From Pontixanthobacter aquaemixtae (GTDB lineage: Bacteria > Pseudomonadota > Alphaproteobacteria > Sphingomonadales > Sphingomonadaceae): a stretch of DNA of 64,000 nucleotides. The stretch is taken from positions 62,001 to 126,000 of the forward strand of contig NZ_WTYX01000002.1 in assembly GCF_009827395.1 (NCBI RefSeq). Direction: 5' to 3'. The notes beneath the pieces are model-generated. The model had not been told where the DNA came from and ran no database searches. It worked only from the letters and a program-made list of their open reading frames with translations. Every line of letters begins with the position of its first letter. Positions within the stretch are counted from its first letter, which is position 1. Positions 1-64,000 of this stretch are shown here, piece after piece. The position numbers and the translations under genes were made by a program.

Positions 1-351
1 CCGGCGGACAGGCTCCATGCCTTTCACCGGATCGAGCAGGGATTTTCTGTGCAAGCAAAGTTCTGGGTAATTCTTGCCGGAGCATCTGGTTTCTGGATGA
101 CCTGGCGCGCTGATATGTGGTCGCGATTTGCGGAAACGTCTTACTGGTGGATGCACGCCATGCTCGGACTCTGGCTCGTTTTCGCTGCTATGCTTTTCAT
201 CGCGGAACCGCTCGTACTCCACCGGCGCATGGCAGAATCGCCGTCACCGGAACGCGACTTCAACCTGATGGTATGGGTGCATCGCGTGCTTTCGGTCATC
301 GCTCTCGTCACTGTGCTGGGTGCGATGGCGGGCGCGCACGGGCTTATGTAG
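1..351 (+). CDS. Small integral membrane protein upstream of nnrS (5' partial)
   Basis: The reading frame is open from the first base of the window, so the true start lies upstream; an internal GTG at 49 would give 100 residues. The visible protein has about three hydrophobic helices (roughly residues 5-20, 35-55 and 80-98 counted from the GTG) and basic loops, so it is an inner-membrane protein. A histidine sits in the second helix (WWMHAML) and another just before the third. This resembles small CopD/DUF2269-like membrane proteins, but I do not recognise a family with certainty. It ends 17 bp before the likely nnrS start, so the two are probably co-transcribed. A role in haem/copper or nitric-oxide-related respiration is inferred only from that neighbour. 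Confidence 0.6.
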   Translation, partial: PADRLHAFHRIEQGFSVQAKFWVILAGASGFWMTWRADMWSRFAETSYWWMHAMLGLWLVFAAMLFIAEPLVLHRRMAESPSPERDFNLMVWVHRVLSVIALVTVLGAMAGAHGLM

Positions 352-367
352 GGGGCAAGCGCGAGAT

Positions 368-1567
368 ATGATGTCACCCTCGATCTTGCTGGCCGCACCG
401 CACCGCCTTCCCTTCCTTGGCGGCGCGATCGGCATTGGCGGACTGGCTTCGTGGTGGCTGATCCAGGTGCTGGGGCTGTATGGGGACGGGCCACTGCCGC
501 CCCAGACCGAGCTGCCCGCGTCCCTGCTTCATGGCCCCGCCATGATCTACCTCGGATTGGCACCGTTCATCTTCGGCTTCCTGCTCACGGTATTTCCGCG
601 CTGGATGAGTCTGCCCGATCTCTCTGCCAAGCAGGTTGGTCCAGCCGCATGCGCACTGTTTGCCGGGGTCGTGACGGCCCAACTTGGGCTGTGGACCGGG
701 TCAGACAGATTGGTTCTGACTGGCTTCGGGCTTGCGGGCGCCGGGTGGGCTTTGGCATCGATCATGCTGGCCATTGTCCTTTACCGCAACCGGGCGCAAA
801 GCGGACCGCGCTGCACTCATGGCTGGTCGGCCATGGCGGGCATTCTTTTCGGGCTGGCCGGGATATTGTGCGCGGCTGCCTTCATTGCGCTGAGAGACCC
901 GGCCTGGCTGCCCATTGCCAACCGCATCGGCATATCGGGCTTTCTGCTGCCGGTGTTCCTGACGGTTGCCCATAGAATGGTGCCGTTCTTCGCCGGGAAT
1001 GTCGTGAAGGATTACGTTAGCTGGCGACCAGACTGGCTGCTCGCGCTGCTCTGGGCTTTGCTTCTTGCTCGCCTTGTGGGGGAAGTGCTGAACCTTGGGC
1101 ACATGCAGACAGGCGCTAATGCCGGCTTGGCTGTTACCACCGCCGTGATGTGCTGGAGATGGTGGCCAAAAGCAAGCGCGCCTGGCTTGTTAAACGTCCT
1201 GATTTGGGGTTTCGCCTGGGCGCCGGCGGGCTTCGCTTTCGCTGCGGTTGACGCAGCATTTGGCTTGTTTGGGCGCGGGCCGGACCACGCGCTGATGATT
1301 GGTTTCTGCAGCAGCCTGTTGGTCGCGATGGTGACCCGCGTCACGCAAGGACATTCGGGTCGGCCGCTGGTCATGCCGATGGTATCATGGGTTGCCTTTT
1401 ACGGCATACAGATCGCGGCCATCAGCCGGGCAGCGGCCGCTTTGCAGAGTGAAAGCGGCAGCTGGCTTATGCTTGGAGCTGCGGCATTTGCCGTCAGCCT
1501 ATTGCCGTGGGTGATACGCAACGGCGCAATTTATCTGTCTCCCCGGATTGATGGCAAGCAAGGATAG
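368..1567 (+). CDS. nnrS: NnrS family protein
   Basis: The 399-residue protein is almost entirely hydrophobic, with about 12 predicted membrane helices. It carries the NnrS signature features: an N-terminal PHRLPFLGG-type start, a conserved HGPAMIYLGLAPFIFGFLLT stretch in the first helices, a RMVPFF motif mid-protein and VTRVTQGHSGRPL near the C-terminus. NnrS proteins are haem- and copper-binding membrane proteins linked to nitric oxide tolerance and often controlled by NO or low-oxygen regulators. The frame is open back to 320, but I chose the tandem ATG ATG at 368/371 because it follows the upstream stop closely, has a purine-rich stretch before it, and gives the usual family N-terminus. 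It forms an operon with the small membrane protein before it and the carbonic anhydrase after it. Confidence 0.9.
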   Translation: MMSPSILLAAPHRLPFLGGAIGIGGLASWWLIQVLGLYGDGPLPPQTELPASLLHGPAMIYLGLAPFIFGFLLTVFPRWMSLPDLSAKQVGPAACALFAGVVTAQLGLWTGSDRLVLTGFGLAGAGWALASIMLAIVLYRNRAQSGPRCTHGWSAMAGILFGLAGILCAAAFIALRDPAWLPIANRIGISGFLLPVFLTVAHRMVPFFAGNVVKDYVSWRPDWLLALLWALLLARLVGEVLNLGHMQTGANAGLAVTTAVMCWRWWPKASAPGLLNVLIWGFAWAPAGFAFAAVDAAFGLFGRGPDHALMIGFCSSLLVAMVTRVTQGHSGRPLVMPMVSWVAFYGIQIAAISRAAAALQSESGSWLMLGAAAFAVSLLPWVIRNGAIYLSPRIDGKQG

Positions 1568-1576
1568 CGACGACTT

Positions 1577-2194
1577 ATGCCTTATGAGCCCGCACTCACC
1601 CCGGATCAAGCGCTTGACCTGCTAAAAGAGGGCAATCGACGTTTTCTGGAGGATACATCCTATGAACCTGCAATGGACCGAATGCGGCGTCTCGAGATTG
1701 CAGCCGCTCAGCGTCCTTTTGCTGCCTACTTGAGCTGCTCGGATTCGCGCGTCCCGCCAGAGCTGCTGTTCGAGCGGGGGCTGGGCGAACTCTTCATTAT
1801 CCGCAATGCAGGCAATACGCTCTGCGCCACAGCCCTCGGTAGCCTGGAGTTCGCGGTGGCCCATCTTCAAGTTCCGCTGATCGTCGTGATGGGCCACGAG
1901 GCTTGCGGAGCGCTGAACGCCGCCGTCTCGCTTGCGCGCGGTCAGGCCAGTTTCTCCGGCAACATTGCAAAAGTGCTTCAGTCACTGCTGCCTGCCGTGC
2001 TCGAGACCGATCCCTGGGCCGACAACATCGTCGATTCCGCAGCGCTTTCAAATGTTCGCCGCGTGGTACACGAATTGCGCGAAGAAGCCTCTCCTGCCCT
2101 GCTCGAGCCCCAGCAGAGCGGGATGCTCAAAGTGGTGGGAGCATTCTATCATCTCGATAGCGGCAAGGTGGATTTCCTCGAGCCGGACAAGTGA
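1577..2194 (+). CDS. Beta-class carbonic anhydrase
   Basis: This 205-residue cytoplasmic zinc enzyme interconverts CO2 and bicarbonate. The beta-class zinc site is intact: the CSDSR motif (Cys54, Asp56, Arg58) and the GHEACGA motif (His107, Cys110). The N-terminal half has the usual LLKEGNRRF helix and the core has RNAGN. Length is typical for bacterial beta enzymes. The gene starts 9 bp after the nnrS stop, and its AAGGA ribosome site overlaps that stop, so translation is probably coupled. No signal peptide is visible. Linking a carbonic anhydrase to nnrS suggests CO2/bicarbonate supply or pH control under low oxygen, but this is inference. Confidence 0.95.
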   Translation: MPYEPALTPDQALDLLKEGNRRFLEDTSYEPAMDRMRRLEIAAAQRPFAAYLSCSDSRVPPELLFERGLGELFIIRNAGNTLCATALGSLEFAVAHLQVPLIVVMGHEACGALNAAVSLARGQASFSGNIAKVLQSLLPAVLETDPWADNIVDSAALSNVRRVVHELREEASPALLEPQQSGMLKVVGAFYHLDSGKVDFLEPDK

Positions 2195-2249
2195 CGGTTC
2201 TTAGTCTTGGGGGAAAGCGAAGTATGTTTCCCGAAGGAGTATAACAGGT

Positions 2250-3869
2250 ATGGCACCCGTCCGCCCGATCGAAACACTCGGCACACACGAGGTCACTAAC
2301 CAGCCTCCCCCATTGAAGAATTTCAACCGGTTTCGATCGGATCGGGCGCTGCACGAAGCTGTCGTTATGGCCGGTGCTGGCCGTCATCTCGACAAGTTAG
2401 AGAGGTTTGGAGACCGCACAGGCTCGGCTGAAGTCATCGACTGGGGCATTGAAGCGAACCGATCACCGCCAGTGCTTGAGACCCATGACCGTTTCGGGCA
2501 TCGCATCGACGAAGTGCGGTTTCATCCGGATTATCATCACCTGATGGCTCTTGGACTGGACGCAGGCGTGGCATCAGTCGCATGGGACGGGACCGAGGCT
2601 GGGCATACCCTCCATGCCACGCTGAGCTTTCTGTCGGGCCAGACAGATGCCGGGACAAGTTGCCCGATGACGATGACGTATGCGGCTGTTGCGGCGCTGA
2701 ACCTCGATCCTGAAGTCGGGACGAATTGGGTGCCCAAGATTACAGCGTCGCGGTATGATCCCTCCAATCGTTCGGCGTCGAAGAAGACCGGTGTGACCGT
2801 CGGTATGGCGATGACCGAAAAGCAGGGCGGTTCTGATGTTCGGGCAAACACAACGAAAGCCGAGACTGCTGATGGCGCCTACCGGTTAACCGGGCACAAA
2901 TGGTTCTGTTCAGCACCGATGTGCGATGCATTCCTGACGCTGGCCTACACCCCATCTGGCCTTACCTGCTTCCTCGTGCCCCGCTGGACGCCAGACGGCG
3001 AACGCAATGCTGGCTTCCAGATCATGCGGCTCAAGAACAAGCTTGGTGATCGTTCCAACGCGTCGTCGGAGGTCGAATATCGTGGTGCCTACGCTGAGCG
3101 TATCGGGGAAGAGGGCCGCGGCGTCTCTACTATCCTCCAAATGGTTCAGCACACCCGGCTTGACTGCATTGTTGGCTCTGCTGCTACAATGCGCGCGGCA
3201 CTTGCCGAGGCGCTATGGCACACCCATCATCGCTCTGCCTTTCAGCGTATGCTCGCAGATCAGCCGGCGATGGCAGCGGTGCTGGCTGATCTGGCGGTTG
3301 AGAGCGAGGCGGCAACCGCGCTTGCTTTTCGACTGGCGGCTGCGTTCGACCAGAAGGAACCGCTCGCACGTCTGCTGACGCCAATCGCAAAATACTGGGT
3401 CTGCAAGCGCGCGCCGGGAATGGTTTACGAGGCGATGGAATGTCTGGGCGGCGGCGGTTACGTCGAGGACGGGCCGATGCCGCGCCTGTTCCGGCAATCG
3501 CCTTTGAACGCAATCTGGGAAGGCTCAGGCAATGTCATCGCGCTTGATGTCATGCGAGCGTTAGGCCGCGAGCCAGATGCGCTGGACGCCTTGCAGACGT
3601 TTCTCGCCAAAGCACGCGGAAGCTATGCAGCCTATGACAAATGGGCCGACACCCTCCGGTTCGATGATGCTAGCGAGCACCATGCGCGTAACACCGTCGA
3701 ACGGCTGGCTCTAGCGGCCCAAGGCGCGGCTCTCATCAATGCGAATAGTCCGCTCGCCGAAGCGTTTTGCCGATTGCGTCTTGCCCGGCCATCTCTTGCC
3801 TATGGTGGATCGGACGCCGTGATCGACACGCGCGCAATCGTCGAGCGAGCGATGCCCATAGAGGGATGA
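2250..3869 (+). CDS. aidB: AidB-like acyl-CoA dehydrogenase
   Basis: A 539-residue flavoprotein of the acyl-CoA dehydrogenase superfamily, AidB subfamily. Diagnostic features are the N-terminal TNQPPPLKNFN stretch, the flavin-site segment GMAMTEKQGGSD near residue 190, the RLKNKLGDRSN block, and the C-terminal YEAMECLGGGGYVED and AIWEGSGNV motifs. Length matches AidB (about 540), longer than ordinary acyl-CoA dehydrogenases because of the C-terminal DNA-binding region. In E. coli AidB is part of the adaptive response to alkylation damage, binds DNA and is also induced in anaerobiosis. No ada-like gene is near. The start is supported by GAAGGAG upstream. It is convergent with the decarboxylase that follows. 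Confidence 0.9.
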   Translation: MAPVRPIETLGTHEVTNQPPPLKNFNRFRSDRALHEAVVMAGAGRHLDKLERFGDRTGSAEVIDWGIEANRSPPVLETHDRFGHRIDEVRFHPDYHHLMALGLDAGVASVAWDGTEAGHTLHATLSFLSGQTDAGTSCPMTMTYAAVAALNLDPEVGTNWVPKITASRYDPSNRSASKKTGVTVGMAMTEKQGGSDVRANTTKAETADGAYRLTGHKWFCSAPMCDAFLTLAYTPSGLTCFLVPRWTPDGERNAGFQIMRLKNKLGDRSNASSEVEYRGAYAERIGEEGRGVSTILQMVQHTRLDCIVGSAATMRAALAEALWHTHHRSAFQRMLADQPAMAAVLADLAVESEAATALAFRLAAAFDQKEPLARLLTPIAKYWVCKRAPGMVYEAMECLGGGGYVEDGPMPRLFRQSPLNAIWEGSGNVIALDVMRALGREPDALDALQTFLAKARGSYAAYDKWADTLRFDDASEHHARNTVERLALAAQGAALINANSPLAEAFCRLRLARPSLAYGGSDAVIDTRAIVERAMPIEG

Positions 3870-3914
3870 CGCCGGCAATCGCGGAAACCGCTACTCAAAT
3901 GAGGCTGAACACCG

Positions 3915-5549
3915 TCATTCATTCTTCATCGCTGAGAGGTTGCGCATCGCCCGCGTGAATTTATGCAGAGACATGGATGTTCTACTGCGAGGCAACATCG
4001 CTTCGATCAGATAGAAGCTACTCTCATCGTCTACGGCCAGATCCAGCGCACGCTTCAGTTCAGCGCAGGTCTCTACCCTGATCCCGCGGCCGCCTAGCAA
4101 CGGAGCGATGTCGGCAAAGTGCCAGTCATCCAGATCGTGATAAGTCTGATTGGGCTGAAACCCGCGGAGCATTTCCCAGCTCTGGTTGTTCAGGACGATG
4201 ACGATTGGAGACCAGCCATATTTCTGGCAGTTTCCCAACTCCCAGCCAGTCATCTGAAATGCGCCATCACCGACGAGAACGATCGGGCGACGCCCGGTAA
4301 CGGCATTGATCGCGAGGCCTGCCGGAACTCCCATTCCCATTGAGGCATAATAACCCGGCGCGACCAGCGCCGTGTCCGCAATCTCCAACCCGATGAACAG
4401 ACTATCGCCAACATCGGCTGCGATCGGAGACGATCCTTTGCTATTAAAGAGATCATTGACGGCAATCGCGATATGCGATGGTTCCAAGGGCGTTTCGTCG
4501 TCGGGCAATCCGGTCGCGTAGACAGGTTCCGGTTGCGGCTCCGGAACGCCGATTGTCTCAGCAATCTCGAGCAGGGCATCAACCAGTGCCTCAAGAGAAA
4601 CGTCCGGATAGAGGTGATGGCCGAGTACAACCGTACGATCCAGGGCACGGATAGAAGCTCGCATATCTATGGCACGACCGGAGACACCGAAATTGGTGTC
4701 GCATGTAATAACACCTAGCATCAGCAAGCAGTCTGCACCTTCAATTGCGCTCGCAATATTGGTGTCACCTGCGGATCCGAGATATGGTCCCAGCAATGGA
4801 AGTGTGAAGTCGGCAAACAGCCCGCGCCCCATGAAGCTGGTTGCGACTGGCACCCCCAGTTTTCGGCAAAGGCTCGCGATCTTGTCTTCGAGACCATATC
4901 GGCGCGCCTCGACGCCCACCAGAATTGCGGGCGACTTGGCCGAGCGCAGTCTGTCGAGGACTTCCTTGGCACAGGCACGCGCTGCATCGTGATTGGCAGC
5001 CGGCAACGCTATGGCCGGTGCTGACGCGCAAGGCTGATCGACCAGATCACGGGGGATCTCGATGTAGACAGGGCGTGAGAGGCTCAGCGCCGTATCGAGC
5101 ACTCTGGCAATTTCGATTGGAGCGGTTTCGAGATCGTTCAAAATGCATTGCGCACAGGTCAGTTCGCGAAAGATCTCGAATTGCGAGCTCAACGTCTTCA
5201 CCTGGTGGTGGAGACTGAGCCCGAGTTTGCCCTCGTCGGCGCCCGGTCCCCCCGATATGACCACCAGTGGAGACTTCTCCGCATAGGCCTGCGCCACGGC
5301 ATTAACCATGTTAAGAGCGCCCGCGCCATAGGTCACCACCGCTACGCCCAGCGAACTACCAATCCGTCCGGCCGCATCTGCCGCATAGCCAACAGAGGGC
5401 TCATGGCTGAGCGTGTGCAAGGGAAGGATGCCGCTTTCGGCAATAGTGCGGAAAAATGGCAGGACGAAATCGCCGGGGAGCCCGAAGATGCGGTCTGCTC
5501 CGCGTTCTTTCATCGCGTTCAGAAGGACAGTTCCGAGCGTTTCTGACAA
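3915..5549 (-). CDS. ipdC: Thiamine-diphosphate-dependent phenylpyruvate/indolepyruvate decarboxylase
   Basis: This 544-residue enzyme matches the Azospirillum phenylpyruvate decarboxylase type along its length. It has the cofactor-activating glutamate (SHEP, Glu50), the His114-His115 pair typical of 2-keto acid decarboxylases (LSLHHQVK) and the ThDP/Mg motif GDGAFQMTGWELG ending in LNN. The HH pair and the late WEMLR segment argue against acetolactate synthase. Such enzymes decarboxylate phenylpyruvate or indolepyruvate to the aldehyde, in aromatic amino acid breakdown or auxin-type synthesis; the exact substrate cannot be read from sequence. The start codon is TTG at 5549, preceded by an AAGGA site; no better ATG exists before residue 13. 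It is divergent from nrdD. Confidence 0.88.
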   Translation of the reverse strand: MSETLGTVLLNAMKERGADRIFGLPGDFVLPFFRTIAESGILPLHTLSHEPSVGYAADAAGRIGSSLGVAVVTYGAGALNMVNAVAQAYAEKSPLVVISGGPGADEGKLGLSLHHQVKTLSSQFEIFRELTCAQCILNDLETAPIEIARVLDTALSLSRPVYIEIPRDLVDQPCASAPAIALPAANHDAARACAKEVLDRLRSAKSPAILVGVEARRYGLEDKIASLCRKLGVPVATSFMGRGLFADFTLPLLGPYLGSAGDTNIASAIEGADCLLMLGVITCDTNFGVSGRAIDMRASIRALDRTVVLGHHLYPDVSLEALVDALLEIAETIGVPEPQPEPVYATGLPDDETPLEPSHIAIAVNDLFNSKGSSPIAADVGDSLFIGLEIADTALVAPGYYASMGMGVPAGLAINAVTGRRPIVLVGDGAFQMTGWELGNCQKYGWSPIVIVLNNQSWEMLRGFQPNQTYHDLDDWHFADIAPLLGGRGIRVETCAELKRALDLAVDDESSFYLIEAMLPRSRTSMSLHKFTRAMRNLSAMKNE

Positions 5550-5684
5550 TGAGATTTCCTTCCAAACGGCGTGCTCGGGAGAGCATCTCTGGCGCAGCTA
5601 TGGTGGCCAACTGCCGGGCTCTCCTTGACCGAAATCAAAGGCAGGAGGTCATCGCCCTGAACTTCTCCCAAAAACCTTCTCGGT

Positions 5685-5698
5685 TTGACATTTATCAA
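5685..5698 (+). promoter_or_regulatory. FNR/FixK-type box upstream of nrdD
   Basis: TTGACATTTATCAA matches the FNR/Anr/FixK consensus TTGAT-N4-ATCAA at nine of ten specified bases. It lies about 104 bp before the nrdD start and about 136 bp before the divergent ipdC start. The strictly anaerobic function of NrdD makes FNR-type activation plausible. No promoter mapping is available, so the half-sites are the only evidence. Confidence 0.6.
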
Positions 5699-5801
5699 AT
5701 GAGACTCGGAATTTTGTGCTTAGGCATGCGTGCGCAACACAACATCTTGTGGTTTGGCGGCGCAATCCGCTGTCGCGCCACTGTCGGGAGGAAAAGCGAT
5801 T

Positions 5802-7823
5802 ATGACACTTGAACTGCAAGAGAAGAACTTCGGCGATGCAATTGCGGCTAATGATCAATTGGGTTTTGGCGACCCAATGCCAGGCCCAGTCTGGTCGGGG
5901 AGCAAGATCGATTGTTCGGATACTGTCGGCGAATATATCTCTGGTGCCGATTGGCGGATCAAGGCAAATGCCAATGTCGGTTACTCGCATGCCGGATTGA
6001 TAAGCAATGTGGCAGGTAAGGTGATCGCCAATTACTGGCTCGACGAAATCTACGCCCCTGAAGAAGGTCTGGCCCATCGCCAGGGCGACATCCATATCCA
6101 TGATCTCGACTGCCTGACCGGCTATTGCGCGGGCTGGTCCTTGCGCGCGCTCCTCAACGATGGGTTTAACGGGGTAGCTGGCCGCGTATCCTCACGCCCG
6201 CCGCGGCATTTCCGAGAAGCGCTGGGGCAGATGAGCAATTTCCTCGGCATCCTTCAATCCGAGTGGGCTGGTGCTCAGGCTTTTTCAAGCTTCGACACCT
6301 ATCTTGCGCCCTACGTCTTCTATGACAATCTGAGCTTCGCCGAGGTCAAAAAGGCGATCCGGCAATTCGTCTACAATCTCAATGTACCGGCACGGTGGGG
6401 GCAGTCCCCCTTCACCAACATCACGCTCGATATCGTGGTGCCAGACGATTTGCGTGAGCTATATCCGACATATAGAGACGAGCATTTGTTCAAAGGGATC
6501 AAGAACGAAGAGCTGCTCGCGCAGGCACAAACGCGCGACATGGGGCTACGCAATCTGGAAGACATGTCCTTTGCTCATTTCGGACCGGAAATGGAGCTGA
6601 TCAATCTCGCTTACTATGAGGTGATGACAGAAGGCGACGCCACGGGACAACCGTTCACCTTTCCGATCCCGACGGTAAACATCACCGAGGATTTCCAATG
6701 GGACAGCAAGGTTGCAACTGCGATCTTTGAAAATGCTGCCAAAGTTGGTTCTTCATATTTCCAGAATTTCATCGGGAGCCAATATCTGCGCGACCCCGAC
6801 ACGGGCGAACGACGCCCCAATCCCGAGGCGTATTCGCCCGGCGCTGTTCGCTCGATGTGCTGCCGCCTCCAGCTGGATCTGCGCGAATTGCTGAAACGCG
6901 GAAATGGTCTGTTTGGATCAGCCGAGATGACCGGTTCGCTGGGGGTTGTCACCATCAACATGGCGGCGCTCGGATACCGTTTCAGAGGAGACCTGCCCGG
7001 ACTGATGGCGGAGCTCGACCGGCTGATGGATATCGCGCAGTCCACGCTGGAGAAAAAGCGCGCCTTCGTGCAACAGATGTATGATCGCGGGCTTTATCCA
7101 TTCACGGCGCGCTATTTGCCATTCCTGCGGAACCATTTCTCGACCATCGGGGTCAACGGAATGAACGAAATGGTGCGCAACTTCACTGAGGACGCGTCTG
7201 ACCTGACACAGCAGGGCGGTATCGATATGGCACTGGCGATCCTTGACCATATGCGCGAACGGCTGGTCGGCTTTCAGGAGCAAACCGGCAACCTCTACAA
7301 TCTGGAAGCAACCCCGGCGGAAGGCACTACCTACCGGTTTGCCAAGGAAGATGCGAAACGGTTTCCCGACATTCTTCAGGCGGGCAGCGATGAAAACATC
7401 TACTACACGAATTCCTCGCAGATCCCCGTCGAACACACTGATGACCCGTTCGAGGCATTGGAACTGCAGAATGATTTGCAATGCAAATATACCGGCGGAA
7501 CGGTGCTCCATCTCTATATGAACGAGAAGCTCTCGAGCGCGGACGCGGCCCGTAATTTCCTGAAAAAGGTACTGAGCAATTACCGTCTGCCCTATGTCAC
7601 GCTCACGCCGGTATTTTCAGTCTGTGACACGCATGGCTATCTCGATGGCGAACAGCCTGAATGTCCCGAATGCGGAGAACGGACCAAAGTCTGGACCCGG
7701 GTGATGGGTTATTTCCGGCCCGTGGACAGCTTCAACAAGGGTAAGCAGGGTGAACACCGGCAGCGCCGCCACTTTACCGAAGATGCTGCCATGGTCGGCG
7801 ATTTGTTCGCACCACAACGCTGA
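5802..7823 (+). CDS. nrdD: Anaerobic (class III) ribonucleoside-triphosphate reductase
   Basis: A 673-residue glycyl-radical enzyme that reduces ribonucleotides to deoxyribonucleotides without oxygen. Seen in sequence: the QGDIHIHDLD block, the cysteine pair in MCCRLQL, the conserved TGSLGVVTINM strand, a C-terminal zinc-binding region with CDTHGY and CPECG, and the glycyl-radical site RVMGY about 37 residues from the end. I set the start at the ATG at 5802 because GGGAGG sits 9 bp upstream; an upstream in-frame extension to 5730 lacks family similarity. nrdG follows after one base. The FNR-type box at 5685 suggests anaerobic induction. A functional pair implies the organism can grow, or at least make DNA, without oxygen. 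Confidence 0.96.
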   Translation: MTLELQEKNFGDAIAANDQLGFGDPMPGPVWSGSKIDCSDTVGEYISGADWRIKANANVGYSHAGLISNVAGKVIANYWLDEIYAPEEGLAHRQGDIHIHDLDCLTGYCAGWSLRALLNDGFNGVAGRVSSRPPRHFREALGQMSNFLGILQSEWAGAQAFSSFDTYLAPYVFYDNLSFAEVKKAIRQFVYNLNVPARWGQSPFTNITLDIVVPDDLRELYPTYRDEHLFKGIKNEELLAQAQTRDMGLRNLEDMSFAHFGPEMELINLAYYEVMTEGDATGQPFTFPIPTVNITEDFQWDSKVATAIFENAAKVGSSYFQNFIGSQYLRDPDTGERRPNPEAYSPGAVRSMCCRLQLDLRELLKRGNGLFGSAEMTGSLGVVTINMAALGYRFRGDLPGLMAELDRLMDIAQSTLEKKRAFVQQMYDRGLYPFTARYLPFLRNHFSTIGVNGMNEMVRNFTEDASDLTQQGGIDMALAILDHMRERLVGFQEQTGNLYNLEATPAEGTTYRFAKEDAKRFPDILQAGSDENIYYTNSSQIPVEHTDDPFEALELQNDLQCKYTGGTVLHLYMNEKLSSADAARNFLKKVLSNYRLPYVTLTPVFSVCDTHGYLDGEQPECPECGERTKVWTRVMGYFRPVDSFNKGKQGEHRQRRHFTEDAAMVGDLFAPQR

Positions 7824-7824
7824 A

Positions 7825-8562
7825 ATGGGAGCTGTTGCGCCAGTGGAGAGGAATGCGCGGCACGGGACGACCCGTGTCGCCACGCCCTTTTATGCCGTAA
7901 CGCCTTTCACCATGCTCGATTTCCCAGATCGTATTGCCTGCATCCTGTGGATCGCAGGATGCAATATGCGCTGCGGATATTGCCACAATCCGCAAATCGT
8001 ACTGGGCAGGGGAAGCATCGACGAAGACCGGGTGATCGAGTTTCTGACCCGCCGTAAGGGATTACTGGACGGTGTAGTGTTCTCCGGTGGTGAGGCAACA
8101 AGTTGGAAGCATCTTGCGCGCTTCGCCGCTCAGGTGAAATCGATGGGATTTGCGATCAAGCTCGACACTAACGGCCTTAGGCCGGACGTTGTTCAATGCC
8201 TGCTCGATGAACAATTGGTCGACCGTATCGCGCTCGATTACAAGGCGCCTCAGTCGCATTTTCACAAGGTCACCGGGGTAACAGCCTATTCGCGCTTCTC
8301 GGCGACGCTCGACCTGCTTTGCACGCAAGGGAAAATACTTTTTGACGTGCGGACCACGGTGCACACCGATCTGCTGGACGAGGAAGCCATCGTCGCGATG
8401 GCAAACGATCTTTTCCAGCGCGGATATCGCGGAGTCTATGCCATCCAGTCTGCGGTGATCGACCCTGATCGCCCCACTCTCGACGGCTTAGCCGCGCAGT
8501 CCCGCCCGCTTGATATGGAGCGGCTGCGTAATGGAAGTCCGCTGCAACTCGAGTTTCGCTAA
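7825..8562 (+). CDS. nrdG: Anaerobic ribonucleotide reductase activating protein (radical SAM)
   Basis: A 245-residue radical SAM enzyme that installs the glycyl radical on NrdD. The [4Fe-4S] motif is GCNMRCGYC (Cys46, Cys50, Cys53), followed by CHNP and the FSGGEAT glycine-rich SAM motif. The MLDFPDRIACILWIAG lead-in is typical of the NrdG/PflA-like group. I start it at the ATG at 7825, one base after the nrdD stop, rather than at an in-frame start inside nrdD; the latter would add residues without family similarity. Length is larger than E. coli NrdG (154) but normal for the longer form found with this NrdD type. It is convergent with ubiM. Confidence 0.93.
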   Translation: MGAVAPVERNARHGTTRVATPFYAVTPFTMLDFPDRIACILWIAGCNMRCGYCHNPQIVLGRGSIDEDRVIEFLTRRKGLLDGVVFSGGEATSWKHLARFAAQVKSMGFAIKLDTNGLRPDVVQCLLDEQLVDRIALDYKAPQSHFHKVTGVTAYSRFSATLDLLCTQGKILFDVRTTVHTDLLDEEAIVAMANDLFQRGYRGVYAIQSAVIDPDRPTLDGLAAQSRPLDMERLRNGSPLQLEFR

Positions 8563-8582
8563 AGTGTCCAAAGCTTGTGAAT

Positions 8583-8597
8583 GCGGGCGTCGCCCGC
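8583..8597. terminator. Weak hairpin between convergent nrdG and ubiM
   Basis: A perfect 6-bp stem, GCGGGC / GCCCGC, with a 3-nt loop lies midway between the two convergent stops. There is no clear T-run on either side, so it is at best a weak bidirectional terminator. Confidence 0.25.
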
Positions 8598-8623
8598 GAA
8601 GATGAAGCGGCACGGGCTATTCG

Positions 8624-9847
8624 CTAGCGACCCAAGCGCAGCTTACTGCTGATTACGGACCGACGCAGGCGGGTCCGCTCTCGCGCCGGTTTCATCAGCA
8701 TGCGCTGCACGGCCTTACGTGCTGGAAGCAACTGGGCCAAGCGCAGAGACACGCGGCGCGCAATGCGTGCCGGTGGCCGGTCGTCAGTATAGAGGCCTAC
8801 GATGGAATTGGTGGCCAGGTAAATCGGGCGGCTTTCGCGCCGATGGCGTCGTTCGTAGCGAGCAAGCGCCGCTGGGTTCGCAGGATCTCCTCCGCGCTCC
8901 AGAATAGGCAGTATCTCCTCGGAGAGATGCCGCACGCTGGCGAGACCTAGGTTGAAGCCGTGCGCAGTCACCGGATGCATGCCGACCGCCGCGTCTCCGA
9001 TAAGTGCAGCTCTGTGGGCGACAAACCGCTTAGAATAGGTGGTTGTCAGGGGATAAGAATGAAGCGGGCTTAGCGGTGTCATCGTCCCGAACCGGCCACG
9101 ATAGCGCCGCTGAAGCTCTTGCCCTAGCGCTTCCGCTTTCAATTTCTGGAGTGTGGCGGCCTCGCTCTCCGGTAGGGTCAGTACAGCTGAAGCCACGCCA
9201 TCCCCGAGAGGTAGGAGGGCCAGAGTCTGGCCGTGATCGAACCATTCAGTTGCGATATCGTCGTGCCAGCTGCCAATCTTGACGCGGCCCACCAACATGG
9301 CCTTGCCCAAACGGTTCATCTCCGCACCGATCCCGAGCTGGTCACGAACAAAGGAGAACCGGCTGTCTGCACCAATCAGAAGGGCTGCAGAGATATCTTT
9401 CCCATCAGACAAGGTAATTCTGACCGACCTTTTACCCACTTCAAGCGAAACAACCTTGGCCCCCGCCAACACTTCGACATTCTCGAGCACTTTTACGGCT
9501 TCATAGGCCGCCTTGCGGATCGTGCAGTTCGATACCATGCACCCTAGCTGGCCATCTATCTCGCCTGGTCCATAACGCAGCGCATAAGGCGATTTGCCAT
9601 CGTATATCTGCGCTTCTCTCAACGTGAACACTTCTTTCGCATCAATCCTGTCCCAGACACCTAGCTGCTCAAGATCTGAGATCGATTGATGCGTCAGGGC
9701 AATCTCGCGCCCATCGAAGGACGGATCACTGAGCGCCGTGAGCTGCTGCGTATCGACGAGGATGATGCGCGCGCCAGACGAGGACAACGCGCGCGCCAAA
9801 CTAAGGCCCGCAGGACCCGCACCGACAATAACGATCTGAGTATACAA
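8624..9847 (-). CDS. ubiM: UbiH-family FAD monooxygenase, probably 5-demethoxyubiquinol hydroxylase UbiM
   Basis: A 407-residue class A flavoprotein hydroxylase. It has the N-terminal dinucleotide-binding motif VGAGPAGLS (residues 8-16), a second FAD contact at IGADSRFS, and the GDAAVGMHPVTAHGFNLGL segment near residue 285. This is the UbiF/UbiH/UbiI/COQ6 family that hydroxylates the ubiquinone ring. The DPSFDGREIALTHQS segment and the C-terminal half look most like UbiM, which can hydroxylate several ring positions. Assignment to UbiM rather than another family member is from memory of the family. The start is TTG at 9847, supported by an AGGAG site 7 bp upstream. A near-consensus FNR box lies about 60 bp upstream. 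Confidence 0.7.
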   Translation of the reverse strand: MYTQIVIVGAGPAGLSLARALSSSGARIILVDTQQLTALSDPSFDGREIALTHQSISDLEQLGVWDRIDAKEVFTLREAQIYDGKSPYALRYGPGEIDGQLGCMVSNCTIRKAAYEAVKVLENVEVLAGAKVVSLEVGKRSVRITLSDGKDISAALLIGADSRFSFVRDQLGIGAEMNRLGKAMLVGRVKIGSWHDDIATEWFDHGQTLALLPLGDGVASAVLTLPESEAATLQKLKAEALGQELQRRYRGRFGTMTPLSPLHSYPLTTTYSKRFVAHRAALIGDAAVGMHPVTAHGFNLGLASVRHLSEEILPILERGGDPANPAALARYERRHRRESRPIYLATNSIVGLYTDDRPPARIARRVSLRLAQLLPARKAVQRMLMKPARERTRLRRSVISSKLRLGR

Positions 9848-9901
9848 CGCATATCTCCTGAGAAGTTATTGTGCGGGTATCGCCAAAAGAAACGCGAGAC
9901 A

Positions 9902-9915
9902 TTGATTCATATCAT
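9902..9915 (-). promoter_or_regulatory. Near-consensus FNR-type box upstream of ubiM
   Basis: TTGATTCATATCAT matches TTGAT-N4-ATCAA at nine of ten positions. The centre lies about 61 bp before the ubiM TTG start, and about 140 bp before divergent emrA. It may make ubiM oxygen-responsive, but a chance match in an AT-rich intergenic region cannot be excluded. Confidence 0.4.
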
Positions 9916-10018
9916 ATCGCAGTACGAATCGCCGAGACTATGACCTCTCACGCGGCTGCAATCCTTCCTCCATTGTGTGAAACCGATGCGAGCAAGGACA
10001 CATGTCGACAAAGAACTA

Positions 10019-10035
10019 AACGAAACCGTTTCGTT
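10019..10035. promoter_or_regulatory. Palindromic operator before emrA (likely TetR site)
   Basis: AACGAAACCGTTTCGTT is a perfect inverted repeat: 8-bp arms around a single central C. It ends 14 bp before the emrA start and overlaps or abuts the ribosome-binding region. Short perfect palindromes like this are typical TetR-family operators, and a TetR gene closes the same gene cluster at 14429. The pairing of this site with that regulator is inferred. Confidence 0.7.
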
Positions 10036-10049
10036 TCAAGGACGAGAAT

Positions 10050-11291
10050 ATGTTTGAACAAGTCGGCCACGCAGCAGGACAGGCGGCCTCTTCTGCCGAA
10101 GCTATTGCGATTGAGACGCATGGCAGCCTTGCTGCCGAGGAGACGGATAACAAAGAGGTATGTTCCATCGATGAGGCTCATGAAACGGGTCTCGACAAGG
10201 CGAGCGCGGTCAGGCGGCGATGGCTCAAGCCCGCCCTCTGGGTCCTGCTTACTTTGGTGCTTGCCGTCGGCGGTCACGCTTTGTGGAAATACCAGATCGT
10301 CGGTCAGTACATGCAATCCACCAACGATGCCTTTGTTAGTGTGGAGGAGGTCCCGGTTGCCGCGAAGCTCGCCGGATATGTCGATACTCTTGCGGTCCAT
10401 GACCATGCTGCGGTGCGCTCTGGCCAGACGCTGCTGCTTCTCGACACAACCGATTACACTAACCGGCTGGACCAAGCGAACGCCCAAATCGGATTGGCCC
10501 GTGCGAATGAAATCGCGACGCTTTCCGGTCTTGGTGAGGCTGAGGCCGCGATCCGGCAAGCGCAAGCGGCGGTGATGGGCGCGAGCGCCGAACTAGCCTA
10601 TCTCGACGCTGAGCTCGCAAGGCTTAATCCGCTGGTCGCCGCAGGGGCGGAACCTCACAGCGCTTTGGATCAACTTGCCGCCAACCGCGCCAAAGCAGCG
10701 GCCGATCTGCGCGCCCGTCAGGCTGGAGTAGTCGCGGCACGCGAGCGCGTCGGATCGATCAGAGCGCAGGCGGGTGCCACACGCGCGCAAATGATGGCGG
10801 CGAATGTCCAGCGGATGGCAGCGCGCAACGATCTGGAAGCGACCGCCCTTACCGCCCCTCTTGGCGGGCGCGTTGGGAACCTTTCAGTGCGGCCCGGGCA
10901 ATTTGTGCAGCCGGGCCAACGACTGATGAGCATCATCCCGGTCGGCGACTTGTTCGTCACCGCCAACTTCAAGGAGAACCAGATCGGGCTGATGCGTCCG
11001 GGTCAACCCGCCACGATCGAAGTGGACGCCCTGCCTGGGGTCCGCTTTGACGGCGTGGTTGAGAGCATCTCTCCAGGGACGGGCGCGACTTTCTCGCTGG
11101 TGCCGCCAGAGAACGCGACGGGCAATTTTACCAAGATTGTCCAGCGGGTTCCGGTGCGCATTCGCATCAAGGCGGGCCCTGAAGCGCGCAAGGTTCTGGT
11201 TGCAGGTCTCTCGCTCGAAGTATCTATCGATACCCGATCTGCGCGTGGCTCCATTGAGGCGATCCGCCGCGAACAGGATGCTCGCACATGA
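10050..11291 (+). CDS. emrA: HlyD/EmrA-type periplasmic adaptor of a multidrug efflux pump
   Basis: A 413-residue membrane fusion protein. A charged N-terminal tail (1-58) leads to one membrane helix (about 60-76). After it come the biotinyl-lipoyl-like half (QSTNDAFVSVEEVPVAAKLAGYVD), an alanine-rich coiled coil (about 140-270), the second lipoyl half and a beta-barrel. This is the EmrA layout; it bridges EmrB in the inner membrane to an outer-membrane channel. The ATG at 10050 follows AAGGACGAG. The 4-bp ATGA overlap with emrB and the next gene's overlap make a three-gene pump operon. The palindrome just upstream is its likely repressor site. Confidence 0.93.
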   Translation: MFEQVGHAAGQAASSAEAIAIETHGSLAAEETDNKEVCSIDEAHETGLDKASAVRRRWLKPALWVLLTLVLAVGGHALWKYQIVGQYMQSTNDAFVSVEEVPVAAKLAGYVDTLAVHDHAAVRSGQTLLLLDTTDYTNRLDQANAQIGLARANEIATLSGLGEAEAAIRQAQAAVMGASAELAYLDAELARLNPLVAAGAEPHSALDQLAANRAKAAADLRARQAGVVAARERVGSIRAQAGATRAQMMAANVQRMAARNDLEATALTAPLGGRVGNLSVRPGQFVQPGQRLMSIIPVGDLFVTANFKENQIGLMRPGQPATIEVDALPGVRFDGVVESISPGTGATFSLVPPENATGNFTKIVQRVPVRIRIKAGPEARKVLVAGLSLEVSIDTRSARGSIEAIRREQDART

Positions 11292-12880
11292 GCGGAGCGG
11301 CCTCATTACCGCTTAAGGCATTCCCGACTCGGCAGCAGCAACCGGTGGGCCGGGCCAATGCTAAGGCGTGGCTCGGTGTCGCTGCGGGCTCCATCGGGTC
11401 CTTGATGGCGACCCTCGACATCTCGATCGTCAACGCTTCTCTGCCAACGATCCAGGGGGAGATCGGTGCGTCCGCCAGTGAAGCCACTTGGGTCGCCACT
11501 GCTTATCTGGTCGCCGAGATCATCGTCATACCACTGACGGGATGGCTCGAACGTGTGTTTGGGCTGCGCCGTTTCTTGCTGGGTGCGGCAGTGTTGTTCA
11601 CCGGCTTCTCGGTTCTTTGCGGTCTTGCCAGCGATCTGCCGACGATGATTGCCGGGCGAGTGGGCCAAGGCTTCACCGGCGGGGCAATGATCCCGACCGC
11701 CCTGACGATCATCGCAACACGCCTCCCACGTTCACAGCAGCCTGTGGGGACGGCAATCTTTGGCGCGACGATCATTCTCGGCCCAGTTATCGGCCCATTG
11801 GCGGGTGGCTGGCTGACCGAGAACTTCAGCTGGCACTACGCGTTCTTCATCAATGTCCCGGTCGGCGCACTGCTGTGCGCTCTGCTAATCCTCGGTCTCC
11901 CAAACGAGAAGATGAAACTAAACGAGCTTGCCTCAGCTGATTGGTTGGGCATCATCGGAATGTCTCTCGGGTTGGGCGGGCTGACGGTTGTGTTGGAGGA
12001 TGGCCAGCGTGAAGGATGGTTCGATTCCACGCTGATCCTGCAACTGACCGCCGTGACCATCGTCGGCTTCGGGCTGCTGGCTATCGGTCAGGTCGCGGCC
12101 CGAAAACCGGTCATCAAACTGGCTCTGCTCAAGAAACGCGAGTTTGCAGCGGTCTTCGGATTGTCTCTGGTGACCGGCTCAGTGATTTACGGGACGAGCT
12201 ACGTGATCCCACAATTCTTGGCAGCCATTGCCGGATACAACGCGCTTCAGGCGGGCCAGATCGTTTTTCTCGCAGGGGTGCCGGCGCTCATGATGATGCC
12301 GCTGATCCCGATGCTGATCCGGACGATCGACCTACGGCTCGCAGTTGCAGCCGGCTTCGGAGCAATGGCGCTGGGCTGCTATGTCGATACGACGCTGACC
12401 GCCCAGAGTGCAGGCGAAGCCTTCACCACGTCCCAATTGCTGCGCGGTTTCGGTCAAGTCATGGCACTCATGTTCCTCAATCAGGCGGCCATCAGCGCGG
12501 TCGGAATTGAAGAAGCAAGCGACGCCTCGGGTCTCTTCAATGTAGCGCGCAACCTGGGCGGGTCGATCGGCTTGGCGCTGCTGGCAACAGCGCAGGAAAC
12601 CCGCTGGTCCTATCACCACGCGACCATCCACTCTGCAATTCCCGCCAATGATCCCAATGCGCAAAGCTGGCTGCAGTCGCTTGCGCAGCAATTGGGGGGT
12701 GGGCCCGAAGGTCTTGCCGCCGCTTATCGGATTATTGATGCCAGCATCAGCCTCGATGCCTTGGTCATGGCTTTCAACGACGAGTTCCTGCTGCTGACTG
12801 CGGGAACAGTGCTGGCCATTCCGCTTGTTTTCCTGCTCAAACCCCTGCCAAAAGGGCAGGTCAATATGGCAATCCACTGA
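11288..12880 (+). CDS. emrB: DHA2-family MFS drug transporter (EmrB/QacA type)
   Basis: A 530-residue proton-driven transporter with about 14 membrane helices. The first helix has the DHA2 signature LDISIVNASLPTIQ with its membrane aspartate. Helix 5 carries the antiporter motif (GPVIGPLAGGWL), followed by the typical NFSWHYAFFINVPVGALL segment. It works with the EmrA-like adaptor encoded immediately upstream and the outer-membrane factor downstream to export hydrophobic compounds across both membranes. The ATG overlaps the emrA stop as ATGA, and its own TGA shares one base with the next ATG. Confidence 0.95.
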   Translation: MSGAASLPLKAFPTRQQQPVGRANAKAWLGVAAGSIGSLMATLDISIVNASLPTIQGEIGASASEATWVATAYLVAEIIVIPLTGWLERVFGLRRFLLGAAVLFTGFSVLCGLASDLPTMIAGRVGQGFTGGAMIPTALTIIATRLPRSQQPVGTAIFGATIILGPVIGPLAGGWLTENFSWHYAFFINVPVGALLCALLILGLPNEKMKLNELASADWLGIIGMSLGLGGLTVVLEDGQREGWFDSTLILQLTAVTIVGFGLLAIGQVAARKPVIKLALLKKREFAAVFGLSLVTGSVIYGTSYVIPQFLAAIAGYNALQAGQIVFLAGVPALMMMPLIPMLIRTIDLRLAVAAGFGAMALGCYVDTTLTAQSAGEAFTTSQLLRGFGQVMALMFLNQAAISAVGIEEASDASGLFNVARNLGGSIGLALLATAQETRWSYHHATIHSAIPANDPNAQSWLQSLAQQLGGGPEGLAAAYRIIDASISLDALVMAFNDEFLLLTAGTVLAIPLVFLLKPLPKGQVNMAIH

Positions 12881-14337
12881 TGACCTATCGCCGGTTTTCT
12901 TCTGCCCTCTGGCACCTTCTTCCGGCTGCGGCAGTGATCTTGGCGCTGCCAGCATGCACCACCGTGGGCCCGGACTATCGCGGTCCGCCAATCGCCGCGC
13001 CGGTAGCCATGGAGCGTGGTCATTTCCTGCGCGAACCGGCCAGGGCGCAAGAAGGTGCGCCCGTAGCGGAGTGGTGGGTCAGTCTAGCTGATCCAGTGCT
13101 CACCCAACTTGTGCAGCATGGCCTTGAAGGATCGCCCAATCTTGCCATGGCACGGGCAAAAATCACACAGGCTCGCGCTGGCCTTTCGGCCAATCGGACG
13201 GCGGTCCTGCCTACCCTGCGCAGCTCTGCCTCGGCCCCATACGCCAATCTGCCAGCCGACATCATCGACACCAATCCCGGTACCGACCGGATCGATTTCC
13301 AGCGTTATTCCCAAGGCTTCGACGCAAGCTGGGAGATCGACTTGTTCGGCGGCACAAAACGCAAGGTTGAGGCTGCCTCCGCCCTTGCCGAGGCGGCTGA
13401 AGCGGAGCTAGGCGATGCGCAGGTCTCGCTCTCTGCCGAAATTGTCCGCCTCTATTGCCTCTACCGAGCGCAGCAAGCGCTGCTGAAGCTGCAACACGAG
13501 CAGGCTGCAATTGATGGTCAGTTGATCCAATTTGCGCAGATGCGCTACGATCAGGGTAGCGCACCGCGCCAGCCGGCCGAGCAAGCCCGCTTGCAGGCCG
13601 CGAGAACCAGTGGTGCCGTTGCAGCCACGCAAGCGCAAATTGTGCTACTGGCGGACCAGTTGGCAATGCTTACCGGGCAAGAGCCGGGCACATTGGACGC
13701 GGTACTGGCCTCCACAGGGGAAGTCCCTTTGCCCCCGGCAGCAATAGCGTTGGGCGATCCGGCCATGATGCTGCGACAGCGCCCTGATATCCGCGGTGCG
13801 GAACGAGCGCTGGCCGCAGCCAATGCTGACATCGGGGCGGCAATGGCGGAGCAATTCCCGAAAGTCAGTTTCTTCGGGCTATTGGGGCTAGGCGGCACAA
13901 CCCCGGCAGACCTTCTGGCTCCGACCGACATCATTGGGCTGGCCCTTCCCAGAATCAGCTGGTCTGTTTTTGACGGTGGCCGCTCAGAGGCGCGGATCAC
14001 GGCGAGCGAGGCCGCTTACACCGAACAAGTAGCCGCTTATCGTTCGGTCGTGCTTACCGCCTTGGCTGACGCGGAAGGGGCGCTCACCCGTTTCGGAGCG
14101 GCAAGAACGAAGCTGGGCGCAGCTGACCAAGCGGAAACGAGCGCTGACACCATTGTGGCTCTCCAGCGTATGCGGGCAGATGGCGGACGGCTTTCCGAAG
14201 AGAGTGTTCTTGTCGCTAGGCGGGAGGCGATCCAGTTCGCATCGGCGAGCGCGCAGGCCAGAGCGGAAGTGACCATCGAATTTGCGGCAGTGCACAAGGC
14301 GCTGGGCTTGGGTTGGACCGTGGAAACGGGCGAATGA
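12880..14337 (+). CDS. RND/MFS-type outer-membrane factor lipoprotein (NodT/OprM family)
   Basis: A 485-residue TolC-like channel. The N-terminus is a lipoprotein signal with lipobox LPAC (Cys26), followed by the family start TTVGPDYRGP. Two long alanine- and glutamine-rich alpha-helical repeats follow, with the conserved SWEIDLFGGTKRKVEAA and RPDIRGAERALAAANADIG segments. It gives the efflux system its exit duct. The TGATG overlap with emrB shows translational coupling. Presence of a dedicated outer-membrane partner makes this a complete tripartite pump. No other pump genes are adjacent, so the OMF is probably specific to EmrAB. Confidence 0.93.
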   Translation: MTYRRFSSALWHLLPAAAVILALPACTTVGPDYRGPPIAAPVAMERGHFLREPARAQEGAPVAEWWVSLADPVLTQLVQHGLEGSPNLAMARAKITQARAGLSANRTAVLPTLRSSASAPYANLPADIIDTNPGTDRIDFQRYSQGFDASWEIDLFGGTKRKVEAASALAEAAEAELGDAQVSLSAEIVRLYCLYRAQQALLKLQHEQAAIDGQLIQFAQMRYDQGSAPRQPAEQARLQAARTSGAVAATQAQIVLLADQLAMLTGQEPGTLDAVLASTGEVPLPPAAIALGDPAMMLRQRPDIRGAERALAAANADIGAAMAEQFPKVSFFGLLGLGGTTPADLLAPTDIIGLALPRISWSVFDGGRSEARITASEAAYTEQVAAYRSVVLTALADAEGALTRFGAARTKLGAADQAETSADTIVALQRMRADGGRLSEESVLVARREAIQFASASAQARAEVTIEFAAVHKALGLGWTVETGE

Positions 14338-14428
14338 TGAATGCATCGCTCACAGCACACGTCCCGGCACGGCCTTGCCAGTTCCACGCACCCGGCTTGG
14401 GCGGATTTGAAAGGCATACAGTAGCACG

Positions 14429-15139
14429 ATGACAAAACCCGACCGCATGAAGCAAAGCTCCAAAAACAGAAGACGGCATGCACACTCAACGTGCGCAACC
14501 AGTGCGCAGGCCGCTCCGACGAAGACCGGGCGCCCTTCAGCGGAGGAGTCTGAAGTCTTGTACGATCTCATCCTCGATGCGGGCTGGGACTTGCTACTCA
14601 GCAAAGGGTTCGAGAAGTTCTCTATTGACCGCCTTGCCAGATTTGCCCGGGTCGGCAAGCCGACCATTTATGCCCGCTTCGAGAACAAGGAAGACCTGCT
14701 TCGGAAAATCCTGGTAAAGCGAATAGAGTGGCAACAGGAATCGATATTCTCGTCCATCGACCCGTCTTCTCTCTCCGCAGCGATTCCTGTTTTGGCGGCA
14801 GAAGCAGTGTCCGTCTTCCAATCGGCGGAAGTCCGCCTGATTGATCGGCTGATCGACTGGATCGATTATGAGGCCGATAAGCAGAGTCATTCCCTTCGTG
14901 GCTGGACGGCCCAGACCACGATTTCGATCCTCGAGCAGCACATCATCGAGGCCAATGCCCTCGGAGAAACCCACATCCCCGATCCCAAGGCAACCGCGAC
15001 GTTCCTGATAGAGGGGATAGCAGGTCATGCTCGGCTTTCGGATACACGTTTACCGCAGGCCCACTCGGCCCATCTCGCCTGGGCGCACGATTACTGGCAG
15101 CTTCTCCAGTCCTCGCCAGATAAAAAGGCAGCGAATTAA
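14429..15139 (+). CDS. TetR/AcrR family transcriptional repressor
   Basis: A 236-residue regulator with an unusually long basic, low-complexity N-terminal tail (about 1-38). A TetR DNA-binding domain follows (roughly residues 42-95), with the FEKFSIDRLARFARVGKPTIYARFENKEDLL helix-turn-helix. The C-terminal ligand domain is TetR_C-like. It sits 91 bp downstream of the pump operon in the same orientation and is its likely repressor through the palindrome at 10019. The ligand is unknown. The start ATG lies close after a weak purine-rich stretch; a later start at Met7 is also possible. Confidence 0.85.
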   Translation: MTKPDRMKQSSKNRRRHAHSTCATSAQAAPTKTGRPSAEESEVLYDLILDAGWDLLLSKGFEKFSIDRLARFARVGKPTIYARFENKEDLLRKILVKRIEWQQESIFSSIDPSSLSAAIPVLAAEAVSVFQSAEVRLIDRLIDWIDYEADKQSHSLRGWTAQTTISILEQHIIEANALGETHIPDPKATATFLIEGIAGHARLSDTRLPQAHSAHLAWAHDYWQLLQSSPDKKAAN

Positions 15140-15626
15140 AGCCACCAAGGTGACGAAGAATAGGTGCGGCGCATTGGTAATGCCGTCGTCATTCACAACG
15201 TTTGGATTCGTAAACCAAGACCAGCGCTTTTTGACTGTCGGTCGTCAGATCATTTGACACAAATCGCAGTATGGATCACGGACTGTAGGGATCTTGTAGT
15301 CAAAAATCGGTCGCTCACACCGTAAGAATTGCTGTTCTTTGATCGGAGTGCGCGCCTATTACTCACGGGGTCAAACCTAGATTTTATCTGCACCAATATT
15401 GATCGTACAACGGAACAATAGTAGCATTCCAACGCGAGCCGCTTTCGATAAAGGGGATCGCCACAAAGGCCCAGCTATCGCGGTTTATCTCGCAATTTCG
15501 CACTTTGATTCTTGCGGGCATTAAATGACTTTGGCATGCGCCCTGGGTTCGGACCGCGCGATCCTAGGGCTCCTTGTGAAGCCTTTCGGACAGCCAACGT
15601 ACGGTGGACTTTGAATGGCCCGGATT
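15140..15626. other. Intergenic region between convergent tetR and nsrR
   Basis: This 487-bp stretch lies downstream of both flanking genes. I see no reading frame with family similarity, no RNA gene, no strong hairpin with a T-run, and no repeat. It is visibly more AT-rich in its first half than the neighbouring genes. Confidence 0.5.
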
Positions 15627-16061
15627 TCAAACATTCTCAGTGGCCAACTGCTGGAGAAAGCGAGACCGTGATCCGGTAATCTGCGCAAGATCGAATTGGT
15701 CGAGATGCGCCAGAAAAGCGTTCAGGGCGCCCGATAATGCGGGCTTGAGGCCGCAAGCGCCGTCAATAACACAGTCTTCCTTGCCGCCCATGCAGGCGAC
15801 AAAGCCTGTCGTGTTCTCCAGCTTCCGCACCACGTCACCGACATTGATTTGCGAGGGAGGGCGAGCCAGGCGCAGTCCTCCTCCTCTGCCGCGCTGCGTC
15901 TCGACAAACCCGGCGGCAGCCAGATCCTGAGCGACCTTAGCCAGATGGTTGCGCGAGATGGCGTAGTGATCGGCAATCCAGTCAATCGACAAGACTTCAT
16001 CCTTGGCCGCGAGAGCCATGAGCATTCGGAGCGCATAATCGGTTCGGAGGTTTAACTGCAT
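15627..16061 (-). CDS. nsrR: Rrf2-family nitric-oxide-sensing repressor NsrR
   Basis: A 144-residue Rrf2 regulator. The winged helix is N-terminal (residues 1-65, MQLNLRTDYALR... SRNHLAKVAQDL), with the GGGLRLARP wing. Three cysteines (Cys90, Cys97, Cys103) in ACMGGKEDCVIDGACGL form the Fe-S cluster site characteristic of NsrR. The cluster reacts with nitric oxide and releases DNA. It is divergent from a truncated globin operon. Two related operator-like sites lie in the 80-bp gap, one of them only 7 bp before its own start, so autoregulation is likely. Confidence 0.9.
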   Translation of the reverse strand: MQLNLRTDYALRMLMALAAKDEVLSIDWIADHYAISRNHLAKVAQDLAAAGFVETQRGRGGGLRLARPPSQINVGDVVRKLENTTGFVACMGGKEDCVIDGACGLKPALSGALNAFLAHLDQFDLAQITGSRSRFLQQLATENV

Positions 16062-16067
16062 AAAAAA

Positions 16068-16080
16068 GGTATATCAAATG
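16068..16080. promoter_or_regulatory. Putative NsrR half/partial operator next to nsrR start
   Basis: GGTATATCAAATG shares the core GTATATCAAAT with the site at 16109. It lies 7 bp before the nsrR ATG, where binding would block nsrR translation or transcription. Without footprint data, the shared core is the main evidence. Confidence 0.45.
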
Positions 16081-16108
16081 TTGCTTTTAGCGCAAAGCCC
16101 ATTTAATG

Positions 16109-16124
16109 AGTATATCAAATACCT
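16109..16124. promoter_or_regulatory. Putative NsrR operator before globin operon
   Basis: AGTATATCAAATACCT is an imperfect palindrome with arms GTAT and ATAC around a 5-bp centre. It repeats the core of the site at 16068 after 41 bp, and sits 17 bp before the globin start. NsrR sites in other proteobacteria are AT-rich imperfect palindromes of this general kind. Confidence 0.5.
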
Positions 16125-16141
16125 CTTAACGAGTATCTGCA

Positions 16142-16621
16142 ATGCACGCACCGATCGAAAAAACCCGCCAAGAAGTGCGCAATGCACGAGCCGAAAAGCG
16201 CGCTCATGCTGTGGCCTGCGGCGTCGATGAGCAATTCGTCTCGATCATGGTCGAGAGTTTTTATGCCAGCATCCGCAAGGATGATCTGCTCGCTTCGATC
16301 TTCGCACACCGTATCTCCGACTGGCCTGAACACCTGGAGCGAATGAAGACCTTCTGGCGCTCGATACTGTTTAACAGCGGTGAGTTTTCCGGAAACCCGA
16401 TGGCCAAGCACATGGCCATTCCGGACCTCGAGGAACGGCACTTCGCGCGCTGGCTCGAGCTTTTCTATGCAACATTGCAGAGCCTTGAGGCGCAGCCGGA
16501 TGGCACCGCGCTTGTCGCGCAGCGCGCCCGAGCCATCGCCGACAGCCTCTTCACCGGCATCTCTATTCGACGAGACGGTCTCGCCGGATCAAAAGCAGGA
16601 AGGAACCTCCCCCATGTTTGA
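16142..16621 (+). CDS. Group III truncated haemoglobin
   Basis: A 159-residue protein with the group III truncated globin pattern: FYASIRKDDLLASIF, DWPEHLERMKTFW, then SGEFSGNP and HMAIPDLEERHFARWLELF. His100 in HFARWL is the likely proximal haem ligand. Such globins bind oxygen or nitric oxide and are found in NO-stress regulons. Its position divergent from nsrR, with an operator-like site 17 bp upstream, supports NO detoxification or sensing. The N-terminal 25 residues are basic and poorly conserved; no strong ribosome site was found for the ATG at 16142. It overlaps the next gene by 8 bp. Confidence 0.88.
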   Translation: MHAPIEKTRQEVRNARAEKRAHAVACGVDEQFVSIMVESFYASIRKDDLLASIFAHRISDWPEHLERMKTFWRSILFNSGEFSGNPMAKHMAIPDLEERHFARWLELFYATLQSLEAQPDGTALVAQRARAIADSLFTGISIRRDGLAGSKAGRNLPHV

Positions 16622-17072
16622 ACAGCAATCAATTGTCGCCGAACGCGAGACCGATGTCGAGGCAGAAGTCCATTCGCTGGAGAGTTTGCTACAGCCTTTG
16701 GCAACAGCGCCAGTGGCACCGAGCAATGCGGGTTTCCAGCTTCCGCGTAAACTTTGGATCGCAATGCTCGGATGCTATGCAACATTCTTTGCAGCAATTG
16801 CGTTGGCGACTGGCGGCAGCGGCGCAGCGCGTTTCGCCATCATCGTTTCGGTGCTTTATACAGCCATGTATTTTGGACTGGCGAGAATTGGTGCTTGTCA
16901 GGCTGGACCTGAAGGCCGGTCGCCGCTCGATGAGGGCAAGAAACTCAGCACCTGGACCGGCATGATGGACAAAAATGCCGTGTATTCTCAGGTCCTGATC
17001 GTCCCGGTCGCAGTCGCCCTGTTTGGCATCGCCATTCTTTTCATCACACTGGCAATCCCAGTATCTGGCTAA
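16614..17072 (+). CDS. Two-helix inner-membrane protein of the NsrR-linked operon
   Basis: A 152-residue protein with an acidic N-terminal tail (1-42), two adjacent membrane helices (about 47-65 and 70-90), a hydrophilic loop containing GRSPLDEGKKLSTWTG, and a final helix (about 125-150). I do not recognise a characterised family. The start at 16614 is favoured because AAGGAACC lies just upstream and the gene overlaps the globin stop by 8 bp, showing coupling. The operon position suggests a membrane partner in the NO response, perhaps an electron-transfer or haem-associated function, which is speculative. Confidence 0.75.
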   Translation: MFEQQSIVAERETDVEAEVHSLESLLQPLATAPVAPSNAGFQLPRKLWIAMLGCYATFFAAIALATGGSGAARFAIIVSVLYTAMYFGLARIGACQAGPEGRSPLDEGKKLSTWTGMMDKNAVYSQVLIVPVAVALFGIAILFITLAIPVSG

Positions 17073-17074
17073 TT

Positions 17075-17353
17075 ATGGAAAAAACCCTTCCTTCCTGCGT
17101 TCAAAAATACGCTGAGTCGCCACTGTTCAACGAGCAGACAGTGCCTGCCAAACTGACATCAAATCACGATCTCAAGCCAGGAGTCTGGGGCAAGGTCTGC
17201 GTTGTGTCGGGCACGCTCAAATACAGTCTTCCTGCTAAGTCTAACGACCCACAGATTATCGAGGCAGGCGGCTACGCGATCATCGAGCCAGAGCAGGTGC
17301 ACTTCGTAACACCGATTGGCGAGGTAGAGTTCAAGGTCGAATTTTATCGCTAA
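17075..17353 (+). CDS. DUF1971 (cupin-like, TehB N-terminal type) protein
   Basis: A 92-residue protein matching the DUF1971 pattern: LPSCVQKYAESPLFNEQTVP at the start, HDLKPGVWGKVCVVSGTLKY in the middle and the terminal cupin-like VEFKVEFYR. It is the same fold found before the methyltransferase domain of some tellurite-resistance TehB proteins, and is often found near globins and NO-responsive genes. The biochemical role is unknown. It starts only 2 bp after the membrane-protein stop, so it is the third gene of the NsrR-linked operon. Confidence 0.8.
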   Translation: MEKTLPSCVQKYAESPLFNEQTVPAKLTSNHDLKPGVWGKVCVVSGTLKYSLPAKSNDPQIIEAGGYAIIEPEQVHFVTPIGEVEFKVEFYR

Positions 17354-17377
17354 TATAGTCGCTTGAATTGTAGGAGA

Positions 17378-17395
17378 CCGACTAAGGAAAGTCGG
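17378..17395 (+). terminator. Possible terminator hairpin after the globin operon
   Basis: CCGACT and AGTCGG form a 6-bp stem around a 6-nt purine loop, 25 bp after the DUF1971 stop. The following CTTTG is not a true T-run, so this is a weak candidate. The rest of the 17354-17621 gap shows no gene. Confidence 0.35.
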
Positions 17396-17621
17396 CTTTG
17401 AACGGCAGCTAACGCAGATTGCCTGTCAAAGCCGGACAGCCGGAAAAGGCCCAAAGCAAGTCACGAGACCGATAGCCTGCGAATTTTTGCGGGCCTTTCT
17501 GCGGGCCTCGATACAAGACGCGACCTCTCGTTCGATTTCATTCCAAACATTTAGGTGGGCGTCGATGTAGCTTTTTCGGGCACCTAATTTGCTGTGTGGG
17601 GTGGCAAAGCTAAAACAGACT

Positions 17622-18866
17622 TCATTCTTTTCCTAGGCCTTCATCGAGCGCACTCGCCAATGCTAACATACGTGCGATGAGCTCTTGAACCCGCGGATGA
17701 TCTGCAATTAGCCCAGTCGGAGACTCAAGAAGTAAGGAAGCCATCGATTCCGCATTCCACGATAATGGCTCAGCCCACTTCCACCACGGCCACCAACCAC
17801 TTGAAGACCCGCCCTCTACGGCTTCAACCGAGCGATTGATGGTTTGCCGTGAAGCACAACTGTCCCCTTTATCGACTGATTTGTTGCTCGGATCAGGTGC
17901 TCGAACACCGAAATAGACATCAGCGAAATTTGTTCTGCCAGGGGAGATCGCAATGGAGCAATTGTCCGGCCATGCCGGACGTCGAAATCCCCACCAATTA
18001 TCTTTGTCGCCGAGTGCTTCACTTAATCGACAGTCGTCATATTCTTCTTCGAGATCCTCGAACAGACCGCGAGCTTGATCCAAGATCCGTTCGGCGATCT
18101 CTTCAATCAGGATTTCATGCAATCTAGTTTGGGAAATCATCGTCATCGCTAGCGCACGTTTGGATTCAGTGTCCCGTTCATACTCTGCTTCGACCGCCTC
18201 AACGTAAGCTGAGTCTTCATCAGCCTTCATCGGCTCATCTCCAAATTCAAACGCCAAATAGGCGATCATTTCCGCGATATGGGTTTGCGTTCTTACGGCG
18301 CGAATTTGGTCCCTGCACTCCCTTAGAATTTTTGTCAGCGATGGCTCTTCATTTGAATGCAATCGAAGAACGCGGACGTCGTCTTGCGCAGTTTCAGGTT
18401 CTTTATTCGAAAGGAAAATCAGGGCGGGCGTGCGACCTCGGCACCATCCCTTTATTGCTGCCAGATAATCTGTGAGCTGATCAGGCTGCTGAGAGGCCCA
18501 AGGTTTGTTCTCTATCCCTACTATCATGCGAGGTGTTTCTATCACCAGATCGATCTGTCTCCCGGCTCTCGTAACCATTTCTCTTCGCACCGATATTGGT
18601 TCGATGATGCTCACACGAGGCAGACTAAGTGCGCCGAGTAGTGAATTCAGAAAAAGGATGTCCTGACCGTGCGTACCCTTGGGATCGAACAGATCGGCTA
18701 TAATTCGACTAAGGCGTACTTCGTTGGGTTGGAAAAGGGAAAACGCGTTTAATCGGGGAGCACCAAATAGCTCAGAACCTGCCCGCTTGGCAGACAGCAT
18801 TGGGTATTGATGACTTAATCTTTTCAGGACGGACCCCAAAGGGGGAACGGTAGCGGAATTCCTCAT
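17622..18866 (-). CDS. PD-(D/E)XK nuclease family protein
   Basis: A 414-residue protein with a PD-(D/E)XK core of the PDDEXK_4 type: RLSRIIADLFDPKGTHG, then QIDLVIE (Asp106) and IENK (Glu119, Lys121), followed by QQPDQLTDYL. These residues form the metal-dependent nuclease site of the superfamily. Proteins of this type are common orphan genes in mobile islands and are presumed nucleases, with no proven role. The C-terminal half (about 200-414) is acidic and without recognised motifs. Base composition is visibly more AT-rich than the neighbouring operons, suggesting recent transfer. It lies alone at the junction between the metabolic block and the conjugation region. Confidence 0.75.
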   Translation of the reverse strand: MRNSATVPPLGSVLKRLSHQYPMLSAKRAGSELFGAPRLNAFSLFQPNEVRLSRIIADLFDPKGTHGQDILFLNSLLGALSLPRVSIIEPISVRREMVTRAGRQIDLVIETPRMIVGIENKPWASQQPDQLTDYLAAIKGWCRGRTPALIFLSNKEPETAQDDVRVLRLHSNEEPSLTKILRECRDQIRAVRTQTHIAEMIAYLAFEFGDEPMKADEDSAYVEAVEAEYERDTESKRALAMTMISQTRLHEILIEEIAERILDQARGLFEDLEEEYDDCRLSEALGDKDNWWGFRRPAWPDNCSIAISPGRTNFADVYFGVRAPDPSNKSVDKGDSCASRQTINRSVEAVEGGSSSGWWPWWKWAEPLSWNAESMASLLLESPTGLIADHPRVQELIARMLALASALDEGLGKE

Positions 18867-18944
18867 GCCCTATGGCTTAGACCATTGGCCAGATAATGGA
18901 ATGATCTACCAATCAAGCACTGTGCGTGACTGCGTTGGCTCGCA

Positions 18945-19169
18945 TCATGTCTTTTTGCTCAAACGGCATTCCACCCAAGTATCAACGTCATCCTCAGCCC
19001 AAGCAACTGCGTAGCTGCCAAGCTGCACCGGCTTCGGAAACTTCCCGTCGGCCATCCAGCGATAGATCGTCGAACGGCCTAGCCCGACCCGGTGCTGAAC
19101 CTCCGGCAAGCGGATAAGCCGCGTGACCCGGCGAGGCGCGGTCACTCCTTTTTCGACCTTCTCACCCAT
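18945..19169 (-). CDS. AlpA-family excisionase/transcriptional regulator
   Basis: A 74-residue winged-helix protein: RLIRLPEVQHRVGLGRSTIYRWMADGKFPKP is the standard AlpA/Phage_AlpA segment, ending in DDVDTWVECR. AlpA proteins act as excision factors or activators in integrated elements. I start it at the ATG at 19169, which is preceded by GGGAGG and overlaps the upstream HTH gene's end by 8 bp. A longer frame extends to 19262 but its added residues have no similarity. This is a common gene at the edge of conjugative elements. Confidence 0.85.
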   Translation of the reverse strand: MGEKVEKGVTAPRRVTRLIRLPEVQHRVGLGRSTIYRWMADGKFPKPVQLGSYAVAWAEDDVDTWVECRLSKKT

Positions 19170-19653
19170 GATGGCCTCCCTGGGTGTCCGCGAAGATATC
19201 ACCGAGAAGTGCATCTTTGCGCTCAAGTTCATCGATGTGATCGGAAAGAAGGCGCGCGACACGGTGTGCGGTGCCCTTGGCCCAGCGTGGCTTCACATCG
19301 TGCACCTGGTTGCCGAGAACACGCTCGAGCGCGGAAGGCAGCTCACCAGTGAAGTCCTCAAAGAAAAGGGCGAGGTCGGATTGGAGCCAAGCTATCGCGT
19401 GATCGCCGCCGCTGACTAGGAACAGCAGCAAGTGAGCATGCGGTGCGACGCCGCTCGCAGCCAGAATCCGTAGGGCTTCGCCCATACTTGCCGAACGCTC
19501 GCCAAGAAGGACCCGCCGCAGGGCATCTTTATGGATTTGCGCATCGCGCGCGATTTCGCAGCGTGCGCGTCCGCTGGCTTCGACAGCGGCGAATAGCAGC
19601 CGGGCAAGATCGGCGCGAACCTGTTGTTCGGCAAAAAGCGCCATGTCAGTCAT
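19162..19653 (-). CDS. HTH-domain protein encoded with AlpA
   Basis: A 163-residue protein with an N-terminal helix-rich region that looks like an XRE-type helix-turn-helix (ARCEIARDAQIHKDALRRVLLGERSASMGEALRILAASG, about 30-70). The C-terminal half is hydrophilic and unassigned. It is probably a regulator of the element; its target could be the conjugation promoter in the adjacent 367-bp gap. The ATG at 19653 follows AAGGAA. It overlaps alpA by 8 bp and is divergent from traA. Confidence 0.65.
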   Translation of the reverse strand: MTDMALFAEQQVRADLARLLFAAVEASGRARCEIARDAQIHKDALRRVLLGERSASMGEALRILAASGVAPHAHLLLFLVSGGDHAIAWLQSDLALFFEDFTGELPSALERVLGNQVHDVKPRWAKGTAHRVARLLSDHIDELERKDALLGDIFADTQGGHHG

Positions 19654-20020
19654 CGACGATTCCTTTCGCGTAGTGGTGATGACTCACCGGCTATCCCGAA
19701 AGGAAAGCTGTAGGAAAACAAAAAGAACAATTAGGGAACATAAAGGAAGGAGCGAATCGGCCTCCTTCGATGATTCGCGCCGATAGTGATCGCTTCGGCG
19801 CGTATTCCGGCAGGCTTGGCGCAGATCACGGCACAGTCGGCGCTACCAGGCAGTCCGTCTGCGCACACACCGGCCCAAAGCCTTCCCAATGTCGGTTTTT
19901 GCTTGGTTGATCGGACCGAAACGCATTTCCCGATTTCCTACAGCCCGGCACCGGGGAGAGGAAAGAACATACAGCGAACCCTTCGCTGGCTGATGTTCAA
20001 TCTTTTCGGAGTTTCCACCC
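19654..20020. other. Divergent promoter region between the HTH gene and traA
   Basis: A 367-bp gap that must hold the promoters for the alpA-HTH pair and the tra operon. An A-rich tract (about 19712-19750) stands out against the GC-rich surroundings. I could not identify a clear operator, origin of transfer or repeat here. Confidence 0.45.
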
Positions 20021-20353
20021 ATGACCACCAAGACTGCTCTTCCGGCCCAGCGCCGCATCCCAAGCCGTATCCCGGGACGCGATTATATCCTTCCGACCTG
20101 CGTTGCGCTGGCCTGTGCCGGCGCCGCTTTTGCCGGCGCAGACACCACTTTCGATCCTGCTTTGAACCAATTCACCGACTTTCTCGAAGGCTCGGGCGGC
20201 AAGATCATCACCGTGCTCAGCCTCGCTGCTGGCCTGATCGGGCTTGCCTCGGGACGCTTTTCGCTCGGCCAGATCGCCGTGCCGGTGGGCGTTGGTATCG
20301 GCGTCGGCACCGGCGTGCCGATCGTCACTTCGGTCGTGACCGCGGTCATCTGA
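20021..20353 (+). CDS. traA: F-type conjugative pilin precursor
   Basis: A 110-residue protein. A long basic leader (1-22) precedes a hydrophobic signal with likely cleavage after AFA (about residue 39). Two hydrophobic segments follow (about 60-77 and 85-108) joined by a short SGRFSLGQ loop. This is the layout of TraA/VirB2-type pilins, which pack into the conjugative pilus. The position as first gene before traL supports the call. The S26 peptidase encoded at 28119 is a candidate for its maturation. Symbol given by position and architecture rather than strong sequence identity. Confidence 0.7.
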   Translation: MTTKTALPAQRRIPSRIPGRDYILPTCVALACAGAAFAGADTTFDPALNQFTDFLEGSGGKIITVLSLAAGLIGLASGRFSLGQIAVPVGVGIGVGTGVPIVTSVVTAVI

Positions 20354-20386
20354 CCCCGGACCCGGTCACAACAGGAGGGCGGCATC

Positions 20387-20674
20387 ATGGCCGACAGGTA
20401 CCTTGTTCCACGGCGGCTCGACGATCCGGAGCTTATCGGCTTCTGGACCATCGACGAGTTTGCAGGGATTCTCATTCCCTTCGCCTGGGGCATTCTGGCG
20501 CAGCACATTTTCATCGGTATCGGCCTGGCCGCCGGAACCTGGTTTGCCTTGCGGAAGGCAAAGGCTCGCGGTGCCGGTTCGGCACTAGTGCATGCTGCGT
20601 ACTGGTACCTGCCCGGGAGCTTCCTGGGGCTGAAAGCCACGCCGCCCTCCCACTGCCGCCTGCTGGCGGGCTGA
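20387..20674 (+). CDS. traL: TraL, conjugal transfer membrane protein
   Basis: A 95-residue protein with the TraL pattern: VPRRLDDPELIGFWTIDEF, then two membrane helices (about 24-55). It is a small inner-membrane component of the F-type transfer channel, equivalent to VirB3. AGGAGG lies 7 bp before the ATG. It is followed directly by traE. Confidence 0.85.
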   Translation: MADRYLVPRRLDDPELIGFWTIDEFAGILIPFAWGILAQHIFIGIGLAAGTWFALRKAKARGAGSALVHAAYWYLPGSFLGLKATPPSHCRLLAG

Positions 20675-20687
20675 GGGAGGAGCAATC

Positions 20688-21257
20688 ATGCAAGCAGAAT
20701 TCGCACACGAGCAGGCGCAGGGTTTCCTGCGGCAGCGCAACCGCTTCGCCGTGCTGGCAGGCGTTCTGGGCCTGACCACGCTGGTCAGCTTCGGCGCTGC
20801 CGCGACCCGCGACGAAAAGGTCGTGCTGGTGCCGATCACTGCCGAGCGGATCACCGTCTCGAGCGGCGGGGTCGACGCGCCCTATCTCGAGCTTGTCACC
20901 CGCGACACGGCGCTGATGCTCCTTAACCGGGCACCCGAAAGCCTCGACTACTGGATGGCCAACATCCTGAAGCTTGCCGATCCCGCTTCGCACGGTGCGC
21001 TCAAAGCTGAGCTCGTGCAGATCATCGAAGAACAGCGCGGCTCGGATATCTCCCAGGCCTTCGTGATCGCTCAGATACACGTCGATCCCAAGGGCCTCAC
21101 ATCCACGGTCGAAGGCACACTCAAGACCTTCGTCGGCGCGCAAGTGATCGCGAGCCAGCGCCGCTCCTTCCGTTTCCGCTGGTCGCAGCGCGGTCTCAGC
21201 CTCGCGCTCGCCGGCTTCGAACAACTTCCCACTGACAAAGAGGAACCTGGCCAATGA
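20688..21257 (+). CDS. traE: TraE, transfer channel component
   Basis: A 189-residue protein with an N-terminal membrane anchor (about 20-40; RFAVLAGVLGLTTLVSFGAA) and a periplasmic domain like VirB8/TraE. The conserved DYWMANILKLADPASHG and VEGTLKTFVGAQV segments support TraE. It bridges the inner-membrane complex to the core. GGAGG lies upstream. The stop overlaps the traK ATG. Confidence 0.85.
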   Translation: MQAEFAHEQAQGFLRQRNRFAVLAGVLGLTTLVSFGAAATRDEKVVLVPITAERITVSSGGVDAPYLELVTRDTALMLLNRAPESLDYWMANILKLADPASHGALKAELVQIIEEQRGSDISQAFVIAQIHVDPKGLTSTVEGTLKTFVGAQVIASQRRSFRFRWSQRGLSLALAGFEQLPTDKEEPGQ

Positions 21258-22069
21258 GCCTTCTCCCATCTCACCTCGCTGCTGCGCTTGCCGGTACCGG
21301 CCTTGCCTGTTTCGCGGTTGGCGCCACACGACGCCCCGATCCCGGGCTCAAGCTTAGCGGTCTTGTGGTGCTTGCTTTCGCACTTGCGCCGGTTCCGGCG
21401 CATGCCGACCAGTTCGTCGAGGCGGCCGACAACGCAACGATCGACTGCGAGCTGGCCCGCGGTGAGCTCACGCGGATCGCGCTCATCGATGACGGCTTTG
21501 CCAATGTCTCGAAGATCGCAAGCGGTTTTCCCTACAACGACTTCCAGGTGACGCACGAGCCGGTGCGCGGAGACATCTATATCTCCGTGCCTCCGCAATT
21601 TGCCGCTGCCCGCGTCAACTTCTTCGCCACCAGTAAAGCGGGCTATGTCTACAAGTTCGCCTGCCGCCTCGGCGGTCAGGAGGCGGCCCAGCTCTTTATT
21701 ACCAATCCCGCGCTTGCCAAAAGCGAGGCGGCAGATTGGGAGGCCGAAACCGGCCCCGAAGACGCCGCGATACGCCTGATCGAAGCGATGGCAAAAGATG
21801 CCGTCCTGCCCGGTTTCACCGCACGCGTCGAAATCTCCGCGCCGCGCCGCACTGGCGGGATCGAGGTTCAGCTCGTCGCCGAATACCAAGGCGACGAGCT
21901 CACCGGACAGCGCTTTCTCGTGCGCAACCTCGGCAAGGAACGCCTTGCTCTTGCTGATGAGCGCGAAGCGCCTGCAGGCGCACTCGCCTTTGCTTATGGC
22001 CGCGAGAGTCTCGCCCCAGGCGAAGCCACCAGCGCCTTCCTCGTCTTCGCGAAGGGAGGGCTCAAGTGA
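21254..22069 (+). CDS. traK: TraK, secretin-like core component
   Basis: A 271-residue periplasmic protein with a signal sequence (about 1-47, two hydrophobic stretches ending at VPAHA) and a TraK/VirB9-like domain. It forms the outer-membrane core with TraB and TraV. It overlaps traE by 4 bp (ATGA) and traB by 1 bp. Confidence 0.85.
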   Translation: MSLLPSHLAAALAGTGLACFAVGATRRPDPGLKLSGLVVLAFALAPVPAHADQFVEAADNATIDCELARGELTRIALIDDGFANVSKIASGFPYNDFQVTHEPVRGDIYISVPPQFAAARVNFFATSKAGYVYKFACRLGGQEAAQLFITNPALAKSEAADWEAETGPEDAAIRLIEAMAKDAVLPGFTARVEISAPRRTGGIEVQLVAEYQGDELTGQRFLVRNLGKERLALADEREAPAGALAFAYGRESLAPGEATSAFLVFAKGGLK

Positions 22070-23391
22070 TGGCAGACGCACCAGCCAAACCCGAAAGCCC
22101 CAAGGCAAAGCCTGTGCCAGGCTCGCCGCAAGCCCGCGAGAGCGGACGTCGCAATCTCAATTCGCAGATAGCGCAGCGCCAGAAACTGCTGCTCGCCGGG
22201 ATCGGAGCCATCGCGCTTATCGGCGGCGGCATGTTCATCTTCAGCGATGACGGTGACGACGCTGGCGCAGATGCGAATGGCGCTACGACGATCGACACCG
22301 GCAGCCTCGTTAACCGCAACCTGTCACAGCGCGAGTTCGTGGCCAGCTACGGCAACCGGCTCGATGCGCAGGGCAAGGCGATCAAGGATCTGGAAGAAGC
22401 CCAGCTGCCGCGCGCGCAAGTCCAGGAGGAACTCGAAGCGCTGCGCAGCGAGAACGCGCAGATGCGCTCCGACGGCCAGGCCGCCATCGATGCGATCTCG
22501 GCCGAGAACGCAGCATTGCGCTCGCAGCTGAGCCAGGCGTCGCGACCCGCGCCAGAACCTTTACCCGTGCCGCCACAGCCGGCCTATGGACCCGGGGTCG
22601 GAGCCGGTGCGGCAGTGCAGTCGCCGCGGGCCGGGGCACCGGCACAAGCCGGCGAACTCAGCCTGATGAGTTTCACCGACAATGCAGGCAAGGACGCAAA
22701 GCCGAAAGGCACCGAAAGTGCGCCGGCCCTGCTGCTCGAAGCGAGCCGCGATTACCTGCCGCCCAACAGCTATGCACCTGCAACGGTCATCGTCGGGGTC
22801 GATGCATCGACCGGCGTTGCGAGCCAGAGCGATCCGCTTCCCGTGGTCCTCAGGATCACCGGCCCGGCCCGCTCGGTGATGCGCGGCAATAAGCTGCTCA
22901 CCACCGACATTACCGGTTGCCTCGTCAACGGCGCCGCGCGCGGCGATCTCTCGGCCGAGAAGGTCTACGTCAAACTAGTGCGCATGACCTGCGCGCAGCC
23001 CGGCGGGCGCTTCGCGGTGAGCGAAGTCAAAGGGTTCATCTCCTTTGCCGGCAAGTCCGGAGTGCGCGGCCGCGTGGTCAGCCGCGAAGGCAGCCTTGTC
23101 AGCCAGGCGCTGCTGGCCGGGATCGTCGGCGGTTTCGGACGTGGGTTTTCCGCCAACGCCAACGGCATCTTCGCAGGACAAGTTGGCAGTGACGGACAGC
23201 GCGAAGCGCTCTCGCCGACCGACATTCTTGCTGGCGGGTTCGGCCAGGGCGCGGGCGACGCTGCTGATACGGTCAGCCGCTACCTCATTGAACGCGCAGA
23301 ACAATATCAACCAGTCGTCGAGATGCCGACCGGCATCGAGGTCGAGATCGTCTTTCTCGACGGCGTCCATGTCAGGAGCTCTTCCCAATGA
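22069..23391 (+). CDS. traB: TraB, core-complex scaffold (VirB10-like)
   Basis: A 440-residue protein with a cytoplasmic N-terminal tail, one membrane helix (about 43-58), a coiled coil (about 100-150, LEEAQLPRAQVQEELEALR) and a proline-rich stretch (about 160-200). The C-terminal beta-rich TraB domain includes the FISFAGKSGVRGRVVSREG segment. It spans both membranes to form the transfer channel core. The ATG at 22069 shares a base with the traK stop; a GTG three bases upstream is also possible. Confidence 0.88.
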   Translation: MADAPAKPESPKAKPVPGSPQARESGRRNLNSQIAQRQKLLLAGIGAIALIGGGMFIFSDDGDDAGADANGATTIDTGSLVNRNLSQREFVASYGNRLDAQGKAIKDLEEAQLPRAQVQEELEALRSENAQMRSDGQAAIDAISAENAALRSQLSQASRPAPEPLPVPPQPAYGPGVGAGAAVQSPRAGAPAQAGELSLMSFTDNAGKDAKPKGTESAPALLLEASRDYLPPNSYAPATVIVGVDASTGVASQSDPLPVVLRITGPARSVMRGNKLLTTDITGCLVNGAARGDLSAEKVYVKLVRMTCAQPGGRFAVSEVKGFISFAGKSGVRGRVVSREGSLVSQALLAGIVGGFGRGFSANANGIFAGQVGSDGQREALSPTDILAGGFGQGAGDAADTVSRYLIERAEQYQPVVEMPTGIEVEIVFLDGVHVRSSSQ

Positions 23392-24257
23392 ACTACCATG
23401 ATTACCGGCCGGGCCTCAAGGCCCGCGCCGCCCACCTCGCCCTGGCCTGCTCAGGTGCCGCCGCCGTGCTTACCCTCGGGGTCTCGGCCGTCACGGCCAT
23501 GCCGGCATCGGCTGCGGCGCTGGCGAGCGATGTTGCGCAGGCCCTGAAGCTGCGCCTGCCCAAAACGCCCATCGATGCAATCGACTGCGACAGGCTCGGA
23601 CCATGGTGTGAAGTCGTCTCGAACGACACGCTCTTCTATATCGACGAGACCGCCCGCTACCTGTTCGTCGGCCGGCTCTATGACATGGAAGAGCGGCGCG
23701 ACGTGACCGCTGCGCGGCTGCTCGAACTCAACCCCGACCTGCTTGCCGCCAGTGCGCCGCGGGCCGGAGGCGAAGCCCGGTCGGGCCGTGACGGGCCAAC
23801 AAGAACGGCGGCCGCCCATGTCGATCTCTCGACGCTGCCCGCAGTTGGCGCGATCCATTGGGGCAACCCCAGGGGCGAAAAGCTCGTGGTCTTCTCGGAC
23901 TTTCAATGCGGCTATTGCCAACGCCTCGCCGGCGAACTCGCCAAGGCCAAGGTCCATGTCGAAGAGCGACCGATTTCAATCTTCGGTGTAGCGAGCCGCA
24001 AGCTCTCCGAAGCCGTGATCTGCGCGAAGGATCCGGTAAAGGCTCTGCATGCGGCCTATGCCGAACAGGCTCCTGCGAGCGGCAAGAGCTGCAGTCAAGC
24101 CAAGGCGCTCGATGCCAACGAGGCCTTTGCCAAGGCCAACGGTTTCAACGGTACGCCGGTGATCGTGCGCGCCCGCGATGGAGCGGTGATCCATGGCTAC
24201 CGCGATGCTGCAACAATCCGCCGCTTCGCGGCCGGAGCGAAGGGAAGCGGACAATGA
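23388..24257 (+). CDS. DsbC-like periplasmic thiol:disulfide isomerase of the tra operon
   Basis: A 289-residue protein with a signal sequence (cleavage near residue 43 after ASA), an N-terminal dimerisation-like domain and a C-terminal thioredoxin fold. The active site is CGYC (Cys174, Cys177) and the cis-proline is in NGTPVIV. Such enzymes correct disulfides in cysteine-rich conjugation proteins; TraN in this operon has many cysteines and is a likely client. It overlaps traB by 4 bp and traV by 4 bp. Confidence 0.85.
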   Translation: MNYHDYRPGLKARAAHLALACSGAAAVLTLGVSAVTAMPASAAALASDVAQALKLRLPKTPIDAIDCDRLGPWCEVVSNDTLFYIDETARYLFVGRLYDMEERRDVTAARLLELNPDLLAASAPRAGGEARSGRDGPTRTAAAHVDLSTLPAVGAIHWGNPRGEKLVVFSDFQCGYCQRLAGELAKAKVHVEERPISIFGVASRKLSEAVICAKDPVKALHAAYAEQAPASGKSCSQAKALDANEAFAKANGFNGTPVIVRARDGAVIHGYRDAATIRRFAAGAKGSGQ

Positions 24258-24826
24258 GCCGGCTTTCGATCCCGCGGGCAGCCGCGCTGGCAGCGCCGCT
24301 GGTCCTCGCCAGCGCATGCACCAGCTTTGGAAGCAATGTGAGCGGCAGTTTTGCCTGCCGTGCGCCTGATGGAACCTGCGCGCCCACCTCGGCGATCGAT
24401 GCCGGGGCGACCGGTATCGACCGGGCTGACGCCAAAGAAGCGTACCGCCCTGTGCCCAGAACTGGCGAAGCAGTGCGGCGTCTGCAGGTCGTCATCGCTG
24501 CGTACCGCGATGAAGCGGGCCGCGACCATGAAGCGCGGGTCGTGCACCTGACCCTGCCCGAAGCTGTCGGAGCGGGTTGGCGCGCACCGCAAGGGCGGCG
24601 GGACATTCTGCGCTCATTGGGCGCGACTATTGCATCAATGCGCGAGGCAAACCGCGCACCTCAAGACAAGCACAACGAAGAATTGCCGGAACAGCTGTTT
24701 ATCCCCCTGCAGCCCGTTCCGGCGATGCCCGGCGCCAACGCGCCGGAACCCGGGGGACCTGGCTCGTTTTCCCCTCCCCGCGAGCCGGTCCCCCACCCTG
24801 ACACAAATGAAGGAGAGAGCCAGTGA
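24254..24826 (+). CDS. traV: TraV, outer-membrane lipoprotein of the transfer core
   Basis: A 190-residue lipoprotein: signal sequence with lipobox ASAC (about Cys19), followed by the TraV-type short motif SGSFACRAPDGTCAP with two cysteines. It anchors the TraK ring in the outer membrane, like VirB7. The ATG at 24254 overlaps the upstream stop as ATGA; a longer frame back to 23858 is a shadow inside the DsbC gene. The C-terminus is proline-rich. Confidence 0.82.
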   Translation: MSRLSIPRAAALAAPLVLASACTSFGSNVSGSFACRAPDGTCAPTSAIDAGATGIDRADAKEAYRPVPRTGEAVRRLQVVIAAYRDEAGRDHEARVVHLTLPEAVGAGWRAPQGRRDILRSLGATIASMREANRAPQDKHNEELPEQLFIPLQPVPAMPGANAPEPGGPGSFSPPREPVPHPDTNEGESQ

Positions 24827-27366
24827 CGCTATCCCTTGCTGCTGCGCGCGATGCGCTATCGCGCAAGCTTTTTTCCGACACATCGCGACCAGAAAGAGAG
24901 CGGGCGCATTTCGGGCTCGATATGCTTTCCGACTGGCTCCCTTACAGGGTCTATGACGAAGCTGCGAAGCTCTACCGCAACGCGCGCTCAAAAGGCTTTG
25001 TCCTCGAAGTCACTCCGCTGATCGGGGCCGACGAACAGACCGGTGAGATCCTCGGGCAGTTCTTCTCCGAAGGGCTGCCGCAGGGTGCCTGCCTCCAGGT
25101 TCTAAACTTCGCATCCCCGCGGATCGGTAATGTCGTATCTCCCTGGTTCGCCCCGCGCTACGAGCAGGGCGGGATCTACGAGGCCATCGCCAGGGCCCGC
25201 ACCAACCGCCTCTATGATCTCGTCTGGAATTCGGGTTCGGCGCATGCTCCCTTCCATGCCCGCAATGTCCGGGTGATCGTCTCGCTCGGCGTGCCGGTGC
25301 CCGGCAGCGTGAGCGATGCCGAGCTTTCCGAATGCCGCGAAGGGCTGATGGGCATGCTCCATTCGCTCGGACTACAAGCACAGGAGCTGCGCCCGAACGG
25401 GTTGCTGGCGCTGATCGACGAACTGACCTCGCCCACCACGGCGCACGAGCCGGACACGCATAGCTGGAATCCGCACGATACGCTCGATACCCAAGCGATC
25501 CGGCGCGATGTCGAACTCGAAGTCGAAGATGATCGGATGATCCTCAGGACCGAGCGGTTCCGCGAGACCGGGCGCGATGCGCACGGCAATCCCGAAGTGG
25601 GCGAATGCTATCCCGACCATTTCGATGTGCGCCATTATGCCGTTCGCTCGACCCCCGAACGCTGGGCGCCCTGGGAATGCGCTCGGCTTATCGGCGACAT
25701 GTTCGCCGATAAGCTTCGGTTCCCCTGTCCTACGGCAACGATGCTGTGCCTCGTCTATCCAGACCAGGAAGCCGCCTCGGCGCGGGCCGGGTTCAAGTTC
25801 ATGCGAACAACCAGCCTCAGCCAGACCAAGAGCGCGAGCTTCCTGCCCAAACTTGCCGAACAGTCGGCCGAATGGCGCCATGTCCAGGCCGAGCTCCAGG
25901 CGGGCAAGAAGCTCGTCAAACTCTTCTACGGGCTCACCAGCATTTCGCCACTCGGTGATGGCGATGCGCATGAGCGCGTGATCAAGGCGATATACAAGGC
26001 AGCCGGATGGGACCTCTCCGATGAACGCTTCCTCCAGCTGCAAGGCCTCGTTGCTGCCTTTCCACTAAGCCTTGCGGACGGGCTTGACCACGACATGGCG
26101 CGCCTTAAGCGCCTCAAGACCATGCTCTCGACCACGGCGGCGCATATCGCGCCCATGCAAGGCGAGTATCTGGGTGGTGCCATCCCGCATTTGCTGCTCG
26201 TCGGCCGGCGCGGCCAGCCCTTCTGGTGGTCGCCCTTCGAGAACGATGCAGGCAACCACAATATCGCGATTTGTGGCAAGTCGGGTTCAGGCAAGTCCGT
26301 GCTCTTGCAGGAGCTTTGCGCGGCTTTGCGCGGAGCGGGCGCCAAGGTCGTCGTGATCGATGACGGGCGCAGTTTCGAGCATTCGGTCAAGCTCCAGGGC
26401 GGGCGCTTTGTTGAGTTCACGCTCGCCTCGGGTTTCTCGCTCAATCCGTTCTCGATGGTCGATGATGCGCGCGCGCACGAAGACGAGGATTACCGGCTCG
26501 ACTGTTTCGCGATGATCAAGGCCATGGTCGGCCAGATGGCGCGGCCAAGCTCTGCGCCCAGTGATACCGAGCGCGGCCTGATCGATCAGGCCGTCACCGC
26601 AACTTGGGAGGCGCTCGGCAGCGGCGCCTCGGTCGATGATGTCGCGCGCGCGCTGCAAGGCTCGGAAAGCGAAGCGGGCCGCGATCTTGCCACCGCGATC
26701 GCGCCCTTCTGCCGCGGCGGCAGCTATGGCGGGTTCTTCTCCGGCAAGGCGAGCTTCGCGCTCGACGATGATTTCACCGTCTTCGAGATGAGCGATCTTG
26801 CAAGCCGCGAGGAACTCAGAAGCGTGGTTCTCTCGGCGATCATGTTCATGACGGGCCAGGCGATGACGCGCACATCGCGTGCTACGAAGAAGCTGCTGCT
26901 GATCGACGAGGCCTGGGCGATGCTCAAAGGCGGCTCGATGGGCGAGTTCGTTGAAAGCTATGCCCGGACCGCGCGCAAATATGGCGGCGCGCTCGCGACC
27001 GCGACCCAGTCCTTGAACGACTATTACAAGTCCGATGGCGCGCGCGCTGCGCTGGAGAACAGCGACTGGATGCTGGTGCTCCAGCAGAAGGCCGAGACGA
27101 TTGCGGATTTCCGGGCGAACGCTCGGCTCGACATGGACGACCGCACCGAGACGCTGATCCGCTCATTGAAGCGTTCGGGCACCGAATACAGCGAGATCTT
27201 CATCAAGGGGCCCGAGACCGAGGCCGTCGGCCGGCTCGTGCTCGATCCCTTTTCCGCGACGATCTATTCTTCCGATCCCGACACCTATGCCGCGATCCAG
27301 GATTATGAGCGGCGCGGGCACTCTCTCTCCGATGCGATCCGCATGGTCGCAGGAGGTGGGCAATGA
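24823..27366 (+). CDS. traC: TraC, type IV secretion ATPase (VirB4-like)
   Basis: An 847-residue cytoplasmic ATPase that powers pilus assembly. The N-terminal TraC/VirB4 domain is followed by the P-loop GKSGSGKSVLL (about residue 485) and Walker B LLIDEAWAML (about 691), then the conserved TATQSLNDYYKS segment. The GTG at 24823 overlaps the traV stop. Length matches F TraC (about 875). Confidence 0.93.
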   Translation: MTLSLAAARDALSRKLFSDTSRPERERAHFGLDMLSDWLPYRVYDEAAKLYRNARSKGFVLEVTPLIGADEQTGEILGQFFSEGLPQGACLQVLNFASPRIGNVVSPWFAPRYEQGGIYEAIARARTNRLYDLVWNSGSAHAPFHARNVRVIVSLGVPVPGSVSDAELSECREGLMGMLHSLGLQAQELRPNGLLALIDELTSPTTAHEPDTHSWNPHDTLDTQAIRRDVELEVEDDRMILRTERFRETGRDAHGNPEVGECYPDHFDVRHYAVRSTPERWAPWECARLIGDMFADKLRFPCPTATMLCLVYPDQEAASARAGFKFMRTTSLSQTKSASFLPKLAEQSAEWRHVQAELQAGKKLVKLFYGLTSISPLGDGDAHERVIKAIYKAAGWDLSDERFLQLQGLVAAFPLSLADGLDHDMARLKRLKTMLSTTAAHIAPMQGEYLGGAIPHLLLVGRRGQPFWWSPFENDAGNHNIAICGKSGSGKSVLLQELCAALRGAGAKVVVIDDGRSFEHSVKLQGGRFVEFTLASGFSLNPFSMVDDARAHEDEDYRLDCFAMIKAMVGQMARPSSAPSDTERGLIDQAVTATWEALGSGASVDDVARALQGSESEAGRDLATAIAPFCRGGSYGGFFSGKASFALDDDFTVFEMSDLASREELRSVVLSAIMFMTGQAMTRTSRATKKLLLIDEAWAMLKGGSMGEFVESYARTARKYGGALATATQSLNDYYKSDGARAALENSDWMLVLQQKAETIADFRANARLDMDDRTETLIRSLKRSGTEYSEIFIKGPETEAVGRLVLDPFSATIYSSDPDTYAAIQDYERRGHSLSDAIRMVAGGGQ

Positions 27367-27743
27367 TGGTCTCTCATCTGACCGACCGGGTCGAACCGCC
27401 AAATGCCAGAGCGCTCCTGCCCATCATGCAGGGGACATGCTTCGTTCTGATCGAAACGACGCGCTTTGCTGCAACGTCGCTTTGCATCGCGCTTGGTCTG
27501 CCGCTCGCTCTGTTCCTGTTTGTCGCGGGCTGGGACTTGCACACGCTTTTCGCGCAGCTGGGCAATCTCTCGGACCGTTACCTTGAAGCGGACGCCCTGC
27601 GCCGCAGCCTGTTCAGCTCGGACCTCCAGATTTGCTTCCTGATCACGGGCGGCGCGGTGACGCTGTTTCGCATGCCGCGCTTTCTGCAGCGGCTGATCGA
27701 CGATCTCGAGATCAAATCCGAAAAGGAGCGGCGCCATGACTGA
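27363..27743 (+). CDS. Uncharacterised membrane protein between traC and trbI
   Basis: A 126-residue protein with a membrane helix (about 38-60, TSLCIALGLPLALFLFVAG) and a second hydrophobic stretch (about 90-105), and a charged C-terminus. No family was recognised. It overlaps both neighbours by a few bases, so it is part of the tra operon and probably in the inner-membrane assembly. The start may be 27363 or 27366 (tandem ATG). Confidence 0.7.
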   Translation: MMVSHLTDRVEPPNARALLPIMQGTCFVLIETTRFAATSLCIALGLPLALFLFVAGWDLHTLFAQLGNLSDRYLEADALRRSLFSSDLQICFLITGGAVTLFRMPRFLQRLIDDLEIKSEKERRHD

Positions 27744-28122
27744 TACGAGTCAATCGCCATCTTTCAAGCGCGCCCTGCTGGTGCGGATTGTAGCGGTGCT
27801 AGCGATCGCTGCAGCACTTCTTTGGGCAGCGTGGGTCAGCCGCGAGCTGAGCGAGCCGCGCCAGGAAATCGTCACCGTCCGGCTCGCCGAGACCATTGCC
27901 GCTTTCGTCGATGCCGAGGCGCGCGGGGCACAGGATCCCGAAGCGAGCCAGGCGCGCGTGCTCGCCTTCCTGAAAGCCTCCGAACGCGCGGTGACAGAGA
28001 TGGGAACAAATGGCCGCGTGGTGCTGGTCGGTGAAGCGGTGCTCGCCGGCGGTGTTCCCGACGCAACCGATGAACTCCGCATGCGGATTGCCCGCCAGCT
28101 CGGACAAGGAGGCGAGCAATGA
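27736..28122 (+). CDS. trbI: TrbI, F-type conjugation protein
   Basis: A 128-residue protein with one N-terminal membrane helix (about 12-32, IVAVLAIAAALLWAAWVS) and a periplasmic domain with the TrbI_Ftype pattern (VRLAETIAAFVDAEAR). F TrbI affects pilus outgrowth and retraction. It overlaps the upstream orf by 8 bp and the S26 peptidase by 4 bp. Confidence 0.78.
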   Translation: MTDTSQSPSFKRALLVRIVAVLAIAAALLWAAWVSRELSEPRQEIVTVRLAETIAAFVDAEARGAQDPEASQARVLAFLKASERAVTEMGTNGRVVLVGEAVLAGGVPDATDELRMRIARQLGQGGEQ

Positions 28123-28640
28123 CAAGCCTCTCCAAACGGATCGTCCAGACACTCAAACGTCCGCTCGTGCTGACCGCGCTGGTCCTGCTTCCCCTCGGAT
28201 GGAGCGCTGTTGATGCTTTCAGCAAAGATCACGCCTTTCTGATCAATGCGAGCCCGAGTCTGCCCAACTGGGCCTTCTGGCTCGATAAGCATGCACCAAT
28301 CGAGCGCGGCAGCCTGATCTTTTTTGCACCACCGCAAAGCGAGCTCGTCGAAGCGCACTTCGGAGAAGGCGCGCAGCTCTTCGGCAAGCGTGTGCTCGGA
28401 GTGCCTGGTGATGTCGTGAGCCACAAGGGCCAAGTAGTGTTCGTCAACGGCAAGCAAGTCGCCACCCGCCTCGAAGAGACCAGCCTCGGCATCGGGCTTC
28501 ACAAAGGCCCTGAAGGTCCGATCCCCGAAGGCTGCTTCTACACCGGGACCAGCCATCCGCGCGGGCTCGACAGCCGCTACGCCGAGATCGGTTTTGTCTG
28601 CCGCGGCCAGATTCTCGGCAGCGGGAGGACAATCCTGTGA
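28119..28640 (+). CDS. traF: S26-family signal peptidase (TraF/TrhF type)
   Basis: A 173-residue membrane-anchored serine protease of family S26. The N-terminal helix (about 14-32) is followed by SPSLPNWAFW, giving the likely nucleophile Ser47, and GKRVLGVPGD with the general base Lys90. In RP4, TraF of this family processes and cyclises the pilin; in SXT/R27-type systems an equivalent is part of the F-like operon. Here it is the best candidate for maturing the pilin at 20021. Two unrelated proteins are called TraF; this one is the peptidase, and the gene at 32743 is the F-type thioredoxin-like TraF. Confidence 0.85.
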   Translation: MTSLSKRIVQTLKRPLVLTALVLLPLGWSAVDAFSKDHAFLINASPSLPNWAFWLDKHAPIERGSLIFFAPPQSELVEAHFGEGAQLFGKRVLGVPGDVVSHKGQVVFVNGKQVATRLEETSLGIGLHKGPEGPIPEGCFYTGTSHPRGLDSRYAEIGFVCRGQILGSGRTIL

Positions 28641-29272
28641 GAAAGCTTCTGGCCCCATCGATCCTGCTCGCGGTCCTGCTTTGCCCGTCTCAGGCTCTGG
28701 CCCGGGACTATGGCCAACGCGGGACAGTGTTTCCGGTGATCGAACGCGACCTGCTCGAACAGATCCATTCCCGCCTCACCCAGATGGAACAATCGGGAGA
28801 GACCGCGCGGCTCAACAACGAACTGAAGCGTCGCACAATTGCGCGAGTGAACCGGCCTGATCCCGTCGCCGGACTTGTCCGGGCCAGCGAAGCCCGACGC
28901 TGGAGTTTCGATCCAACGATCACGCTCGCTGCCGATATAACAGGTGCGAAGGGCGAGCTGATCCATGCCGCGGGAACAAAGGTCAATCCGCTGGACAGCG
29001 TGCAGCTGCGCAGCACCCTTCTGTTTCTCGACGGCGACGATCCCGACCAGCTTGCCTGGGCGCTGAAGCAGGATGCCAGTGCCAAGCTGATCCTCGTAAA
29101 AGGAGCCCCGCTCGAGCTGATGAAGGCCCGCCAGCGCCGCTTCTATTTCGACCAGGGCGGCAAGCTAACGGCCAAATTTGGCATTAAATCTGTGCCGGCG
29201 CGCGTGCGCCAGGACGGTCGGTTGCTCGAGATCAGCGAGATCGCGCTGCCACCCCGAGAGGCCCGGCCATGA
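28637..29272 (+). CDS. traW: TraW, pilus assembly protein
   Basis: A 211-residue periplasmic protein with a signal sequence (cleavage after ALA, about residue 21) and the TraW pattern RDYGQRGTVFPVIERDLLEQI at the mature N-terminus, then KARQRRFYFDQGGKLT near the C-terminus. F TraW interacts with TrbC and is needed for pilus assembly. The start is GTG at 28637, overlapping the peptidase stop. Confidence 0.88.
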   Translation: MRKLLAPSILLAVLLCPSQALARDYGQRGTVFPVIERDLLEQIHSRLTQMEQSGETARLNNELKRRTIARVNRPDPVAGLVRASEARRWSFDPTITLAADITGAKGELIHAAGTKVNPLDSVQLRSTLLFLDGDDPDQLAWALKQDASAKLILVKGAPLELMKARQRRFYFDQGGKLTAKFGIKSVPARVRQDGRLLEISEIALPPREARP

Positions 29273-30282
29273 GCAGTATCCGAGCCTTTCTCATCCTTGT
29301 CACAGCGTCATTGTCGCTCGCCTTTGCTTCGCCAGCTTCTGCCGATGCCGGGCCGGGCAAATGCACAGGCAGCTTCGTCAATCCGATCACCGACATCTGC
29401 TGGTCTTGCCTCTTCCCGATCTCGATTGGCGGGCTCGATATCTGGCCCAGCAATCGTCCCGATCCCGACAACCCCGACCTGCCCGTGTGCCTGTGCGGGC
29501 TTCGGCCCGGCATCGCGATGGGCTTCTGGGAACCTGTGCGGCTTGCCGATGTCAGCATGAAGCCGTGGTGTTTCGTGAATCTCGGCGGGATAAAGCTCGA
29601 TCCCGGCTTCGATATCGGGTTTCGCTCGATCTCTGGTCCCTCGGCTGTGGGCGGCGCGAGCCAGTATTATTCGAGCTGGCACGTCCATTGGTACGCCTAT
29701 CCGCTGATCTACTGGATGGAGATCGTCGCCGATTTCCTGTGCCTCGAGCCCGGTTCGATCGACATTCTCTATATCTCGGAGATCGATCCGCTGTGGCAGG
29801 ACAGCGAGCTAACCGCGATCATCAACCCAGAGGCCGTGCTCTTCGCCAACCCGCTGGCGCTTGCCGCTTGCGCTGCGGATTGCGCCGCATCGACCGCCAA
29901 CTTGCCGCTCGACGAGATGTTCTGGTGCGCGGGCTGCCAGGGATCGATGTACCCGATGAACGGCAATGTCTCGGCATCGATCGGGCATGTTCAGGCCTCG
30001 CGGCTCGTGCTCTCGCGCTTTGCTTACAAGCTCCACCGCGAACTCGTCTCGTGGGGAACGATGGGCTCCAAAGGCCTGTGCGGCAAATATCTGATGCCGG
30101 TGATGAGGAAGCAGCAATACCGCTTCCAGGCGACCAATCCCAATCCGGCGACAAGCGGACGCTACGCCTGCCCGCCAATCGGCACCTCCACCACCCTTCA
30201 GGAACCCGGACAGATGATCCCCGCCATCGGCGAAGACATGGGATACCTCGTCTGGCGCAAAAGGAATTGCTGCGCACTATGA
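29269..30282 (+). CDS. traU: TraU, mating-pair DNA-transfer protein
   Basis: A 337-residue periplasmic protein with a signal sequence (cleavage after ADA, about residue 26) and many cysteines. The TraU pattern is clear: CTGSFVNPITDICWSCLFPI at the mature start, and CGKYLMPVMRKQQYRFQ near the C-terminus. F TraU acts more in DNA transfer than in pilus building. It overlaps traW and trbC by 4 bp each. Confidence 0.92.
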   Translation: MSSIRAFLILVTASLSLAFASPASADAGPGKCTGSFVNPITDICWSCLFPISIGGLDIWPSNRPDPDNPDLPVCLCGLRPGIAMGFWEPVRLADVSMKPWCFVNLGGIKLDPGFDIGFRSISGPSAVGGASQYYSSWHVHWYAYPLIYWMEIVADFLCLEPGSIDILYISEIDPLWQDSELTAIINPEAVLFANPLALAACAADCAASTANLPLDEMFWCAGCQGSMYPMNGNVSASIGHVQASRLVLSRFAYKLHRELVSWGTMGSKGLCGKYLMPVMRKQQYRFQATNPNPATSGRYACPPIGTSTTLQEPGQMIPAIGEDMGYLVWRKRNCCAL

Positions 30283-31028
30283 ACAAGCATCTCATCATTT
30301 TGCCCGTTGGCCTCACACTTTCGCTGGGCGGCCTAGCGCTCGCCCAGAGCGTTCCCGACGGCATCGACCTCGACACGATCCGCGAGCGCGCAGCGCAGCA
30401 TACCGAAGAAGCGCAAGCGCTCGCCACCAATGTCCGCGAACGTGCCGAAGCCCTGACCAGGGATGCGCAGGCCGTACAAGTTCAGGCGCAGGCCAACCGC
30501 GCATCCTATGCCGACAGTACAGCTGTCACCGAGACGGACGCCGTCCTCGACCTGGACGCGATGATCGCAAATCAGGCCGCGGCCGAGAAAGCAGTGCTTG
30601 AAGGGACTCCGCGCTTCATTGCCTTTGCCAGCCTGTCAATGCCGCCGGCAGCGTTGAAGGCGCTTGTCCATGACATGACGCGGGCCGGCGGGGTCACCGT
30701 CCTGCGCGGCTTCCCGCAAGGAAACAGCGAAGCCTTCAAGAAGCGCTTGGCTGCGATCTGGAGCGATAGCAACGATGCCGGTTCGCTCGGCATCGATCCG
30801 AGACTGTTTCGGGCCTTTCAGATCAAAGCTGCGCCTAGCTTCGTCATGCTGAGCACCGATTTTGCGCCGTGCGATGGGTTCGACTGCACCAGCAACGTGC
30901 CGCCGCACGACCGCATCGCAGGCAATATCAGCGTTGGAGAGGTGCTTGAGACATTCGCCTCTGGCCGTGGGCCGGGCGCAGAGCTCGCCCGCCTTCATCA
31001 GAACCGCCTGGAAGGAGATCAGCGATGA
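30279..31028 (+). CDS. trbC: TrbC (F-type), pilus assembly protein
   Basis: A 249-residue periplasmic protein: signal sequence ending LALAQS, an alanine/glutamate-rich coiled coil (about 30-80), then a thioredoxin-like TrbC_Ftype domain (PRFIAFASLSMPPAALK to the C-terminus). F TrbC partners TraW. The ATG at 30279 overlaps the traU stop as ATGA; a longer open frame from 29178 is a shadow of traU. Confidence 0.85.
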   Translation: MNKHLIILPVGLTLSLGGLALAQSVPDGIDLDTIRERAAQHTEEAQALATNVRERAEALTRDAQAVQVQAQANRASYADSTAVTETDAVLDLDAMIANQAAAEKAVLEGTPRFIAFASLSMPPAALKALVHDMTRAGGVTVLRGFPQGNSEAFKKRLAAIWSDSNDAGSLGIDPRLFRAFQIKAAPSFVMLSTDFAPCDGFDCTSNVPPHDRIAGNISVGEVLETFASGRGPGAELARLHQNRLEGDQR

Positions 31029-32746
31029 GGCTCCGCGCATTCGCAACCGGAGCGGCATTGCTCGCCTGCCTGCTGGCCTTGCCTACAGCAGCACAACAGC
31101 AAGACGCGAGAGCCGATGGCAAGACCTTCGCAGAGAGCCTGCGCGGTGCTGCCCAGCAAGCCGCGCAGGGCCAGCCAGAAGCGGTCGACCTCCCCAATTA
31201 CGACCGACAAGCGGTGCGAGACCTCGAACGGCTTGCCGACAATCCGGATCAGATCGAGGCCGCTTCCGGGTCCGCATCGCGCAACCATCAAGGCCATCGC
31301 CTGATGCGCGACAGCCTGGCCAATCGCGCCCGCTTTGAAAGCGACGACATTGAAGCGGTTATCGCCCGCAGTCTGGCAATCAATGAAGCTCCGCTCGATT
31401 ATACCAGTGGTATGTCGATTTCGGGCAGCCAAGGCGAATGCGTGCCTCTGCCGCCTGGTTCCGGGTCAGCTGGCACTTACACCGCGACATGCAACACAGG
31501 CACAAGGATCGAGCAATCCCAGGGGCAATGCTCTGTACCGCTCGTCGCCAGCGTGACCCAGCGCCAGCAATGGCATTATTTCTGCAATGAGACCGGCTTT
31601 GCTGCGAACGTGCCGCTCTGCACCAGTTTTGATCAAGGACAGTGCCGGATCACAGGTTATCGACCGGGACCCTGCCTGCAATGGCGCGATGTCGGATATC
31701 GCCGCTTTTGCACCGAGCCCGGTGATCCGATCGCTGAAATTGCCTGTGATGCTCCAGACTCGCGCTACTCCCCCTATGCGATCACCACTCAAAACACGGT
31801 CGACACCGCTCGCGATGAAACCCAATGCCGTCCCTTTGCTGACGACGGCGATTGCACGCTCGAGGCCGAAATCTGCAGTGATGATAGCCCCCAAACCCGT
31901 ATCATCGATGGGGTGGCGGTCACACAAAGTTGCTGGGAATGGGAACGCCAATACAGCTGCACATCGCGCGAAGCAGCAAGCGATTGCTCGGACATTGAGC
32001 AGCTGGGCACCTGCCGCTTTGTTCGCGAAGAATGCATCACCGACGAGACGCCATGTGAGACATGGGAGCGCGTCTACGAATGCCCGCTGCCAGAGACGGA
32101 GAACTCGCAGCAATTTGTTTGCGACGGCGATGTCTATTGCATCGACGGGTCGTGCGAGACGATCGAGCGCACCGCCAATGACGAATTCAAGGATGCGGTC
32201 ACCGCTCTCCATGCAATGGACGAAGCGCGAGGGGCATTCGATCCGGACACGCTGACGCTGTTCCGCGGCACCCGAAACACCTGCTCGTCCAAGGTCTTTG
32301 GCGTTCTCAACTGTTGCAAGGGGAAAGGCTTTCCACTGATCCCCGGCATCAGCCTGCTGGTCGCGCTTGGCTGCGACCGCGAAGAAGTTTTGCTCCACGA
32401 ACGCGATGCCCAAGGCCTGTGCGCCTATGTTGGGACCTATTGCTCGAAGAAATTCCTCGGCGTCTGCCTAACCAAGAGAAAGGCCTATTGCTGCTTTGAG
32501 AGCAAGCTATCGCGCATTCTCCAGGAACAAGGCCGCAAACAGCTCCCCAAGCCCTGGGACAAACCCAAGGAAGAGCAATGCGAGGGCTTCACCCTCGACG
32601 AGTTCGCGCAGCTTGATCTCAGCCAAATGGATTTCAGCGAAGTCTATGCGGAATTTACCGAGGCGGCGCGGCTTCCCGACGAGCTCGAGACCAGCGTCCT
32701 CATCCAACAAAAGATCGAAGACTATTACGCAAGGAGTGGCCAATGA
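31025..32746 (+). CDS. traN: TraN, cysteine-rich outer-membrane mating stabilisation protein
   Basis: A 573-residue secreted protein with a signal sequence (cleavage near AAQQ, about residue 23) and many cysteines spread over the middle and C-terminal parts. The C-terminal CCKGKGFPLIPGISLLVALGC and YCCFESKLSRILQEQGRKQL segments are TraN hallmarks. TraN on the donor contacts recipient outer-membrane proteins and stabilises mating pairs. Its many disulfides fit the DsbC-like enzyme in the operon. Confidence 0.92.
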   Translation: MRLRAFATGAALLACLLALPTAAQQQDARADGKTFAESLRGAAQQAAQGQPEAVDLPNYDRQAVRDLERLADNPDQIEAASGSASRNHQGHRLMRDSLANRARFESDDIEAVIARSLAINEAPLDYTSGMSISGSQGECVPLPPGSGSAGTYTATCNTGTRIEQSQGQCSVPLVASVTQRQQWHYFCNETGFAANVPLCTSFDQGQCRITGYRPGPCLQWRDVGYRRFCTEPGDPIAEIACDAPDSRYSPYAITTQNTVDTARDETQCRPFADDGDCTLEAEICSDDSPQTRIIDGVAVTQSCWEWERQYSCTSREAASDCSDIEQLGTCRFVREECITDETPCETWERVYECPLPETENSQQFVCDGDVYCIDGSCETIERTANDEFKDAVTALHAMDEARGAFDPDTLTLFRGTRNTCSSKVFGVLNCCKGKGFPLIPGISLLVALGCDREEVLLHERDAQGLCAYVGTYCSKKFLGVCLTKRKAYCCFESKLSRILQEQGRKQLPKPWDKPKEEQCEGFTLDEFAQLDLSQMDFSEVYAEFTEAARLPDELETSVLIQQKIEDYYARSGQ

Positions 32747-33558
32747 CGCGCCGCCAATTGATCGTCGCCCTGACCTTGTGGCTCGCCACTCTAACACCCG
32801 CCCCGGCAGCCGCGCAGCAAAGCCAGACGGCAGAGGCGGCCACGACAGCTGACAGCCTCTACTGCGAGCAGCGCCGGCTTGGTTACTGGTTCTATTGCGT
32901 CAAGTCGGTCCCGGCAGCCGAACCCGAAAAGGATCAGCCTGCGACAGAGGTTGCGGCTACGCAGCAGCTCGACGCGATCACCGAAGAATTGCGCGAGTTG
33001 AAAGCCCGCGCGATCCTTTATCCGACACCGGAGAACGTCACCGCCTACATCCGTTTTCAGCGGGCGCAACTCGACCGGGCTTCGCTGTTCTCCGATGTCT
33101 GGCAGCGCGCCATCTGGCAGGATCCCGAACTCGACTACACGCTTGAGCGCCCGGTCGGCGCGCTTGCCAAAAAGCAATGGCAGGATGCGCGCGCTGCCGA
33201 CCGCGATGCGGTGATGGCGCGGCTCTCCGAGCGCTACGGCCTGTTCTATTTCTTTGCCCAGACCTGCGGGGCTTGCGAGGTCATGAGCCCAATCGTCAGA
33301 TCGGTCGCGGATCGCTGGCGTATCACGGTGCGGGCGATCTCAACCGACGGCGGACCCTCGCGGCATTTCCCCGATTACAAGGTCGAAAGCGGCCAGCGTC
33401 CGCGCATGGGTCTCGAGCCCGGGATCACCCCAGCGCTGGTGCTGTGGGACAGCCTCGCCAAGCGCCCGATCCCAATCGGTTACGGCGTTCTCTCCGCCGA
33501 CGAACTTCAGGACCGCATCTACCTCCTCACTGCCAAGGAAGCCGGACATGATTACTAG
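32743..33558 (+). CDS. traF: TraF (F-type thioredoxin-like pilus assembly protein)
   Basis: A 271-residue periplasmic protein: signal sequence ending in AAAQQ (about residue 24), a helical region with the LKARAILYPTPENVTAYIRFQ pattern, then a thioredoxin-like domain. Unlike F plasmid TraF, which is described as lacking it, an active-site-like CGAC (Cys175, Cys178) is present, so it may be redox-active. It overlaps traN by 4 bp and traH by 11 bp. Confidence 0.87.
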   Translation: MTRRQLIVALTLWLATLTPAPAAAQQSQTAEAATTADSLYCEQRRLGYWFYCVKSVPAAEPEKDQPATEVAATQQLDAITEELRELKARAILYPTPENVTAYIRFQRAQLDRASLFSDVWQRAIWQDPELDYTLERPVGALAKKQWQDARAADRDAVMARLSERYGLFYFFAQTCGACEVMSPIVRSVADRWRITVRAISTDGGPSRHFPDYKVESGQRPRMGLEPGITPALVLWDSLAKRPIPIGYGVLSADELQDRIYLLTAKEAGHDY

Positions 33559-34984
33559 CATTCGCAACGCGGCGCTCACCCTAGCCGCAGCCAGCATGGC
33601 CGCATCACCGGTCGCCGCAAATGTAGGCGACAGCATGGACCGGTTCATGGACGATATGGGCGCGGCAGCGAACGTCACCGGTCCAACTGCCTTCGAAGGC
33701 CAGTCAGCAGGCTATTACAGCCTCGGCAATGTCTGGACGCGCTTTCCGCAAAAGACGACCAACATCGCCAATTTGCAACTCCCGAGAGCGCGGGCCGGCT
33801 GCGGCGGGATCGACATTTTCGCCGGGTCCTTTTCCTTCATCAATGCAAGCGAGATGGTCGCGCTCATGAAGGCGGTCGCGAACAACGCGGTCGGGTTCGC
33901 CTTCAGCCTGGCGATCGATACCGTCTGCCCCGAGTGCAACAAGATCATGCAGGAGTTCAGTCAGAAAGCGCAGCTGATGAACAATCTCTCGATCAACTCC
34001 TGCGAGATGGCGCAAGGGTTAGTCGGCGGCATCTGGCCCAAGGGCGATCTGGCCGACAAGGCGATCTGCGAGGCGATCGGAAATTCGGAAGGGATCTTCA
34101 CCGATTACGCCGCAGCCAAGCATGGCTGCGGAACCCGCGGACAGCGCGCTTCGACCAATGAAAGCGCAGGCTCCGACTACACAGACGTCAATCCCGGCGT
34201 CGCGCGCAACTACACCTGGCACGTCCTCAAAAAGAGCGCCTTCTTTAACCCCGGCGGGACTTTCGACCGAGACCTCGCCGAATATGCGATGACGCTTATC
34301 GGCACGGTGATCTATGTTCCACCAAGCGATGACGAGGCGGGCAAGTTCGTGCCGTTCGCAGGCGATGCCTCATCAACTCTGGTAACTGCGCTACTTGACG
34401 GGACACAGGCTCAGTCAGTGCGGGTGTTCCGATGCGATGAGCCCGACCAGTGCCTCGATCCGACCTTCCAGCAGATGAGCCTGACGAGCGCGAAAGCTAT
34501 CCGACCTCGTGTGGCGCGGCTGATTGGTAGCATGGTCGAGGCGATCCGCAGCGATACCGCGATTGGGAACGAAGAGAAGGAGCTACTGCAGGTAGCCTCG
34601 GTCCCGCTCTACAAGATCCTGACAGTTCAGGCCGCCTACGGACGCGGCATGCCCACTGATGATCGCGACACGCTTGCCGAGATAGCCAGCATCGATCTTC
34701 TCTATGCCATACTCGAAAGGATAACGGCCGAGGCTGGCCGGTCGATGGCAAGCTTCATCGCGGCCGATGAAGCCAAGCTCGCCATCTGGCGCGCTCAGGT
34801 CGCCGAAGTACGGTCCAGCCTCTCACAGCGACAGGCAACCGGCCAAGCGCGGGTCTCGGCCATCCTGCAGATCATCGAGAAGACGGCGATGATCGAGAAC
34901 ATGCTTGCAGCGTCGATGTCGCCGTCGATGGCCGCTGCCCTCGACTGGTCACGCGGGATGCAGTCCCGCTCGATCATTCCATAG
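33548..34984 (+). CDS. traH: TraH, pilus assembly protein
   Basis: A 478-residue periplasmic protein with a signal sequence (about 1-25) and the TraH pattern: SMDRFMDDMGAAANVTGP, AFEGQSAGYYSLGN, RAGCGGIDIFAGSFSFINA, and paired cysteines in CPECNKIM. The C-terminal part is helical, with coiled coil potential. It acts with TraF and TraU/W in pilus assembly. The start ATG at 33548 overlaps the traF end. Confidence 0.92.
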   Translation: MITSIRNAALTLAAASMAASPVAANVGDSMDRFMDDMGAAANVTGPTAFEGQSAGYYSLGNVWTRFPQKTTNIANLQLPRARAGCGGIDIFAGSFSFINASEMVALMKAVANNAVGFAFSLAIDTVCPECNKIMQEFSQKAQLMNNLSINSCEMAQGLVGGIWPKGDLADKAICEAIGNSEGIFTDYAAAKHGCGTRGQRASTNESAGSDYTDVNPGVARNYTWHVLKKSAFFNPGGTFDRDLAEYAMTLIGTVIYVPPSDDEAGKFVPFAGDASSTLVTALLDGTQAQSVRVFRCDEPDQCLDPTFQQMSLTSAKAIRPRVARLIGSMVEAIRSDTAIGNEEKELLQVASVPLYKILTVQAAYGRGMPTDDRDTLAEIASIDLLYAILERITAEAGRSMASFIAADEAKLAIWRAQVAEVRSSLSQRQATGQARVSAILQIIEKTAMIENMLAASMSPSMAAALDWSRGMQSRSIIP

Positions 34985-34996
34985 GGAGAAGACGGA

Positions 34997-37699
34997 ATGG
35001 TCGAGATCTTCACGATTGGCGGCGGCGAATACATCGTCAATGTCCTCAACGCTGTCGCCGCATGGACCGGCGCTGGCGGCTATAAGAGCCTGATCCAGGT
35101 CGCGCTCGTAATGGGCATGGCACTGGCCGTCATCGTGGTGGCGTTTAACCAGGATTGGCGCGCATGGCTCAATTGGTTCCTCGGCGCGACGTTGATCTAT
35201 ATGTGCCTGATGGTGCCGCGGATGGACGTGCAGGTGACCGACCGCGTCAATCCCAGCCTGGCACCGGCAACGGTCGCCAATGTCCCTCTCGGGCTCGCCC
35301 TGATGGCGAGTTTCACCAGTCAGGCGGGTGATTATCTGACCCGCTCGGCCGAGCTCGTCTTTGGCCTGCCCGACGACCTCAATTATTCGAAGAACGGCAT
35401 GATCTACGGCGCGCGCCTCTTTGAGGCGACGAAATCGCTACGCATTGCCGATCCTGAGTTCGCCACCAACTTCGACGAACACGTCCAGCAATGCGTGTTC
35501 TATGACCTATTGCTCGGCCGCTACTCGATGAAGGAGCTTTCTGAGAGCGACGACATCTGGGCAAGCATTGCGCCGGGAAGTGCGGCACGAGCGCAGCAAT
35601 TCCTCACCCGGCAAGCCGACGATAGCGTCACGGCTTCGATTATCACCTGCCGCGAAGCCTACACCGCGCTTTCCGGTCAATGGGCGAACATGATCGATGA
35701 GATGACGCTGGTGGCAGGACGCCAGCTCTATCCGCGCCAGAGCGAAGCGCTTGCCAAGGCCAAGCTGATGGCGGACCTGCCGGTCGCTTACCAATATCTC
35801 ACCGGCATCTCTCGCAGCGCGAGCGACATCTTCCGCCAGGTCCTGACCATCAACGCCATGAACCAGGCAATGCACGGCTTTGCCGGATCGAGCGGGACGA
35901 GCAGTGTGGATGTGTTTGCGCAGACGCGGGCCGATATCCAGACAGAGCGCACCTATTCCTCGATTGCGCATAACGCCATGAAATGGGTGCCGATCCTTAA
36001 TGTCGTGCTGACCGTGGTGTTCTACGCTCTGTTCCCGGTCCTCTTCCCACTTTTCCTGATGCCCAAGACAGGTCCGATTGCGCTCAGAGGCTACGTCACT
36101 GGTTTCTTCTATCTCGCCGCCTGGGGGCCGCTCTTCGTGATCCTGCACATGATCCTTATGTTCAAGGGTGCCGGCGATGTCGCTGCTGCCGGCGGCAGTT
36201 CAGGTCTCAGTCTTGCGACCTTTGCCGGAATGAGCGATGTCAACAGCGATATCGGCATTCTCGCTGGTTATCTTGTGGCCTCAATTCCGTTTCTCGCTGG
36301 TGGGGTGGCGCGCGGAGCGCTGGCGATCTCAGGGCAAGCGACGAGCTATCTGAACCCAAGCCAGAACGCAGCCGAAGAAGCTGCACGCGACGCCAGCACG
36401 GGCAATGTCTCTCTGGGCAACTCGAACATCGACAATTCAAACGTGTTCTCGCGGCAGTTCGCTCAAGGAAACCTCGCACCCAATATCGCCTATGGTGCGA
36501 CGCAGACGCGCAGCATCAGCGACAACGGCACTCAGACGACCAGCTTTCCCGATGGCGAGTTCGCTGCAGTCCCGAATTCGAGTTACCCGTTCACCCCGAC
36601 GCTTGGTCAGGAATTCTCAAGCAGGTTGTCGACCATGGCGAGCGAGAGCCGCAGCCAGAGCGAAACCTTCTCCAACCTCGCACAGCAATCGACAAGCTCG
36701 GCGGTCACTCGCTTTAGCGAGCTGCGCGATGCCTACACCCGGTCGCGGTCCAATGAGACGGTCAGCGGAACGTCAACCAATGACAGCATTGGCCGAACCT
36801 TCAGCGAGCTCGACAATGCGTCCAACACCCTGCAGCAGCAGTTCGGCCTGTCGCGCCGGGCATCGGATGACATCACGGTCTCCTGGTTCTTGAATGGTGA
36901 CGGAGGCTTGGGAGTAAAAGGAGAACGTGGGTCTGTCGCTGGGAACTTGGGGCTCAAAGGCGGTCGCAATCAGAGCTGGACCGACAGCGATATCGGTATC
37001 GCCTCTGAAGATCGTTCGCGTATCGAAAGTGCGCTCAGCCAAATCTCCGATAGCCAGAACTGGTCAAGCTCGAGAGAAGGCTTCTTCCGTGAGACCAGTT
37101 CAAGCTCAGAAGCGCTTGTCTCGAGTAGCGCAGCCGGTGTCACAACTTCACTCACTGAAGCGCAGAGCTATACGCTTGAAGCGCGCCGCGCCGAAGAGAT
37201 AGCCAATCGGCTCGAGAGCCAGGCCAGCTGGTATGAAAGTTCCAATGCAGCGGGAACTTTGAATCTGAGCCAGACCTACCGAGAATGGGGCATGGCGGAG
37301 ATCGAAGCCAATCGCGATTATTACGGCCAGACGCGTTTTGATGACATCGATTTCCAGATGAGCGCGCAAGGACAGCAGCTGCAAGCGCGGTTTGTGGAAA
37401 GCTACGCTGACGGGCTCAATGATGAGATCGCGAGCGAACTTGTCTTGCCTGATGCAGCGCCAGTGACACGGCCCAATGTTGGAAGCGCAAGCAGTGTACG
37501 TGGCGAGGTTCAGCTTGGCGGCGTTCCAAGCTCGCTCGGAGATCCGTCAGATGGTAGAGATGAGATCGCGCGCGATGTCAGCCAGAGGCAGAGAGAGGGC
37601 TCTCGAAGTGTCGAGCAACGAAGAGGAAGGCTTGATCGGACTACACGGGATGCGCGAGGAGCTTCCGCCGAGGCAGCCGACGATGTGAAGGAATGGTAG
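34997..37699 (+). CDS. traG: TraG, mating-pair stabilisation and inner-membrane channel protein
   Basis: A 900-residue protein. The N-terminal half is membrane-bound (helices about 30-70 and 320-450) with the TraG_N pattern starting EIFTIGGGEYIVNVLNAVAAW. The C-terminal half is periplasmic or cytoplasmic, serine- and glutamine-rich, with coiled coil repeats. In F, TraG functions in pilus assembly, mating stabilisation and, with TraS, entry exclusion. It is the last gene of the operon; GGGAGAAGACGGA precedes the ATG. Length is close to F TraG (938). Confidence 0.9.
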   Translation: MVEIFTIGGGEYIVNVLNAVAAWTGAGGYKSLIQVALVMGMALAVIVVAFNQDWRAWLNWFLGATLIYMCLMVPRMDVQVTDRVNPSLAPATVANVPLGLALMASFTSQAGDYLTRSAELVFGLPDDLNYSKNGMIYGARLFEATKSLRIADPEFATNFDEHVQQCVFYDLLLGRYSMKELSESDDIWASIAPGSAARAQQFLTRQADDSVTASIITCREAYTALSGQWANMIDEMTLVAGRQLYPRQSEALAKAKLMADLPVAYQYLTGISRSASDIFRQVLTINAMNQAMHGFAGSSGTSSVDVFAQTRADIQTERTYSSIAHNAMKWVPILNVVLTVVFYALFPVLFPLFLMPKTGPIALRGYVTGFFYLAAWGPLFVILHMILMFKGAGDVAAAGGSSGLSLATFAGMSDVNSDIGILAGYLVASIPFLAGGVARGALAISGQATSYLNPSQNAAEEAARDASTGNVSLGNSNIDNSNVFSRQFAQGNLAPNIAYGATQTRSISDNGTQTTSFPDGEFAAVPNSSYPFTPTLGQEFSSRLSTMASESRSQSETFSNLAQQSTSSAVTRFSELRDAYTRSRSNETVSGTSTNDSIGRTFSELDNASNTLQQQFGLSRRASDDITVSWFLNGDGGLGVKGERGSVAGNLGLKGGRNQSWTDSDIGIASEDRSRIESALSQISDSQNWSSSREGFFRETSSSSEALVSSSAAGVTTSLTEAQSYTLEARRAEEIANRLESQASWYESSNAAGTLNLSQTYREWGMAEIEANRDYYGQTRFDDIDFQMSAQGQQLQARFVESYADGLNDEIASELVLPDAAPVTRPNVGSASSVRGEVQLGGVPSSLGDPSDGRDEIARDVSQRQREGSRSVEQRRGRLDRTTRDARGASAEAADDVKEW

Positions 37700-37700
37700 G

Positions 37701-37901
37701 TCAGATCAATCCATCATAGATGATGACGAATATGACAAAGGCCGTGAACAGAACTCCAAAGAGAACCAGACCGGCCTTGCCCCAAGGATCAGCCCAAGTC
37801 TTCTTCCAGGTGTAAGATGTCAGTCGATCCTCAGCGATGGCGCGGTCGACCTCCCGGAAGCCCTCCCAGCCCTTATCCTCATGATTTTTCTCATCGGGCA
37901 T
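37701..37901 (-). CDS. Small single-helix membrane protein convergent with traG
   Basis: A 66-residue protein with a charged N-terminal part and one C-terminal membrane helix (about 42-63, KAGLVLFGVLFTAFVIFVIIYDG). The ATG at 37901 is favoured because GGAG lies 8 bp upstream; a start at 37925 or 37946 would overlap the first HipB-type operator. No family was recognised. Its position at the end of the tra operon, on the other strand, would suit an entry-exclusion or regulatory role, but nothing proves that. Confidence 0.5.
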   Translation of the reverse strand: MPDEKNHEDKGWEGFREVDRAIAEDRLTSYTWKKTWADPWGKAGLVLFGVLFTAFVIFVIIYDGLI

Positions 37902-37924
37902 ATCCGTGCTCCATAATTCAGTCA

Positions 37925-37948
37925 TAACGCATCGATATTGATGCATTA
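37925..37948. promoter_or_regulatory. 24-bp palindromic operator 1 (hipBA region)
   Basis: A near-perfect palindrome with arms TAACGCATC and GATGCATTA around ATAT-centred sequence. It is one of three related 24-bp sites before hipB and lies upstream of the small convergent-to-traG gene as well, so it could control both directions. Confidence 0.65.
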
Positions 37949-37964
37949 TCTGCGTATCTCGCCA

Positions 37965-37988
37965 TTACGCATCGATATTGACACATTA
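37965..37988. promoter_or_regulatory. 24-bp palindromic operator 2 (hipBA region)
   Basis: TTACGCATC...GACACATTA repeats operator 1 at 21 of 24 positions, 40 bp (centre to centre) downstream. It lies about 65 bp before the hipB start, in a position suited to promoter control. Confidence 0.65.
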
Positions 37989-38040
37989 TAGCTCGTCGTG
38001 TAAAGACGCAAAATCGCTACACAAAGATCCGTTCTTGAGG

Positions 38041-38064
38041 TAACGTCTCGATAATGACGCATTA
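38041..38064. promoter_or_regulatory. 24-bp operator 3 overlapping the hipB start codon
   Basis: TAACGTCTC...GACGCATTA matches operator 1 at about 20 of 24 positions. The hipB ATG (38054) lies inside it, so bound regulator would block initiation directly. Centre-to-centre spacing to operator 2 is 76 bp. Confidence 0.6.
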
Positions 38065-38413
38065 CAGCTCATCAGACTTGCGTCCACTCTCGGTGCTGTT
38101 GTCCGACTTAGGGCAGCAGCTCGAAGCCTATCGTATATCACGCAATCTCAAACAGGCCGAGCTTGCAGAGTTAGCAGGCATCTCGCGTTCGACTCTTTCC
38201 CGCTTGGAATCAGGCAATGGCGGGACAATCGATAGCCTTGCCAGGATCATGCGAGCGCTCGATGTCGAAGATCGCCTTCTGGATATCGTACCCGACGCTA
38301 AGCTGAGCCCGCTTGACCCGCTATCGGATACGGGCAGAGCCCGGCAGCGAGTGCGGAAACCCTCGGCAAACGAGCCAAGTGAAGACTGGAGTTGGGGTGA
38401 CGAAGCCCCATGA
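38054..38413 (+). CDS. hipB: HipB-type XRE antitoxin
   Basis: A 119-residue protein with an XRE helix-turn-helix (about 15-75; LEAYRISRNLKQAELAELAGISRSTLSRLE). A basic, flexible C-terminal tail follows. As in other hipBA operons it should bind the promoter palindromes and neutralise the downstream HipA kinase. The three 24-bp palindromes around its start support autoregulation. It overlaps hipA by 4 bp (ATGA). Confidence 0.88.
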   Translation: MTHYSSSDLRPLSVLLSDLGQQLEAYRISRNLKQAELAELAGISRSTLSRLESGNGGTIDSLARIMRALDVEDRLLDIVPDAKLSPLDPLSDTGRARQRVRKPSANEPSEDWSWGDEAP

Positions 38414-39714
38414 GCCGCGCAGTCGTAAATCTCTGGGGCCGTCAGATCGGTGCAATTCTGTGGGATGAGGACCGCGATGTCGGGGTTTTCGAATACACTC
38501 CGGAGTTCACCCGCAGCGGTATTGAGGTGGCACCGCTGACAATGCCGCTGCGAAGCGGCGTGTATGACTTTCCTGCATTGAACTACGAGACATTCAAGGG
38601 ACTGCCGGGAATGCTCGCTGACAGTCTACCCGATAAATTCGGCAACGCCCTCATCAACCGATGGCTCGCTGAACAGGGCCGAGCAACTGACAGCTTCGAT
38701 CCGGTTGAACGGCTCTGCTACACCGGTCGCAGAGGCATGGGCGCGCTTGAGTTCGAGCCTTCGACAGGCGAGCGACGCGAACAAGGCGGCCCCGTTGACA
38801 TTGCTCCGCTTGTCGATCTGGCCAACCGAGTGCTTGCCGCGAGAGAAGAGCTCTCTGGCGTCCTCAAAGGCGACGATGATCATCATGCTCTTCAGGAAAT
38901 CCTGCGCGTCGGCACCTCCGCTGGTGGCGCGCGCGCCAAGGCCGTTCTTGCCTGGAACGAAGAGACGGGCGAATTCCACTCTGGCCAGCTGACGGCGGGT
39001 CCAGGCTATACGCAATGGCTGGTCAAATTCGATGGCGTGTCGGGCAATTCCGATAAGGAGCTCGCTGACCCAATGGGCTTCGGGCGACTTGAATATGCTT
39101 GCTATCTGCTAGCGAGAGAGGCCGGTATCAACATGGCTCGCTCCCGCCTGCACGAAGAAGGCGGGCGGGCACATTTCATGACCCAGCGCTTCGACCGTAC
39201 GCCCGATGGCAAGAAGCTCCACATGCAGTCGCTTTGCGCGATGCGTCACTTCGATTTCAACCTCGCTCGAGCCTATAGCTACGAGCAGGCCATCGAGACC
39301 ATCCGCATGCTCGGTCTCGGCCGCGATGCGATCAAGGAGCAGGTGCGACGAGCGTTCTTCAACATCTTGATCCGCAACCAAGACGACCACACCAAGAACA
39401 TCGCGTTCCTCATGGATAGCTCTGGCCGCTGGAGCCTCTCGCCAGCATTCGATGTCGTGTACGCGTACAATCCGGATGGGGACTGGACCAACGAGCACCA
39501 GATGTCTCTGGCCGGCAAAACGGACGGTTTCGAGTTCGACGATCTTCTAGAATTCGGAAAATTTGCCGATCTCAAGACAGCCGAAATCAAATCCATTGCC
39601 TCAGACATTCGTTCAGCTCTCGCGAAGTGGAACGAGTTGACGCGAACTGCCGGTGTTCCCCCAAAAATGGCACTCAAGGCTCAGAACGGCTTCCGCGACA
39701 TTCCTCTGAGGTGA
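38410..39714 (+). CDS. hipA: HipA-type serine/threonine kinase toxin
   Basis: A 434-residue protein with the HipA fold: an N-terminal HipA_N domain (VNLWGRQIGAILWDEDRDVGVF and LPGMLADSLPDKFGNALI), a glycine-rich loop (GTSAGGARAKA, about 172-182), the catalytic NQDDHTKN motif and the metal-binding SPAFDVVY. E. coli HipA phosphorylates glutamyl-tRNA synthetase and induces dormancy; the target here is unknown. Kinase residues look intact. Location at the entry to a defence island suggests element maintenance or an abortive-infection role, which is inference. Confidence 0.92.
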   Translation: MSRAVVNLWGRQIGAILWDEDRDVGVFEYTPEFTRSGIEVAPLTMPLRSGVYDFPALNYETFKGLPGMLADSLPDKFGNALINRWLAEQGRATDSFDPVERLCYTGRRGMGALEFEPSTGERREQGGPVDIAPLVDLANRVLAAREELSGVLKGDDDHHALQEILRVGTSAGGARAKAVLAWNEETGEFHSGQLTAGPGYTQWLVKFDGVSGNSDKELADPMGFGRLEYACYLLAREAGINMARSRLHEEGGRAHFMTQRFDRTPDGKKLHMQSLCAMRHFDFNLARAYSYEQAIETIRMLGLGRDAIKEQVRRAFFNILIRNQDDHTKNIAFLMDSSGRWSLSPAFDVVYAYNPDGDWTNEHQMSLAGKTDGFEFDDLLEFGKFADLKTAEIKSIASDIRSALAKWNELTRTAGVPPKMALKAQNGFRDIPLR

Positions 39715-39743
39715 GCTGATCCTGCCCAGAATGGTTTGCGCGC

Positions 39744-41891
39744 CTAAAGCAAAGCGGTTGAACCAAAGCGCTTTCCAAGGAAGGCCTGCACTTCGCTCAT
39801 GGGCATTTCCGGTGAAGAATTGCCACTCCGAACGTACAGCTTTTCGGATTTTAATCCGTTCTTGTCTGCAACGCTGATGACCACCGCAGCATCGGCGGGC
39901 CTCACGTCGATCTGACAAATTTCGCTGCCCTCCACTTCAGGAAATGCGATCTTCAATTTCGAAGCGGTGAAATTTTGCCCGAATGCATCGGCAAAAAGGT
40001 TGCGCAGGTGAATTTCAAACCGGTCTTTGTCAGCATCGCCCAGCGACGCATAATCATTATCCAGACCGACTGCTTCACCGACATCAGAAACGCCTATGAG
40101 CAGAGTGCCGCCACCATAACTATTCGCAAATGCGGCAATAGTTTTGACAACGACCTGCTCGAGACCCTTGTTGACCTTGGCTTCCTTGATGTCCCAGCGC
40201 AAAGTTTGCTTGAACTCAAGCTCTTCGCTTTCGCCCTCGGCAATCATCTCTTCCAGCGTGATGGGTGCCTCCGCCTCTTTGGTTTCGGTGATCGAGCTCA
40301 AGAACCCATTCAACGCATTCGCCAGCATCGTTCGCCTAGCGTGGAGAAAGCCCTCGTAATTCTCAATTTTCCAGAGCTCTGGATCTGAAGGGATGCATTG
40401 CTTGGCTAGCGCATCCGGATTCATATCGTCGATTTCTGCAAGATAATCTTCAGCGTTCGTCGCGCTCTTCGCCCGGTTGGCGATCTGTGTGAGAATGGCG
40501 CGATTGGTGATCTCTTGCGCGAGGGAATACTTCAAACGGTTCTCTTTGCCGTATCCTGCATCGCGCAGCTTAGAGAACGGGAAAATGTGGTCGTTCTCGA
40601 GCTGATATTTCTTTCCCATCGGTTGAGCCAATTTGACGCCTGTCGTCAGACAAGTGGCGCCCTGGCTCTTGAAGTACCATCGCATCATCGGAAATAGGGG
40701 ATGCGATATCGCGCGCCCCACGAACTCGTCGGCGACAATCTCAAGGGGACGTTCGTCCTTTATGACCTGCAGCAGTTCATCGAATGGTTGATCGGATTCC
40801 TCGATCACGCGGAGGTCTCGATCGAGCTTCTGGGGCAGCTGAGAGATGTAGCGATAGCGGATTTGGGAGTAGTAGAACCACTTGACCAGCTTCTTAATCT
40901 GCATCTCTGAGAGATGGCTATCCTGTTGATAGCAATAAGCTATAATCGGTATCAGTGCATACACCGAGTTGATTTCGTCCGTGTGATCGACGAATGCGTG
41001 GGACTGCATGATATTGGCAACGTAATCGAGGGTCTGCTCTTCGAGCTTCTTCCAAGCCGCCCGGATGGGCGCATCATTGGCCTGGTCATGCAGAAGGCGC
41101 ATATTCGAACCGGAATGGTGCAAGCAGGCGAGCAGGGCGTAGACGACAAAATCGAGTTTGAAGACGTAACCCCTGCTTTCGAGTTCGGTCAATTTTGCCT
41201 TGAACGTATCACGCGCCTGAGGCCAATAACCTGAAATCTGGGCTAGAGCCAATTCGGCCTCGGTCAATGAGACGCCGCTCGCATTGACCTTATAGAAGAT
41301 GTCGATCGCTTCGCGAATTGTCGCCTTCACCGGTATCGTTTGCTCGGGAAACTCCCGGTCGAGGATGTTCTCGATGGACTTGACGTTGTCGTCGATCAGA
41401 TCGTCGCGTTCGCGAGTCACCTCTTCCCCCTTGTCCTCCAATGCGCGGACGACATCCTTAGCTCTGATTTTGCGCTGAAAGATATCGGTCAGATTCTGCC
41501 ACCGCGGATCGTTCTCCATCTTGAGCTTCTTGTAGTACTCCAGTTCTCTAGTCTCGACATTCACATGAAGGCCGCGTGTGTCGTTGAGAATTTCCGGAGC
41601 AGTATAGTACGGCGGCAAACCACCGCGAATGAGCATGTATAAGGTTGTCAGCCGTTGTTGCCCGTCGAGTAGAATCCTTACAGCACCCTGCTTCTCATCG
41701 TATTTGTGAGGCCCTTTCAATTCGGGAGGGTTGTTGGTCTCCCAGGTCAGCATCGTCCCCGTTGGATACTCCTTGATAAGGGAGTCCACCAACTGCTTCG
41801 CATCGTCGCGCTTCCAAACGTACTCGCGTTGGAAGGCCGGCACAAAGAGCTGCTTCTCGTCGATTTTGTCTAGGGCCTGAGAAATCTTCAT
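39744..41891 (-). CDS. DUF262-HNH-AlbA_2 fusion, GmrSD-like nuclease/sensor
   Basis: A 715-residue three-part protein. Residues 1-200 are a DUF262/GmrS-type domain with QREYVW (21-26) and DGQQRLTTL (76-84), which in GmrSD enzymes performs NTP hydrolysis. Residues about 410-500 form a DUF1524-type HNH nuclease with ENDHIFPFSKL and NRAKSATNAEDYL. Residues about 543-690 are an AlbA_2 (Schlafen N-terminal) domain: EELEFKQTLRWD, FANSYGGGTLLIGVSD. GmrSD cuts modified DNA. The added AlbA_2 module is a nucleic-acid binding domain. It lies 92 bp after hsdR, on the same strand, so it may share the hsd transcript. Confidence 0.82.
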   Translation of the reverse strand: MKISQALDKIDEKQLFVPAFQREYVWKRDDAKQLVDSLIKEYPTGTMLTWETNNPPELKGPHKYDEKQGAVRILLDGQQRLTTLYMLIRGGLPPYYTAPEILNDTRGLHVNVETRELEYYKKLKMENDPRWQNLTDIFQRKIRAKDVVRALEDKGEEVTRERDDLIDDNVKSIENILDREFPEQTIPVKATIREAIDIFYKVNASGVSLTEAELALAQISGYWPQARDTFKAKLTELESRGYVFKLDFVVYALLACLHHSGSNMRLLHDQANDAPIRAAWKKLEEQTLDYVANIMQSHAFVDHTDEINSVYALIPIIAYCYQQDSHLSEMQIKKLVKWFYYSQIRYRYISQLPQKLDRDLRVIEESDQPFDELLQVIKDERPLEIVADEFVGRAISHPLFPMMRWYFKSQGATCLTTGVKLAQPMGKKYQLENDHIFPFSKLRDAGYGKENRLKYSLAQEITNRAILTQIANRAKSATNAEDYLAEIDDMNPDALAKQCIPSDPELWKIENYEGFLHARRTMLANALNGFLSSITETKEAEAPITLEEMIAEGESEELEFKQTLRWDIKEAKVNKGLEQVVVKTIAAFANSYGGGTLLIGVSDVGEAVGLDNDYASLGDADKDRFEIHLRNLFADAFGQNFTASKLKIAFPEVEGSEICQIDVRPADAAVVISVADKNGLKSEKLYVRSGNSSPEMPMSEVQAFLGKRFGSTALL

Positions 41892-41983
41892 CTAGTGTTC
41901 CTAAATTCCTAACGAACTGTATTGCTTATCAGGCTCAAGCTGCCTGACCATCCGGACGTTTTATTCAGAGCATTGTGTGCAGT

Positions 41984-44900
41984 TCACGCGCCATCGAGCT
42001 CTCCAAGGTCGATGTCTTTTCCTGCTTTGATTAGATCGTAGATAAGGTTCGTAAGGATGCCGAGGCCTTGCTTGTCTTCTTTGAGTAGATGTGTCGCCAG
42101 AGCACTGTTTGATTTCATCGCACGCACCACCGCGCCTTGAACTGCCCCGGGAAGGCTTCCCTTCAGGGCCTGCTCCTTTGAGTTCTCTTCGACCTGAGCC
42201 CTCACGGTAGTGTTCTCGCGGGTAATCGAAACGATCTGGTTTACGAAACTCGCTTGATCCTTGATTGGGGCTGCTTCACCAAAGATCCCGTTCAATCGTT
42301 CGATAAGCTCCTGCAGGTAGACAGGAAGCTTTCCTGGCGCGTTCGAACCGCCGGCTCCCGTGGGCTTCAGATTCGGATCGGGCTCATCTCCGTTGTTGCC
42401 TTGATCATCGTTCTTTTTGATGTCGTATCCCGTCAAGGAAATACCCATGAGGTCTACATGCTCGGGCGGAACACCGTTGAGGCGGTTGGCCAGAAGTTTC
42501 GTGAAAGCGGCAAAATTCTCCAAACTGGGGTCCCCGAGGTCCAGCAGCTGAGCAATGTACGTGTATGTTCTTGAAAACCTTGCCAGTCCCGATTTGAACT
42601 CGAGCATGCGGCCGATGTTCTCTTCTACCTGCAACCTCTCATGCTCGGCCTTTTTCGCACTGCCTTCATCGCCTGCCTCGGTTGCTTTTAGGAATTCAGT
42701 TTCACAACGAAGAGCTTCCTCGCGCAGGGTTTTAAGGCGGGCATTGAAGAGGTCTGTTGGCCTTTGGGTCGCCGCGAACATCGCCTTGTGGTGGTCTTCC
42801 TTCGCCGTGTCGAAAGTCTTGGCGGTTTCGAACCGCGCCACTTTGAAAGCCTCGATGTCTTCGTCCGAGTAGATACCCTGCTGATCGAGGGTGTCCTTAA
42901 TGTCGTAGACAACGTTCGGGTCCTGAACCTCGGTGATTTGTGCGCCGGAGTCATACTTCTTGAAGGCCGCGCGGATCGTCTCCGGGTCGTTGACAAAATC
43001 TACGACGAAAGTCTCTTCCTTGCCTGGAAAGGTGCGATTGAGGCGCGACAGCGTTTGAACGATCTCGACTTCGTTCGCGATCTTCTTGTCGACATACATG
43101 GCGACAAGCTTCGGCTGATCGAAACCCGTCTGAAATTTGTTGGCCACCAACATGACCCTGAATTCTGGACGATCAAATGCAATCCTGAGGTCTTTGACCT
43201 CAACGCCGGAGTTCATGCTGCTTTCAGTAAATTCAGCATCGTCATCACAAACGAAGAGATCGCCTGAAATCTGCGCGTCGTCAGAATGCATCACATCGGT
43301 GCCACTGAGCTTTCCCGAGAATGCGACCAGCGCGCGAACGCCTTTGTATTGAGGGTTCGCGATGACAAAAGCATCGAAGGCCTTCTTGTAGCGAACTGCC
43401 GCTGCGCGCGAGCTCGTTACCACCATTGCCTTCGCCTTTCCATCAAGGAGAGACGACACATTGTACCGGAAGTGCTCCATGATGAACTGCACCTTCTGAG
43501 TGACGTTCGTAGGGTGCAGGCTCATCCATTTGGCCAATGCGCGTTTGGCTGCTTTGCCGTCTACGCGCTTCTTGTCCTCCAGCTCCTTTCCTAAGTTGAA
43601 CGCAGTCTTGTACGACACATAGCCTCGGAGCACGTCGAGGATGAAGCCCTCGTCGATGGCCTGGCGCATCTCGTATTTGTGGAACGCGCGCGGCAGATTA
43701 TCCGGGCCTGCCGGACGGGACGGGTCCTGTGGCCGTCCGAACAACATCAAGGTCGAGTGTTTCGGCGTCGCAGTGAACGCGAAGTGAGACAGGTTCTTAG
43801 GCCGGGAGCGGCTTTTCTGGATCTCGGTCAAAAGCTCTTCGACCGTCATGTTCGCGGTGTCGTTCGCCGACGAAAGCGCGAGGGTCGCCTGCAGCTTTGA
43901 AGCCGTGCTCCCGGTCTGCGATGTATGCGCCTCATCGATGATCACGGCAAAGCTTCGGTCTTTCAATGAGGTTTCCGTCAGGATCGCTTCCATTGCATGC
44001 GGGAACGTCTGAAGCGTCACCACGATGATCGGAACGCCCTTAAGCATCGCTTCCGTGAGCTGAGCCGTTTTCGTCTTGGAGCTTGTCTCGCGGTCAATTG
44101 CAGCGATCATGCCCTTGCGGTGGTCGATCTGCTGGACGGCGTCTTGTAGCTGGCCATCCAGCACAGTCCGGTCTGTCACGATGATCACCGTGTCAAAGAC
44201 TGCTTTGCCGTCGTTATGGCGCAGTTTGGTTAAGTCGTGGGCAGTCCAGGCAATCGTCGATGTCTTGCCCGATCCCGCACTATGCTCGCAGAGGTAAGCA
44301 TGCCCAGGGCCTTTCTCCTTGGCGTCTGCAATCATCTTGTTGACCGCGTCGTGCTGGTGGAAACGCGGAAAGATCAGTGTCTCCTTGACGGACCAATTGC
44401 CCTTCAGGTCCACCACATCCTTCTTCTCGACATAGACGAAACTATGGAAGATCCGGAGGAAAGCATCTGGCTGGCAAATCTCTTCCCAGAAATAGGCGAC
44501 AGGGTATTCGCCGTCCTCTCTAGGCGGATTGCCACCTTTGCCGTCATGGCCACGATTGAAGGGCAGAAAGTAGGTGTTCTCTCCTGCCAATTTCGTCGAC
44601 ATCCAGATTTCGCTGTCGGACATCGCGAAGTGCACGATTGCACCGCGTTTGAAAGTCAGCAGCGGGTGCTTGCGCCCAGTGGCTGGGTCTTCGGGCAGGC
44701 GGTCGCGCTTGTATTGTTCGCGCGCGCTTTCGGCGGATTGGGTGAAATCAGTTTTGAGTTCGACGGTCGCAACGGGCAGCCCGTTGATGAATAGCCCTAG
44801 ATCGATCGCAAGCTCGCGACCGGGATGGTACTTCAGCTGCGGCACCACACGCAGTCGGTTGGCGGCATAGCGTTCGAGGATTGTCTCGTTGCGCTGGTCC

Positions 44901-45217
44901 TCGGGTGCGGCCTCGGACATTTCGATTTGTCCGCAGCCTGCGATGGAAAAGCCTCGGCGCAAAACCTGGATAGTGCCGTGCTTCTCTAGGGCTCCGTCGA
45001 GACGTGAGAGCAAGGTTTCGCGGGCGCGGTCACCGTTCAAGGCAACGAGTTTGTCCCATTTCGGGCCTTGGGTTTGTTTGATCCAGGCCTCCAGATCCTC
45101 GGTGTAGACGGCAGTGTCCTGGTCAAAGCCTTTTGTGTCGCCGAGCAGCCAGCCCTGTTCCGTCAGCTTTTTGACAATGTAGGCCTCAAGGTGTTTTTCG
45201 TGGTGCAGATCGCTCAT
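41984..45217 (-). CDS. hsdR: Type I restriction endonuclease subunit R
   Basis: A 1077-residue motor/nuclease subunit. Residues 1-250 hold the PD-(D/E)XK nuclease (Asp139 in LAIDLG; ELK 153-155). The helicase follows with Walker A HSAGSGKTS (312-320) and DEAH (428-431). The C-terminal part is helical for HsdM docking. It overlaps hsdS by 4 bp (ATGA). All expected catalytic residues are present. Confidence 0.95.
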   Translation of the reverse strand: MSDLHHEKHLEAYIVKKLTEQGWLLGDTKGFDQDTAVYTEDLEAWIKQTQGPKWDKLVALNGDRARETLLSRLDGALEKHGTIQVLRRGFSIAGCGQIEMSEAAPEDQRNETILERYAANRLRVVPQLKYHPGRELAIDLGLFINGLPVATVELKTDFTQSAESAREQYKRDRLPEDPATGRKHPLLTFKRGAIVHFAMSDSEIWMSTKLAGENTYFLPFNRGHDGKGGNPPREDGEYPVAYFWEEICQPDAFLRIFHSFVYVEKKDVVDLKGNWSVKETLIFPRFHQHDAVNKMIADAKEKGPGHAYLCEHSAGSGKTSTIAWTAHDLTKLRHNDGKAVFDTVIIVTDRTVLDGQLQDAVQQIDHRKGMIAAIDRETSSKTKTAQLTEAMLKGVPIIVVTLQTFPHAMEAILTETSLKDRSFAVIIDEAHTSQTGSTASKLQATLALSSANDTANMTVEELLTEIQKSRSRPKNLSHFAFTATPKHSTLMLFGRPQDPSRPAGPDNLPRAFHKYEMRQAIDEGFILDVLRGYVSYKTAFNLGKELEDKKRVDGKAAKRALAKWMSLHPTNVTQKVQFIMEHFRYNVSSLLDGKAKAMVVTSSRAAAVRYKKAFDAFVIANPQYKGVRALVAFSGKLSGTDVMHSDDAQISGDLFVCDDDAEFTESSMNSGVEVKDLRIAFDRPEFRVMLVANKFQTGFDQPKLVAMYVDKKIANEVEIVQTLSRLNRTFPGKEETFVVDFVNDPETIRAAFKKYDSGAQITEVQDPNVVYDIKDTLDQQGIYSDEDIEAFKVARFETAKTFDTAKEDHHKAMFAATQRPTDLFNARLKTLREEALRCETEFLKATEAGDEGSAKKAEHERLQVEENIGRMLEFKSGLARFSRTYTYIAQLLDLGDPSLENFAAFTKLLANRLNGVPPEHVDLMGISLTGYDIKKNDDQGNNGDEPDPNLKPTGAGGSNAPGKLPVYLQELIERLNGIFGEAAPIKDQASFVNQIVSITRENTTVRAQVEENSKEQALKGSLPGAVQGAVVRAMKSNSALATHLLKEDKQGLGILTNLIYDLIKAGKDIDLGELDGA

Positions 45218-46521
45218 GCTGCGGCCCTCACATCAATCTTGCCGGTCACCGCCGCCGTGATGAGCGCCGCGCGTTTCTCTTTCAAAAGCGCGATGGAGCG
45301 CTCGGTTTTTTCAATCAAATCTCGAATTCGATCCAATTCGCGGTCAATCCGGTTCGCAATAGCTTCTTGTTCATCCATAGGTGGCAGAAAGACCGGCAAC
45401 TCCAAAAATTTCTCTGGTTCCAGACGCCATTGATCGGTCCGAATACCGTTGGAAATCAAGCGATAAACCCACGGCATCGGCTTCGCGCGAAGGTAATGGT
45501 GCATATATCGTGGGTTGTGCTCGCCAATAGGCTTCATCACCAGATAGTCAGGAGAGGTGATGCCCAAGAAGGGAGAAATCCCCATTGAGCCCTGCCATGC
45601 CTTCATCTTGTTGATCGCTAGGTCGTTTGGTTCGACCAGCTGATATTTGGACAGGTCCTCTGGCGTCTTGTTGATGTTGTCGCTCCGCGAAGCTTTCTCG
45701 ATGACGCCAAACTCACGATAGACTGACAGAACGGTCAGGTCGTCAAACCCTTGGCGTTTGACCTGTTTGAAATGGTTTTTCATGCGCGCACGTTGCCAAT
45801 GGGCAGGCACGACGCCCCGCCATTCGACGCCGCTGTCCTTCGTAGGTGCAGTGGCATCGATACCCCGCCGCACGAAGTGTGCGATCATGGATTTTTCTTT
45901 GTCATTCAGCAGCGCGATGAAGCGCGTCTTCTTCTCAATCAACCCATCAATCTGCCCGGTCTCGCTCCTGAGCATCTCGACAATTTGGCGACGTTCTCCG
46001 AACGGAGGAAGCAAGACAACAATGCTCTTGATCGTATCTTGATCTAGACCGAAGCGAGTGACACCCGGAGTATCGACATAGAGCTGAGCTTTATTGATCT
46101 GCGACATGATCGAGTACTGCAAGTATGCGGCGGTGATCGGGTCAGATGCTCGGATCACTGACAAATGGTAGCCGCATACCACGCCCGGCATGTCTTCCAT
46201 CACAAGTGAGGGGACGCCTATGTCGGCAGGATCTTCTGAGTCCTTGGTAATGATGACATCGCCTTCACGAAGCTGGAATTTCTTGATTTCTTCTGGTGTT
46301 GCCGTGGCTTCCATAAACTCGAGCTCAGGCTCGATGCGCTCATTGTAATAGACATCCGTATAATTGCAGAGCCGGACAGGGACCTGACCCTCGTATGACT
46401 TCTTGTCGACGTTGCTGTTTGAAACATTCGCCACAAAGCGTAGCCGCGTTTCGGTCCAGTTCTTTGGAATGGCATCAAGCCACAAATGCGAAGCCGGTTT
46501 GGTTTGTCTCGACGTCTTCAT
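45214..46521 (-). CDS. hsdS: Type I restriction-modification specificity subunit S
   Basis: A 435-residue specificity subunit with two target-recognition domains. Each ends in the typical conserved helix: LPPFGERRQIVEMLRSETGQ (central, about 170-190) and LPPMDEQEAIANRIDRELDR (near residue 380), followed by coiled coils. The two domains define the bipartite recognition site, which cannot be deduced from sequence. It overlaps hsdM and hsdR by 4 bp each. Confidence 0.93.
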   Translation of the reverse strand: MKTSRQTKPASHLWLDAIPKNWTETRLRFVANVSNSNVDKKSYEGQVPVRLCNYTDVYYNERIEPELEFMEATATPEEIKKFQLREGDVIITKDSEDPADIGVPSLVMEDMPGVVCGYHLSVIRASDPITAAYLQYSIMSQINKAQLYVDTPGVTRFGLDQDTIKSIVVLLPPFGERRQIVEMLRSETGQIDGLIEKKTRFIALLNDKEKSMIAHFVRRGIDATAPTKDSGVEWRGVVPAHWQRARMKNHFKQVKRQGFDDLTVLSVYREFGVIEKASRSDNINKTPEDLSKYQLVEPNDLAINKMKAWQGSMGISPFLGITSPDYLVMKPIGEHNPRYMHHYLRAKPMPWVYRLISNGIRTDQWRLEPEKFLELPVFLPPMDEQEAIANRIDRELDRIRDLIEKTERSIALLKEKRAALITAAVTGKIDVRAAA

Positions 46522-48590
46522 TCCGTCACCTCAGCCAAGACTTCAGCAATCGAGGCCTCGATGGCCTTCAGCTCCGCATCGATCTCGTCCAGATCGCGCG
46601 GCGGCACGTATTCATAGAAATAGCGGTTGAAGTTGATCTCATAGCCGACGATCCCGATGTACCCATCGGTCTCATCCACGTAGGTCTCGTCGATATAGGC
46701 GTCATGGGCATGGGGCGTTACCTCGGTTGCGAGGTAGTTATAGATATCGGTGCCCATGGGCACGTTTTCATAATCCGTCAGATCATCGTCGGGGATCAGG
46801 TTGCCCTTCTTGTCCTTCACCGGGTCCAGATCTTCATCCCGCACGCCAAAGGCCTTTTGAAAAGCTTTGATCAGCCCCGCATCGGCTTTGCCGAGGCTCG
46901 CGTCCTTCTTCGCCGCCGCCTTGGCAAAGCTGTCGATCCAGTGCCAGTCATGATCGGTGCCTGCATGCTTCGCCAACACCTCTTGCCAGCCTTGCTGCTG
47001 GTCATCGGTGCGCTTTTCCCAAGCCTTGTGTTCGGCCAGCGTTTCAAACCCGGCGTCTGACACAACGATCTTGTGGCGCAGTGGACGCAGCACCTTGATG
47101 CGGCGATAGCCGAATTCCTGCGCGTCGAGGATGAGGCTTTTCTTGGTGGGTTCGAAATCGGCATAGAGCTGAACGATATCGCGGATTTGATCTTCACCGA
47201 TCTTGCGCCGCTTGTTGCCCTCGCTTTTGCGGAGCGGCTCAAACATCTCGGTCGCATCGATTAGCTGAACCTTGCCACGCCGGGCTTCCGGCTTGCGGTT
47301 CGACAAAACCCAGATGTAGGTGCCGATCCCTGTACGGAAGAAGATCTCGGTCGGCAGGGCTATGATGGCTTCAACTACGTCTTGCTCAAGCAGATGCCGG
47401 CGGATTTCGGATTCACCCTGGCCGGCATTGCCGTTGAAAAGCGGGGAGCCAGACAGCACGATCGCCGCGCGCCCGCCACCTTTTTCCGGATCTTCAAGCT
47501 TGCTGAGAAGGTGTAAGAGGAACAGCATCGAGCCGTCGCTGACGCGCGGCAGTTTGGGGCCGAAGCGCCCCTCGAATTTTTGGTCTCGGTGTTCGCGTAC
47601 TACTTCGGCCTGGTCCAACTCCCACTTTTTGCCGAACGGCGGGTTTGAAACGCAGTAGTGGAATTTGTCGTGGCGGAATTTGTCGGCTGAGAGAGTACTA
47701 CCAAGCTTGATGTTCTGGGACAGGTCGCGGCCGGGGTCGGACTTGAGCGTCTTCAGAAGCATACTCGCAAGACAGACAGCGTGAGTTTCTGATTCCAATT
47801 CCTGGCCGTAAGGCACAAGGGTCGGGGCGGTGCCATAACGATCCTGCAGTGACTGAACGTGCTCCATCCCGTCCGAGATGAAGCCGCCTGTGCCGATCGT
47901 GGGGTCATAGAGGGTCCGAATGATGCCAGGGTTGTCGATGAACATCTGGTCATCAGGTTCGAGCAACAGCTCTATGCCCAGATGGACCACATCACGAGGC
48001 GTCATAAAATCCTCGGCTGCTTCGTTAACCTCCGCCCCGAACCGGCGGATCAGGTGTTCATAGACGTTGGACATGGTCCGCTCTGGAACGGCGTCGGGAT
48101 GCAGATCGATGGCAGCGAAGTTCTGGCAGATTTTGTAAAGAACGCCCTTCTTGTCCATCTGGCTGATTGTGTTGATGAAATCGAACTGCTCGAAGATGAT
48201 ACGCGCATTGCCAGAGAACTTTGCGATATAGTCTTCAAGGTTCTGACGTGTTCGGCCAGAGCCCAGCGATACCAGACTGTAGCTGGAAGTGTTGTAGAAC
48301 GGATAACCGGTTGCCTGACGAAGAATGACATCGACATCGAGCCCGTTTTCGACGGCCATTTTGTGCATCTTGGCGGTCTCTTCTCGAGTGGGCTCAAGAA
48401 CACACTCCAGACGACGTAGAAGCGTGAAAGGCAAAATGATTTTGCCGAAATCGACATGTTTGAAATTGCCCCAAAGATCATCCGCATTTTTCCAAATGAA
48501 ATCGGCGAGAGATGTGTGAGTGTTGTTGGCCTTAGCGGTTGTAGTCGTCTTGGTATTCAATGCTTGGGTTTCTTTCCGATTGAGCGTCAA
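46518..48590 (-). CDS. hsdM: Type I restriction-modification methyltransferase subunit M
   Basis: A 690-residue N6-adenine methyltransferase. The HsdM N-terminal domain (about 25-190; SLADFIWKNADDLWGNFK) is followed by the SAM motif DPTIGTGGF (229-237) and the catalytic NPPFG (316-320). The start used is TTG at 48590, whose TTGA overlaps the stop of a small upstream ORF; another in-frame TTG is 10 codons later and no ATG precedes the conserved domain. The long C-terminal extension (500-690) is usual for this subfamily. Confidence 0.92.
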   Translation of the reverse strand: MTLNRKETQALNTKTTTTAKANNTHTSLADFIWKNADDLWGNFKHVDFGKIILPFTLLRRLECVLEPTREETAKMHKMAVENGLDVDVILRQATGYPFYNTSSYSLVSLGSGRTRQNLEDYIAKFSGNARIIFEQFDFINTISQMDKKGVLYKICQNFAAIDLHPDAVPERTMSNVYEHLIRRFGAEVNEAAEDFMTPRDVVHLGIELLLEPDDQMFIDNPGIIRTLYDPTIGTGGFISDGMEHVQSLQDRYGTAPTLVPYGQELESETHAVCLASMLLKTLKSDPGRDLSQNIKLGSTLSADKFRHDKFHYCVSNPPFGKKWELDQAEVVREHRDQKFEGRFGPKLPRVSDGSMLFLLHLLSKLEDPEKGGGRAAIVLSGSPLFNGNAGQGESEIRRHLLEQDVVEAIIALPTEIFFRTGIGTYIWVLSNRKPEARRGKVQLIDATEMFEPLRKSEGNKRRKIGEDQIRDIVQLYADFEPTKKSLILDAQEFGYRRIKVLRPLRHKIVVSDAGFETLAEHKAWEKRTDDQQQGWQEVLAKHAGTDHDWHWIDSFAKAAAKKDASLGKADAGLIKAFQKAFGVRDEDLDPVKDKKGNLIPDDDLTDYENVPMGTDIYNYLATEVTPHAHDAYIDETYVDETDGYIGIVGYEINFNRYFYEYVPPRDLDEIDAELKAIEASIAEVLAEVTE

Positions 48591-48733
48591 ACGTAGATGC
48601 TCGAGGAGTGACTGAAGTTCTTTAGCCGGGTTTTGCCTGCTTCTGCACGGCCAAACAATCTGGTCTGCTCCGCTTCTTCAAGGACGGCGTTGTGCCTAAT
48701 CCAATCGATCGGGCGGACTGCTCGAAGCTTCAT
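48587..48733 (-). CDS. Possible 48-residue basic protein between druE and hsdM
   Basis: An ATG at 48733 opens a 48-codon frame with a basic, helix-prone product (MKLRAVRPIDWIRHNAV..., ending SSSIYV). Its TGA overlaps the TTG of hsdM as TTGA, the same style of coupling as the rest of this cluster, and it begins 29 bp after the druE stop. Codon use looks coding. No family was recognised. It could be a real leader peptide or a remnant of a longer gene. Confidence 0.4.
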   Translation of the reverse strand: MKLRAVRPIDWIRHNAVLEEAEQTRLFGRAEAGKTRLKNFSHSSSIYV

Positions 48734-48762
48734 CGTCGAGAGATTTGAGAAAAGATCGACGC

Positions 48763-51700
48763 TCAATTCGCGTCTCTCTTCACGGCAAAGTAGCTCTCTC
48801 CCACGCCAGAAACAGCAGCCCTTGAGCGCAAAAGCTCACTCGCCTGTGCAGCGGGTGCCGAACGAAAGTCATGGCGCGGCGGGCTGCCGGCTATGCGCCA
48901 ATATCCAAACCCTTGGTCGAGCAGCACGAGGACCTTTTGACAATCGGCGTATTCAAGCTCGAGCTTGCGGCCATGGTCAGAATTTTCCGTGACTTGAAGA
49001 TCGACATCGAGACCAAGCTTTTCGCCCAATAGCTCGGCGACCTCCGCCCGGTCGTCTTCATATTCCCAGTCATGGAATATCCGGTGGGGTGACCGATCAT
49101 TCCTCAGTCGCTGGACCAGGATATCGACTTCAACCGGGCTACTGGCTCTAAGGTCAGCGGCCAGAGCTTCGCAGGTGCGCAGGAAGAGGAGCATGGGTAG
49201 AGGCGCATTGAGATACCGGTCGGTGTAGGTGATCCGCACAAGACTGCCGGGCTTCCAAACTCCAGCCGCTTCCATTTGCTGCTTCAGTTTCGAGCCAAAG
49301 CGTTTGCCAAACTGGCCAACTTGGCATTGCCCAAAACCTTGCATCAGCTCGACCTGGTCTCCAGCCGCAATTTGTCGTTCCAAGTCTTCAGGGTTGACCG
49401 GCTTGTAGGCGGTGGGGCCGCTGAGAGTGCCGGCAACGACAGCATGCGTCTCACCCAGGCCCCATCGCTCTCCCGGCTGCGCCGCGTTCGCATCGCGTGA
49501 GAAGAACCCTGTGGTACGATCAGGCGAGATCAATTCAGCCAAGCGTTTGCTCTCGGAGGGCGCTTCTTCTCCTTTACCCAAGGCCAGAGAGAATTCGAAC
49601 CGCACCGAGGCATCGCGCAAGAAGCGCCGTTCGACCTCTTCGAACTTATCAAAGGAACTTGGATCAAGCACGAGCGTCACCGGAACGCCGCGCGCTGAGG
49701 CGGCAGAAAAGAAGGTGCGCATCTTGGTCGAAGTCAGCTCTGCCAGATCGAACACGGTGGGCAACAGGACCGAAATGCTGTCTCCGTTTCGCGCTCTCAA
49801 AAGGAGTGTGTTTGCCGCGTCATTGATTGCCCTGGCGTCGGGGAACGCACGATCTTCCTGCGGCAGTTCAGCATTCGTCTCAAGAAACGCCTGGACCGCG
49901 ATGAGAGCAGACCGCCGGTCGAGGCGTCCCTGCTGCTTGTAGAGATCGGCAGCCAGGACGCAGGCCGAACACCCCATCTCGCATTCCTTGGGACAATCGA
50001 GAACACGGGCCGCCCGTTCGAAGACATGATAGATGTCATCGAGAAGTCTCGGAGCGTATCCGGCACCTCCAGATGCCTCATCGAAGATATAGACCGATGG
50101 CACTCTGCGACCGAGCTTGCCGTCTCGAGCTGCCACGGAAATTCCAAGCTCGCGCGGCTCGATTCCAAGCCAGCGCGCAAGACTCTCGCGCAAGGCTGCG
50201 CCAAGCGCCCAGGCCGCGCCGTCACTTTCCAGCCCAGGCAATTGCAGCTCAACCACATCGGTGAGAACTTCATGGCCCAGCGCGAGAGCGCTCGTGATCG
50301 CAAAACCTTCGTCATTGCCCGGACAGCGGTCTACCGCCTTTCGGTTCCTGGGCGTGAGTGGCCGATGATCTTTGAGAGCGTCTGTCCCGGCATCCCCAGC
50401 GCGCCCGCATTCCAGGCAAATCTCGTAACCCTGGTCGTTGGGTCCACGCGAATGATGGTAGATGTAGCCTTCATGCGAAGCACGGATCCGGCCGGTTTCG
50501 GGCTGCAGCATGGGTTGCCACAGGGCATCACCGACACTGACCTTCGGTGACTTGGGTTCGATGTAGACAGCCTGATCGGTGTCGGCATGCGGCTGTGCGT
50601 TCCAGTCGACACGGAACCCGGCCGGTTCAAGAAACTGCTCAATGGTAATGCTTCGTTCGCCGCAATGGGCACACTGGTCTGGCATCTGATGATCGCTGCC
50701 CGCCCCACCACAATGGTCGCACCACCAGGCCCAACGAAGGTTCTGCGGCTCACGCTGGCCACTGTCGATCGGGCTAAGCCAGTTGAGGGTGACCCCGTCC
50801 GATTTCCAAACCAGCCCGTCAACGACGACCTCTGCCCCCGGCGCATACTCCCGAATGGCGATATCGGCGTTGCGCGTCGGGCATTCATAGCGCCGATCAC
50901 GCGCACCTTCCTCTTCCGAACGATTGCGCTCCTGCGCCTTCTGCGTCTCGGCACACAGGGTATCAAACGGGACAACTGATGTCGGAAAACCGCTTCCAGG
51001 GATAAGCGAGCGATTGGCGAGCTCCTTCAAGAGGAACTCCTTGCACAAGCGCCGTGCCTGAAACTCGATCGCCTTCTTTGCCGGTCCTTCGAGCGCGTCC
51101 GAGTCTTCCTTTAGGCGCTGCCATGTACGACGGAAATTCACAGCTTCCCGCCCAAACATCTCCGCCGTATGCCCCCGGACTTCGGTGTCGTATTCGAGAC
51201 CAGTTCCTCTGAGGAGCCGCAGCAGACCTTCCTCGGTAGCGGATGCCGTCGATGGTCGATCGAGCCATTCGCAAAAGGCGTCCACGGGAGCGAGACCTTC
51301 GAACGGACGAAGGTCAGCGCGACAGCCGAAGAAATCCCCGGTCTTGGTCCGGGCAAACTCCCCCTCAACCTCGCGAAACCATTGAGCGAGAAGATAGGCG
51401 TTCGCGTGACGTTGCGCGATCCGATCTGAATCAAGCGATACGCGTGGCGATGCGAGTTTGCGGCGCAAATAGCCCGCTGGATCGGCAAACGTCTCAAGAT
51501 CTAGAGGCGTGTTGCGGGCAATTGTAAGACTTGTCGAAAAGCCCTGTCCGCGGCGGCCCGCCCGACCGGCCCGCTGATTGTAGTTGGCGATCGAGGGTGG
51601 AACATTGGTCATCAGCACGGCTTCGATCGAGCCGATGTCGACACCCATTTCCATGGTGGTCGAGCAGGCGAGCAGGTTGATATCGCCTTCCTTGAACTGC

Positions 51701-54700
51701 TCCTCGAACTCCCGCAGCCGGTGCGGGGGCTGCTGGGCACTGTGCTCCTCGGCTCGAAGGTAGGGCGTGGCGAACGCGGCCTGATCGTGCCAGTTCATCC
51801 AGATGCCACGCTCGCGAAGCGCCGCGACTTCTTCATTGGTCTTGAGCCAGGCTGCGATTTCCTTTTGGCCATCCACCGCCAAAGGCCTTGTCCTTGGTAG
51901 ACGCGGGAATTCAACTTCACTCGCCGGCTTGTTAGCGAACATCTTGCCTGCACTCACCGCGTTGGGTGACCTACCAAAGACCAGGCGAGGCAGGACACGC
52001 CGGGTCAAGGGGCATTGCCAAGCTTTGCCCACCGCTTCGACCTGAGCGGATTTCTCCAATCGCAGGCTGAATGTCCCGCCAACACCCGACAGAAGGGGAG
52101 CGAGCTGATTCCAGGCGGCATGCATGACCTGATTGATTTCATGGCGATCGCGCTGAGACGTAAGGTCAAGGTTCAGGGCTGACGCCAAGAGAAGAATGGA
52201 GTCGGGCTGACGTCCTTTGGTATTGACCAAAGGCCAGGAGACATCACGCTTGGCGCCAGGGGGCTGGTTGGGCCCGATCACATTGCGAGGCCGCGCGCGC
52301 CCAGGCATCCAGCGCGCATCACCATCGTCCACTTCAAGGGCAAACTGGCCGCGAAGATAGTCGACCATGTAGTAGAGGAAGCCGCGCCAATCTTCGATCG
52401 AATAGCCCTTCTGGCCAACAAGCTCGGGTAGCTTATCCGGACCAATCCGCTCGATATCCGGGAAACGGAGCCGGGCCAGACCAAGCGTCTCCATCGCATT
52501 GGCATTGCGCGGACGGCGGGCGAGTTCGCGCAAGAGCATGAAGCGTGCCAGCGCTTCCCGGTTATCGTGAAAACGTTCGCTGCGATCGAGGTCCCAGACC
52601 TTGGCCATCATGCCAATCGCCGGCTCAGAAGCGAGCCCGGATACGAGCTCCTTCCAGGATATTCCGGTTGCCGCGCCGCCCGCGAGCTCCGCGTCTATCT
52701 TGGCGATATCATCCTTGAACGCAGGCATGTCTGCCGCAAGGTTCGCTAGAGCAGCCTTCTTTTTGAGCAGCTCTTCCCTGCGCTCATCGGTCAGGTCGCT
52801 ACCCTGGGCAGCCTTCTGAACGGCATGATAGATGAAGCCGCGAACGAAGCCACGCTCACCGTTGGTTTCAATATTGGCAGCGAAGCGAGCCGTTCCCTGC
52901 CTGCTGTCCGAAAAGCTGATCAGCTGACGGCCATCGAACGGCAGGGCGTGCTCCGCCTGATGTGGCGACACACCCTCAAGGAGGATCGGTGCCGCATTCT
53001 GGGTGAGGAACGGTGTGCCAAAGCGAAAAGGAAAGACCGCCGGTCGCCCGCGCCGCTTGTTTCCGAGACAGGCCGGACAACGTCCCTCATCGAGCTGGGT
53101 CAGATGAAAATGCCCCGCCTCGCCGGTGAACTCGCCGCTGGATACATCGAAAGCGGTCGCGGTCGCTTCTGATTTCGGGTTGATGGCAATCAGCCGCGGA
53201 TGGCCGATCCCTTCGTGCTCATCTTCGTCGTCGTCATCATCATGATCGCGGTCACGATAGCTATCTTCGCGAAACTCATCTGCATCATGATCACTGCGGC
53301 GCGGTACGATCCTGTCGCCCATGTCGTCGGCCGGGAGGAAGGGCTCGCCACAGTCGAGGCAGTTCTGAATTTCGAACACCATCGACTGGCAGTGCGGACA
53401 TTGATCCCGATGGTCGAAAAGCACGGCGCCAAATGGCCAATCCTTGGGTCGCATCTCGCCCGGGCAATCGGAATTGATGCAGGTCCAGAGCCCGGCAATT
53501 GCCCGCGTGAAGCTGTGCGCTCGCATCGGCAGGACGGGCTTCGCTTCGCTTGCATTATGAGCCGACAGATCGAGCAAAATCCTTTCCGCCTCCGGCGAGA
53601 GGGCTTTGAGCGAAGCCAGGGTCTGGGGCTCGCCTTCCAGTCTCTCGGCAACCGACGATGCTGCCGGATCATCTGACGCTGTCAGGACTTTCGAGAGATC
53701 CACAGGCTGAGGCTTTCCCACAACGACATGCGCCCGCTCAAGCGGAACGCCGGCAATGTCGGCAAGGAATCTCTGGAGGTCTTCGCGAGCCTTCTGGTCG
53801 TCAGCAGAGCCGATGGTGGCCGACGTCGCAACGAAGCGGACCTGATCAGGCGTCACGTCGAATGCATTCATCACCCGGCGTAGCAAGAGCGAGAGCTCAG
53901 CCGCTGCCGAGCCGATGTAACTGTGCGCCTCGTCGATGACGATCCAGCGCAGCTTGCCTTGAGACTTCTCGAGGATTTGGCGATCATCACGACGGATCGT
54001 CATGTATTCGAGCATCGTCTGATTGGTAACAAGGATCGGCGGAGGGTTGGCGCGTAGAGTTTCGCGGTAGAGGACCTGGTGCGGGATCTCGTGTTCGGCC
54101 TTATCGCGATTGGACTTTCGCGCCGTTCCCATCAAGCCGTTGTAGAGGGCAAACCGAACATCGCCACGAAGCGGCTTGGTCCAGGCTGTAAGACGCTTCT
54201 CCTGGCTCGCGATAAGAGCGTTCAGAGGGTAGAGCATCAGCGCCCGAACGCCTGTCAGAGGACCTTGCTCTGCGGACTCCCGGACCAAATCATCGAGCAT
54301 CGGGACCAGGAAGCATTCGGTCTTGCCCGACCCTGTACCGCTCGAAACCAGAACCGATTGCGGCTCTTGCGTGCTCAGCAGTTCCCACGTCGCCAGCTGG
54401 TGCGCGTAGGCGGGGTAATCGAAGCGTAGATCAGTATCCGACGTTTGAGTGATCGCGTCGATTGTGCGCTGGTGCAGCAGGGATTGAAGTTGGTCGGGAC
54501 TTTTTTCTGACGATACATAGCCGGGAGCAGCCTGAAAAAGCTGTTCGGAAAGGAGGCTGCCTTTTGCTGGGTCCGTGCCGGCAAGGGTGCTCCGGAGAAA
54601 CGCGTTGAGCCCTTCGTGCCGGATGCCCGCGCGCGAGACGACCGCTTCGGCGAGGCCGGTCCTCAGCCGTTGGTGCACCTCCATCGGCGACAATCGGGAT

Positions 54701-54726
54701 GTAGGGAGGGGATCACTGGCGGCCAT
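48763..54726 (-). CDS. druE: DruE, large DUF1998 helicase of Druantia type III
   Basis: A 1987-residue YprA/MrfA-like helicase. Helicase motifs: SGTGSGKT (129-136), DEAH (265-268), SAT (302-304), then STTMEMGVDIGS and QRAGRAGRRG (about 1021-1060). Zinc-type cysteines lie at 415-459, 550-553 and 1336-1355, and a DUF1998 region ends with CPKECEMGCSAC (about 1578-1589). Residues 1650-1987 form an extra C-terminal part containing DHGR (1917-1920) and LDQGFGYW. The ATG at 54726 is chosen because GGAG lies 8 bp upstream and it overlaps druH by 14 bp; a frame continues to 54867 but is antisense-like noise. Size and pairing with druH fit Druantia type III, an anti-phage system of unknown mechanism. 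Confidence 0.82.
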   Translation of the reverse strand: MAASDPLPTSRLSPMEVHQRLRTGLAEAVVSRAGIRHEGLNAFLRSTLAGTDPAKGSLLSEQLFQAAPGYVSSEKSPDQLQSLLHQRTIDAITQTSDTDLRFDYPAYAHQLATWELLSTQEPQSVLVSSGTGSGKTECFLVPMLDDLVRESAEQGPLTGVRALMLYPLNALIASQEKRLTAWTKPLRGDVRFALYNGLMGTARKSNRDKAEHEIPHQVLYRETLRANPPPILVTNQTMLEYMTIRRDDRQILEKSQGKLRWIVIDEAHSYIGSAAAELSLLLRRVMNAFDVTPDQVRFVATSATIGSADDQKAREDLQRFLADIAGVPLERAHVVVGKPQPVDLSKVLTASDDPAASSVAERLEGEPQTLASLKALSPEAERILLDLSAHNASEAKPVLPMRAHSFTRAIAGLWTCINSDCPGEMRPKDWPFGAVLFDHRDQCPHCQSMVFEIQNCLDCGEPFLPADDMGDRIVPRRSDHDADEFREDSYRDRDHDDDDDEDEHEGIGHPRLIAINPKSEATATAFDVSSGEFTGEAGHFHLTQLDEGRCPACLGNKRRGRPAVFPFRFGTPFLTQNAAPILLEGVSPHQAEHALPFDGRQLISFSDSRQGTARFAANIETNGERGFVRGFIYHAVQKAAQGSDLTDERREELLKKKAALANLAADMPAFKDDIAKIDAELAGGAATGISWKELVSGLASEPAIGMMAKVWDLDRSERFHDNREALARFMLLRELARRPRNANAMETLGLARLRFPDIERIGPDKLPELVGQKGYSIEDWRGFLYYMVDYLRGQFALEVDDGDARWMPGRARPRNVIGPNQPPGAKRDVSWPLVNTKGRQPDSILLLASALNLDLTSQRDRHEINQVMHAAWNQLAPLLSGVGGTFSLRLEKSAQVEAVGKAWQCPLTRRVLPRLVFGRSPNAVSAGKMFANKPASEVEFPRLPRTRPLAVDGQKEIAAWLKTNEEVAALRERGIWMNWHDQAAFATPYLRAEEHSAQQPPHRLREFEEQFKEGDINLLACSTTMEMGVDIGSIEAVLMTNVPPSIANYNQRAGRAGRRGQGFSTSLTIARNTPLDLETFADPAGYLRRKLASPRVSLDSDRIAQRHANAYLLAQWFREVEGEFARTKTGDFFGCRADLRPFEGLAPVDAFCEWLDRPSTASATEEGLLRLLRGTGLEYDTEVRGHTAEMFGREAVNFRRTWQRLKEDSDALEGPAKKAIEFQARRLCKEFLLKELANRSLIPGSGFPTSVVPFDTLCAETQKAQERNRSEEEGARDRRYECPTRNADIAIREYAPGAEVVVDGLVWKSDGVTLNWLSPIDSGQREPQNLRWAWWCDHCGGAGSDHQMPDQCAHCGERSITIEQFLEPAGFRVDWNAQPHADTDQAVYIEPKSPKVSVGDALWQPMLQPETGRIRASHEGYIYHHSRGPNDQGYEICLECGRAGDAGTDALKDHRPLTPRNRKAVDRCPGNDEGFAITSALALGHEVLTDVVELQLPGLESDGAAWALGAALRESLARWLGIEPRELGISVAARDGKLGRRVPSVYIFDEASGGAGYAPRLLDDIYHVFERAARVLDCPKECEMGCSACVLAADLYKQQGRLDRRSALIAVQAFLETNAELPQEDRAFPDARAINDAANTLLLRARNGDSISVLLPTVFDLAELTSTKMRTFFSAASARGVPVTLVLDPSSFDKFEEVERRFLRDASVRFEFSLALGKGEEAPSESKRLAELISPDRTTGFFSRDANAAQPGERWGLGETHAVVAGTLSGPTAYKPVNPEDLERQIAAGDQVELMQGFGQCQVGQFGKRFGSKLKQQMEAAGVWKPGSLVRITYTDRYLNAPLPMLLFLRTCEALAADLRASSPVEVDILVQRLRNDRSPHRIFHDWEYEDDRAEVAELLGEKLGLDVDLQVTENSDHGRKLELEYADCQKVLVLLDQGFGYWRIAGSPPRHDFRSAPAAQASELLRSRAAVSGVGESYFAVKRDAN

Positions 54727-57700
54727 TCTTGAGCTCCGAAAGGGCGTAGCCAAAGGCTTTGGCAAAGTAGTCGGGGTGGCGTCGTTCGACGTCTTTGACG
54801 GTGAGGACCTGCTCCTTCTCGAGAGAAGCACGTCCGGTAGCGGAAAGAGCAGCGGCGAAAGGAGCATCGAAGACCCGCATCAGCGCTTCGACGAAATTCT
54901 CTCTTGGCAGTAGCTCGCTGAAAGCAGGCCGAAAAGGGTTGAAGCCGCCGGCATCCATATTGATGCCCTCGCTTGTATGGCTCGTGAAGTGGTTGCGCAG
55001 CTCTTCCCAGCTCAACGGCGAGAAGTCCCGGCAAATGAGGGGCGCAAGCTGCGGCGCACGCGCCGCGATTTCGTTCTGACGTTCCGTGATGTTTGCCAAC
55101 GCCCACTGAGGGTCATCGAGCCGGCTGACCAGATAATTGCCTTGAGCCTGAAAGGCAGCGTCCCAGGCCTTGATTGGCAAAAGAGACCAGCTTGAGCATA
55201 GCCCATCAAACAGCTCGAGGATCGTCGAGAGGTGTTGCTCCTCGCAGCGATAAAGAAGGAGCGGCGCAAGCGGACCGGCAATCTCAAACTTGCTGAAGAT
55301 TTCGAAGGTCTGCGGAGGCAAGCCATTCAGCGACAGTGCCAGGTCCATGACAGCACGAATAGTCTGGGTCGCTTCGGGAGCCATCGGCTCAGCCGCAAGT
55401 TCCTCCGCCAGCCGCACCAAGTCCACGTAGGCTTGCTCATAAGGTTGCGCCATTGCCCGGCCGAGCCTGTGTTGCGGAACGTCTTGAAGCGGATCGCCGT
55501 CGATAAACTTTGGCCGCGTGAGGACGCGAGCGCCTTCCCGCAGATAGACGAGCCATGGACCGCGCAATCGTGGCAGTTGAATCAATTGCCCGCCGAGGCC
55601 GCCAAGCAATCCGTCAAACGGACCAAAATCCACCTCTTTCTCGGGAGCTCCAAGAAAGCGGCCGCCAACGCGGACATCCTCTCCGACAATCGCCGTCTTC
55701 GGACGCAGCCCTCCCGAAGGCTCCCACTCCAGAACATTGCCGAACTCGGTCACATACCAGTGGTCGTTGCTGCCGTTGTGAAAATCGAGCCTGACCTGCG
55801 CATCAATACCGAGCGGGCGCATCAAGGCGGCAATATCATTGCGCAGAGCCGAAAGGCCCATCTCGCCGTCCACTTTCCAGCTGGCTTCGAGCGATGCACC
55901 GTTGTGATGGGCGACCTCGCCCATGAGGACAGCATTCGCCGGTGCCCGCGCGACAGTATCGCGTAGGTCGGCCAGGCCAAGCACGGCATCACGCTTAAGG
56001 AGTTCGCCATCCCAGGTGGTCAGCCACTCTTTCGATCTCAACGGCACATTGAGGTCGAAAGTGGAGCCGTGTTCGGGGGTTAGGCGCAAGCCGAGCAGCG
56101 CGCGACGGGGCGGATCGATCCGCACCCGCCAGCGGTAGTCAGCATGTGGCATTTCATCGGTAAGGACTGCCTCTCCGGTCCAACCCTCCAATATGATTTC
56201 CGCATTGGCAGCATTTGTCCGCTGGCTCAGGGCAAATTCAGCCGGCAAAACCAGTGCACTCGTCCGGTCACGAACATGTTTGGTCGCTCCATCGAGCCAG
56301 GCGAACTCACAGAGTCCAGGGCCTGCATTGGCGAGATCTTCGCGCCAAGTGTTCTCGCCTGCAAATCGCCAGGCAACCTCGCCGCGCGCTGCAGTGCGCC
56401 GGGAAACCCCATCTTCGACTTCTGCATGCAATGGATGTTTGAACAAGCGTTCGTCGCCGGGTGCCTGCACGCCGTACACCTCTTGGGCCACTATTTTCAG
56501 TCGGTACCTACGGTCCGCACTTTGCCCGGTCCGCACCAGAAATGCGTCGCCGTTGGGCTTCTCGGCAATGATCTGGCCAGCGCAGCGATAGAGCGAACGA
56601 CCAGGTGCAAAGGCGAAGTCCTCGGTTTCGATCTCGGTATTGCTATCCTTGCCGCGTAGCACCCACTCCTGCGGCACATCGATGAAAACCGGTTCAGCGC
56701 GATATGCCCCCGAACCCTGACCGATAAGGGAGAACGTGCCTTGCTCCGTGTCTCCGGTTCGCCGATCGAATAACCGCAGTCCATCCCCGACAGCTTTGCC
56801 GCCCGGAAGGACAAAGCTTTGTGTGAGCCTGTCTCCGCGCGCATGGAATTCGGCGGTGACAGGGAGATCCAACGGAAAATCGATCGCAGCTTCGCTGCGC
56901 ATAGCGCGCGCGATCCAGCTATTGCCCGACTCAAACTCCAGGTAAGCCAGCCGACTGGAGATACGGTCCGCCAAGGCATCCGAAGGCTGAAGAAAAACGC
57001 GCACATAATCACCGGCAGACAGCACACGATCCTTGTCGTCCCAGCGACCTTCGAGATGGAAATCCAGACTTTCGCGCCATTCACCGTCCTGAGAACGCAT
57101 CAATCGTCCCACCCGGATGCTTCCTGTTCCAGTCAGCTTTCTGGCTTCAAGGAGCGTATCGATGAGGCCCGCAGCAGCCCCGTCGAGCGTCATCGGCAGT
57201 TCATCGCGCCAGTCTTCATAAGCGTGGTCCAGCCGGGCCGAATAAGGGCGACCATCAGTTGGCTCTTCCTTGTCGATGAATGCACGAAGCTCGACGATCT
57301 TGAGGGCAAGTTCCCCGCAAATTGCGTGCATTTCCGGGCTGCGCCAAATTGAGGGGAGCAAATATTCGTTGCGTTCGCAGATCAAGACAGCGGTGTTGAT
57401 GTCCTGAACGTCTGCCCCGAGCAGCTCACCGATTGCCCGCTCCAGGAAGCGACGCGGCCAGCTCGCACCGCCTGCGATTGCCGCCGCAGGAAATCCTCCA
57501 TGCCGCGCGAGATTGGAGAGACGCTGGTTTCCGTGTGCGGTGATAAGTGGTTCAACGCCCCAGGCATCGAAACCGCGATCGGCAAGTTCCCGCCATTGCG
57601 ACTGTGAGAGTTGGAGCCCCAGCACCGCTTCAATATCGGCCCAACGCTGCATGCCGCCCTGGTAAGAGCGCCGAAACCAGTCTGCCGCCCACATGACGAA

Positions 57701-58012
57701 AGCTGGAGCTAGTGGCGGTCGCAGTAAATCCGATGCGAGATTGGCAGAAAGCTTCGCTTCGATCCGCTGGAAAACTCCCGGTGCGAGCTTGTAGCGGTAA
57801 AGCGGCAGGCCACTCGGGCGCGGTAAACCAAGATCCCCGCAGATCTTGCCCAAAGGATGCGGTCCGCTATCTGCTGCTCTCGCCAGTTGGATCGCGCGGA
57901 TCATCAAAATGCGCGAGCCGCCGCTAGCGTGAATGTCATCGGCAATCTTGCGCAGCGCAGCCGGGTCGTTTTGCGCCGCATCGATTTCAGATTTGAAATC
58001 GCGTCCTTCCAT
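54713..58012 (-). CDS. druH: DruH, uncharacterised partner of DruE (Druantia type III)
   Basis: A 1099-residue protein with no recognised catalytic motif, membrane segment or Cys/His cluster. It is mostly mixed alpha/beta in feel, with many tryptophans and repeated acidic-aromatic segments. In Druantia type III the only two genes are druH (about 1,100-1,200 residues) and druE; size, order and overlap match. The ATG at 58012 follows GGGGTGAG; a GTG at 58033 would add 7 residues. The 110-bp gap to zorD shows no strong terminator, so read-through from Zorya is possible. Confidence 0.72.
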   Translation of the reverse strand: MEGRDFKSEIDAAQNDPAALRKIADDIHASGGSRILMIRAIQLARAADSGPHPLGKICGDLGLPRPSGLPLYRYKLAPGVFQRIEAKLSANLASDLLRPPLAPAFVMWAADWFRRSYQGGMQRWADIEAVLGLQLSQSQWRELADRGFDAWGVEPLITAHGNQRLSNLARHGGFPAAAIAGGASWPRRFLERAIGELLGADVQDINTAVLICERNEYLLPSIWRSPEMHAICGELALKIVELRAFIDKEEPTDGRPYSARLDHAYEDWRDELPMTLDGAAAGLIDTLLEARKLTGTGSIRVGRLMRSQDGEWRESLDFHLEGRWDDKDRVLSAGDYVRVFLQPSDALADRISSRLAYLEFESGNSWIARAMRSEAAIDFPLDLPVTAEFHARGDRLTQSFVLPGGKAVGDGLRLFDRRTGDTEQGTFSLIGQGSGAYRAEPVFIDVPQEWVLRGKDSNTEIETEDFAFAPGRSLYRCAGQIIAEKPNGDAFLVRTGQSADRRYRLKIVAQEVYGVQAPGDERLFKHPLHAEVEDGVSRRTAARGEVAWRFAGENTWREDLANAGPGLCEFAWLDGATKHVRDRTSALVLPAEFALSQRTNAANAEIILEGWTGEAVLTDEMPHADYRWRVRIDPPRRALLGLRLTPEHGSTFDLNVPLRSKEWLTTWDGELLKRDAVLGLADLRDTVARAPANAVLMGEVAHHNGASLEASWKVDGEMGLSALRNDIAALMRPLGIDAQVRLDFHNGSNDHWYVTEFGNVLEWEPSGGLRPKTAIVGEDVRVGGRFLGAPEKEVDFGPFDGLLGGLGGQLIQLPRLRGPWLVYLREGARVLTRPKFIDGDPLQDVPQHRLGRAMAQPYEQAYVDLVRLAEELAAEPMAPEATQTIRAVMDLALSLNGLPPQTFEIFSKFEIAGPLAPLLLYRCEEQHLSTILELFDGLCSSWSLLPIKAWDAAFQAQGNYLVSRLDDPQWALANITERQNEIAARAPQLAPLICRDFSPLSWEELRNHFTSHTSEGINMDAGGFNPFRPAFSELLPRENFVEALMRVFDAPFAAALSATGRASLEKEQVLTVKDVERRHPDYFAKAFGYALSELKNGRQ

Positions 58013-58122
58013 CCCCGAACTCACCCCCGGCACCTTTCAAAATCACGGATGCCAGACAACACCCTCACTTACCTCAACATCTCTGAACATTACTTCATAA
58101 TCAATGATGAAGGGCAGGTTTT

Positions 58123-61100
58123 TCAGTGCATTGCCCGAGAGTTCGGAATCGATCCCTCGTAAAAAGCATTCACGACGCAAGACCAACGCGCGTTCATGAC
58201 ACCGTCGATACCCCGTCCAAGATCCCAGATGACCGTATCGCCATTATCCAGTTTAGCCCTCACGAAACGATCGTGAAGGTCGCCGCCCGAGCGCCGTGAC
58301 TTCTGTGCGAGGTGGAGGGGGACGGAGGCCAGCATACGGTTCCACCGATCTTCAAGATCCTGGCGCTGGTCACGCGTGCTTTCAGGGTCACGAGTCTGCA
58401 CGGAATCGGCGTCGAATGTCACAATTTGCACGGCGGCGATTTCCGAAGCTAGCTGTTCAAAGCGACCGATGAAATTGATGAGGCGCCCGCGAGCCTGCTC
58501 GTCAGCGCAACAATAGGGGTCCTGGATTTCAAGCCGCTCAATTCGAGCGTCGCGCGCATACTGCTCGAAAATCGTCCAGTCGCGTTGTCCATATTGTTCG
58601 AACACGACCCGTTGAACGAAGGGAACGCGCGCTTCGGCCGCCTCGACGGGAGTACGCACGGAGAGAATGGGCCGCCCATTATTGCGTTCGGACCTGCTCG
58701 ATGCTGCCTCGTCAGGGTCAGAGCGAGACGGCGAGTGCGCCGTTTCTTCTAATCCTGGTTCTGCCGCGTGCTCCGCCGCCGGATCAGGGTTTGCGGAACT
58801 CCCTGTGTTGTCGCTCGCGGGTCCGCGGGAACGAGCACTCTCCTCGTCTCCCGCCGGTTCTTCGATCTCCGGCTGTGCGACTGGCGGGGCAGGCGGTTCT
58901 GCTTGTCTAATACCGGCGCTGTTATCGGTGTCCTGAATATCCTTGGCCACCTGCCCTGCGGCGGCATGCGCACTACTTCGGTCGCGGTCCTCTACCGGGC
59001 GCCCGTCGAGCACATCGGATAGCAGGTCTTCTACATCGCGATCGCTCTCCGGCGGCATGAGCAAGCCCCGACTCAGCGAGCGCTTGCGCTCCATGAGGGC
59101 GTCGAGACGCTGGTCGAAACTTGAAGGTCCGATCGCTTCGTCCGGGTGGATAGCCATCGGGATGTGAATGGTCACCGGCCTGGTCTGACCAATGCGGTAG
59201 GCGCGGTCCGTCGCCTGATCTTCCACAGCCGGATTCCACCAGCGGGACAAATGGATCACATTGTTTGCAGCGGTGATCGTGAGTCCCACGCCGCCAGCCT
59301 TGGGAGAGAGGATGAGAACGTCGAACGCGGCCGGCGAACTCTGAAAGGCAGTCACCATCTCCTGGCGCTTATGGCCCGCCACCTTCCCGCTGATGCACAT
59401 CGGGCGACGCTCGAGCGAGAAGCGCTCCTGAATTGCCATCGCGAGGAAGGTCTGCATCTCGAGATCTTCGCAGAATAGCAGAGCCTTTTCGCCGCGCTGC
59501 CTGACCTCCTCGAGAATTTCGAAGGTCTTCTTCAGCCGTGCAGATTGCCCGATATACTCGTCGATGTTCGAGATTCCGCGCGGCGGTGACGGGTGGAGCG
59601 ATGTACCGCGCAGCATATGCAGCACTTTGAGCATCGCACCCTGTTCGCCGCTTTCCCGTAGCGCTCGCGCTCTGGCCAGCACGAGGTCGTAGGCCTGTGC
59701 TTGTGCGCTCGGCATCTCGACCGGATATTTGCGGGCCTTCTTCTCCGGCAGCCCGGTCAGGATTTCATCCTTCATCCGACGCAGCATGAAAGGCGGAAGT
59801 TCCTTGTCCCGCTCGATCAGACGGTTCTGGAGATCGCCAAGGCGCTCGAGATCGTTTGCAGGAAAACTGTTCTCAAATTCCCGGCTCGAGCCAAGGAAAC
59901 CGGGATAGACCGTATCGGCAATCGACCACAGGTCTTGCAACCGGTTCTCAACTGGTGTGCCCGTCATAGCGATCTGGATTGTGCCGTTCAGCGCCTTTGC
60001 GGCGCGCGTCATCTGGCTGGCAGGATTCTTCAGCTTCTGGATTTCATCGTAGACGATTGCAGCGAACGGAATGCGCGCGAAGCTCATGTGATAATCGCGC
60101 ATTGTTTCATAGGTCGTCAGAACAATTCCGGCGTCATTCCATTCGGACACGTCGAGACGCGAAGTTCCCCCGCGAATGTCGCTCCCAGCCTCGAGACGGA
60201 AATTGCCCAGGTTGGCGCCGAACGCCTCGACAACAGGCCCCATGAGCTCTGCCTCGATGTGCTGCGAGAGCTCGGCTTGCCAATTCCGCAGAAGACCTGT
60301 GGGCGCGACAATCAAGACGGGCTTCGGGTGAGGCGTTTTGCTGCGCAGCCACAGCAGGAACATGAGCGCCTGGAAGGTCTTTCCGAGCCCCATATCGTCG
60401 GCGAGCAAGACGCCCGGCATGCGGCGCTCCCAGGCCTCGGCAAACCATGCGAACGCCTGCACCTGGTGAGGTTTGGGTTGCGACCTCAGTCCCTTGGGGA
60501 GCTCGGGAACAGCGAAATCCTGCACTTCGGCGTCGGGACGAGGGAGCCGCGCATAGTCCAGCTGCTCAAAATTCTCTCCGACCTGAAGGAAGAAGATATC
60601 GATACTTTCGCGTTCGGTTCTGTCCGAGGCGCGACCCTCGACCTCATCAGCGATCTCACGTTCAAGGTCTGCAATTGCTCGCGCGGCCTGCAAGGTTGCA
60701 GGCGTCGCAGGGATGCTTTCGTCGCGCCAAGCGATCGTCTCCTTGCCTGCGTCAATCGCTGTCTCGACTTCGCTTGCGATCGTTTGAGCTTCACCTGGAG
60801 CCAACTCGACATGACGCGCATCGGGCGGATCCCCGATCCGCAATCCAAACCCTTCGGGCAGCCAGCTGTTCGGCTTGGGTTTGATCCAGGGTAAGACGGG
60901 CTTTTGCCAGACCTCGATCCCGCTGACCCGCTCGGAAAATTGTTGTGTCTCGATGAAGAGGCGATCAGCTGCCTCGTCATCGCCTCCTGCATCCAGCTTG
61001 AGCTCTTCACGCAGGATACGTTGCGGCGAACGCAGAAATTCGCGCTTCTCCTGGGAGGTGCCCACCTGCTTTGCGCGCACTATGTCGAGGGCTTTGCCCA

Positions 61101-61938
61101 GCATCGGGTCGAGAAAAAGGAGCGTCCCGTCTGAGAGGAGATAGCTTCGTCGCCCGCCGTCCTGGCCGCGGAACCTGCGCTGAAAATGCTGATTGTCCTG
61201 CGCGGTAAGCAGCGACGCTTCTTCCTCGTCGACCAGGTCACCCTCAGCGCTTTCGCTTACGTTTCTCGAGAAGAGGACGGGGTCGAAGTCGAAACGTCCG
61301 TGGTCGGTCTTTGCGTTGAGTGAAAAATTGGCGGCATAAGCAATCCGCACACGCTCAAGAAAGCCATCCGCCTCAATCCCGTTGCCGATGTCGTCTCCGA
61401 GCGTCGAGCGAAGCTCGGCGAAAGCAGCGCGGCGCTGATCGGGATCATCAGCCGCATTGACTGCAAGTGCGGCCTGGAAGGCCGAATAGATCGGCTCGGG
61501 AATTCGTCCGACACGCCCACCCTCTCGCAGACGCGCACCAGCGATGTCGGCTCGAACTGGCAGACCTCCTCGGCGCACCCATTTCGTATCGACTTTGATT
61601 GTTCCTTCAGCGAGTGAACCTCCCGAGTTGAGCTGAAGCGTCATCGACGTGGCCGGAGGAAGACCGAGGGCGAAGGCATCGGCCTCATCGAGCCGTGCAA
61701 CGATCTGCGGTGGAAGGACTATGCCCTCCGCCTCTTCGCTGATCTGGCCATCATCATCGAGAGCTCGAGCCAGCGCCAGAGCCGCTTGGCCACCTTCGGG
61801 CGCGACTCTCGGCCAATCCGAGACCGGCACGATTTCGCTTGATGCTCGCCGAAAAAGCCCGCCTGGCTGCTCGCGGAGGAGCGCAATCGTCTCACCGCCG
61901 TCCTCGTTCTGTGTGGCAATGAACTTGGTCGTTACCAT
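58123..61938 (-). CDS. zorD: ZorD, SNF2-type helicase of Zorya type I with extra C-terminal domain
   Basis: A 1271-residue protein. An N-terminal region (1-480) without known motif precedes the SNF2 helicase: DDMGLGKT (514-521), the DEIQ box (631-634), GVGLTI and QATDRAYRIGQTR (908-920). A long low-complexity Glu/Ser/Pro/Ala linker (about 985-1095) leads to a C-terminal domain (about 1105-1271). It contains IQDPYCCADEQ, LHDRFV (1221-1226) and LGRGID (1240-1245), resembling PLD-fold MIT_C domains. Type I ZorD is the effector helicase/nuclease of Zorya. It overlaps zorC by 7 bp. The linker and tail are unusual for the family. Confidence 0.85.
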   Translation of the reverse strand: MVTTKFIATQNEDGGETIALLREQPGGLFRRASSEIVPVSDWPRVAPEGGQAALALARALDDDGQISEEAEGIVLPPQIVARLDEADAFALGLPPATSMTLQLNSGGSLAEGTIKVDTKWVRRGGLPVRADIAGARLREGGRVGRIPEPIYSAFQAALAVNAADDPDQRRAAFAELRSTLGDDIGNGIEADGFLERVRIAYAANFSLNAKTDHGRFDFDPVLFSRNVSESAEGDLVDEEEASLLTAQDNQHFQRRFRGQDGGRRSYLLSDGTLLFLDPMLGKALDIVRAKQVGTSQEKREFLRSPQRILREELKLDAGGDDEAADRLFIETQQFSERVSGIEVWQKPVLPWIKPKPNSWLPEGFGLRIGDPPDARHVELAPGEAQTIASEVETAIDAGKETIAWRDESIPATPATLQAARAIADLEREIADEVEGRASDRTERESIDIFFLQVGENFEQLDYARLPRPDAEVQDFAVPELPKGLRSQPKPHQVQAFAWFAEAWERRMPGVLLADDMGLGKTFQALMFLLWLRSKTPHPKPVLIVAPTGLLRNWQAELSQHIEAELMGPVVEAFGANLGNFRLEAGSDIRGGTSRLDVSEWNDAGIVLTTYETMRDYHMSFARIPFAAIVYDEIQKLKNPASQMTRAAKALNGTIQIAMTGTPVENRLQDLWSIADTVYPGFLGSSREFENSFPANDLERLGDLQNRLIERDKELPPFMLRRMKDEILTGLPEKKARKYPVEMPSAQAQAYDLVLARARALRESGEQGAMLKVLHMLRGTSLHPSPPRGISNIDEYIGQSARLKKTFEILEEVRQRGEKALLFCEDLEMQTFLAMAIQERFSLERRPMCISGKVAGHKRQEMVTAFQSSPAAFDVLILSPKAGGVGLTITAANNVIHLSRWWNPAVEDQATDRAYRIGQTRPVTIHIPMAIHPDEAIGPSSFDQRLDALMERKRSLSRGLLMPPESDRDVEDLLSDVLDGRPVEDRDRSSAHAAAGQVAKDIQDTDNSAGIRQAEPPAPPVAQPEIEEPAGDEESARSRGPASDNTGSSANPDPAAEHAAEPGLEETAHSPSRSDPDEAASSRSERNNGRPILSVRTPVEAAEARVPFVQRVVFEQYGQRDWTIFEQYARDARIERLEIQDPYCCADEQARGRLINFIGRFEQLASEIAAVQIVTFDADSVQTRDPESTRDQRQDLEDRWNRMLASVPLHLAQKSRRSGGDLHDRFVRAKLDNGDTVIWDLGRGIDGVMNARWSCVVNAFYEGSIPNSRAMH

Positions 61939-63338
61939 CGATCATTCCAGTTGCGGCCCCGGCCTCTCCCGAAACGGGGATGCGCGATTGATGTCCGGCG
62001 ATGGATGATACCGGCGAACTTGCCCTCCCACCCAGGGCTCGCAGGGACATGGGACTCATACTCGAAATCCGACCGTCCGCTGGTGGTCCGCAGCTTCCCG
62101 CCGTCGTAGACCTTTGCGTAGAGTTTCGGTGCTGCTGGATCGGTGTCACTCCAGAAGCGGCAGGATCCGTTATCGCTCCATTCCGATATGCGCAGATCGC
62201 CTATCTGCATGATGATGGATGAAGATTGGGAGGGACCTCCTTGAATTTGACCGTATTCCGGTCGTTCGCCACTTTGTCGGATAAGAGAATCGATTTGATA
62301 TTTCGCGCGTGATCCCAACGCAGGCCATGCGTCGGTGACCAATCCTTCATCGAGGTATGCAATCCAAAACGCTTCACGTTGCTTCCACTGATCAGGCCGA
62401 TCCGTGGTCTTCGCAATGGCGCGGAAGAACTCGCGCATGGCGACTTCGGTAAGCCAGCGCTTGAACACCTGGGTGACCTCGCGCGCACGCTCTTCGCCGA
62501 TCGACTCGGAGAGCGATCGCACGATCCGGTCCCATCGGGTACGCTGGAGACGCGGATCACCCACCTGATCGAGCAGAAATTCGGAAATCGCCTTTCGATG
62601 CTCGGGTTCCGGTTTCGTGCTCACCCAGGGCTCGAGCAGAGCGCGGACAACCAGTTCCAACTGCCCCGCCTGCGTTTCTGTATCGAACATTCGTAGAATA
62701 CTGCGCTGCGGGCCGACTGCTTCGGCAGGTTGAAGCTCTGAGGTTGCTTTGCAGGTCTCGGCGAAGGTTGCCTGACCAAACCCGCTCGCCGCAAGATTCG
62801 CACCAAGGCCTGTCTCGCGCATCAGCAAGGACATGCCATCCGCATCGCGCGCAACAAAATCGCGTGCGACTTTCTCTGGTCCCATCTGTGGGTCGAACAG
62901 ATCCCACCGTGCTCCGCGCTCGCGCCACGCCCAGTCATGGCGAACGGCAGCGCGGGATGCAGCTTCGGCCAGCATCGGCATGATTGAGCGGCCTGTCGGG
63001 AAATAGGCAAGGTAGCCATCGATCACGGCCTGGTCAGAACTGCGCCGCTGATCGACGTCGGCCCGTTCGAGCGCCGCCACGCCCAGCTCATCGAATTCCG
63101 GGTCGCACCATGCGCCGCGCAAGACCCGGTTGAGCTGAAACCGCGGTAACCTGTTTGCGCCCGTATCGACCGCACCTCGGAGGAATGGCTTGAGTTCAAC
63201 GACGGGCTCTGCTTCGCCGACACATGCATCGAGCTTTGCCAATTGCCGCTGCAATTCAGGCTGTGTCGTCGGAGGTTTCGCCAGTCCAGCGGATGCCAGG
63301 GCCTCCATTTTTGCGATCGCGGATCGAAGCGAACTCAT
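61932..63338 (-). CDS. zorC: ZorC, EH-signature protein of Zorya type I
   Basis: A 468-residue protein matching the EH_signature family: the conserved RREAFWIAYLDEG-type segment mid-protein, ISEWSDNGSCRFW with the conserved glutamate (about 380), and a C-terminal SPGWEGKFAGIIHRR segment with the conserved histidine. ZorC is a DNA-binding component found only in Zorya type I. It is coupled by TAATG to zorB and by a 7-bp overlap to zorD, so the order zorB-zorC-zorD is preserved. Confidence 0.85.
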   Translation of the reverse strand: MSSLRSAIAKMEALASAGLAKPPTTQPELQRQLAKLDACVGEAEPVVELKPFLRGAVDTGANRLPRFQLNRVLRGAWCDPEFDELGVAALERADVDQRRSSDQAVIDGYLAYFPTGRSIMPMLAEAASRAAVRHDWAWRERGARWDLFDPQMGPEKVARDFVARDADGMSLLMRETGLGANLAASGFGQATFAETCKATSELQPAEAVGPQRSILRMFDTETQAGQLELVVRALLEPWVSTKPEPEHRKAISEFLLDQVGDPRLQRTRWDRIVRSLSESIGEERAREVTQVFKRWLTEVAMREFFRAIAKTTDRPDQWKQREAFWIAYLDEGLVTDAWPALGSRAKYQIDSLIRQSGERPEYGQIQGGPSQSSSIIMQIGDLRISEWSDNGSCRFWSDTDPAAPKLYAKVYDGGKLRTTSGRSDFEYESHVPASPGWEGKFAGIIHRRTSIAHPRFGRGRGRNWNDRW

Positions 63339-64000
63339 TACTCCTGCCTCAAAATGTCGCGGTCGAGGCCAGCGCTTGGCGTCGTCATGAGGAAACGCAA
63401 GTCGATCCGACGATTCAGCTTCTTGGCTTCTTCGGTGTCTCCGCGATCGACGGGACGATCAGGGCCGTAACCACTCAGACTGAGGATCGGCGCCGAGCCC
63501 TCCTCTCCTTCCGGTCTATTGAGGAATCCCTGCAGTGCGGGCTGATTACGCTGGAGCATGGTGAAAGTTGTTTCTGCCCGACGGACAGAAAGTCCATAGT
63601 TGTTCATGCCGCCCGACATGACGTCTGAATCCGTGTGCCCCTCAACAAAAACAGCGTCGATCAAATGCGGTGAGCGCTCCCCTTCGCAAAGATCAGAAGC
63701 AGTATAGCAAGGCAGGACTTCAACCATTGCGTTGGCAACTTTGCTGATCGCTCCCTGGCCTCTCTCAGTCAGTTCCCATTGGCCTTTGTCAAACAGGACA
63801 TCGTCTGGAAGTCTCAGAACTCCCGTTTTGGTGTCGATTTCCACTTGGAGCCCTCGGTCTTTCAAGGACTGCTGCAGATCGTTGAGGATTTCAGCGCGGG
63901 TCCTGTTTGCTCCTGTCAGCTCCTCGGTTTTGGTCTGCAGATTGAGGGCAAAGTAGGCTAACAGGATGATGAAAATGAGAAGCAGGCCGACCATCATGTC
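63338..64000 (-). CDS. zorB: ZorB, MotB/OmpA-type stator subunit of Zorya (5' partial)
   Basis: The frame runs off the window end, so the N-terminus is missing. What is visible: a membrane helix starting D-MMVGLLLIFIILLAYFAL, a periplasmic linker, and an OmpA-like peptidoglycan-binding domain with VEGHTDSD, LSVRRAETTF and NRRIDLRFLM. The aspartate codon at 63998-64000 directly before MMVG corresponds to the ion-carrying residue of MotB/ZorB proteins. With ZorA (beyond the window) it forms the proton-driven sensing motor in the inner membrane. ZorB, not flagellar MotB, because zorC and zorD follow. Confidence 0.9.
   Translation of the reverse strand, partial: DMMVGLLLIFIILLAYFALNLQTKTEELTGANRTRAEILNDLQQSLKDRGLQVEIDTKTGVLRLPDDVLFDKGQWELTERGQGAISKVANAMVEVLPCYTASDLCEGERSPHLIDAVFVEGHTDSDVMSGGMNNYGLSVRRAETTFTMLQRNQPALQGFLNRPEGEEGSAPILSLSGYGPDRPVDRGDTEEAKKLNRRIDLRFLMTTPSAGLDRDILRQE

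Follow-up and report, generated by a model that had tools for sequence, protein, structure and literature searches.

A cluster of 24-bp palindromes at hipB of Pontixanthobacter aquaemixtae very probably constitutes an operator array through which HipB, or the HipBA complex, represses its own operon. The array is of the same kind as that of Escherichia coli hipBA, with another geometry. The function that we assign to it, autorepression of hipBA, would be ordinary; the layout, two pairs of sites with members 40 bp apart, appears to be distinct and common to many relatives. The analysis is centered on a stretch of 64,000 nucleotides of the genome (hereinafter, the window), the relevant features of which are listed in Table 1, and extends to close and distant relatives of the locus.

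Table 1 Genes, predicted operators and putative expression signals in the window
Feature	Coordinates	Strand	Remarks
traH	33548-34984		Upstream of traG; Pfam TraH
traG	34997-37699	+	F-type transfer region; Pfam TraG_N
Small gene	37701-37901	-	66 aa protein with, by eye, a single membrane helix; gene convergent with traG
Operator O1	37925-37948	none	TAACGCATC-GATATT-GATGCATTA; 9-6-9 palindrome
Operator O2	37965-37988	none	Overlaps the putative hipB -35
Putative -35	37978-37983	+	TTGACA, inside O2; 17-bp spacer to the -10
Putative -10	38001-38006	+	TAAAGA, first six bases of O3; 3/6 of the sigma-70 consensus
Likely operator O3	38001-38024	none	TAAAGACGC-AAAATC-GCTACACAA; weaker; predicted from the paired architecture
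Possible hipB ribosome binding site	38037-38040	+	GAGG, from sequence; 13 nt before the ATG, a long distance
Operator O4	38041-38064	none	TAACGTCTC-GATAAT-GACGCATTA; hipB start codon inside
hipB	38054-38413	+	119 aa Cro/C1-type HTH antitoxin-repressor; Pfam HTH_31, HTH_3
hipA	38410-39714	+	434 aa HipA-type kinase toxin; Pfam Couple_hipA, HipA_C
GmrSD/HEC-05-like protein	39744-41891	-
Type I restriction-modification set	41984-48368	-
DruH3 of Druantia III	54713-58012	-
ZorD, ZorC, ZorB of Zorya I	58123-63997	-

The hipBA operon

The gene order, with an HTH antitoxin gene upstream of a HipA kinase gene and the start of hipA overlapping the stop of hipB, is that of a hipBA type II toxin-antitoxin operon, which in this case lies on a conjugative element. 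The stretches GTSAGGAR, RNQDDHTKN and PAFDV of HipA, which we take to hold the residues of the HipA catalytic and phosphorylation motifs, are all present, and most of their columns are invariant in an alignment of 11 sequences. HipB scores below the cut-offs of two curated models, TIGR03070 couple_hipB (39.5 bits against 71.65) and NF007271 (20.5 bits against 79), and, judging from these scores, is a relative outside both subfamilies. The HipB proteins studied so far are described as autorepressors (PMC8262856). Elsewhere on this contig, beyond the window, there is a second, weak HTH relative of HipB (41% over 56 residues; G000:C2:156917-157087, locus L002). Beyond hipBA, the minus strand of the window carries defence genes between positions 39744 and 63997.

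Palindromes confined to the hipB locus in the genome

A sequence-only reading of the window had placed 24-bp palindromes at 37925, 37965 and 38041, that is, 40 and 76 bp apart from start to start, and had the third of them include the hipB start codon. All of this holds: the ATG is at 38054, and O4 encompasses the first three codons of hipB and two bases of the fourth. The three sites share their dimensions (9-bp arms and a 6-bp centre, 24 bp in all) and fit one pattern, but the arms that the reading had quoted as common to all three are those of O1 alone, and the symmetry of the arms differs (8/9 in O1, 5/9 in O2 and 6/9 in O4). With a position-specific matrix, O1, O2 and O4 of the window score 25.2, 24.2 and 25.5, respectively.

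A degenerate pattern covering all three sites, with up to three mismatches allowed, finds these places and no others in the window, and none in 100 shuffles. The same search across the 2.98-Mb genome, a check that the reading had proposed, revealed no recurrence of the palindrome beyond the hipB locus, the reversed-pattern control likewise yielding 0. With a looser half-site pattern, O1, O2 and O4 are again the best places, at 0-1 mismatches, and four others appear, each with three mismatches; the reversed pattern, used as a control, gives 22 on each strand. DNA similar to the region was also sought among plasmid records, and none was found.

Conservation of the array in close relatives

We aligned 19 hipB loci with 70-100% identity, the window included; L006, from the genome that also provides L037, and L055, with an upstream sequence identical to that of L038, were left out. 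There is no indel between O1 and the hipB ATG in any of these loci. The commonest base has a mean share of 0.90 in O1, 0.96 in O2 and 0.945 in O4; the spacers that separate the operators reach 0.69-0.83, the upstream region 0.80 and the coding sequence after O4 0.885. O1 at -129 scores 12.2-25.8 and O2 at -89 scores 20.2-24.2 across the 19 loci, and O4 at -13 scores 20.4-26.7 in 18 of them; the high scores of these three sites in close relatives are partly so by construction because the matrix was trained on O1, O2 and O4 from seven of the 19 loci. At unchanged offsets, O1, O2 and O4 reach at least 16.7, and O3 8.4-9.1, in 18/19 loci. L038, the locus that diverges most, is weak at O1 (12.2) and O4 (7.1).

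A likely fourth operator

The sequence-only reading counted three operators. These three are real, but the count is probably incomplete: the four-site layout of distant relatives (see below) led us to the block 38001-38024, which is likely a fourth operator, O3. Its score in the window is 9.1, as opposed to 24-26 for the other three, and just below it, at 8.0, comes the highest-scoring unrelated position of the window (32030). With O3 excluded from the training of the matrix, O3 nevertheless ranks fourth among the 63,977 positions of the window and first among 368 positions in each of the 19 aligned loci. The site gains its credibility from lying 40 bp before O4 and, at the same time, being the most conserved of all blocks in the 19 loci (0.98); the putative -10 hexamer within it may account for part of this conservation. 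With O3 included, the array reads 40/36/40, that is, two 40-bp pairs, O1/O2 and O3/O4. Fitting four sites in the window gives a score of 55, compared with 43.0 +/- 1.3 (largest value 46) in 40 shuffles.

Proposed promoter and translation start of hipB

A scan with the sigma-70 consensus reported no promoter at hipB, and the promoter proposed here was read from conservation. Its putative -35 hexamer TTGACA is retained in all 19 loci and the -10 hexamer is TAAAGA in 17 and TAAAGG in two; from this, we infer a hipB promoter of the form TTGACA-17 bp-TAAAGA, with a poor -10. In 16 of the 19 loci (all except the window, L035 and L038), the left half of O4 contains TAATG, which creates an open reading frame of 3-4 codons spanning hipB positions -11 to +1, with its stop on or beside the hipB start codon as judged by reading the sequences by eye. 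Such an arrangement could possibly couple the translation of the short frame to that of hipB.

A 40-41 bp pair spacing in distant hipBA loci

Distant relatives of HipB, with about 30-45% identity, are associated with different operator letters, and several have four sites near -141, -100, -54 and -13. We used a spacing score that assumes no letters and compared all 111 spacings from 20 to 130 bp. Among 34 distant loci, in which redundancy was not thinned, the highest mean z belonged to 41 bp (4.14), followed by 40 bp (2.44), with the next spacing at 1.36. The same two spacings led in 27 further, non-redundant loci (2.35 for 41 bp and 2.14 for 40 bp; next 1.35). This second set was found via HipA: 35 loci were taken, of which 30 were usable (L163, L179 and L189 were too short, and L171 and L175 partial) and three were redundant; L191 (short match), one of 16 loci, was not taken up.

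When two pairs with members 40-41 bp apart were fitted to 61 loci, which include the window and L038 and from which L153 and L142 had been dropped as redundant (63 before), the fit scored above every one of 25 shuffles and 11 control spacings in 40 loci and failed in 21. Single-locus fits are unstable for weak loci (for L147, L143 and L150, the fitted gap shifted once the region and the gap range were widened), so only fits above all shuffles and control spacings were counted. Of the four loci known to originate outside Pseudomonadota, L141, L149 and L151 fail the four-site fit and L144 passes weakly; among single spacings, 41 bp ranks first or second in L141, L144 and L149.

Stepwise gap between the pairs

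The gap between the two pairs varies from 27 to 74 bp among the 40 accepted loci. Among the 25 strongest (z >= 6, a cut picked after the list was seen), it falls into three clusters, 34-38 bp (7 loci), 45-49 bp (13) and 57-60 bp (5), with means of 36.6, 46.6 and 58.8 bp; L057 (z 6.5) was kept out of this set as a control spacing scored higher there. The gaps of 27, 30, 43, 52, 54 and 74 bp, six of the 40, belong to none of the clusters. The steps between clusters, about 10 and 12 bp, would correspond to about one helical turn. The Rayleigh length at a period of 10.5 bp is 0.56 for all 40 gaps and 0.74 for the 25 strongest, in which it reaches 0.77 at 11 and 11.5 bp, the fitted period being broad. 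None of 5000 resamples produced null gaps as strong as those of the 25 strongest loci, although the formal significance is too optimistic because related loci are not independent. Loci that share the recognition-helix stretch SRST differ in their gaps (36, 46, 57 and 58 bp), which speaks against pure descent.

The sequence-only reading had suggested that the spacing permits looping or cooperative binding. Indirect support for this comes from the favoured distance of 40-41 bp between the members of a pair and from the stepwise change of the gap between pairs.

The recognition helix of HipB also appears to track the operator letters. Among the 25 strongest loci, 21 have R or S as the third residue of the S-x-R/S-T stretch, and the other four have other residues. 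R is paired with C at base 8 of the half-site in 12 of 15 cases, and S with T in six of six (p = 0.0015, uncorrected for kinship; the association is post hoc and was counted by eye). HipB is the natural candidate for the protein that binds these operators.

The small gene next to traG and orphan site pairs

The 66-aa product of the small gene has no match in Pfam or NCBIfam, and the gene is present in 29 of the 199 genomes of the family sample. The start of its open reading frame at 37946 was rejected because GGAG precedes the ATG at 37901 and the relatives agree with the latter, so the gene most likely starts at 37901 and O1 begins 23 bp upstream of it. We examined 62 of the 74 listed places of this gene; six of the 12 left out adjoin hipB orthologs by coordinates. 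A traG match is present in 61 of the 62 stretches, and the remaining one reaches the contig end about 0.5 kb on.

The sites follow hipBA rather than the small gene. All 11 small-gene stretches with hipB have a best upstream site scoring at least 20.2, with the caveat that the matrix was partly trained on these, versus at most 1.2 in 45 of the 51 stretches without hipB (9.0 to 23.6 in the other six), and neither the small gene nor a traG match was found in any of 69 distant hipBA stretches. The notion of the sequence-only reading that HipB might control a tra-linked gene is accordingly a weak one: O1 does lie just upstream of the small gene, but most stretches without hipB lack the sites. In loci that bear hipBA, incidental control of the small gene via O1 is possible.

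Orphan pairs, with sites about 40-41 bp apart before the small gene and no hipB, occur at L074/L085, L082/L086, L083/L087, L112, L113 and L114, the second site being weak in L112 and L114. Other genes occupy the place of hipBA in L085-L087, and no match to HipB or HipA of the window was detected within the 19.5 kb read. In three orphan-pair genomes, no second cluster of sites was found, and places beyond the pair are about as many as with the reversed-pattern control. The orphan pairs may have stayed behind when a hipBA was lost, or they may serve as targets in trans. As another possible owner of the sites, an S24-type repressor of the element was considered and rejected: a 90-residue piece found no homologue in the window.

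Alternative explanations

Of the other readings of the palindromes, the one closest to plausibility, though still unlikely in our view, is that these are HipB operators that act independently and owe their constant spacing to shared descent without insertions. The 19 close loci are indeed all related, their array is free of indels, and the periodicity test is uncorrected for relatedness. Nevertheless, the spacer sequences vary (commonest-base share of 69-83%), and loci with a HipB of about 40% identity and other operator letters keep the 40-41 bp spacing while the middle gap moves in steps.

It is still less probable that O1 and O2 belong to the small tra-linked gene and bind another regulator of the element, hipBA having been inserted beside them and using O3 and O4. 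The position of O1 just before the small gene would fit this scenario, as would the six hipB-less stretches that keep sites at the same place, three of them without a HipB or HipA match nearby. The great majority of hipB-less small-gene stretches are siteless, however, whereas every one with hipB has strong sites; many distant hipBA stretches have the pairs without the small gene or traG; and no second site cluster was found in three orphan-pair genomes. That the palindromes arose by chance or represent a repeat family unrelated to regulation has practically no chance of being correct: O2 and O3 are imperfect, but the shuffles yielded no comparable sites, the genome holds no further copy and the array is conserved in all 19 loci. 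Autorepression of hipBA by HipB or HipBA thus remains the reading that we prefer.

Comparison with known hipB operators

In E. coli K-12, four exact TATCC-N8-GGATA sites lie at -134, -106, -67 and -39 from the hipB ATG, with 28/39/28 spacing, as read from the sequence. The window resembles this system in that several palindromic sites occupy the hipBA promoter region: four predicted operators at hipB, arranged in two equal pairs. The distance from the first to the last operator is 95 bp in E. coli and 116 bp in the window, both near whole helical turns at 10.5 bp. Neither the letters nor the spacing of the E. coli operators recur in the window, which has 24-bp sites with TAAYG-type arms and a 40/36/40 layout (pair spacing 40), as opposed to 18-bp sites with other letters and a pair spacing of 28 in E. 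coli. Furthermore, all four E. coli sites end upstream of the start codon, whereas O4 covers it.

For Caulobacter crescentus hipBA1 and hipBA2, the accessible part of PMC7029023 describes repeated inverted repeats, the intervals of which are likened to the higher-order complex of E. coli, and mentions no site at the start codon, such as the window has; it also reports HipA bridging between operators in E. coli. The Legionella pneumophila hipBST promoter has several evenly spaced operators to which HipB binding was shown (PMC10653801). The window likewise has several evenly spaced predicted sites. The Legionella system, as described there, differs in comprising three genes and three operators with six-base repeats and 53-bp gaps, all upstream of hipB. 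A rule of paired operators 40-41 bp apart was not encountered in the literature searched, which leaves out most subscription papers.

A model of hipBA autorepression and its implications

HipB as the binder, repression, the promoter and the contacts between complexes are inferred in the following model. Dimers of HipB, probably with HipA bound, would occupy four 24-bp operators of 9-6-9 structure that form the pairs O1/O2 and O3/O4, with 40 bp within each pair and 36 bp between the pairs. Given that O2 would cover the -35, O3 the -10 and O4 the start codon, a filled array would shut the promoter and block the first transcribed bases, and loss of HipB would open hipBA. The 40-41 bp spacing and the stepwise gap in relatives suggest that the bound complexes touch each other across and between the pairs, probably through HipA as reported for E. 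coli, where HipA bridges operator-bound complexes.

Beyond this locus, we propose tentatively, with slightly more doubt than confidence, that HipBA modules of one wide branch, spread over several classes of Pseudomonadota and perhaps extending outside this phylum, share an array of two 40-41 bp pairs with a gap that changes in steps of roughly one helical turn, whereas the operator letters and the recognition helix of HipB drift together. If so, a fixed higher-order complex of HipB, HipA and DNA, with a geometry unlike that in E. coli, would be what selection preserves, and this complex would also act in trans on the orphan pairs that precede a conjugation gene.

Repression of HipBA, the model case of heritable antibiotic tolerance, presumably depends on the bridging of operators by HipA. 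A spacing rule that persists when the letters change would offer an easy way to look for such a complex by sequence in many bacteria. The rule would also predict which mutants break repression, insertions of 5 bp as against 10 bp, and would help to find the operators of hipBA modules for which the letters are unknown.
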